From positions 1 to 27,637 of IMG/VR virus record IMGVR_UViG_3300025133_005245: a stretch of DNA of 27,637 bases; one strand, 5' to 3'. Position numbers and translations under genes: made by a program. The DNA is from a virus. This document shows positions 1-27,637 of the stretch, piece by piece (the stretch's first letter is position 1; every line of letters begins with the position of its first letter). The notes below the pieces were generated by a model, which saw only the letters and a list, made by a program, of their open reading frames with translations, did not search any database and was not told where the DNA came from.

Positions 1-823
1 CACCCTGCAACTCTAACCATGACGGAGATGCATAGTACGATGGCGCAGTCACGTCGCACCCCATGTAGTCTTCACTTGGCATGTTGGTGCTGCTGGCCCC
101 TCGCCAATCCTTTTCGTGAATGCCCGACCTCGACACAGAGTGGATTGTGTGGGTTAGTTCTGCTATCAGGTTGGTGACGTGCTTGTACCCGTAGTCCAGA
201 TCTGAGAAGCCGGGAAGCGTGCTGTCACTGGTGTATGCCGTGCCGCAGCCATTGAGTTGCCGCCAAGGTGTGTAGTCAAACCAGTTGGTAGGCATGGATG
301 CATTGATAAGGGCGCTGGTATAGGCAAGGACGGGGATGGTTGGCAGGCCGTGAAAGTCGTCATTGACAGTCATCTGGGACTTGTCGGCAAACATGTTCAA
401 CTCAATCAGGTCTTGGATCTCTTCTTTCAGGGACACAAGGCTCTCTCGCTCATACCTGTAGAACTTGACCACGGTGTCATCAGCCCCACCTAGAATGTCA
501 AGGCGCTCCCTGTATGCGTTATGCAGGTCTATGGCACGCCAGTCTACGGTTTGGAAGGTGTAGTTGGTGGTGTAGTTGTTGACAGACAGGAAGTTGTCAT
601 TGCCGTATTGCACCCTATCGAAGTAGGTGTTGGTGGTTATATCGCCAAAGGCATTGGTGGTGATATAGGTGGTGCTGTCAACGTACACATTTGTCTCACC
701 CACTATGCCTCTGGTTGGCAAGCAATTGTAGGTGGCGTCAGGCGTCCAAGAGCTTGTTTCCCATTGTGCTACAGCGCTAGCCGCGAACAACGTGAATATC
801 GCCATAAGTTTCAGTTTTATCAT
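1..823 (-). CDS. Secreted protein of unknown function, C-terminus cut off by window edge
   Basis: An open frame runs from an ATG at 823 leftward to base 1 with no stop, so at least 274 residues are present. The N-terminus reads as a Sec signal peptide: lysines at 3 and 5, a hydrophobic stretch, then Ala-Val-Ala followed by Gln, a good signal-peptidase I site. A second ATG at 805 also keeps the hydrophobic core. The mature part is rich in Thr, Asn and Tyr, especially in the first 80 residues, and has few cysteines. A GAGTGG sequence precedes the ATG at 823. It overlaps the upstream gene by 47 bases, so the signal peptide is written across that gene's C-terminal codons. I do not recognise the family. 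Position at the end of the virion cluster suggests a late gene, possibly host-surface or lysis related (inference). Confidence 0.75.
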   Translation of the reverse strand, partial: MIKLKLMAIFTLFAASAVAQWETSSWTPDATYNCLPTRGIVGETNVYVDSTTYITTNAFGDITTNTYFDRVQYGNDNFLSVNNYTTNYTFQTVDWRAIDLHNAYRERLDILGGADDTVVKFYRYERESLVSLKEEIQDLIELNMFADKSQMTVNDDFHGLPTIPVLAYTSALINASMPTNWFDYTPWRQLNGCGTAYTSDSTLPGFSDLDYGYKHVTNLIAELTHTIHSVSRSGIHEKDWRGASSTNMPSEDYMGCDVTAPSYYASPSWLELQG

Positions 824-1133
824 ACCACTCAATGTTCGGGTCTCCTGATACGGGTGGTCCATCGGATTCGGCTGCCGTGTTGTTTGCGAAGTTCACTGTC
901 ACATAACGCTTGCCCAAATCGTCAAGCCCTGTCAGTTGAGTTCCTGCCACCCACACCGTTCCAGAGAATGCAACAGGATCATGGCCGTAGTCATTGGATT
1001 GTGCTGCATCAATCTCATCCTGTATCAATAGCAACTCACTCTCATACTGCATCTTCATGGCCTGCATGGCAGCAGAGAGTCCCATCACAATCTTCTCAAG
1101 GGACTCTATCTTAGACTCAAGTAAGGTAGACAT
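777..1133 (-). CDS. Small coiled-coil protein in virion cluster
   Basis: This 118-residue protein starts at an ATG preceded by GAGGAGG. Residues about 3-45 form a heptad-like amphipathic helix rich in Leu, Ile, Met and Glu, a likely coiled coil. The rest is Gly/Asn/Asp-rich and probably beta-structured. It overlaps the upstream repeat protein by 17 bases and the downstream secreted protein by 47, so the three genes are translationally coupled. A small coiled-coil protein next to a tail or fibre gene could be a trimerisation or attachment component, but that is inference only. No named family is recognised. Confidence 0.7.
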   Translation of the reverse strand: MSTLLESKIESLEKIVMGLSAAMQAMKMQYESELLLIQDEIDAAQSNDYGHDPVAFSGTVWVAGTQLTGLDDLGKRYVTVNFANNTAAESDGPPVSGDPNIEWYDKTETYGDIHVVRG

Positions 1134-4100
1134 CCAGCCTCCTCGTCCACCATCTGCGGCCAGCGGGACGCAGGGATGTCTGCTTGTTGTCGAAGTTACC
1201 TGCGATTACATCACCCACTGCTGTATCGTATGTGATGTTAGCAGCGCCATTGCCCTCCATGAACGCCTGAGCCTTTTCCTTGGTAGTAGCCCACGCCTGA
1301 GAGTCTTGGTAATACTTCTTCTTATCAATGTTGTAGAGATAGACGCTTGCTGACGTGCTTCCCTCACCGGGGGTGGCTGACATGAACGTATCATTATCAA
1401 CGGTGGTGAATGTAACGTCATAGGTTCCATCCCTGTTAGGCACTACACTCAGGGAGTTCTGGTTATATACGCTTGCCGCTGGAATGTCTACAGTCTCTTG
1501 GTTCTTGTAGATGTAGAGCGTGTGGTCTTGGTTGTTGCTTGACCATGAGTGCGTTGTTGCAAACGGAATGCCCTTGCTGTATGTCAGCGTGCCGTTGTAC
1601 GTTCCGTCCTCGTTGAAGGAGTTGGACGTGTTGTACAGCCCATCAACGCCAGCAGGGGGATTTATCTGTGCAGTATTGTTGCGGTAGAGGATGGATTCAG
1701 ACGCATCTAATGGCCCCTCTGTGCTGCTGAACTCCACGCTAACAGGTTTGCTTGCGCGGTAGACGAGTCGTGCATCATAAAGCCCATCGTCGCGCAATGT
1801 GTTGCTGGTATTGTAGATGGTTCCCTGAGCATCGCTTAGGTCTGCCGGAACAACTGCATCTGTGCTCTTGTATAGAACGTCCACTTCTAACGCCGTCAGG
1901 CTGCTCTGAGAGTCCACGCGAGCCTCACCACCATCCACTGTCGCATTGTAGACAAGGGAGCCTGTGTATGTGCCGTCCTGATTAAGACGCTGGCTCACCC
2001 TGTAAATGCCTACATTGGTGGCGGGGGCTGTGATAATGTCAAGATTGTTCTCGTACAACAACTCTGTCCCCTGAGCAAAGGGCGTGCGGGAGGACACAAA
2101 ACCAATGCTGTCGGGGGTGGATGTCTGGTAGACCAAGGAGCCGTCATACAGCCCCCTGTCATTGAGCGAATTTCTTGCGGCGTATATGCCGGATTGAGCC
2201 GCATCTTCTGCGGTGATTATGGAAGTCTGATCCCTGTACAGGATGTTGTCAGAGTCTTGGAGGGTGGAGCGTTCACTGGGGAAGCGTGCCACAGCACTGT
2301 TGTCTGACGTAGAGTATGTCAGGCTGCCGCTGTATGTCCCATCCTCATTGATGCGTTGGCTCACGCGATAGAGGCCACTGTCCGCATCTGGTGCCGTGAG
2401 CTTTACCTTGCTGTTCTCATACAGAATCTCGTTGCTCTGATTGAATGGACCGTTCACACCTGTAAATAATATGTTGTCAGAAATGCTCTCTTGGTAAACT
2501 AACCTTGCGTCATAGAGGCCGTCGTTGCCAAGGCTGTTCGTAACATCATACACCGCGCCCTGCACGCTTGATGGCGCATCCACTTGAGTTGTGCGGCTTC
2601 TATAGATGATTGAGTTGTCGTTTGAGAGCGTGCTGTTCTTGGACGCCCACTCCGCTTCGCCTGCATCTTGCCCCTCCTGATAGACTAGCGACCCCGAATA
2701 CGTACCATCTTCATTGATACGTTGGTTCACGGAATACACGCCATGTGCCGCATCTGGCGCGTTTATCTTGGATCTGCTATTCTCGTAAAGGATTGTGTTG
2801 CTATCTATGAACGTAGTGCTTTGCGAACGGAAAGATGCCGTCTTGGCCACTGACACGTCATAAACCAACCGACTGTCATAGGTGCCACGCTCTGTCAGGG
2901 TGTTGTTCACAGAGTAGATTGCGCCCTGAGTCTCGCCACCGGGGGCACCCACCACTGAGTTGCTGTCCTTGTAGATCACGCTGTCAGCGTTAGACAACAC
3001 AGCATCACGGGAAAGGAATCCTATCGTGCCACTGCTGGTGCCGTTCTCATACACCAAACTGCCCGTGTACGTACCATCCTCATTGAACCGCTGGCTAACC
3101 CTGTACACCCCGCTGCCCGTTACGGACGAGGGAGCACTGATTGCTGTACGGCTGTTCTCATAGACAATGGATGTGCCTGTAACAAAGGCTGTGGCTGTTG
3201 AGTTGAATTGTACGTTGTCAGCAATAGACTCTTGGTACACTAGGCGTGCGTCATATAAACCATCGTTGCCCAACTCATTGCTCACATCATAGACAGCCCC
3301 TTGTACGTCTCCCGGTGCTTCCACCTGAGATGTGCGGCTGCGGTATATGATGGAATTGTCGTTGGAAAGCGCACTATTGCGACTGCCCCACTGTGCTTCC
3401 CCTGCATTAAGTCCAGCTTCGTACACTAATTGCCCGGAATAAGTGCCGTCTTCGTTAATTCTCTGGGTGACAGAGTAGACACCACTACCTGTTACGGTGG
3501 CAGGAGGCTCTATCTTGGTGCGGCTGTTCTCGTACAAGATTGTACGGGCATCACGGAAGGCCGAAACGGACGAGTCAAAGTGTGCTGTCTCAGCAAGGCT
3601 CTCTTCGTAGATCAGACGGCTATCGTATAATCCATCATCCCCTAGGCTGTTTGTCGCGTCATATATAGCCCCTTGCGTGCTAGTGGGGGCATCCACCTGT
3701 GACGTTCTGGCACGGTAGATTATGGCGTTGTCATTGGATAGTTGGCTATTACGTGCGGCAAACTCTGCCTCACCAGAGTTCAGGCCATCCTCATACACAA
3801 GGCTACCCGTATAGGTGCCGTCTTGGTTGAGGCGCTGACTCACCGTATATACGCCACTGCCTGTCGCATCGGGGGCACTTATCTTGGCGCGAGAGTTCTC
3901 ATACAGAATGGTGTTGGCGTCACGGAAGGCCGTAGTGCGAGACGGGAACAGCACGGTTTCAGCATTGCTCTCCTCGTACACCAACCTAGCATCGTATGTG
4001 CCACGGTCTGAAAGGGTGTTGGTTGTGCTATATATAGCCCCCTGAACGCTGGAAGGAGCCATAACCTGCTCATCCCAGTCTTTGTACAGCACGCTGTCAG

Positions 4101-5388
4101 CAGCCCGTAGTGTAGACTCCTCAGAGTCCCATCTCACTTCACCCTGCCCTAACCCTTGCTCGTAGGTTAGCGTGCCGCTGTAGGTGCCGTCACGGTTCTG
4201 ACGTTGGCTCACAGTGTAGATGCCTGAGCCTGTTGCGGTAGGGGCTTCTATCTTCTCACGATGGTTGCTGTAAAGGATCTCATCCTCTAAGCGGAACAAG
4301 CTGCTCTGGCTGCGGAACCGTGCCACTTGCTCAATAGATGTCTCAACCTCTTTCTCTTTGTCAAAGGTGCCGTTCTCTCTGCGGCTCACCCGTGTAGAGA
4401 CAATAGACCCTTGGCCCACGTCCCCTGACGTATCTAGCGGCGTGTCATTTGCCTGCTCAAGATAGAGTTCTGTGGACGTAGTTCCAAGGGAAGCATTAGA
4501 CACTTCGTTGCCTACATAGACATCCTTGTCCGTAATGTCTTGGAATGTAACGGCTAGGCTGAGGGTGCCGTCCTGCTCCTCTTTGAGTTCCTTGTCCAGA
4601 AACGAGAACCCTGATGGAGCAAAGGCTGTGAGTTGTGCTGGAGTGAAGGCATTGATCGTGTCCTGACTCTCAGCGTAAATGTTCTTGAACGTCTGCGTCT
4701 CACGGCACACGGTCTGGTTGACGGTGTAGACATTGAAGTCTCCGTCTGGATCAAAGGGATGCACCTGCTGCTTGGTCTGATTTATCTCAGCAGGGGTGAG
4801 TGCGTATAGTTCAGCAAACGTATCTACTGTGTCCACTTTGGACAGCAATTGGGAGATGGTTACGCTTCCATCATCGTTCTCTGTCTGGGAAACAAGGCCT
4901 GCGGAGAATGTGCCCGTAAAGGTTTGTTCATCACCTTGGGGGTTTGTAACTGTTTTGACAGCATTCAGGGCTGTGATAAGTGTATCCGCAGACTCAGGAT
5001 CTACATACACCCATGCACGGGTAAGCCTTAATGAACCGCCGGATGGAGAGCCTTCAATTTGCCGAACACGGGCTTCGTCCTCTGGCAATGTGGTTTGCAG
5101 CCCAAGGGCTAGGGTCTCTGTGATAGAACCACCACGGCTCCCACTGTCCCCACGCTTGGCCTCAACCTTGACAATGCGCCACTTGCCTGTGGCCTCTGTG
5201 GTGTCGCACTTAGGGTCTGTCTCAAAGCGCCTTGCTCGTACATCAGCCTCTACAGACTTCAAATACTTGTTGGGAATGCTGTCCCATCTGCGCTTTAATA
5301 CCCTGTCGGCTTCTAGTGCCTGCCCCTCAAATTCTACCAGAACAGCCTTGCGCTCTGCTAGGAGTGTATCAATCTGGTAGTCTGCCAT
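1117..5388 (-). CDS. Giant repeat-containing virion protein (tail or fibre-like)
   Basis: This is the largest gene of the window, 1423 residues. Residues 1 to about 290 form a non-repeated N-terminal domain, starting with a charged helical segment. From about residue 300 to 1335 the protein is built of some 16-17 units of 55-65 residues. Each has an (I/V)(I/L)Y segment, a V/I-x-A-P turn, a (G/S)xY strand, then DGTY(S/T)G or DGLYD followed by (S/R)LVY. Two unit types (GSLVY and ARLVY) alternate. The last unit is degenerate, and a short unrelated tail ends the protein. Such beta-rich arrays are typical of phage tail, fibre or other surface proteins, and its place in the late operon fits. The Shine-Dalgarno is weak (GGGAA), so translation probably couples to the gene ending three bases before. 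Exact virion role is unknown. Confidence 0.8.
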   Translation of the reverse strand: MADYQIDTLLAERKAVLVEFEGQALEADRVLKRRWDSIPNKYLKSVEADVRARRFETDPKCDTTEATGKWRIVKVEAKRGDSGSRGGSITETLALGLQTTLPEDEARVRQIEGSPSGGSLRLTRAWVYVDPESADTLITALNAVKTVTNPQGDEQTFTGTFSAGLVSQTENDDGSVTISQLLSKVDTVDTFAELYALTPAEINQTKQQVHPFDPDGDFNVYTVNQTVCRETQTFKNIYAESQDTINAFTPAQLTAFAPSGFSFLDKELKEEQDGTLSLAVTFQDITDKDVYVGNEVSNASLGTTSTELYLEQANDTPLDTSGDVGQGSIVSTRVSRRENGTFDKEKEVETSIEQVARFRSQSSLFRLEDEILYSNHREKIEAPTATGSGIYTVSQRQNRDGTYSGTLTYEQGLGQGEVRWDSEESTLRAADSVLYKDWDEQVMAPSSVQGAIYSTTNTLSDRGTYDARLVYEESNAETVLFPSRTTAFRDANTILYENSRAKISAPDATGSGVYTVSQRLNQDGTYTGSLVYEDGLNSGEAEFAARNSQLSNDNAIIYRARTSQVDAPTSTQGAIYDATNSLGDDGLYDSRLIYEESLAETAHFDSSVSAFRDARTILYENSRTKIEPPATVTGSGVYSVTQRINEDGTYSGQLVYEAGLNAGEAQWGSRNSALSNDNSIIYRSRTSQVEAPGDVQGAVYDVSNELGNDGLYDARLVYQESIADNVQFNSTATAFVTGTSIVYENSRTAISAPSSVTGSGVYRVSQRFNEDGTYTGSLVYENGTSSGTIGFLSRDAVLSNADSVIYKDSNSVVGAPGGETQGAIYSVNNTLTERGTYDSRLVYDVSVAKTASFRSQSTTFIDSNTILYENSRSKINAPDAAHGVYSVNQRINEDGTYSGSLVYQEGQDAGEAEWASKNSTLSNDNSIIYRSRTTQVDAPSSVQGAVYDVTNSLGNDGLYDARLVYQESISDNILFTGVNGPFNQSNEILYENSKVKLTAPDADSGLYRVSQRINEDGTYSGSLTYSTSDNSAVARFPSERSTLQDSDNILYRDQTSIITAEDAAQSGIYAARNSLNDRGLYDGSLVYQTSTPDSIGFVSSRTPFAQGTELLYENNLDIITAPATNVGIYRVSQRLNQDGTYTGSLVYNATVDGGEARVDSQSSLTALEVDVLYKSTDAVVPADLSDAQGTIYNTSNTLRDDGLYDARLVYRASKPVSVEFSSTEGPLDASESILYRNNTAQINPPAGVDGLYNTSNSFNEDGTYNGTLTYSKGIPFATTHSWSSNNQDHTLYIYKNQETVDIPAASVYNQNSLSVVPNRDGTYDVTFTTVDNDTFMSATPGEGSTSASVYLYNIDKKKYYQDSQAWATTKEKAQAFMEGNGAANITYDTAVGDVIAGNFDNKQTSLRPAGRRWWTRRLDVYLT
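1380..4480 (-). repeat. Coding tandem repeat, alternating A/B units of about 170-190 bp
   Basis: Inside the 1423-residue gene the DNA repeats with a period of about 350 bp for an A+B pair. The repeat is clear in protein but diverged in DNA: synonymous sites differ widely while the DGTY, DGLYD and LVY motifs stay fixed. That argues for old duplications kept by selection rather than recent slippage. Boundaries are approximate. Confidence 0.75.
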
Positions 5389-5391
5389 TGT

Positions 5392-5772
5392 TTAGTTCCC
5401 GCTTAAATCTTCATCAACATCACCAAGCCCACCCTTGGAACTCTGCTCCTTCATGTAGTTGACATGGCGCATTGACATCTTATCACGCCACCTACGTACC
5501 AAGTCACCCGTAGGAGCTATGGGCCATTCGTTGCCCTCTGATATATGCATGTCTAGGCCATAGGAAATAAGCATCCTGTACTTCTGCTCGTCCAAGTCAA
5601 TACTGCCTGAGGTGGACGTAACAGCGCTGGTGGTCAGGCCTAGGGCTTCATCTATATCATTGAGGGTGTAATTCAGGGCGTCCATAAAGCACGCTTGGAA
5701 GTCACTAGCCGACTCGGACGAACCGAATCTCTTAGCCTTCTCGGTTAGTAAACTCTGCACTTTAATGGACAT
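5392..5772 (-). CDS. Putative head-tail adaptor or tail-tube-like protein
   Basis: This 126-residue protein is mainly helical, with an N-terminal helix (residues 1-15), a second amphipathic helix (24-45), then a Trp/Arg-rich helix around 90-110. Size, helical content and position between capsid gene and large tail gene resemble small head-completion (adaptor) proteins. No diagnostic motif is present, so this rests mostly on context. Start: AGAGG lies just before the ATG. A GC hairpin separates it from the preceding gene, and it ends three bases before the giant repeat protein begins. Confidence 0.65.
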   Translation of the reverse strand: MSIKVQSLLTEKAKRFGSSESASDFQACFMDALNYTLNDIDEALGLTTSAVTSTSGSIDLDEQKYRMLISYGLDMHISEGNEWPIAPTGDLVRRWRDKMSMRHVNYMKEQSSKGGLGDVDEDLSGN

Positions 5773-5798
5773 GTGGCCTCTGCTCTATAACGCTGTCA

Positions 5799-5815
5799 GG
5801 GGCCTCTCAGGCCCC
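5799..5815 (-). other. Intercistronic GC hairpin
   Basis: GGGGCC and GGCCCC form a perfect 6-bp stem with a 5-base loop between the membrane protein and adaptor-like genes. No T-run follows in the leftward direction, so it is not a standard intrinsic terminator. It could stabilise or punctuate the late mRNA. Confidence 0.45.
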
Positions 5816-5828
5816 CTCAAGCTGATGT

Positions 5829-6122
5829 CTATTCAGATGTGATGTCTGCATCAATGACGTTCGTGACGCCTGACGCAATGAACACAAGCTGCGTAGTGTT
5901 CACAACACTAAACGCACCCTCTGAAATGGCAAGCGAACCACCTGTCACTGCACCACTAACGGTGATGGCAGGAACAACAATGGCACTGTCTGACCAATAA
6001 TCGTTGTCGCTATACTTCACGAAGTTCAACGCAAACCCACCCACTGCCGAAGCAATGAGAAGCATGACGCCTAGCGCCATAGCAGGACGTGCGTGCCCAG
6101 ACTTCTTGTTCTTAATAGTCAT
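5829..6122 (-). CDS. Small single-span membrane protein
   Basis: This 97-residue protein has a basic N-terminus (three Lys and an Arg in the first 12 residues), one hydrophobic segment at about 14-34 (Ala/Val/Gly/Leu-rich), and a polar Ser/Thr/Val-rich C-terminal part that looks beta-structured. Topology is either a signal anchor or an uncleaved signal peptide with the C-terminus outside. The start has a strong AGGAG sequence that directly abuts the T-run of the capsid terminator. A membrane protein between capsid and tail genes could be a holin-like or minor virion protein, but no lysin lies beside it. Function unknown. Confidence 0.65.
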   Translation of the reverse strand: MTIKNKKSGHARPAMALGVMLLIASAVGGFALNFVKYSDNDYWSDSAIVVPAITVSGAVTGGSLAISEGAFSVVNTTQLVFIASGVTNVIDADITSE

Positions 6123-6132
6123 ATCAATCTCC

Positions 6133-6174
6133 TAAAAAGAGAGGGGGCACGGGCACAGGAGAACCCGTACCCCC
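6133..6174 (-). terminator. Intrinsic terminator after the major capsid gene
   Basis: Read leftward, an 11-bp stem (arms at 6164-6174 and 6143-6153, one G-U pair) with a 9-base loop is followed by TCTCTTTTT. This is a textbook rho-independent terminator 33 bases past the capsid stop codon. The next gene's Shine-Dalgarno follows at once, so it likely acts as a partial terminator that keeps capsid mRNA more abundant than downstream tail mRNA. Confidence 0.8.
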
Positions 6175-6206
6175 TCGGGGAGTCACATGAGGACGTGACA
6201 AATTCC

Positions 6207-7169
6207 TTAGGCCCCAGCGTTTCCGCGAAGACTGTGAGGGCGATCCGCGCCACTGACAAAGTACGTGCGGAGGCGTTTGCCCCACACGTCAGGATTAGAC
6301 GAGTACGTCACATCCGTAATGTCAATTGCAGGATTGCTGCCCCAGTACCAGAACAGTTCGTACAAGCTGTCCTTAGGAGCACGGCCAAACCAAGCGGTAG
6401 TGGACGTGAGATAGTCCCATACACGGTAGGTGAGGTTATACTTCGTCAGGAAGTTCTTGTCGTTCAGTGCCGTTCCGGGCTGTTGAGCCGACTCAAGTTC
6501 CGTGATAACGGTGTCTTCCAGATCAGGCGGGATGACCAATTCACCCAGCGTCAGCGGGGCGGGATCACCAAACTCATCCTTGTTCTTACGGAAGTTCAGG
6601 CGCATCTGACCAACGCGAGTCTGCGTGGGCGTACCAGCAGTTTCAAGGTTGGACCAAGTGCCGCCAGCCGTATCTTCACGGTTGCGTCCAGAGCTAACCA
6701 GCTTCAAACCGTCTGCACACACCCACTCAACCGTAGCGTCGAAGGTGGTGTTGAACGGAAGGGCTGCATACAACTCAATAGTCTTCTTAGCAGACATGTT
6801 GAGGTCAGCCATCTGCTTATCAATGACGTTGAACTGTTGCGTCTCAAGGAGGCGCTTCTCAATCCACATTGCCATACGATAGCCGACAGGGCTGTAGGTG
6901 TTGTCAAACCCTTGGATGGGCTGTTGGCGCGGCAAGCGGTCAACGTCCCGGTTCTGAGGGATGATTCCACCGGAAGCCACATAGCTGTGACGTTCAGTGT
7001 CTTTCGCAGTCGAACGGACGTTATAGAACTCCAAGCCCTGTACGGGGGTGCCCCAAGAACGACGCCCAATATCGCGGAATCGTTCATCGAGTACATCACT
7101 GTACTGCTCGGCCATAGCCGTTCCGGCCTGCTGAGTGTTGTTCGTTAATGCTGATGGTGTAACTGCCAT
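6207..7169 (-). CDS. Major capsid protein
   Basis: This 320-residue protein should form the icosahedral shell. Features that fit: length; an N-terminal helical arm rich in Gln/Ala/Asn with no long extra domain; a central alpha-helix (about 105-125); a beta-rich C-terminal half with many Trp/Tyr; and position after a scaffold-like and a decoration-like gene. A strong intrinsic terminator follows directly, as expected for a highly expressed gene. The start has AGGAG seven bases before the ATG. Assignment to the HK97 fold is inferred from gene order and size, not from a motif. The main alternative would be another abundant head protein, but no other gene here is a better candidate. Confidence 0.8.
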   Translation of the reverse strand: MAVTPSALTNNTQQAGTAMAEQYSDVLDERFRDIGRRSWGTPVQGLEFYNVRSTAKDTERHSYVASGGIIPQNRDVDRLPRQQPIQGFDNTYSPVGYRMAMWIEKRLLETQQFNVIDKQMADLNMSAKKTIELYAALPFNTTFDATVEWVCADGLKLVSSGRNREDTAGGTWSNLETAGTPTQTRVGQMRLNFRKNKDEFGDPAPLTLGELVIPPDLEDTVITELESAQQPGTALNDKNFLTKYNLTYRVWDYLTSTTAWFGRAPKDSLYELFWYWGSNPAIDITDVTYSSNPDVWGKRLRTYFVSGADRPHSLRGNAGA

Positions 7170-7180
7170 TGTCCTACTCC

Positions 7181-7675
7181 TTAGGCTTGTGCGGCTTCAA
7201 GGGCGGCAGGCAATACCTTGCACACGACCTTGGCTTTTACATCTGCCGAATTATATTTAGCGGGTGAAATATCGCTCATGCGCTCAACAATCTGAACTGC
7301 GAGGTTGGTGGTGTCACCAATATCAACAGTTACAACATTGCTACTCACGTCGATTCCAAAGCTAGCACCCTCGTCGGTGGCTGCCACAGCGCCGTCCAGT
7401 TCGTTCATCGCAAACTCCATGTCTGCTGTGATGATACCAACTTCGGCCTCCGTAGTGCTATTGCCGGGGTCTGCCTGATCACTCAATGCTACGTACTTAA
7501 TACCGCCCGTACCGGAGTCGGCATCAGAAGCACACGCTTTGAGAAGATCACTGCCATCAGTGAAAAGCCACTGCCCTTTGTTCCACGACTGTCCGTTCAA
7601 AATGAACTTCTTGGTCGTAGCCATAGGGGAGTCACTCTTGAACAATTCTGGATTTGTTACAATCAGAGTTGCCAT
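7181..7675 (-). CDS. Putative capsid decoration or stabilising protein
   Basis: This 164-residue protein is Ala/Val/Thr/Asp-rich and lacks long helices, so it is probably beta-structured. It contains only two cysteines. It lies between the scaffold region and the major capsid gene, 11 bases before the capsid start, where many phages keep a head-decoration or fibre-like outer capsid protein. The ATG is preceded by TAGGAG. Role is inferred from position, size and composition; no family motif is recognised. Confidence 0.6.
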   Translation of the reverse strand: MATLIVTNPELFKSDSPMATTKKFILNGQSWNKGQWLFTDGSDLLKACASDADSGTGGIKYVALSDQADPGNSTTEAEVGIITADMEFAMNELDGAVAATDEGASFGIDVSSNVVTVDIGDTTNLAVQIVERMSDISPAKYNSADVKAKVVCKVLPAALEAAQA

Positions 7676-7691
7676 AGTCTATCTCCTAAAT

Positions 7692-7708
7692 GCAGGGGTT
7701 ATCCCTGC
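7692..7708 (-). other. Intercistronic hairpin before the decoration-like gene
   Basis: GCAGGG and CCCTGC form a perfect 6-bp stem with a 5-base loop, between the basic protein (stop at 7712) and the start at 7675. Only ATTTA follows leftward, so a terminator is unlikely. It may set mRNA stability or local translation. Confidence 0.4.
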
Positions 7709-7711
7709 GGA

Positions 7712-8110
7712 TTACTCGGCCTCTAGGTCTGTCCCTGTTGCAAGCTGGGAATTGCGGAGTTGTGAGCGGGCAACCTCTGCTGCCATATTGTGCTCTTTCT
7801 CCGACTGCCCTTTTGCTCGCATCATTAGCGGGTCAATACCATGCTGCCAATTCTTCGTGTTTCCGTCTTCTTCTGTCACTACACGTACCCAGCCCTTGAG
7901 ACTCAGCTTCTCAGCTACGATTGGATTGGACGATCCATACATGAAGTCCATTCCCGCAGCCTTAGTTTCGCCCAGCGCAGCCTTAGCTTTCGCCATAATA
8001 ACGGCGCTATCATCTTGATAGTATTCGTCAATAACGCTTATGTTCTTGGGTGCTTGTTTTCTTTGTGCCGCCCCTTTTTTCTGAGGACGGGCTTTTTTCA
8101 CTGCTGGCAT
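7712..8110 (-). CDS. Small head-region protein with basic N-terminus
   Basis: This 132-residue protein begins with a tail of about 22 residues rich in Lys, Arg, Gln and Ala, suggesting contact with DNA or RNA. An acidic/helical region and a charged C-terminal helix follow. It starts after GGAG, three bases downstream of the scaffold-like gene, so it is coupled to head assembly. I do not recognise the family. A head-associated or packaged DNA-binding protein is possible (inference). Confidence 0.6.
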   Translation of the reverse strand: MPAVKKARPQKKGAAQRKQAPKNISVIDEYYQDDSAVIMAKAKAALGETKAAGMDFMYGSSNPIVAEKLSLKGWVRVVTEEDGNTKNWQHGIDPLMMRAKGQSEKEHNMAAEVARSQLRNSQLATGTDLEAE

Positions 8111-8112
8111 GT

Positions 8113-8868
8113 CTATACTCCGTTGGTCTTGAATTGAGATCCAATGTCTGTAACGCTAGGGAACAACTCGCTCCCAGCAACGGCCTCGCCGCCAAACATT
8201 CTGAGCATCAACTCTTTGGTTTTCTTGGCTTTTTCTTCTGCTTGAGTTTGCATCTGGGCTTCTGAGTATCCTGTACCCGCCGGATTACCGGGAGGTGCTA
8301 GGGTCTCTGGCCCTTTGGCAGATCGTACAGCCTTCGCCATACTCAGCTTAGTCTCGTCGGGGAGTTCATTGAACCCCGGCACAGACTGTCCCAATTCGCT
8401 CAACTCTGTTGCCAGAGCCTGCTTCTCAGGTGCCAATGTAAACTGTTGACTCATGCGTTTTTCCCACTCAGCATCACGCTTATCCATCACCTCTACAAAT
8501 GCGCCTGCCATACGTTCTCGTTCTGAGAGCATAGCCTGCTGCACTGCTTTGGCTGGATCATCGTCTACCAGTTTCAAGAACTCATCCGACTGGAGCATGT
8601 CCACCGGAGCCTCTTGATTCTGTGCGCTGATCTGGGTATTAATCTGAGCAACTTGCCCCTTGAGTTCATGGAAACTCGCCTGCTCTGCCTTTAAGGCTGC
8701 CTGCGTGTCTACCAAACGCTTCTCAAGGTTTGCCAATTCATCTACCTTTGCCTGAGTGTCAACTTGTGACGAGGCATCGGTGCCAACGGGTTCAGTCTGC
8801 GGGGCCTCTGCGGCAGGAGTCCCAATGGGGTCTGCTACGAGGGAATCCGGCATGATCTGATTATCCAT
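8113..8868 (-). CDS. Putative capsid scaffolding protein
   Basis: This 251-residue protein is strongly acidic and nearly all helical. Residues 1-35 are a Pro/Ala/Thr/Gly-rich disordered lead. Residues about 36-85 form a coiled coil (Leu/Ala/Gln/Glu heptads), then more charged helices, a Pro/Gly-rich linker near 195-210, and a C-terminal Lys/Glu/Met-rich helix. This matches phage scaffolding proteins, which line the inside of the prohead through a C-terminal helix and leave or are cut before DNA entry. It sits between portal and capsid genes, the usual place. AAGGAG precedes the ATG. No protease gene is evident nearby. Confidence 0.7.
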   Translation of the reverse strand: MDNQIMPDSLVADPIGTPAAEAPQTEPVGTDASSQVDTQAKVDELANLEKRLVDTQAALKAEQASFHELKGQVAQINTQISAQNQEAPVDMLQSDEFLKLVDDDPAKAVQQAMLSERERMAGAFVEVMDKRDAEWEKRMSQQFTLAPEKQALATELSELGQSVPGFNELPDETKLSMAKAVRSAKGPETLAPPGNPAGTGYSEAQMQTQAEEKAKKTKELMLRMFGGEAVAGSELFPSVTDIGSQFKTNGV

Positions 8869-8869
8869 G

Positions 8870-9130
8870 CTAGTCTCCTTGTTCCACTTCTAAGGCTGTG
8901 GACGCCAGTTCACCTTCGACAGACTCACGGAGTTGAAGCACTCGCTCCAGTCGTGAAATACTGCCTCTTAAAAAATTCGATTCGTCATGGCTCAGTCCTT
9001 GCTTCGCCAACTTGACATTCTCACTTTCTCTAATTTGAGAAATATAAGCAACAAAAAACTCCCATTCAGGAGAGTTTGTCACCGTGGACAATGCACCTAA
9101 AGTCTTCTTGTTCGTCCTCACTTCCAGCAT
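8870..9130 (-). CDS. Small helical protein between portal and scaffold
   Basis: This 86-residue, mostly helical, charged protein has a C-terminal acidic end. I start it at the ATG at 9130, which has GGAGG five bases before it, rather than at the in-frame GTG at 9133. It sits ten bases after the portal stop and one base before the scaffold-like start region. Many phages with similar order keep a small conserved protein here without known role. Confidence 0.65.
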   Translation of the reverse strand: MLEVRTNKKTLGALSTVTNSPEWEFFVAYISQIRESENVKLAKQGLSHDESNFLRGSISRLERVLQLRESVEGELASTALEVEQGD

Positions 9131-9139
9131 CACGCCCTC

Positions 9140-11350
9140 CTACTGCTGTGCTAGTGCTCCCAATGGTCCTGCTATCAAGTTGTTACCTACAGCTTCTCCC
9201 GGTGTCTCGTTCTGCGTAGGGGCTTCTGCCTGTGGCTGTGCTGCCTGCTGGCCTACACGCGCCTCTAAGGCCTCTGTCTGTTGAATGTGCTGCTCTACCA
9301 ACTGAATGACGTTGGCATAGTGAGGATCGTCTGCCACCTGTCCTAAGGCTGCACGGAAGGCTCTATGCTCCTGCAACTGTGCTGTATGGTTCTCGTCAAT
9401 GGACGGGGCCACATACTCACCGCTGTTGAATAGGGCGTTCTCTCGCTTGGCTAGGAGGCGCTGCTCTGCGCTGTCGTCAGGGAGAATGAACTTGGCTGCG
9501 TCCATCTTGGCGAACTTCTCAAACAACTGCTTGGCTGCTTCACGCTTGTCAATCACATCTCCGAACAACGGAATGAGTTGCTGTGCTACGAAGGAGGCGT
9601 TCTGCATGGAGAGCATGTCACGGTCATAGTCATCTACCAGCTTGATCTGGATGTCGAAGTTGCCGAACAGGTCAACGGGGCGTATCTCCCGCACTACCAA
9701 GTCATCATCCACGATCTTCAATATCTGCTTGTCACTAGCATACAGGTGCCATTGTCTCACACCTTTACGGGCATGGAATCGTAACCACTTGTCAAAGAAA
9801 TACTTAGCCATCATCTTGTGAGGGAGCGTGGCTGCGTCCTGAGCATTCACGGCTTCGCTGCTACTGGTACGACCACCCATCGGAATGCCCCGCACCGTAG
9901 GCCCTGTGCCTGCTGTGTCGTTGCTGTCCTGCTCTAAGGCTACACGTACACGCTCATTGTCTATAGGCGTGGCTACATCGAATTGCTTGAGGCTATTGAT
10001 GTTGTCTACATGGAACACTTTGTCTTTGGATAGGGTGTAGTCCTCGCCCTGTCTGACATGAACCTCACCACGTACAGCCATCATAGGCCTGTTGTTCTGC
10101 AAGGTTTTGCTGTCAATCTCCTGAGCACGGGCTGTCACGGTCTCGCCGTAGTTGGCACGGAGAAGCTGTGCTAGGGATATGTGGTAGAGTTTATCCGTAT
10201 CGTCAGGGATGAGGCTCACCATTTCAAAGGGATATTCGTCGTCTGGATCTGGATTGCGCTCAATGCGTACACACACACCGTTGTCAATCTGGTTGCCCAC
10301 CACTGTCACCCAATAGCGTTTAGGCTCATTGTCCATGCTCCAACGCTTGCCTTTAGGCTTGGATTCGTCAATGGGTAGCAGGGCATGGCACTCCATCTGT
10401 CGGAACAGACCTGTGTTCACACCGTCAGAACCACCGCTTAACCCTGCATTATCCTGCCGTTTCTGGGTTAAATCGTCTTGTTCACTGTTTTCGCGGAGGT
10501 GTGTGGAGTCCACGTCCTTGACATTCACATACTCACCCTGAGAGCCTTTGCCCCGGATGGTTGTGATGTTGGCGTCTGATACTACGAATAGGGCATTTTG
10601 CTTTTGAATGTCGCCAATGTCAGGGTCGGCATAGAACATGTTGATGGGAACGTAGTTGGTCTCAGGCCTGTTAGCCACCCATACGTCCTTGCGCTTCACT
10701 TCTGTCTGAGGCCTGCCATCTTCATCAAAGAGAATAGCGCCGTCACCATCACGCTTAGGCCACCTGTCTAGCACTGAACGGGATTCCTGCTTCCACATGG
10801 AGTAGATTGGGACGTTGCCATACTTGCAGAGTTGCGTGAGAATGTCTATGGATAGGCTGTCAAAGCGTTCCTGATCCCGGCTGTAGCGCATGAGCAGGTT
10901 GTGTTGGCGTGCCAAGTCCTCACTCAAGTCGTCACCTAAGTCGCCTTCACCATCTGCTCTAGGCACGAACATATAGGGGTCTGACTGGGAGTGAAGCATG
11001 TCACTGAACAATGCTGCCAGTGTTCTTACGGTGCGGAAGAAAAGTGTTGAGCCGCCCTTTTGGCTCTTGGTCTTGGTGCGTGAGTCGCCTTGTCTGTCGA
11101 GTCGTGTACGCTCTGTTTCACGGGTGTTGGTGTTCTGACCGCAGGCAAACATCTCGTCTGCTAGGTTCCATACCTCATCGTATGAGTCGCGTTTTACACG
11201 ATGGGCTTGGAAGTAGGCTTCTAGGTGGTCTTGCACTTCCTTGCACAGATCCTTGTCTTCTGCAAGGTTTATGCGCTCTACCTTGTTAGGCTTTGGAAGT
11301 GTGCTCTTTTTAGGCTCGGTGGTTGGAATAGCTGGTTGTGCTTCGGGCAA
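9140..11350 (-). CDS. Portal protein
   Basis: This 736-residue protein (from the TTG at 11350) should form the dodecameric DNA gate at one capsid vertex and bind the terminase during packaging. Size and order fit large portals of podoviruses and P22-like phages: an N-terminal helical region with Lys/Arg-rich basic patches, a central segment with several Trp/Tyr-containing strands, a stretch near residue 400-470 corresponding to the stem/clip region, and a long C-terminal helical Gln/Ala-rich barrel-like tail. The frame stays open up to a GTG at 11407, but that GTG has no Shine-Dalgarno, while the TTG at 11350 has GGAGA five bases before it. It is the first gene of the virion cluster. Confidence 0.82.
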   Translation of the reverse strand: MPEAQPAIPTTEPKKSTLPKPNKVERINLAEDKDLCKEVQDHLEAYFQAHRVKRDSYDEVWNLADEMFACGQNTNTRETERTRLDRQGDSRTKTKSQKGGSTLFFRTVRTLAALFSDMLHSQSDPYMFVPRADGEGDLGDDLSEDLARQHNLLMRYSRDQERFDSLSIDILTQLCKYGNVPIYSMWKQESRSVLDRWPKRDGDGAILFDEDGRPQTEVKRKDVWVANRPETNYVPINMFYADPDIGDIQKQNALFVVSDANITTIRGKGSQGEYVNVKDVDSTHLRENSEQDDLTQKRQDNAGLSGGSDGVNTGLFRQMECHALLPIDESKPKGKRWSMDNEPKRYWVTVVGNQIDNGVCVRIERNPDPDDEYPFEMVSLIPDDTDKLYHISLAQLLRANYGETVTARAQEIDSKTLQNNRPMMAVRGEVHVRQGEDYTLSKDKVFHVDNINSLKQFDVATPIDNERVRVALEQDSNDTAGTGPTVRGIPMGGRTSSSEAVNAQDAATLPHKMMAKYFFDKWLRFHARKGVRQWHLYASDKQILKIVDDDLVVREIRPVDLFGNFDIQIKLVDDYDRDMLSMQNASFVAQQLIPLFGDVIDKREAAKQLFEKFAKMDAAKFILPDDSAEQRLLAKRENALFNSGEYVAPSIDENHTAQLQEHRAFRAALGQVADDPHYANVIQLVEQHIQQTEALEARVGQQAAQPQAEAPTQNETPGEAVGNNLIAGPLGALAQQ

Positions 11351-11382
11351 AAGAAATCTCCGTGAATGTGTGACACAGAGAC

Positions 11383-11393
11383 ACTTTCGCACA
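11383..11393. promoter_or_regulatory. Shared 11-bp motif, copy 1 (upstream of portal)
   Basis: ACTTTCGCACA lies 33 bases before the preferred portal start. The identical 11-mer, in the same orientation, lies 7 bases before the first gene of the leftward early cluster (15433-15443). Both sites have a nearby TGTGTGACA/TGTCACACA-type sequence. Two leftward units headed by the same word suggest a shared operator or activator site. Confidence 0.45.
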
Positions 11394-11413
11394 ATTGAGA
11401 AAACCACGCAAGT

Positions 11414-11620
11414 CTAATCTATCTCAGGAATGCTCTCACACACAAACTGGTAGATGTCGTCCAGACAATCCTCTGTGCTCTTGTAGTTGTGCCCGTGCTT
11501 CCAAAGCCCCCTGATGTAGTTGCGTATCTCCTCACATGCCACAGCGTAGTCTAGGGCGTGTACGGCTGTAAGCAACTCATGGCGCTCCTCGTATCCGTCA
11601 AACTCTATCGTGTGTTTCAT
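11414..11620 (-). CDS. Small phage protein, unknown function
   Basis: This 68-residue protein starts at the ATG at 11620, preceded by AAAGGAG. Its ATG overlaps the methyltransferase TGA (ATGA), so the two are coupled. It is acidic with two amphipathic helices and conserved-looking Trp, His and Tyr residues. Small proteins of this type are common in phage early regions, but none has an assigned role known to me. Confidence 0.7.
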   Translation of the reverse strand: MKHTIEFDGYEERHELLTAVHALDYAVACEEIRNYIRGLWKHGHNYKSTEDCLDDIYQFVCESIPEID

Positions 11621-12867
11621 AATGCCAACTCCTTTTGTGGGCTTGGTGGTGGTGGCGCGTCCTGCTTTGCCGCCGCGCACCGTGCCGCGATGATTTCGCA
11701 ATGATGCTCGTCTTGCTCGATTAGCACGCACGGCAAGCCTAATTCTTTGCACGCAACGCCCGTTGTGCCGCTGCCTGCGAAGGGGTCAAGAATCAGGTTG
11801 CGCTCTGGCATCGTTACGAGGGTGCATAGGTAGCGCATGAGGGCTACGGGCTTCACCGTGGGATGTGAGCACCCGCCCTCCAACCCCTCGCACCCCCGAT
11901 TGCGCTCTGCCTTGCTCGCCTTCGCGCAGTAGAAGAAACGGGCGGCGCTGCCTTCTTCCGTGACGTGCCACCCCTTCTCTGATTGGCTTGGTATGCCATC
12001 AATAAAGTCGCCCCCGCTGCGCTTGTAACTCATGTGGCGCGTATTCTTGCTCACCGGAAACCCCGCCAGCACCTCCTCGCTGCCGTCGTGGATGATGTTC
12101 GCGGGCCAGCGGCCACCTGTGGGGCGTGCGTACTTCTGCTTGTCTGCGGGCGCAAGGAACGTCGTTGATTCTGAACCCATTCCGCCGCTTGTGCGGTCAT
12201 CGCCAATCCCCACCCGCCCCCCGTCCACATTCAGCCCCGCCACGCCGTGCTCCAGCGCGTTGTGGGCAAAGGTGCCCGAGAGGGGTAACATCGCGAGGCA
12301 GATTGGCTCGTGTGCGGGCTTAAGAGCGGTTCCGTATCCGTCCCATGTGCGGGCGGCGGGGGTGGCGGGGGCGGTGATTGTTGCGTCTCCATTGAATGTG
12401 CCGCGAGCAACAACGGTGTGATTCTTGGCGTTGGGGCGCGCTGCGTCACTGGCCCCCACCACTTCCCTCTCCGCCCCCGCCGCCTTGTCCAGCGCCTTGC
12501 CGATGTTGTGCGATTTCGGAAATCCGCTGCCAAATGCCCAAGCAAGGTCGCCGACGGGCACGTGTTGCCCCTGCAAATACAGCAGCCTATCCCGCACCTC
12601 CCACCCCGCATCCTCTATCGCGCACACAAGGCGGTGATACGTCCTCGTCCCACCAAACGCCAGCATTGGAGCACCGGGCAAACAGCAGGCCGAAGCAATA
12701 CGCCAGAAGTCCTCACCGGGAACGCCGTGATCCCAGCCCTTGCCCATGAACGACAACCCATATGGCGGGTCGCTCACAATCGCCGTCACGCCCTCAATTT
12801 GCGGCATAACCTCGCGGCAATCTCCGTGGTACAGCGTCACACAATCATCCTGATAATAAGGCTCCAT
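11617..12867 (-). CDS. DNA methyltransferase, N6-adenine/N4-cytosine class (beta order)
   Basis: This 416-residue enzyme should transfer a methyl group from S-adenosylmethionine to an exocyclic amine of adenine or cytosine in DNA. The catalytic motif DPPYG is near residue 33-37, and the AdoMet-binding FAGSGTTG is near 363-370, preceded by a TVKP segment. Catalytic motif first and AdoMet motif last is the beta class of the N6/N4 family. No partner restriction gene lies beside it, so it is an orphan enzyme, probably protecting phage DNA from host restriction. G+C is visibly higher than in neighbouring genes, suggesting recent acquisition. The ATG at 12867 follows GGAGAT and overlaps the previous stop (TGATG). 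Confidence 0.93.
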   Translation of the reverse strand: MEPYYQDDCVTLYHGDCREVMPQIEGVTAIVSDPPYGLSFMGKGWDHGVPGEDFWRIASACCLPGAPMLAFGGTRTYHRLVCAIEDAGWEVRDRLLYLQGQHVPVGDLAWAFGSGFPKSHNIGKALDKAAGAEREVVGASDAARPNAKNHTVVARGTFNGDATITAPATPAARTWDGYGTALKPAHEPICLAMLPLSGTFAHNALEHGVAGLNVDGGRVGIGDDRTSGGMGSESTTFLAPADKQKYARPTGGRWPANIIHDGSEEVLAGFPVSKNTRHMSYKRSGGDFIDGIPSQSEKGWHVTEEGSAARFFYCAKASKAERNRGCEGLEGGCSHPTVKPVALMRYLCTLVTMPERNLILDPFAGSGTTGVACKELGLPCVLIEQDEHHCEIIAARCAAAKQDAPPPPSPQKELAL

Positions 12868-13073
12868 CACATATCTCCGTGCAATTCAGGGTTCCGTGCT
12901 ATATGAAGCACCTTCTCAACGTATATCGTGGCATCTAACAACTCCTCTTGCAGATGCGTCAACCACTCTAGCGTAGTCAGATCCTCCCTGTCCATCGTAA
13001 CCCCGTAATTGGATAGCCCCTTGGCTGCCCTAGCCTCTATCTTCGCCACCACTGCGTCCTCTATGCTGCTCAC
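12867..13073 (-). CDS. Small MazG-like helical protein
   Basis: This 68-residue all-helical protein starts at a GTG that overlaps the previous TGA (GTGA). Residues about 30-58 contain an EWLxHLQEELLDA segment followed by a further Glu/Lys helix, resembling the EExxE-type helices of MazG-like nucleotide pyrophosphohydrolases. It is too short to hold the whole MazG fold and the metal-binding set is incomplete by eye. The resemblance may therefore be structural only. Similar short proteins are common in phage early regions. Confidence 0.65.
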   Translation of the reverse strand: MSSIEDAVVAKIEARAAKGLSNYGVTMDREDLTTLEWLTHLQEELLDATIYVEKVLHIARNPELHGDM

Positions 13074-13228
13074 TTCTTCTCCCTGTCCTTGAATATGTCC
13101 TGAAATACCTTGGCAATATCACCGAATGCCTCGTCAACTTCATCAGGCTTGGAAGGGGGCTTGTCCTTCTCCAGCTTGTAGATGATGGCATTAAGCGCCT
13201 TGATGCAGTCTTTCGCTGGATCACTCAT
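13070..13228 (-). CDS. Small lysine-rich acidic protein
   Basis: This 52-residue ORF starts at the ATG at 13228, preceded by GGGAGG. Its start overlaps the previous stop (ATGA) and its stop overlaps the next start (GTGA), so it lies within an unbroken coupled series. It is Lys/Asp/Glu-rich and helical. No family is recognised. Confidence 0.65.
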   Translation of the reverse strand: MSDPAKDCIKALNAIIYKLEKDKPPSKPDEVDEAFGDIAKVFQDIFKDREKK

Positions 13229-13410
13229 GCTGCCTCCCTTAACGCCTGTGCTGCGCGCCTCAGCCAGTCGCTGAACGACTCTGCATCTACGTCTATCACA
13301 AGCCGCAGACGGTCAGGGTCACTTATCCCCACCATCTTTATCGTTGTGCTGCTCTCCTGCAATGAAGCGTGTATGGCCACTATCTCCTCGTCTCTTGGTC
13401 GCCTGCTCAT
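13225..13410 (-). CDS. Small unknown protein
   Basis: This 61-residue protein starts at the ATG at 13410 with GGAGG six bases before it. A longer frame upstream lacks a ribosome site and would overlap the previous gene. It has a basic N-terminus (SRRPRDEE), a beta-like central part, then an amphipathic C-terminal helix ending in Ala-rich sequence. ATGA overlaps link it to both neighbours. No family is recognised. Confidence 0.65.
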   Translation of the reverse strand: MSRRPRDEEIVAIHASLQESSTTIKMVGISDPDRLRLVIDVDAESFSDWLRRAAQALREAA

Positions 13411-13580
13411 GTGTCCTCCAAATCCCTTAGTGCCGCACTGATGTCTTCTGCAAGGCAATAGCCATCACAGACAGCATCGTCCCACACCATCGACATCTCT
13501 GATGCGTGTAGCATAGCGAACTCCCTTGCTACCTTCAGCAAGTATAATGTGCGTTCTTCGTCTGGTCGTTGATCCCTCAT
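13407..13580 (-). CDS. Small unknown protein
   Basis: This 57-residue ORF starts at the ATG at 13580, preceded by AGGAGAGAC. It is acidic and helical, with two Cys in the C-terminal half. The stop overlaps the next start (ATGA). Support comes from the strong ribosome site and the exact coupling to the next gene; I do not recognise the family. Confidence 0.6.
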   Translation of the reverse strand: MRDQRPDEERTLYLLKVAREFAMLHASEMSMVWDDAVCDGYCLAEDISAALRDLEDT

Positions 13581-13634
13581 GTCTCTCTCCTGCTTATAGG
13601 CCCTGTTGGGCTTTGATTGTTTTCAATTCGTACG

Positions 13635-13805
13635 CTATTCAGACAAGTAAAGGCGCTTCTCGTTTATCTCTTTCTCCACGCTTACGCCCCCAACAGGCAT
13701 GAAATACGGAGTATCATCTAAACCCACAACCTCTAGGTAGCAAACCATGTCGCCATGCAGGTCGAGTCTGTACTCAAGTTCTTCAATCAGATCGGTTATT
13801 GTCAT
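13635..13805 (-). CDS. Small acidic unknown protein
   Basis: This 56-residue protein starts at the ATG at 13805, preceded by AAGGAGG. It is acidic, with an N-terminal helix (DLIEELEYRLDLHG) followed by strands. Short acidic proteins of this pattern occur widely in phages. No function can be named. Confidence 0.65.
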   Translation of the reverse strand: MTITDLIEELEYRLDLHGDMVCYLEVVGLDDTPYFMPVGGVSVEKEINEKRLYLSE

Positions 13806-13884
13806 CTCATCCTCCTTGTGTTGCGTTCCCCTACTAAGAATCCGTGCCCAGAATCTAGGCAATCAAAGCCTCTTAAACCAAGAA

Positions 13885-14391
13885 TCAGAAAGGGCATGGC
13901 AAATCATCCTCAGGCAAAGGTTCCGTAGTCTCTGGAGTAGTCTCTGTATTAAGAGTAAGTGAAGGGCCTTCGTTTACTTGGTAAATGAAGGATGTGCGTT
14001 TACTAAGTAACTCACGATTTAGGATGTACCAAGTAACCCTGTGATTGTCGGTATAATAATGAACCAATGCGTTATTGCGCTCATCTTCGTAGGAGTCACC
14101 CATGCACTCCCTGTTCTTCTTTCCGCACTTGAATGCGAAATGCTTGAGGCATGACCTTACTTCGTAGGCAGACATGGCGAGTTCCTCCTCCCATGAGTCA
14201 CCCTTCTTGTACATCTTGTGAGAACACGGTGATGTGAACTTCCAGAACTTTCCGCCCTTTATCTCGTCCCAATACATGATCTGCTGAAACAGGATAGTCC
14301 CGGCAACGGAGCCGCCTATCTCCCTGAGGGATGGGCGGTAGGTGATTAGCTTGCGATCCTCTGCAAGCAGTTTTCTATATGCATCATTCAT
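13885..14391 (-). CDS. Putative phage replication protein, winged-helix type
   Basis: This 168-residue protein has an N-terminal region (about 1-110) with helix-turn-helix-like character: an ILFQQIMYW helix, a Trp/Lys-rich loop, a segment with a GDSWEEELxMS pattern, then a helix with VRSCLKHF. Phage and mobile-element replication (replisome organiser-type) proteins share this layout: a winged helix that reads DNA, then a variable linker and acidic C-terminus. The C-terminal 35 residues are Thr/Glu/Pro-rich and probably disordered. Its neighbours, an SSB-like protein and other early genes, support a replication role. No ATPase motif is seen, so it would be an initiator or accessory factor rather than a helicase. 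Confidence 0.6.
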   Translation of the reverse strand: MNDAYRKLLAEDRKLITYRPSLREIGGSVAGTILFQQIMYWDEIKGGKFWKFTSPCSHKMYKKGDSWEEELAMSAYEVRSCLKHFAFKCGKKNRECMGDSYEDERNNALVHYYTDNHRVTWYILNRELLSKRTSFIYQVNEGPSLTLNTETTPETTEPLPEDDLPCPF

Positions 14392-14561
14392 TACATCATC
14401 CTAGTCTAACACTCATCACCCCAAACGTGCCTAACACAGAAGGAATCAAGAGGCAACCGCAGGATGATGCAATTGGTGTGTTCGGCTGTCCTACGGGAGC
14501 AACCCCATAGTAAGCCTCTCGACTCTCTATCTATCGCACACCCCGCCAAGGGATGCAAGCA

Positions 14562-14747
14562 TTACATTCCTCCGTACTCATATATTTCAATGTGCCCATC
14601 CCCAAGGTTGACCACGGCAAGGTCATAGGCTCTCTGAGCGTCAGCAAGTGCCTTGATAGCCTCGTCACGGTCTTTGAGCGCCTTGTGGTAGCCTTCCACC
14701 CTCTTGTTGTGGTCATACTCCTGAGCCTCACTCATCATCTTTCTCAT
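14562..14747 (-). CDS. Small helical charged protein
   Basis: This ORF gives 61 residues from the ATG at 14747; ATGs at 14738 and 14735 are also possible. GGGAGG lies three bases before the first and 12 before the second, so the start is uncertain. Residues 10-45 form a strongly charged helix rich in Lys, Asp, Glu and Ala, probably a coiled coil. It overlaps the preceding gene by up to 20 bases. No family is recognised. Confidence 0.55.
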   Translation of the reverse strand: MRKMMSEAQEYDHNKRVEGYHKALKDRDEAIKALADAQRAYDLAVVNLGDGHIEIYEYGGM

Positions 14748-14898
14748 CAACCTCCCAGAAATGCTCACATTCACCTTCGCCCCTGATGAAGTCGAACGGC
14801 CCGTATGACTGCCACATAGGCTCTGCTGGCTCAAGATAGCGTACGCAACGCTCCTTGTCGGGGCATCCTTCTCCTAGGCACTTTGATATGTCTGCCAT
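14728..14898 (-). CDS. Small cysteine-containing protein
   Basis: This 56-residue protein starts at the ATG at 14898, preceded by AAGGAGG. It has four cysteines: two in a CLGEGC pattern, one five residues later, and one in GECEHF near the C-terminus. That set could bind one zinc ion. Phage early regions often carry proteins of this type with no known role. Confidence 0.68.
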   Translation of the reverse strand: MADISKCLGEGCPDKERCVRYLEPAEPMWQSYGPFDFIRGEGECEHFWEVDEKDDE

Positions 14899-14959
14899 GA
14901 TTGCCTCCTTAATGCCGCCAGATCGGCGTATCCGACCTGACGGCACAATGCTTAGATGG

Positions 14960-15253
14960 TTAGAAGGGTAAATCGCCAATGTCATCACCGCCATCGTCCC
15001 CGCCGCCGCCAGCAGTTGCCTGTCCACCCGTGTTGATCTTAGGCGTACTACCCTTGCACTCACCATTGCCAAGGATGGGGCCTTTCTCGCCTGCGTCAGT
15101 GCGCTCCTTGGGGATCGACTGCTTTGCAACATAGTCTGAGCCATATTGGTTGTCAGGCGTTTCCCACAAGAGCAAGTCGAGATATGTGCCCTTTGCTCCC
15201 TGAAACAAGGCGCTCTTGTCAATCTTGGTTACGTCAATCTTTACTACGATCAT
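14960..15253 (-). CDS. SSB-like single-stranded DNA-binding protein
   Basis: This 97-residue protein has a beta-rich N-terminal part (1-65) with aromatic residues. A Gly-rich linker (about 75-88) leads to an acidic C-terminus ending DDIGDLPF. That acidic tip with terminal Pro-Phe is the hallmark by which bacterial SSB binds its partner proteins. It is shorter than host SSB (about 170-180 residues), so only a reduced OB-like fold is possible. It should coat single-stranded DNA in replication or recombination and recruit partners. The start overlaps the previous gene's stop (ATGA). The SSB tail is seen directly; the DNA-binding domain is inferred. Confidence 0.7.
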   Translation of the reverse strand: MIVVKIDVTKIDKSALFQGAKGTYLDLLLWETPDNQYGSDYVAKQSIPKERTDAGEKGPILGNGECKGSTPKINTGGQATAGGGGDDGGDDIGDLPF

Positions 15254-15426
15254 TCCTGCTCTCCTGTTTCACTGTCCTCTAGTTTACGCACGATCCAAGC
15301 CGACAGCGATAGCCCTGCCCGTGCTGCTTTCCCGCTCCACTTCCTGAACAACTCTGGCGTGGTGCGAAAGGAGACGTGCTTCGTTCGCCCCGTACCGTAG
15401 CCGTATGCTGTTATGGGTTGCTTCAT
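15250..15426 (-). CDS. Ribbon-helix-helix (Arc/CopG-like) DNA-binding protein
   Basis: This 58-residue protein fits the RHH fold. A short strand (HVSFRTT, residues 17-23) would insert in the major groove; a first helix has PELFRKWSGKAARAG; a second has SLSAWIVRKLED. The SxSAWI pattern is common in Arc-like proteins. I use the ATG at 15426; the frame extends to 15477 but lacks a better ribosome site. It is the first gene of the leftward early cluster and lies directly below the shared ACTTTCGCACA motif, so it may autoregulate. RHH proteins act as dimers on repeated operators. Confidence 0.7.
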   Translation of the reverse strand: MKQPITAYGYGTGRTKHVSFRTTPELFRKWSGKAARAGLSLSAWIVRKLEDSETGEQE

Positions 15427-15432
15427 GGTTGT

Positions 15433-15443
15433 ACTTTCGCACA
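15433..15443. promoter_or_regulatory. Shared 11-bp motif, copy 2 (upstream of RHH gene)
   Basis: ACTTTCGCACA is identical to 11383-11393 and in the same orientation, 7 bases before the RHH gene start. A TGTCACACA sequence lies about 25 bases further upstream. It is a candidate operator for the RHH protein or another regulator. Confidence 0.45.
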
Positions 15444-15492
15444 GGTGGGGATGGGGCGCAAGAGAAATGTCACACAATGTGCAACAAAGGTA

Positions 15493-15516
15493 TTGACGTA
15501 GCCGTTTCCCTATGAT
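15493..15516 (+). promoter_or_regulatory. Promoter-like element for the RNA/tRNA leader
   Basis: TATGAT (15511-15516, five of six sigma-70 -10 bases) would place a start near 15523, just before the first RNA hairpin. TTGACG (15493-15498) looks like a -35 box, but the spacer is only 12 bases. A standard spacing would pair it with the weak TTTACT at 15516. Moderate support only. Confidence 0.35.
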
Positions 15517-15526
15517 TTACTCGCTA

Positions 15527-15636
15527 CAGACTTAGGAACGGTATCGCGAAGCCGCCCTTAGTCTGCGGGTGAAAGAGTCGGGAGGCTCTGCGTATGACAC
15601 GGTGTAACGATCACCACTGAGTCATACGGCACCCGC
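15527..15636 (+). ncRNA. Folded RNA: hairpin plus three-way junction
   Basis: A 10-bp stem with one mismatch pairs 15527-15536 with 15556-15565, with an inner CGG/CCG pair. It abuts a three-way junction: P1 pairs 15565-15571 (GCGGGTG) with 15630-15636; P2 is an AGAG/CTCT hairpin (15574-15589); P3 is an 8-bp stem (15591-15598 with 15621-15628) capped by a GGTG/CACC inner stem (15601-15615). Almost every base is in a helix or tight loop, and the fold begins where a transcript from the TATGAT box would. No open frame with a ribosome site overlaps it. It does not match tmRNA, 6S or hammerhead cores by eye. Confidence 0.6.
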
Positions 15637-15644
15637 CAGTTTAT

Positions 15645-15714
15645 AGGCGAGTAGCTCAGTGGTAGAGCGCGGCTATTGTAGGCCGTAGACGCAAGTTTGA
15701 TTCTTGCCTCGCCT
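15645..15714 (+). tRNA. tRNA-like gene with irregular anticodon arm
   Basis: The acceptor stem is a perfect 7 bp (AGGCGAG with CTCGCCT). The D arm is GCTC/GAGC. The T arm is a perfect 5-bp stem with a TTTGATT loop. The anticodon arm has only 16 bases instead of 17, giving either five pairs (one G-U) and a 6-base loop ATTGTA, or four pairs and an 8-base loop. By position the anticodon would be TGT (Thr), but GTA cannot be excluded. CCA is not encoded. It may be a degenerate or unusual tRNA. Confidence 0.7.
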
Positions 15715-15722
15715 CTTTACAT

Positions 15723-15798
15723 TGCGGGATGGGCCAGTCTGGTAAGCCGCTAGCCTCATAAGCTAGAGACGCATGTTCGAATCATGCTCCCGCTACCA
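15723..15798 (+). tRNA. tRNA with CAT anticodon (Met or Ile2), CCA encoded
   Basis: The cloverleaf is complete: acceptor TGCGGGA with TCCCGCT, D arm GGCC/AGCC with loop AGTCTGGTA, anticodon stem CTAGC/GCTAG with loop CTCATAA, a 4-base variable region, T stem GCATG/CATGC with TTCGAAT, then ACCA. The first acceptor pair is a T-T mismatch, as in initiator tRNAs, and the D loop resembles initiators. The three G-C pairs that mark initiators are absent from the anticodon stem. It is therefore probably an elongator Met or a lysidine-type Ile tRNA. Confidence 0.88.
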
Positions 15799-15800
15799 CA

Positions 15801-15946
15801 TGCCGAACGGGGATGTAAGTGACGTGAGGGTGCAAACCACACCCTGCTGGTGCGAACCGAAATCCAGAACTGCCCTTGGTTGGCAACAATTCTGGGCCAG
15901 ACCTGAGAGGGTTAGGGCGCACGCGCAGGCTTTCCCTTGAGGCGCC
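15801..15946 (+). other. Hairpin-rich non-coding leader after the tRNAs
   Basis: There is no gene in this stretch. Stems seen: AGGGTG/CACCCT (15827-15845); TGGT/ACCG with a GCGA tetraloop (15848-15859); CCAGAA/TTCTGG enclosing TGCC/GGCA (15864-15895); and GGCGC/GCGCC (15916-15946). They follow each other without long unpaired gaps. The first gene of the rightward cluster starts 19 bases later. It may be a second structured RNA or a regulated 5' leader. Confidence 0.45.
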
Positions 15947-15964
15947 AACACACAGGAGAACAGG

Positions 15965-16189
15965 ATGAGCAATGCCTACAACGATTGGATACGCGACAAC
16001 CTACAAGACGCTGCTATTGTGCTCAGAGACAACTGGCCGGACGAAGGACTAGACCTGCACTACGAAGAAATAAGGGCTACGTTCTCCACCGTACACACGG
16101 CTGAACGCTTCTTCAAAGCACTCCTTGCCCTCAGAGAAGCCCTACCTACACGCCCTATCAGCACAACATCACCAACAGCGGGGGAATAA
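15965..16189 (+). CDS. Small helical protein, first gene of rightward cluster
   Basis: This 74-residue protein starts at the ATG at 15965, preceded by AGGAGAACAGG. It is mostly helical and acidic in the first 60 residues, with a Pro/Thr-rich end. The TAA overlaps the next gene's ATG (TAATG), so translation is coupled. It follows the folded leader directly, so its expression is the one most exposed to any control by that RNA. No family is recognised. Confidence 0.65.
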   Translation: MSNAYNDWIRDNLQDAAIVLRDNWPDEGLDLHYEEIRATFSTVHTAERFFKALLALREALPTRPISTTSPTAGE

Positions 16190-16344
16190 TGAGGATTGAA
16201 GCAGGATTTGATTGGAAGCATTGGACGTTCAAGCCCTTTCGCCAAGAGACTATCGTAGTGCTTGGCAAGATAACGGTGTACACCCACATAGACATAGGCC
16301 CCCTGTTTGTTACGATAGTGCATCAGCCACGGATGGTGGGGTAG
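16189..16344 (+). CDS. Small beta-rich unknown protein
   Basis: This 51-residue ORF begins at the ATG overlapping the previous TAA, with GGGGGAA before it. Its TAG overlaps the next GTG start (TAGTG). It is rich in Ile, Val and Thr with a Trp/Phe N-terminal part. Support is coupling at both ends; no family is recognised. Confidence 0.55.
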   Translation: MRIEAGFDWKHWTFKPFRQETIVVLGKITVYTHIDIGPLFVTIVHQPRMVG

Positions 16345-16646
16345 TGAATGAGAACACAGATACACATGCCCCTGCCGATGCCGACATGGAACAGGATTCT
16401 AGGGATGCAACACTTCCTGCGAATGAAGTTGAGACAATACCTTCACCATGCCGTATCCATTTCCATTCAGTACGGAAAAGACTGGCCGACTTGGATGGAC
16501 TTTCAGGGAAAGCGGTACTCGACGGAATTGTTCATTCTGGAATACTATCAGATGATTCGCCCAAATACGTCTCGGAAATCAGACATACGCAGTCTAAAGG
16601 AAGCGTTGAAGAAACAGTCGTGACGCTGGAGTGGGGAGAAGAGTGA
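16344..16646 (+). CDS. RusA-like Holliday junction resolvase
   Basis: From the GTG at 16344 this gives 100 residues. The C-terminal half shows the RusA pattern: LADLDG, then Lys four residues on, LDGIVHSGIL, then DDS. These match the metal-binding Asp residues and lysine of RusA, which cuts four-way junctions in phage recombination and replication. The N-terminal 35 residues are acidic and probably disordered, and the protein is somewhat shorter than E. coli RusA (120). The neighbouring HNH and NinB genes make a lambda nin-like recombination cluster. The frame stays open upstream to 16212 but would overlap the previous gene. Activity is inferred from residue pattern. Confidence 0.7.
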   Translation: MNENTDTHAPADADMEQDSRDATLPANEVETIPSPCRIHFHSVRKRLADLDGLSGKAVLDGIVHSGILSDDSPKYVSEIRHTQSKGSVEETVVTLEWGEE

Positions 16647-16960
16647 TAGCATACAAACTAATCAAGAAGCGCAAGAACGGCACCTACGGCCCCCTATTCT
16701 TTGACGCAAGGCTCAACATCCCCTTCGGCGTGTGGCTGGATGCAAAGGACATGGGACCAAAGAAAGGCTATGCTCGCAGACCGGGATGGCATTGCTGCTT
16801 CACACCTTGCGCTCCACACCTGTCAAACAAGGGGCGAGTGTGGGCAGAGGTGGAGATAGAGGATCATAGCACATACAAGCGCCCTAAGTGCCAAGGTGGT
16901 GCATGGTTGCTGGCAAAGCGCATTAAGTTCAATCGCATCATGTTTGGGGAGGCACCATGA
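16643..16960 (+). CDS. Conserved phage protein of unknown function
   Basis: This 105-residue protein starts at a GTG overlapping the previous TGA (GTGA), with GGAG four bases before. It is basic and beta-rich, with many Trp, Gly, Lys and Arg residues, a GPLF segment after the first strand, a PGWHC segment and a KGRVWAEVEIED strand. I have seen this layout in phage and prophage proteins without assigned role. Its place between RusA-like and HNH genes suggests a nucleic-acid function (inference). Confidence 0.7.
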   Translation: MIAYKLIKKRKNGTYGPLFFDARLNIPFGVWLDAKDMGPKKGYARRPGWHCCFTPCAPHLSNKGRVWAEVEIEDHSTYKRPKCQGGAWLLAKRIKFNRIMFGEAP

Positions 16961-17187
16961 AAGACCACGTAAAGAACTACCTCAAAGCCAAGGGCCTCTA
17001 CCACCCCAATGCTATTGAGCCGCCATTTATCCCCTGTGAGGACTGCGGAGCACCAGCCGTAGACATCCACCACAAGCGGGGCAGGCGTATTCCTGACGCA
17101 GATCACATTGAGAATTTAGAGGCTTTGTGTCGTCAGCACCACGCAGACAGGCATAATGTGCGGATAGCAGATGGAGGTGAGTGGTGA
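16957..17187 (+). CDS. HNH endonuclease-like protein
   Basis: This 76-residue protein has the compact HNH core. CEDCG (Cys27, Cys30) is one half of a zinc site, IHH (38-39) is the first catalytic His, Asn53 follows DADHIEN, and Cys58 with HHADRH (61-66) completes the fold. HNH proteins make metal-dependent cuts in DNA. In a recombination cluster it may nick or process branched DNA, or assist packaging as small HNH proteins do near terminase genes. The start overlaps the previous stop (ATGA). Confidence 0.85.
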   Translation: MKDHVKNYLKAKGLYHPNAIEPPFIPCEDCGAPAVDIHHKRGRRIPDADHIENLEALCRQHHADRHNVRIADGGEW

Positions 17188-17624
17188 GTAAGCAATTCAC
17201 GGTACACGACAATGCCTCTCTAAGCGCCTTGACCATCCACCTGAGGGAAAGGCTGGCCGAAGGGGCTACGATGCGCTGTAGCGTCTCTGAGGGCCTCTCA
17301 CGGTCATCTCAGCAGAACGCTATGCTACACGCATGGATAACGCAGATCAGCAGGGAGCGAGGAGAGCACACACCCGCAGAGGTAAAGGCCTTCTGCAAAC
17401 TCCACTTCGGCGTAGCCATCATGCGAGGGGCTTCCCCTGAGTTCAATGAGTTCTACAAAGAGGCTCTGATTGGACTGCAATACGAACAAAAGCTACAGGC
17501 TATGGAGTATATTCCATTGACATCCATGATGAATGTGTCTCAAATGACAGAGTTTCTAACAGCTATACAAAAGCATTACGCAGGGCTGGAGACAGATCCT
17601 GTGATATTGGAGGGAAGCGAATGA
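17184..17624 (+). CDS. ninB: NinB-like recombination protein
   Basis: This 146-residue protein resembles NinB (YbcN-like), a lambda protein that binds single-stranded DNA and helps RecA-like or Red recombination. Matching features are the early strand, the QQNAMLHAWITQISRE helix, an EVKAFCKLHFG helix, and the C-terminal SQMTEFLTAIQ helix. The start at 17184 (GTG) has GGAGG six bases before it and overlaps the previous TGA. The alternative GTG at 17181 has worse spacing. With the RusA-like and HNH genes it forms a nin-type cluster. Confidence 0.82.
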   Translation: MSKQFTVHDNASLSALTIHLRERLAEGATMRCSVSEGLSRSSQQNAMLHAWITQISRERGEHTPAEVKAFCKLHFGVAIMRGASPEFNEFYKEALIGLQYEQKLQAMEYIPLTSMMNVSQMTEFLTAIQKHYAGLETDPVILEGSE

Positions 17625-17794
17625 GTGATGCACGCAGAGAAAAGCAAGCCGCACGACTAAGGGACGAATCGACCCGAATGCATGATAAGCGAATCCCCAC
17701 ATGCTATCACGGCATTCGCATGGACAAGAACTGCATCCAGTGTCTTTCAGTCATGGTGGGGTCGCTCGACATACCAAACAGCAGGCGGGGTTAA
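17621..17794 (+). CDS. Small cysteine-containing basic protein
   Basis: This 57-residue ORF begins at the ATG overlapping the NinB stop (ATGA), with AGGGA before it. It has a basic helical N-terminus and three cysteines in the C-terminal half (one in TCYHG, two in CIQC). That set may bind zinc with the preceding His. Its TAA overlaps the next ATG. Confidence 0.55.
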   Translation: MSDARREKQAARLRDESTRMHDKRIPTCYHGIRMDKNCIQCLSVMVGSLDIPNSRRG

Positions 17795-17967
17795 TGACAG
17801 ACACAGACCGCATCAACTTCCTGCAACGCGCACTATCAGGAGCACGATTCTCTTGCAGATGGAGCTACACAGGACCGGGACTAAGGATGTTCAGTACAAA
17901 GAATCGCAGGGCTAAAGCATCCCTCAGGGACGCCATTGACACAATGATACAGGAGGACGACAAGTGA
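17794..17967 (+). CDS. Small basic unknown protein
   Basis: This 57-residue ORF starts at the ATG at 17794, which overlaps the previous TAA, with GGCGGGG before it. It is Arg/Lys-rich in the middle with a C-terminal helix. It overlaps the next GTG start by four bases. No family is recognised. Confidence 0.55.
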   Translation: MTDTDRINFLQRALSGARFSCRWSYTGPGLRMFSTKNRRAKASLRDAIDTMIQEDDK

Positions 17968-18191
17968 GCAAGTGCTGGTGGTGCCATACAGAATCAGAAC
18001 GACCCCTATGCCCTGAATGTGCCAGCGAAAGCAACGCAAGAGCACTCGTTAGCCGACGAATGAACTCAGGATGTAAGAATCCTCCCAAGGTGGCTGGTCG
18101 TACAACCTTCAATAAACGTAAGAAACAAACAGAAACAGCACACATGTCCCTAGGACTCAGAGACCACACATACGTACAGGTGGAAGCATGA
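17964..18191 (+). CDS. Small zinc-ribbon-like protein
   Basis: This 75-residue protein has CxxC (residues 4-7) and CPEC (about 16-19), a compact four-cysteine zinc site, then a Lys/Arg-rich middle that could contact nucleic acid. Start GTG at 17964 with AGGAGG upstream overlaps the previous TGA. No family is recognised. Confidence 0.6.
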   Translation: MSKCWWCHTESERPLCPECASESNARALVSRRMNSGCKNPPKVAGRTTFNKRKKQTETAHMSLGLRDHTYVQVEA

Positions 18192-18388
18192 AGACCTACA
18201 CAGCAGCAGAAGTGCATGAAATGCTACAGGAAGTGTTAGACAACCTCCACCGCCTACGCATCGACTGGGACGGACTAGAGGCACTCAAAGACTCCCCCCT
18301 CGTTACATGGGAGGACGTGTGCTGCGAAGTGGAAGACAAGAAGGCGCTCGTTAGGAATTGGGAATGGGGCACGAATGAACAACTTTGA
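18188..18388 (+). CDS. Small acidic helical protein before terminase
   Basis: This 66-residue protein starts at an ATG overlapping the previous TGA (ATGA) and overlaps the terminase start by 14 bases. It is acidic and helical with two vicinal cysteines near residue 45. Its place before the large subunit recalls a small terminase, but it has no helix-turn-helix and is very short. The helix-turn-helix protein at 23976-24596 is a better candidate. Confidence 0.6.
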   Translation: MKTYTAAEVHEMLQEVLDNLHRLRIDWDGLEALKDSPLVTWEDVCCEVEDKKALVRNWEWGTNEQL

Positions 18389-20234
18389 GTACGAGTTCAT
18401 ACTCAACGGAGAGGCTTGGAAGGGCACACACGCTGAGTACATGAAACAGGACGATCTGCTTGCAGAGGTGCGCAACCCAGACAATGTACGCTTCTTCCTT
18501 GGCCTCACCGTAGTCTGCTGCAACAAGAAGTGGCTGGCACAACAGCCCAAGTACCAAGCACAACTCAGACTCATTGAACAGGAACAGCGCACCAACCCTC
18601 TCAGGTTCTACGCCCCCAACTCTCAGGAGCAGCTTGACTTCCTGAATGATGAGGACGCTACATCCTGTGCCATCGTTGACCTCAACCGATCTGGCAAGAC
18701 AACAGCGGCATGGGTGAAGATGCTTGTAGGCCCCCATCCCATGATCAAGGCAGACCCGTCATGGGAGATATTCTCCTGTCATGGCATGAAGTACCAAGAC
18801 TTCCACGGCCCCATTTCCGTAGGTGTAGCCACTTACAACACAGCCAAGTTAGACGACCCGATATGGAAGGAAATTGTAAAGAAGTGGACTCCCGACGATG
18901 AACTAGGCAAGTTCAGGCGCTACAACAAGAAGCGTGGCTGTCGCTACTCTCCCAACTGGGGGCATGACAAGACCATCCAATTCGCCGTCAGCAACTCAAT
19001 GCTAGGGTTCTACACGTACGAGAGCGACCAAGGCAATTACGAAGGTGGCGCTCTCAAGAAATGGCTATGGGACGAACAGGGCAAGAAGCCCATGTGGGAC
19101 GGCGCTGATCGTGGTACGCGAACAACGAACGGTGTACACTACTTCTCACTCACCCCGCACAAGGTGGAGGGCAGAGCAGACACCGGAGGACAGGGCTGGA
19201 TGTACCCCTTCCTCACAGGCCAGATCAGTCACGGCCACGATGTAGGCGTTCACAGCGGCACAACCATCTGGGACATACCAGATTGGATATACCCACTCAA
19301 GATGAAGCAGATAGAAGTGGAGAAGTGGGAGGGAGAACCCCTGCGAATCCAAGAAACAACTGGCGTATCACAGCGCAAGGTCTTAGCAGAAGGGCGAGCA
19401 CGCCTATACGGAGAGTGGCATTTGACAGCAGACGTGGTATTAGACGAATGGCAGCCTGAGTTTAGCTGGATTGAGCCTCTGTGGGACAAGCCTCCCAAGG
19501 ATGTGACGTGCTACAGGGCTATGGATCACGGCATCAACAATCCCACCGTATGCCTCTGGTTTGCTGTGGACAAGGACGGAAACATCTACCTCTATCGCTC
19601 GTATTACAACAAAGAGCGCACGATTGGTGAGAATGTCAAAGCAATCATTGAAATGTCAGGGAATACACGCAAGAAATTAGGGGATTACAGGGACAATCAG
19701 AGTGGATTGGTGTTTGAGCAGTATGAAGAGGAGTACAAGAGCGAGTGGTTTGCCTCTCAGGTGATGGATAGCCGCAGTTTTTCCCTGCCTGACAAGATGT
19801 GTGGCAAGCCGCACGGGTGGATATACAAGCAAGCGGGACTAACAGGCATCAAGAAGGCTGCCGGGAAGTTCAGTAGCCACTGGATACCGCTGTTCCAAGA
19901 GTTGTTGAAGGTAGATCCTGAGCGTATGCACCCCGTCACAGGCCAGATGGGAGCACCACGCTTCTACATCTTCAACAATCCATGCAACATCCCCTTCAAA
20001 TACGAACTAGAGCACTATTTCTGGAAGCCCCACAAGGAAGGCGCAGAGAATCCTAAGTCAGAACCACTCAAGAAGAACGACCACGGCATTAACGCTGCTG
20101 CATACGGCATAATGATCCCGATGCGCTTTTTGGGCAACATGGGTGGAGGCGATGATGAGGACATCGTTGAGGGCGTATATGACCAGCAGGAGCACGCCAA
20201 AGAGCAGGAGGATGACGGGTACAGAAGAATTTAG
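18375..20234 (+). CDS. terL: Terminase large subunit (packaging ATPase and nuclease)
   Basis: This 619-residue protein pumps DNA into the prohead and cuts the concatemer. The ATPase half has a Walker A-like motif LNRSGKTT (residues 103-110) and a Walker B WLWDEQ (230-235). The nuclease half has YRAMDHG (Asp384), the strand CLWFAVD, and NDHG (Asp569) near the C-terminus, the expected acidic residues of the RNase H-like fold. An acidic tail follows and may contact the portal. The N-terminal 75 residues are extra relative to short terminases. It sits on the plus strand, opposite to the capsid genes, which is less usual. Start ATG overlaps the previous gene by 14 bases. Confidence 0.93.
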   Translation: MNNFEYEFILNGEAWKGTHAEYMKQDDLLAEVRNPDNVRFFLGLTVVCCNKKWLAQQPKYQAQLRLIEQEQRTNPLRFYAPNSQEQLDFLNDEDATSCAIVDLNRSGKTTAAWVKMLVGPHPMIKADPSWEIFSCHGMKYQDFHGPISVGVATYNTAKLDDPIWKEIVKKWTPDDELGKFRRYNKKRGCRYSPNWGHDKTIQFAVSNSMLGFYTYESDQGNYEGGALKKWLWDEQGKKPMWDGADRGTRTTNGVHYFSLTPHKVEGRADTGGQGWMYPFLTGQISHGHDVGVHSGTTIWDIPDWIYPLKMKQIEVEKWEGEPLRIQETTGVSQRKVLAEGRARLYGEWHLTADVVLDEWQPEFSWIEPLWDKPPKDVTCYRAMDHGINNPTVCLWFAVDKDGNIYLYRSYYNKERTIGENVKAIIEMSGNTRKKLGDYRDNQSGLVFEQYEEEYKSEWFASQVMDSRSFSLPDKMCGKPHGWIYKQAGLTGIKKAAGKFSSHWIPLFQELLKVDPERMHPVTGQMGAPRFYIFNNPCNIPFKYELEHYFWKPHKEGAENPKSEPLKKNDHGINAAAYGIMIPMRFLGNMGGGDDEDIVEGVYDQQEHAKEQEDDGYRRI

Positions 20235-20287
20235 GTTGACGCAACAGGACACAGGTGTCACATTGGCACCACACAGGAGGACAGGAC

Positions 20288-20425
20288 ATGACCATCGGTA
20301 CAGGAATAGCGATAGCAGGAGTGTGGGTGTTTGCAGGAATAGCATGGTATTCCAAGAACGTAAGTGGCGCAGGAATGCTCACGGCAATCGTAGTCGCAAT
20401 CATCATAACAGCCTGCTTGGCTTAG
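20288..20425 (+). CDS. Small two-span membrane protein
   Basis: This 45-residue protein starts at the ATG at 20288, preceded by AGGAGGACAGGAC. It holds two hydrophobic segments (about 4-20 and 29-44) with a short polar turn of Lys, Asn and Ser between them. Two-span small membrane proteins in phages can be holins or membrane modifiers, but no endolysin is nearby, so I do not name it. It lies 11 bases before the GroES-like gene. Confidence 0.6.
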   Translation: MTIGTGIAIAGVWVFAGIAWYSKNVSGAGMLTAIVVAIIITACLA

Positions 20426-20436
20426 GAGGACGGACA

Positions 20437-21009
20437 ATGAACGAAGCAGAACGATTCTTAGACAAGGTGGAGCGCCCTGTAGGCACCTACCTACTCATTC
20501 GCAAGTGCGCAAGAGGCGAACAGATAGGCAATGAGTTCATGGACGGTGGCATCATTCTACCGGACACGACTTGGGACGACACGAACTTCTGCTCTATATG
20601 CGGCGTAGGCCCCGACTGCAAACTCTTCACAGAGGACATGCTAGGCTCTACCACATGGTGCCCTGAAGCACCCAACTCACTCAGCGAAGCAGGATGCCCT
20701 GAGTCTTTCTACTTCGTCAAGGAAGAGGACTTAGTACCCCTGCTCTTTGACGACTCAACCATCACACCCATCAAAGACATGGTGCTGGTAGCTGTGAAGC
20801 CCCTCACTATAGACGGGCTAGAGCTAACACAGAAGAACAACCAATACGACCCGTGGGGCTTTTGCATCAGTGTAGGTCCATGTGTACGGGACATACTGGT
20901 TGGCTTTGAATGCCTAGTGAGCGAGAAGTCGTTTGTCTTCATGGTAGGGGGCACACATGTCACATGCATCCCTGAGCATAAGATTGCAGCCGTGCAGGTG
21001 CCAGAATGA
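20437..21009 (+). CDS. Tandem GroES-like co-chaperonin
   Basis: This 190-residue protein appears to hold two GroES-like domains. Domain 1 (about 14-105) starts with a YLLIRK strand, has a GGIIL mobile-loop-like motif (37-41, like the IVL that docks on GroEL), a GVGPDCK turn and an FYFVKEEDLVPLL strand-helix. Domain 2 (about 110-188) repeats the pattern: VLVAVKP strand, GLEL loop, SVGP turn, THVTCIP..KIAAVQV end. Phage co-chaperonins (T4 Gp31) cap host GroEL to fold capsid protein; a duplicated one would give half the subunits per ring. Start has AGGAGG nine bases before. Homology is by pattern, and six cysteines in domain 1 are unusual. Confidence 0.6.
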   Translation: MNEAERFLDKVERPVGTYLLIRKCARGEQIGNEFMDGGIILPDTTWDDTNFCSICGVGPDCKLFTEDMLGSTTWCPEAPNSLSEAGCPESFYFVKEEDLVPLLFDDSTITPIKDMVLVAVKPLTIDGLELTQKNNQYDPWGFCISVGPCVRDILVGFECLVSEKSFVFMVGGTHVTCIPEHKIAAVQVPE

Positions 21010-21245
21010 AGATACGCACACTAACACTTGCCGTACTCCCAGAGGACAAGCCCATCTTTGACGAATGCTGCACCATCGTCACCATAGACGACGAAGCCGC
21101 TGGGGAATACGTCATTGTCAAACAAGAGCCACTTGGCAAGGATGAGCAAAGCATAGGCATTGACCCTGACGAATGGCCCGCAATACGTGACGCCATAGAC
21201 TCCATGTTCTCAGAAATCAAGATGCACACACAGGAGACAGAATGA
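21006..21245 (+). CDS. Small acidic unknown protein
   Basis: This 79-residue protein starts at an ATG overlapping the co-chaperonin stop (ATGA). It has a beta-rich N-terminal half and an acidic C-terminal helix. It lies in a five-gene coupled run. No family is recognised. Confidence 0.62.
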   Translation: MKIRTLTLAVLPEDKPIFDECCTIVTIDDEAAGEYVIVKQEPLGKDEQSIGIDPDEWPAIRDAIDSMFSEIKMHTQETE

Positions 21246-21421
21246 CAGACCAACAAACAGCACTACTACTCTCAGCCATCATAGGACGCATTGAAACAGC
21301 CCTACGAATCGACAAGAGCAACAGCGAATACTACGAACTAGCTGAGGCTTTACAAGCCTTTACAATCGACCTAGAGAGCTTTGACGGATGCGTATGCACC
21401 AGATGCAGGGAGCGAGAATGA
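21242..21421 (+). CDS. Small acidic helical protein
   Basis: This 59-residue ORF starts at the ATG overlapping the previous stop and ends with a TGA overlapping the next ATG. It is mostly helical and ends with three cysteines in a GCVCTRC cluster. Coupled at both ends; function unknown. Confidence 0.6.
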   Translation: MTDQQTALLLSAIIGRIETALRIDKSNSEYYELAEALQAFTIDLESFDGCVCTRCRERE

Positions 21422-21612
21422 AAGACTACGACTTCATCATCACATACACAGACAAATGCCCTTACAAAGCAGGAGACATCATAGAATCAGGCGTATCATC
21501 AGCGCCTAACGTCATCACATGCTTCCCCGGCACAGCCAAGGTGGTGCTTGCAACGCAAAGAGGCAGCACTCACAGCGTCGTTGTCAAACTGAAAGACCCA
21601 GATGAATCTTGA
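21418..21612 (+). CDS. Small beta-rich unknown protein
   Basis: This 64-residue protein starts at the ATG at 21418 (overlapping the previous TGA). It is Val/Thr/Ser-rich with probable strands and a CPYKAGD turn. It overlaps the next gene by 11 bases. No family is recognised. Confidence 0.6.
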   Translation: MKDYDFIITYTDKCPYKAGDIIESGVSSAPNVITCFPGTAKVVLATQRGSTHSVVVKLKDPDES

Positions 21613-21856
21613 AAAACTAGGAATACTGCCAGAACCCATAGAACCATACGACAAACTCTATTGCGTATTCGGCAGAGGCTACATCCCCATAGACTCATTC
21701 GGCTCAATGGAGGACGCCATTAAGTTCATCCAAGGTTGCAGACAAGCACACGCATCCTCAGCCAAGATGCGTATAGTGCATTATAACCTAGACGTTCACG
21801 CCGATGTAGTAGATTGGATGGAAGCATTGGAGACAGAGAAAGGCGGCGCGGAATGA
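21602..21856 (+). CDS. Small unknown protein
   Basis: This 84-residue protein overlaps its neighbours by 11 and 4 bases. An N-terminal acidic/aromatic region precedes a helix (about 34-55) and a final strand-helix pair. No family is recognised. Confidence 0.6.
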   Translation: MNLEKLGILPEPIEPYDKLYCVFGRGYIPIDSFGSMEDAIKFIQGCRQAHASSAKMRIVHYNLDVHADVVDWMEALETEKGGAE

Positions 21857-22215
21857 GCATCAAGACAGATTGGGTGATGTGCGTACACGACAAGCGAGTT
21901 GTGGACTGCAAGCCATGTTACGACATGACGCAAGTTGCCGTTGACCCTTGGCGCGAAATGGTCAGGACACTCCGCGCACGGGTCGCGGAGTTGGAGGCCG
22001 AGCGGGACGAGTGGAAAGCGTCGGCAACGACACTCAAGAACCTTGCAGGACTCGCGACAAGCACACTTGAGGCAGAGCGGGATGCCCGAATCCCCGTTAG
22101 CTGGATCAGAGAACGCGCAACGAAGTGGAGAGCGCAAGACGACCACGACTTTGCCGACATCGTTGACGATCTTGCAGACGCATGGGAGCGCCAGAAGAAA
22201 GGCGGCAAGGAATGA
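21853..22215 (+). CDS. Coiled-coil protein, unknown function
   Basis: This 120-residue protein starts at the ATG at 21853, overlapping the previous TGA. Residues 1-25 have two cysteines with His (CVHDKRVVDCKPC pattern), possibly a zinc site. Residues 35-80 form a strong coiled coil rich in Leu, Ala, Glu and Arg. The rest is charged helix. Small zinc/coiled-coil phage proteins like this have no assigned role. It is the last gene before a stable hairpin. Confidence 0.65.
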   Translation: MSIKTDWVMCVHDKRVVDCKPCYDMTQVAVDPWREMVRTLRARVAELEAERDEWKASATTLKNLAGLATSTLEAERDARIPVSWIRERATKWRAQDDHDFADIVDDLADAWERQKKGGKE

Positions 22216-22220
22216 CTACC

Positions 22221-22252
22221 TGCCCCCTCTAGCAACCTTGCCGGAGGGGGCA
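22221..22252 (+). promoter_or_regulatory. Stable hairpin holding the ribosome site of the next gene
   Basis: TGCCCCCTC (22221-22229) pairs perfectly with GAGGGGGCA (22244-22252). The GGAGGGGG stretch at 22243-22250 is the only Shine-Dalgarno-like sequence before the ATG at 22261. The hairpin therefore masks it. No T-run follows, so a terminator is unlikely. Confidence 0.5.
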
Positions 22253-22260
22253 ACACGCAC

Positions 22261-22743
22261 ATGATCACTACAAATATCACCACAGAACAACTGCAAAGAG
22301 CCAAAACACTATACCCATTCAGCAGCCTCAACGGATCAATCACCAAAGGCAAAAGCAACATCTATGGAGCCATTGGCGAAATCATCATCCAAGACCACTA
22401 CGCTCACAAAAACACCAACACTAACCCCACATACCACTACGACCTCACCATCGAAAACCTCAAAGTAGACGTCAAAACCAAGAAAACCACCGTCACACCA
22501 CTACCACACTACCTGTGCAGCATATCAGCATTCAATACCACACAACAATGCGACTACTACATCTTCTGCCGTGTCAATACCACACTCACCACATGCTTCA
22601 TCCTAGGCTATAAGGACAAACAAGCATTCTTCAAAGAGGCCACATTTAACAAAAAAGGTTCCCCTGATGTCAACGGATGGACTTTCAAGGACGACTGCTA
22701 CAACCTCCCCATAGCAGCACTCAACCCCGTGACCCCCGCTTAA
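22261..22743 (+). CDS. PD-(D/E)xK-like nuclease, putative
   Basis: This 160-residue protein carries an ordered nuclease-like set: Glu40 in GAIGE, Asp61 in YHYD, and a VDVKTK segment at 69-74 (Asp70, Lys72), followed by a strand and helix. This is the core spacing of the PD-(D/E)xK fold. The rest (TPLPHYLCSISAF and a CDYYIF strand, then a C-terminal FFKEATF segment) resembles phage nucleases of restriction-like type. It could degrade host DNA or process recombination ends. The coding strand is unusually rich in A and C with few G, unlike the genes before it. Its ribosome site is inside a hairpin. Confidence 0.65.
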   Translation: MITTNITTEQLQRAKTLYPFSSLNGSITKGKSNIYGAIGEIIIQDHYAHKNTNTNPTYHYDLTIENLKVDVKTKKTTVTPLPHYLCSISAFNTTQQCDYYIFCRVNTTLTTCFILGYKDKQAFFKEATFNKKGSPDVNGWTFKDDCYNLPIAALNPVTPA

Positions 22744-22852
22744 CCCTCACACGCTTCCCCCGGTTCAACAACCGCCAACCCTCATCCCACTTGCGCCTGT
22801 CCACAGGCCTCACCCCATCACCCTTACCCGCTTCCTTATTCCCCTTAGCCAT
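22721..22852 (-). CDS. Small conserved phage protein (basic, Lys/Arg/Trp-rich)
   Basis: This 43-residue ORF starts at the ATG at 22852 with GGAGG six bases before it. It has a Lys/Gly-rich start, then a RPVDRRKWDEGWRLLNRG pattern that matches a very common short phage protein with conserved Asp/Trp residues and unknown role. It is convergent with the nuclease gene and overlaps its end by 23 bases. Confidence 0.65.
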   Translation of the reverse strand: MAKGNKEAGKGDGVRPVDRRKWDEGWRLLNRGKRVRVKRGSRG

Positions 22853-22911
22853 CACACACCTCCACAGCCCCCAATGGGCACATTAACACACCACAAGCCA
22901 CGTAAAGGCAC

Positions 22912-23502
22912 CTACAAGGCCTCGCAGGCGTGTTTCCAATGGTAGCCACCAGCCCTCGTCCCCGTCTTGATAGACGCACACACAGCCTTCCTGCCCCTCC
23001 CTATAGCACGCCCAGCAGCAGCACCACTCTTGTACACCTCGCCCGTCTCAACACACACCACAGCCTTATCCTTCCCTTTTCGCTCACGCCTCCCCGCTTT
23101 TACGTCAGCCCAATACGCACCAAGGCTCTCCCTAGACGCCTCACGCTGCGCATCCGTAGCCGTACGATTACGTATGTTCTCCTCCAACGTCACAAACCGC
23201 ACATTCCCCGGTTCATAATTCCCATCATTATCTATCCGATCTATCGTCAACCCGTCCCCATATCCCTTCTTCACACAGAAGTCAGCAAACACATTGTAGT
23301 CCCTCCACTCAGCACACACACTTATCCCCCTACCACCATACCTATGCCACTGAGCCATAGCGGGATTAGTACAACGCACCCACATGTTCTTCCACATACT
23401 ATGCATACGGGTAGGCTGCCTGTCTATGTAGCGAGGATAACCACAGTCATAACTACCAGCCTTCACACGCTTGTACGGATCTAACTTCTTCTCACGCATC
23501 AT
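22912..23502 (-). CDS. HNH homing-type endonuclease with NUMOD-like C-terminus
   Basis: This 196-residue protein starts at 23502, with AGGAG six bases before ATG ATG. Residues 33-66 have the MWKNMWxRCTNP, then HRYGGRGISVCAEW pattern, and 86-100 have TIDRIDNDGNYEPGN, the signature of a phage HNH nuclease group. The C-terminal part (about 150-196) resembles a NUMOD1 DNA-binding module: a VVCVETGEVY strand, a helix with Ala/Gly, and a final GYHWKH. Free-standing homing endonucleases of this kind spread between phage genomes. Not being inside another gene or intron, it is probably an intergenic insertion. The plus strand here is very C-rich. Confidence 0.85.
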   Translation of the reverse strand: MMREKKLDPYKRVKAGSYDCGYPRYIDRQPTRMHSMWKNMWVRCTNPAMAQWHRYGGRGISVCAEWRDYNVFADFCVKKGYGDGLTIDRIDNDGNYEPGNVRFVTLEENIRNRTATDAQREASRESLGAYWADVKAGRRERKGKDKAVVCVETGEVYKSGAAAGRAIGRGRKAVCASIKTGTRAGGYHWKHACEAL

Positions 23503-23657
23503 AACGCTCTCCTTGTGTTTCCAGCATGTAACCATAAGCAATGTGTCGAGTCAAGCGCTTATGTCTAACGTGTAACAGAGCAGACGTTATAGTGCGTACA
23601 TAGTGTTACCAAAGACCCACTCTCACAACTACTGCGCGTATAAGAACAACTATCACC

Positions 23658-23699
23658 AGCGCTAAGCACGATAGCACTAAGCAATGCAAACACTAGGCA
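23658..23699. repeat. Three iteron-like direct repeats
   Basis: AGCGCTAAGCA (23658-23668), AGCACTAAGCA (23673-23683) and AACACTAGGCA (23689-23699) repeat at 15-16 base spacing. Each keeps CTA(A/G)GCA. Spacing of about one and a half helix turns is shared by some replication iterons and operators. Confidence 0.45.
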
Positions 23700-23768
23700 G
23701 CATTACGCCAATACTCAGAATAACGCAATTCACTAGCAAACTGTAACTCCCGCTGTATATGGAGATAG

Positions 23769-23812
23769 CCTTTTAGCAGCACCCCCCCCGATGAGAGAGA
23801 ACCTTTTAGTAG
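23769..23812. repeat. Spaced direct repeat CCTTTTAGnAG around a C8 run
   Basis: CCTTTTAGCAG (23769-23779) and CCTTTTAGTAG (23802-23812) lie 33 bases apart, three helix turns, with eight consecutive C (23782-23789) between them. A binding-site pair is possible. Confidence 0.4.
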
Positions 23813-23847
23813 AGGCTTCGGCTGAAAATGCATATATATACACAAAC

Positions 23848-23874
23848 GGGCACGGGGAGGGGCAAGGGTAGGGG
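23848..23874 (+). other. G-quadruplex motif
   Basis: Five runs of three or four G (848-850, 854-857, 859-862, 866-868 and 871-874 after base 23000) are separated by loops of one to three bases. This meets the standard quadruplex pattern on the plus strand and follows an alternating AT tract. Confidence 0.6.
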
Positions 23875-23975
23875 CCTGTCTGACCCTACTAGACATACAC
23901 TACGGGCCACGCGCCACGTCTCATAACTCACAGAATGTCGAACACGTCAAACACACCTATCTTATTGAGTATCAA

Positions 23976-24596
23976 CTACTTGCTACTATCAGGCTCAATT
24001 ATTTCTACGTCTATAGCCTTAAGCCCAGCCAGCGCCGAGTTGTCAGTCTGATGCTCTACTATCTGCTGCTGCTGCGCTAACCGCTTGGCGTTGTGCAGCT
24101 TATCTGCGGCCACCCCGGCCACGACTGCTGCCTGTTGAAGACTCACCTTGTCTCCGGCTTCTAGCTTGTCCAGAACTAGCGATTGTGCCCGTGCCTGTAC
24201 GATCTGCCAGTCATGCTCAGCCAGTTTTGAACGTATTGAAGGATTTGAGACGAAAACCCCTAGCTTATCATACGTTTGCACAATATTAGTTACTCTACTT
24301 CTAGAGATGCCGTGCCGGTCTGCTACGGCCTGATGTGTTAGGCCCTTGGCTACTCCGCACAGTATGCTGATTATAGTGTCTGGCAGGCCCTGTAGATGGT
24401 CTGGGAGATCCTCCGGGGGTATTACTGCCAGTGTGGTCTCCCTAGAGGCTTCTGGGGACTCTGACAGGGCAGCTAGTGTCTCTGAGGTCTCGTGCACTCT
24501 TGGGTGTCTGGGTCTGCCCCCGAGCTTGCCATTGACCTTGTGTTGCTCTAGTTCTTCCGGTGTCATCTCTTCTCTAGTGCGTTGCTTGTATGGCAT
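23976..24596 (-). CDS. Helix-turn-helix protein, candidate small terminase subunit
   Basis: This 206-residue protein starts at an ATG with AGGAG seven bases before. Residues 1-33 are charged with an NGKLGGRPR segment, often seen at the N-terminus of small terminases and similar DNA-binding proteins. A helix-turn-helix is at about 85-108 (GLTHQAVADRHGISRSRVTNIV). The C-terminal half is helical with Gln/Ala/Leu repeats, suited to oligomerisation. A small terminase recognises pac or cos DNA and activates the large subunit. Separation from the large subunit (3.7 kb, opposite strand) is unusual, so a transcription or replication regulator is an alternative. Regular direct repeats lie just upstream. 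Confidence 0.6.
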   Translation of the reverse strand: MPYKQRTREEMTPEELEQHKVNGKLGGRPRHPRVHETSETLAALSESPEASRETTLAVIPPEDLPDHLQGLPDTIISILCGVAKGLTHQAVADRHGISRSRVTNIVQTYDKLGVFVSNPSIRSKLAEHDWQIVQARAQSLVLDKLEAGDKVSLQQAAVVAGVAADKLHNAKRLAQQQQIVEHQTDNSALAGLKAIDVEIIEPDSSK

Positions 24597-24608
24597 TGCT
24601 ATTCTCCT

Positions 24609-24660
24609 GTGCTTTGCATTGCAGAGTGCTTTGTTTAGTGTAGTGCTTTGCTAGTGCTCT
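24609..24660. repeat. GTGCTTTG direct repeats at 17-bp spacing upstream of HTH gene
   Basis: GTGCTTTG occurs at 24609-24616, 24626-24633 and 24643-24650, each exactly 17 bases apart, with a partial GTGCTCT at 24654-24660. The first lies at the ribosome site of the HTH gene. This looks like an operator array or a terminase recognition site. Confidence 0.5.
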
Positions 24661-24698
24661 ACATGCTGCCATATGCTTGTCATCATTGCAATATTGAT

Positions 24699-24770
24699 TC
24701 TCATTGTTGCACATATGCGAGGTGATATTGTCTCATTGTGTCCCATAGGTGTCTCATTGGTGTTTCATAG
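24699..24770. repeat. TCTCATTG direct repeats in the leader of the small-gene array
   Basis: TCTCATTG occurs at 24699-24706, 24731-24738 and 24752-24759. Each is followed by a CATA sequence 5-6 bases later (CATATG, CATAGG, CATAGC). The array lies between the divergent HTH gene and the first gene of the hairpin cluster. Confidence 0.4.
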
Positions 24771-24834
24771 CGTGTTGGCATGGTGTATGCATGTATATGC
24801 TGGCGTGAACGATAAACCAACAATAGGAGAGACC

Positions 24835-25095
24835 ATGACAGTTAGAAAGCAATATGTCTATACAGTGTACATCCCCGGTGACTATAAGGATAGTCTGGAC
24901 TGGTTTGAGGTATTCCCGTCTATGCGTGCCGCTAAGATAGCAGCGGATCATTACGCGAGCAGTCAAGATGACGGCTTGTGGGGCACGGTATCCTTCACAG
25001 CATTTGACGTTGCGAATGGTCGCGATCATTTCGGCATGAACGGCCAGCGCTGTATCGTTATCGAACAGACCGAATCTTACTATCACGGTGCCTAG
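24835..25095 (+). CDS. Small unknown protein, first gene of hairpin array
   Basis: This 86-residue protein starts at the ATG at 24835, preceded by AGGAGAGACC; the longer frame upstream has no ribosome site. It is beta-rich at the N-terminus (tyrosines and valines), then a helix (about 31-41), then strands. Its first 18 coding bases are identical to those of the next gene. It ends with Ala-stop inside the first hairpin element. Function unknown. Confidence 0.68.
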   Translation: MTVRKQYVYTVYIPGDYKDSLDWFEVFPSMRAAKIAADHYASSQDDGLWGTVSFTAFDVANGRDHFGMNGQRCIVIEQTESYYHGA

Positions 25096-25143
25096 CACAT
25101 CGGGGGGCACGGCTTGTTCGCGCCTCCTAGTGTGGCAGGAAAC
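25090..25143 (+). repeat. Hairpin element copy 1
   Basis: Starts with GCC-TAG, the last codon and stop of the preceding gene. The 10-bp stem 25102-25111/25119-25128 has an A-C mismatch at 25109 and two G-U pairs; loop GCTTGTT. CTAGTGTGGCAGGAAAC follows. Confidence 0.75.
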
Positions 25144-25161
25144 ACTAAAAAAGGACGAGAC

Positions 25162-25332
25162 ATGACAGTTAGAAAGCAAATCGAATTACTAGAGCGTGCA
25201 GCCATGATCATAGAAGCCGTCTCGGATGAGGACTATGACAGTCTTCTAGATGAGGGGGCGAGACCGGGCGAGACTCACCAGCATCTTATGAACCTGATTG
25301 AAGCTCTGTATGCTGTTAAGCGTGTAGCCTAG
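25162..25332 (+). CDS. Small helical unknown protein
   Basis: This 56-residue acidic, helical protein starts at 25162 with AAAGGACGAGAC before the ATG. Its first six codons equal those of the previous gene, but the rest is unrelated, as expected after recombination at the gene start. It ends with Ala-stop in the second hairpin element. Confidence 0.65.
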   Translation: MTVRKQIELLERAAMIIEAVSDEDYDSLLDEGARPGETHQHLMNLIEALYAVKRVA

Positions 25333-25381
25333 CAAGCCGGGAGGCGCGGCTTGTTCGCGCCTCCTAGTGTGATAGGTAAAC
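25327..25381 (+). repeat. Hairpin element copy 2 (perfect stem)
   Basis: GGAGGCGCG (25340-25348) pairs perfectly with CGCGCCTCC (25356-25364), with one more G-U pair possible outside. Loop GCTTGTT. It begins GCC-TAG and is followed by CTAGTGTG and a GATAGGTAAAC segment. Confidence 0.8.
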
Positions 25382-25395
25382 GAAAGGGAGAGACG

Positions 25396-25638
25396 ATGAC
25401 ATTGGAAGATATAAGTAAGGCAATGATTAAAGACCTTCGCGTCAATTGGCCACAAGGCAAAACTTACGTACATTACGGCACGCGAAAAAAGGCGGCTGAG
25501 AAGATTCTCACCGATAGCTTTATTCGTACAATGGACACAATGGGCATTAACGAGGAAACAAAGGGCTATTTCTTTGCCTTTGCCGACGTGGCGTATGCGC
25601 CCTATATGGGGCGTGCAATGGACAAGTTGAACGCCTAG
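25396..25638 (+). CDS. Small unknown protein
   Basis: This 80-residue protein starts at 25396, preceded by AAAGGGAGAGACG. It has an N-terminal helix, a basic middle region (Lys/Arg) and aromatic-rich C-terminal part (YFFAFADVAYAPY). It ends Asn-Ala-stop in the third hairpin element. No family is recognised. Confidence 0.65.
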   Translation: MTLEDISKAMIKDLRVNWPQGKTYVHYGTRKKAAEKILTDSFIRTMDTMGINEETKGYFFAFADVAYAPYMGRAMDKLNA

Positions 25639-25685
25639 CAAGCCGGGGGGCACGGCTTGTCGTGCCCCCTAGTGTGGTAGGTAAC
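25633..25685 (+). repeat. Hairpin element copy 3 (compensatory stem)
   Basis: GGGGGCACG (25646-25654) pairs perfectly with CGTGCCCCC (25661-25669). Compared with copy 2, a G-C pair has become A-T and a further pair changed from A-T to G-C. Loop GCTTGT is one base shorter. Confidence 0.8.
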
Positions 25686-25702
25686 AACGAAAGGGAAAGA
25701 CA

Positions 25703-25942
25703 ATGAAACGGTTAGGAAATGTGTTGCCGACAAGGGAAAGCTTTGATTGTAGCGCAGAGTACGCAAGGCGTGAGAAGGAAAACAAGATGCGCATTGCGAA
25801 AAAAGAGCTGAAGGGTTTGGAGCCTATAGAATCAGACTGGGAAACTCGTTATTATAAAGCAGATACGATTTATGCGGTGATAGGACGGGATAATAAGGTT
25901 CATTGGTTTGAAGTGCGCGAAGATGGGGACTACCGTTCATGA
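25703..25942 (+). CDS. Small charged unknown protein
   Basis: This 79-residue protein starts at 25703, preceded by AAAGGGAAAGACA. It has a strongly basic/acidic helix (about 20-38) followed by strands with Trp and Tyr. Its stop overlaps the next ATG (ATGA), so the two form one cassette. Confidence 0.65.
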   Translation: MKRLGNVLPTRESFDCSAEYARREKENKMRIAKKELKGLEPIESDWETRYYKADTIYAVIGRDNKVHWFEVREDGDYRS

Positions 25943-26124
25943 AAGTTGATCTAACACGGGCGCAAGTGTACGCGCTGTTGTATGCGACGGGTAACTTTAC
26001 AGACTATGAGGGGACCGGGGATAGTGCGAAAGATCGGGCAATGGATAACGCTGAAAAGCGTCTCAAGGCTGCATTACAAAAAGAGAAATGGCAAGCGAAC
26101 CAAATTAAAGAAAGCAATGCCTAG
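25939..26124 (+). CDS. Small helical unknown protein
   Basis: This 61-residue protein is coupled to the previous gene by ATGA. It begins with KVDLTRAQVYALLYATG, then a charged helix rich in Lys, Ala and Asn/Gln. It ends Asn-Ala-stop in the fourth hairpin element. No family is recognised. Confidence 0.63.
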   Translation: MKVDLTRAQVYALLYATGNFTDYEGTGDSAKDRAMDNAEKRLKAALQKEKWQANQIKESNA

Positions 26125-26171
26125 CGCATCGGGGGACGCGGCTTGTTCGCGCCTCCCAGTGTGGCAGGAAA
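26119..26171 (+). repeat. Hairpin element copy 4
   Basis: Ten-position stem 26131-26140/26148-26157 with one A-C mismatch (26136) and one G-U pair. Loop GCTTGTT. Followed by CAGTGTGGCAGGAAACG, almost identical to copy 1. Confidence 0.75.
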
Positions 26172-26184
26172 CGAAAGGGACGAC

Positions 26185-26466
26185 ATGAACTGGAAAGCAA
26201 TAGACACAAGCAATGCCCGATATTTGGGCGTTATTGAGATAGAAGACGGCGACGGGGATTTGAGTCCCTTTGAAGTACTGGAGACTGACACACACATAGT
26301 GTTTGGCGGGATGTGCAATGTTGGCTTTATTGAGTCTGGCCACATTGAACGGGAGGACTACGAGAGTATTGACGAGACTTTGCAGGAGATGCATGAAGAC
26401 TTACAGGTGTATTATAGAGACGGGGTGCAATACGTTTCCCGCATTGTGTGCAATGAAAGGATGTAA
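26185..26466 (+). CDS. Small acidic unknown protein
   Basis: This 93-residue protein starts at 26185, preceded by GAAAGGGACGAC. It is strongly acidic (many Glu and Asp) with probable strands and a final helix; cysteines are few. Acidic small phage proteins often act as inhibitors or DNA mimics, but nothing here proves it. The next gene starts five bases later. Confidence 0.65.
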   Translation: MNWKAIDTSNARYLGVIEIEDGDGDLSPFEVLETDTHIVFGGMCNVGFIESGHIEREDYESIDETLQEMHEDLQVYYRDGVQYVSRIVCNERM

Positions 26467-26470
26467 GGCA

Positions 26471-26854
26471 ATGACTAAGAAAGAAATGACAATAGCGGCA
26501 AGCGTAGTTGATACGCTTAAGGGGATGTGTGCGGATGACTTCGCGCAGGATCTCTTTGAATGTGCAATCAATGGTGCCCACGGGGTTTATGTGGGCCAGC
26601 GTATAGGGGAGATGTTCGGACATTTGATGCCAGACCTATCTCAGGAGGATAGGCTTATCCTGTGCGATAGTGAACACGAATACTACTGTGATGTGTGGAG
26701 TGATGCAGATCAGTTAGATATAAAGGCTCCTGACGGAAGCATCCACAATCTCTACACTACTGAGAATGGTGATGTGATGTGCTATGCCGTAAAGGATCTT
26801 GAATTATGGGAATCTGTCAACGATGCAGACTTCTGGGAAGAATTGAACGCCTAG
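26471..26854 (+). CDS. Acidic unknown protein
   Basis: This 127-residue protein starts at 26471, with TAAGG before the ATG. It is strongly acidic, helical in the first half and beta-rich in the second (Trp, Tyr, Asp). Its first 12 coding bases equal those of the gene at 27124. It ends Asn-Ala-stop in the fifth hairpin element. A host-takeover or anti-defence role is possible from context only. Confidence 0.65.
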   Translation: MTKKEMTIAASVVDTLKGMCADDFAQDLFECAINGAHGVYVGQRIGEMFGHLMPDLSQEDRLILCDSEHEYYCDVWSDADQLDIKAPDGSIHNLYTTENGDVMCYAVKDLELWESVNDADFWEELNA

Positions 26855-26901
26855 CATGCCGGGGGGTACGGCTTGTTCGTACCTCCTAGCACGCTAAGCC
26901 G
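26849..26901 (+). repeat. Hairpin element copy 5 (second compensatory stem)
   Basis: Stem 26861-26870/26878-26887, ten pairs including two G-U. At two neighbouring positions the pairs are T-A and A-T where copy 2 has C-G and G-C. Loop GCTTGTT. Followed by CTAGCACGCTAAG, which differs from copies 1-4. Confidence 0.78.
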
Positions 26902-26919
26902 TGAGAAAGTAGGGCAGAC

Positions 26920-27108
26920 ATGAAAATGAGAACATGCACAGACATTAACGGGAATAAGACTCTGAAATTCGGGCGCTATAGCGTGCAAACCAATGGGAAC
27001 CTCCCGGAGACCCATAGGCGTGGCGTATGTGATAGCACGTTGGCAGAATTACGGGATTACGTGAACAAGTACGGGACGGAAAAACAACGCGCCTATTTAA
27101 GCGCATAA
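26920..27108 (+). CDS. Small basic unknown protein
   Basis: This 62-residue protein starts at 26920, preceded by AGTAGGGCAGAC. It is basic, with a beta-like first half and a C-terminal helix (about 42-58). The next gene follows 15 bases later. No family is recognised. Confidence 0.62.
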   Translation: MKMRTCTDINGNKTLKFGRYSVQTNGNLPETHRRGVCDSTLAELRDYVNKYGTEKQRAYLSA

Positions 27109-27123
27109 AGGAGGATAGGAAAA

Positions 27124-27501
27124 ATGACTAAGAAACAGGAACAAGCGATTAGAGAACACGGGGAAAACCTACTGGCAATATTCACGCAATGCGAAAAGGA
27201 GCCTATGGCATTGTGTCGTATCGTGCGCAAATGGGAGCGGGCAGGGGAGGAGCTGGCCCTGCGGCAGTGCAATCGTGGCGTGCCAAATTATGAGGAGGAG
27301 TCAGACAGGATATTGCACATCTTGAATGCCGCACTAGGAAATGACGGAACCGTACCCGTATTCCTGAATGGAGACCCTAGAGGCTACGCCCTGAAGATTG
27401 AAGATGAGTACATGAGGACACATCAGCAGGATAGCCGTTTGCATCGTGACTGGGGCGGATATGGCATCATTGCACCGGAGATAGGAAAGGAAGGTCTTTA
27501 A
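27124..27501 (+). CDS. Small unknown protein
   Basis: This 125-residue protein starts at 27124 after AAAGGAGGATAGGAAAA. It is helical and charged in the first 75 residues, then beta-like. The beginning ATGACTAAGAAA equals that of the gene at 26471. Unlike the five earlier cassette ends it does not end in Ala; it ends Gly-Leu-stop just before the sixth hairpin. Confidence 0.65.
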   Translation: MTKKQEQAIREHGENLLAIFTQCEKEPMALCRIVRKWERAGEELALRQCNRGVPNYEEESDRILHILNAALGNDGTVPVFLNGDPRGYALKIEDEYMRTHQQDSRLHRDWGGYGIIAPEIGKEGL

Positions 27502-27560
27502 TCCTGCGCCGGGGGCATTGGCCCAGTCAATGCCCCTAGCGTGCGATTAAGCGCGATAAG
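27501..27560 (+). repeat. Hairpin element copy 6 (divergent)
   Basis: GGGGCATTG (27512-27520) pairs perfectly with CAATGCCCC (27528-27536), plus one outer G-U. Four inner pairs differ from the other copies but pairing is kept; loop GCCCAGT is also 7 bases. CTAGCGTGCGATTAAG follows, like copy 5. Confidence 0.72.
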
Positions 27561-27572
27561 AAAGGGCAGAAC

Positions 27573-27637
27573 GTGAAGCGATACGATCCAACATGGTGCG
27601 ACAGTGAAGTATTCCAAGGGATGCAGGAGAGAAAAGA
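27573..27637 (+). CDS. Unknown gene cut by right edge
   Basis: A GTG at 27573 has AAAGGGCAGAAC before it, matching the start context of the other cassette genes. The frame stays open to the window end (21 residues, basic N-terminus then a Trp/Cys/Asp segment). Confidence 0.5.
   Translation, partial: MKRYDPTWCDSEVFQGMQERK

Follow-up and report, generated by a model that had tools for sequence, protein, structure and literature searches.

In the analyzed stretch of viral DNA (IMG/VR record IMGVR_UViG_3300025133_005245, 27,637 nt; hereafter the window), six related hairpin elements were found in the gaps between unrelated small genes. All of them have the same orientation, each is located between a stop codon and the ribosome binding site (RBS) of the following gene, and the bases of their stems covary. 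There is about an even chance that these elements are mRNA-processing and stabilizing hairpins of a polycistronic early transcript, which were spread by recombination of whole intergenic spacers.

The copies of this 51-nt element span positions 25090-27549 and are all located on the + strand, which agrees with the six copies of a 50-55 bp element reported in a preliminary description of this DNA. Copy 1 (25090-25140) includes the TAG stop codon of the upstream gene (25093-25095). The TAG codons at 25330-25332, 25636-25638, 26122-26124 and 26852-26854 lie within copy 2 (25327-25377), copy 3 (25633-25682), copy 4 (26119-26169) and copy 5 (26849-26899), respectively, and copy 6 (27499-27549) begins with the TAA codon at 27499-27501. 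The stop codon therefore occupies positions 4-6 of the element in copies 1 to 5 and positions 1-3 in copy 6. Copies 1 to 5 are 67-92% identical to one another. Copy 6 is the most diverged, with an identity of 45-49% to the other copies. A covariance model (R1) built from the six copies resulted in 62-73 bits per copy, although the copies match the model by construction.

The units between the elements consist of one or two small genes, as had been described before. Single genes on the + strand are A (24835-25095; 86 aa, without a family match), B (25162-25332; 56 aa) and C (25396-25638; 80 aa). These are followed by the two-gene units D1 (25703-25942) and D2 (25939-26124), E1 (26185-26466) and E2 (26471-26854), and F1 (26920-27108) and F2 (27124-27501), which cover 25703-26124, 26185-26854 and 26920-27501 of the + strand, respectively. 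Within these units the genes overlap (ATGA in the case of D1 and D2) or almost touch, and no hairpin is found between them. A further + strand gene with a GTG start follows copy 6 (27573-27637); it exits the window and continues in contig L005. When the array proteins were compared with one another, no two were found to be alike, and only the first 6 codons are common to A and B. Tandem gene duplication as the origin of the array was ruled out, since the array proteins are mutually unlike. The array adjoins a divergent gene on the − strand (23976-24596) with a weak helix-turn-helix match, possibly encoding a repressor, from which we infer that the array belongs to the early region. The position of this gene is consistent with an early operon.

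In full, the hairpin comprises 23 paired positions, corresponding to about two turns of double-stranded RNA, and forms 18-23 pairs within 45-53 nt depending on the copy. A conserved C·A mismatch separates its upper stem of 11 bp from a lower stem of approximately 10 bp. This mismatch (columns 12/40) and the closing G·U pair are invariant in all six copies, whereas column pair 6/46 is mostly unpaired. The stem and loop sequences quoted in the preliminary description were correct, including the GCTTGTT loop in four of the six copies with one base lost in a fifth (copy 3); copy 6 has GCCCAGT instead. The lower stem had been overlooked, and the hairpin is larger than described.

The earlier observation that bases vary while pairing is kept was substantiated for both stems. 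In the six-copy alignment 92% of the paired cells are filled by base pairs, and two-sided changes were identified at 10 of 21 pairs; in copy 5 the lower stem pairs differ (UAGC/GCUA). The pattern clearly exceeds random expectation: none of 500 shuffles equalled the observed pairing or covariation measures, and a shift of one arm by 1-3 columns reduced the pairing from 92% to 38-49%. The folding energies of the copies range between -26 and -37 kcal/mol. The folding z-scores range between -0.9 and -4.2, so that not all copies are exceptional, the weakest value being that of copy 4. On the + strand, 23 G·U pairs were counted versus 12 A·C mismatches (6 without the invariant mismatch column), which may be taken as a weak hint that the transcribed strand is the strand that folds.

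In each copy the element sets in at the stop codon of the upstream gene and leaves 15-23 nt up to the following start codon; the stop-to-start gaps in the array measure 60-71 nt. The repeated unit extends from the last sense codon and the stop codon (GCCTAG) through to the start codon, including the RBS. In a self-comparison of the window the spacer pairs were detected with E values between 3e-17 and 2e-6. A comparable arrangement was found in the small-gene region of a complete relative (G001), where three pairs of duplicated spacers were identified, only one of which carries a hairpin. These sequence comparisons support a spread of the copies as whole stop-to-start spacers between non-homologous genes. 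Gene shuffling, one of the roles suggested initially, is therefore supported as the spreading route, since whole spacers were duplicated between non-homologous genes and the complete relative does likewise with mostly hairpin-free spacers. The exact stop-to-start duplication offers a route to add or exchange small genes unbroken, whereby every gene gained would receive the same RBS and putative processing signal with the duplicated spacer.

Both statements made initially on transcription signals, that no T-run follows any copy and that no promoter is seen after the hairpin, were confirmed. The bases following the copies on the + strand are A- and G-rich, and no terminator-like T-run or + strand terminator match was found at the elements. 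Intrinsic terminators were ruled out, since no T-run is located behind the stem. In a scan for sigma-70-type promoters, no promoter-like site was identified at or after the elements, and the two sites in the region (4.6 expected by chance) are both located within genes.

Among the records searched, the element is known from one phage only. The proposed search of phage genomes with a covariance model revealed no homologue outside this phage: in 18 family records (G001-G004 and G006-G019) the sole match of model R1 was the window itself, and no match was found in the early region of T7 (positions 1-8000). In addition, the viral_contigs set was searched with loop-based DNA patterns, and both this set and genome_contigs with a looser consensus. 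Contig L005 represents the same phage (99.98% identical to the window). Ten further candidates inspected among the pattern matches listed were treated as chance, since each lies within a long open frame. The best model score among these candidates was 33.6 bits in Pseudofrankia (L166), located in an open frame of 508 codons. An Rfam search of the window at E values up to 1 identified two tRNAs only and no match at the element. At the nucleotide level the array had no match among named phages, and for the array protein E2 only the window's own near-identical contig was found. The phage family is uncultured and has almost no similarity to named phages. In protein searches of named phages, the terminase gave one weak match (Thermobifida phage P1312), and the portal protein gave none.

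Hairpins at the stop/RBS position appear to be a habit of this family, since each of the six members examined has one behind its capsid gene, without shared sequence. In the window this hairpin (6141-6176, − strand) is unrelated to the element. Another unrelated hairpin of 15 bp is located between two genes (14912-14946, − strand), directly before TAAGGAGG and an ATG.

In the proposed processing, the hairpins in one polycistronic early mRNA would mark the borders of the one- and two-gene units. Host RNase III, or a double-strand-specific endonuclease equivalent to it, would cut at the hairpins and thereby divide the long transcript into mono- and dicistronic mRNAs. The stop codon of each product would be followed directly by a stable hairpin protecting the 3' end, and the RBS would lie free in a short 5' leader. 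The intergenic spacers would be spread as a whole by recombination or conversion, swapping complete genes unbroken. The single transcript, its cutting and RNase III as the cutter are all three what we infer here; RNase III cleavage is not predictable from structure alone.

The same position could be explained by insulators in an uncut mRNA, which would shield the upstream message from 3' exonucleases and prevent ribosomes that terminate there from sliding on to the next RBS, which is free behind the hairpin. This is possible, albeit of rather low probability. All six hairpins start within the stop codon and leave only the short RBS leader, and the folds are strong. A ribosome at the stop codon would open the lower stem. 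The sequence does not separate the insulator from the processing reading; however, the hairpin-free junctions within the two-gene units indicate that insulation is not required everywhere.

It is unlikely that the units are primarily recombination cassettes, in which homologous spacers permit the exchange of small genes and the hairpin is secondary. Such cassettes are known from the PeSLs of T4-like phages, stem-loop units among small variable genes that are tied to gene shuffling (PMC4503421). The exact stop-to-start duplication, the unrelated flanked genes and the mostly hairpin-free duplicated spacers of the relative fit this explanation, but recombination requires sequence identity, which leaves the pairing-preserving base changes unexplained. 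PeSLs consist of an early promoter and a stem-loop, whereas the units described here lack a promoter-like site, which weakens their earlier designation as one of the nearest concepts. Furthermore, no tyrosine recombinase (PF00589) was found in the window, which is a fragment, and five family records, one of them a copy of the window. Integron attC sites were rejected, since the outer boxes RYYYAAC and GTTRRRY are absent from all six copies and no integrase was found in these records.

A phage or host protein might bind the RNA hairpin and thereby control transcription elongation or translation, by attenuation, antitermination or as a loop-binding repressor, which we consider improbable. The common GCTTGTT loop, the C·A mismatch and the closing G·U pair are in line with such binding. 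The conservation of loop and mismatch exceeds the needs of RNase III, and another reader might be involved. On the other hand, the loop of copy 6 differs, no candidate binding protein was identified, and copies 1 to 5 may owe their common loop to recent descent; loop and mismatch may simply be inherited among six related copies. It is likewise doubtful, but conceivable, that a factor other than RNase III reads the loop and the mismatch while a ribosome at the embedded stop codon opens the lower stem, which would make the processing of each unit translation-dependent and the element a lineage-specific punctuation signal.

It is very improbable that the elements act as palindromic DNA sites for a dimeric protein, a role proposed for the 17-bp repeats of cluster O mycobacteriophages. 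The elements are inverted repeats in intergenic positions like those described (PMC4351075), but their half-sites vary with the pairing kept, all six copies point the same way relative to transcription, and G·U pairs are common. DNA operator palindromes were rejected because of the varying arms.

Repeats with related features have been described in several phages. Cluster O mycobacteriophages contain many 17-bp inverted repeats, which are often intergenic and lead to deletions via recombination between copies (PMC4351075). These differ from the element by invariant half-sites, occurrence in either orientation and the location of many copies inside genes. In the ESAS of cluster K mycobacteriophages, the arms of an imperfect inverted repeat are separated by a short spacer and precede many non-structural gene starts (PMC3203893). 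They show a conserved half-site consensus beside the 13-bp SAS, whereas here the arms covary and the SAS is absent: GGGATAGGAGCCC was not found near the start codons with up to 2 mismatches allowed, and 17-bp half-sites with a conserved consensus are not present, given the frequent two-sided changes. Identity with SAS or ESAS was ruled out due to the absent SAS, and these sequences are less close to the element than had been assumed.

The closest analogue, which was missing among the concepts named initially, is phage T7. Cutting at five sites divides its polycistronic early message into mono- and dicistronic mRNAs (PMC4858673). The T7 sites R0.3, R0.5, R1, R1.1 and R1.3 form a related, diverged hairpin family. 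Folded in the same way, R0.5 is a 52-nt hairpin with 21 pairs; it sets in at the stop codon of gene 0.4, and 16 nt separate its end from gene 0.5. The corresponding T7 gaps measure 62-80 nt (R0.5, R1 and R1.3). Homology between the element and the T7 sites is not indicated, since model R1 had no match in the T7 early region. The mismatches of the element are symmetric in contrast to the asymmetric internal loop of R0.5, its upper stem is much more GC-rich than the T7 sites, and no phage promoter is located alongside. In both phages, however, small genes of the same direction are separated by irregular hairpins with a length of about 50 nt and roughly 20 pairs, located between the stop codon of a unit and the next RBS. 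Both have mono- and dicistronic units and several diverged copies of one hairpin (six here, five in T7). RNA processing and mRNA protection are thus the best supported of the roles listed initially, since geometry, position and unit structure match the T7 RNase III sites. If cleavage is confirmed, the array would represent a counterpart of the classical T7 system that evolved independently, and the division of a polycistronic early message by repeated hairpins would be a convergent solution.

Six hairpin elements lie on the plus strand at 25090-25140, 25327-25377, 25633-25682, 26119-26169, 26849-26899 and 27499-27549 (copies 1 to 6). Aligned from the stop codon, they are 51 nt in length (50 nt for copy 3) and fit a single register with gaps in the loop only. 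The upper stem comprises 11 pairs (columns 13-23 with 29-39) around a 5-nt loop, and the lower stem is formed by columns 7-11 with 41-45 and 1-5 with 47-51. An invariant C.A mismatch at columns 12/40 separates the upper and lower stem pairs, and column pair 6/46 is unpaired in five of the six copies. Standard pairs occupy 92% of the 126 cells of the six-copy alignment; sliding one arm reduced pairing to 38-49%.

The preliminary description had claimed that pairing is kept while bases change. This was borne out, as 10 of 21 pairs showed a two-sided change in at least one copy, a value reached in none of 500 shuffles; because the copies are paralogues within a single genome, with 67-92% identity among five of them, these counts are not independent events. 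Much of the two-sided change was contributed by copies 5 and 6, and the lower stem of copy 6 is mostly different (UAAUC..GAUUA) with pairing retained. Folding energies ranged from -26 to -37 kcal/mol, with a z-score below -2 for five of six copies (copy 4, -0.9). All six elements first reported are present in the window; the initial observation is correct, and the case is better than it was first described.

Every element begins at the upstream stop codon: copies 1-5 have TAG at their positions 4-6, and copy 6 has TAA at its positions 1-3. The distance from the element end to the next start is 15-23 nt in all copies, and the intervening A/G-rich leader with its ribosome binding site is part of the repeated unit. 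In the window self-comparison, the duplications were bordered on one side by the final codon with its stop and on the other by the start codon; 25327-25399 and 25633-25706, for example, match at 87%. The array genes A, B, C, D1-D2, E1-E2 and F1-F2 have no recognisable similarity to each other, and none matched Pfam above the cut-off (E2 gave one sub-threshold match). The nearest upstream gene (23976-24596, minus strand) is divergent and has a weak helix-turn-helix match, and on this basis we interpret the array as an early operon. An HNH endonuclease gene (22912-23541, minus strand) lies between the structural region and the early one.

The window is a 27,637-base virus fragment in IMG/VR. A second contig from another IMG/VR record, L005, is 99.98% identical over 15593-27637 and extends about 30 bases beyond; the array therefore cannot be put down to misassembly of one contig. 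Besides L005, capsid and terminase searches recovered 18 further family records, among which G001, G002, G013 and G018 look complete because they are 49-51 kb with direct terminal repeats of at least 127 bases. The covariance model found no element copy in any family record, the nucleotide search against named phages gave no match, pattern scans of viral and genome collections yielded chance matches only, and Rfam identified only two tRNAs in the window. The element family therefore appears, as far as can be seen, confined to this one uncultured phage. Two adjacent tRNA genes (15645-15798) are tRNA-Met (CAT) and one whose anticodon was unassigned by ARAGORN.

Portal and capsid lie on the minus strand, and the plus strand carries the terminase gene (18375-20234) and the gene next to it (20431-21009). 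The relatives G001-G004 have all four consecutively on one strand, in the order terminase, homologue of this neighbour, portal, capsid. The arrangement of 11414-21009 has the appearance of an inversion, about 9.6 kb long. L005 backs its right junction only, and the self-comparison showed no long inverted repeats at its ends. The probable tail gene at 1117-5388 (minus strand; 1423 aa) contains internal repeats within 1500-4250 (64-84% DNA identity), and its N-terminal part alone matches G001 and G002.

A strong hairpin between the capsid gene stop and the next ribosome binding site was found in the window, G001-G004 and the family member L203, with unshared sequences. Three further stop/RBS gaps of the window, 6123-6206, 14899-14959 and 22216-22260, hold unrelated strong hairpins (z about -5); those of the latter two, at 14912-14946 and 22220-22253, stand directly before an RBS or start. 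The G001 small-gene region at 19.1-20.5 kb (19145-20525; L136-L138) contains three pairs of duplicated stop-to-start spacers, such as 20076-20113 with 20477-20514, which are identical over 38 nt and overlap the stop codons; only one of the three pairs folds into a strong hairpin. Given these unrelated hairpins and mostly hairpin-poor duplicates, whole-spacer spread by recombination and hairpin selection in many spacers seem to be separate processes.

PeSLs and SAS had been suggested as the nearest concepts. Both fit less well: PeSLs need a promoter, and none of sigma-70 type was seen in the units, and SAS is absent. In ESAS, the inverted repeats share a conserved consensus and adjoin an SAS (PMC3203893); the half-sites of cluster O repeats are invariant (PMC4351075). 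The elements lack attC boxes, and a search of the window fragment and five other family records, one of them a copy of the window, found no tyrosine recombinase.

For comparison of layout, the T7 early intergenic regions, which we take as established (Dunn and Studier 1983) to be RNase III sites, were folded in the same way. R0.5 formed a 52-nt hairpin of 21 pairs, beginning at the gene 0.4 stop and ending 16 nt before gene 0.5; the gaps holding R1 and R1.3 are 70 and 80 nt. Cutting at five sites divides the T7 early message into mono- and dicistronic mRNAs (PMC4858673); over the whole phage, the RNase III sites number ten (PMC9135205). Because size, placement and unit structure agree with these sites, the best explanation, to which we give about an even chance, is that the elements are putative RNase III processing sites on one shared transcript, where the hairpin left on the cut mRNA would protect its 3′-end. 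The T7 sites are themselves a family of related, diverged hairpins. Unlike them, the elements have symmetric mismatches, a GC-rich stem and no phage promoters, and share no sequence homology with them. The function probably belongs to a known type, served here by a new and unrelated sequence family.
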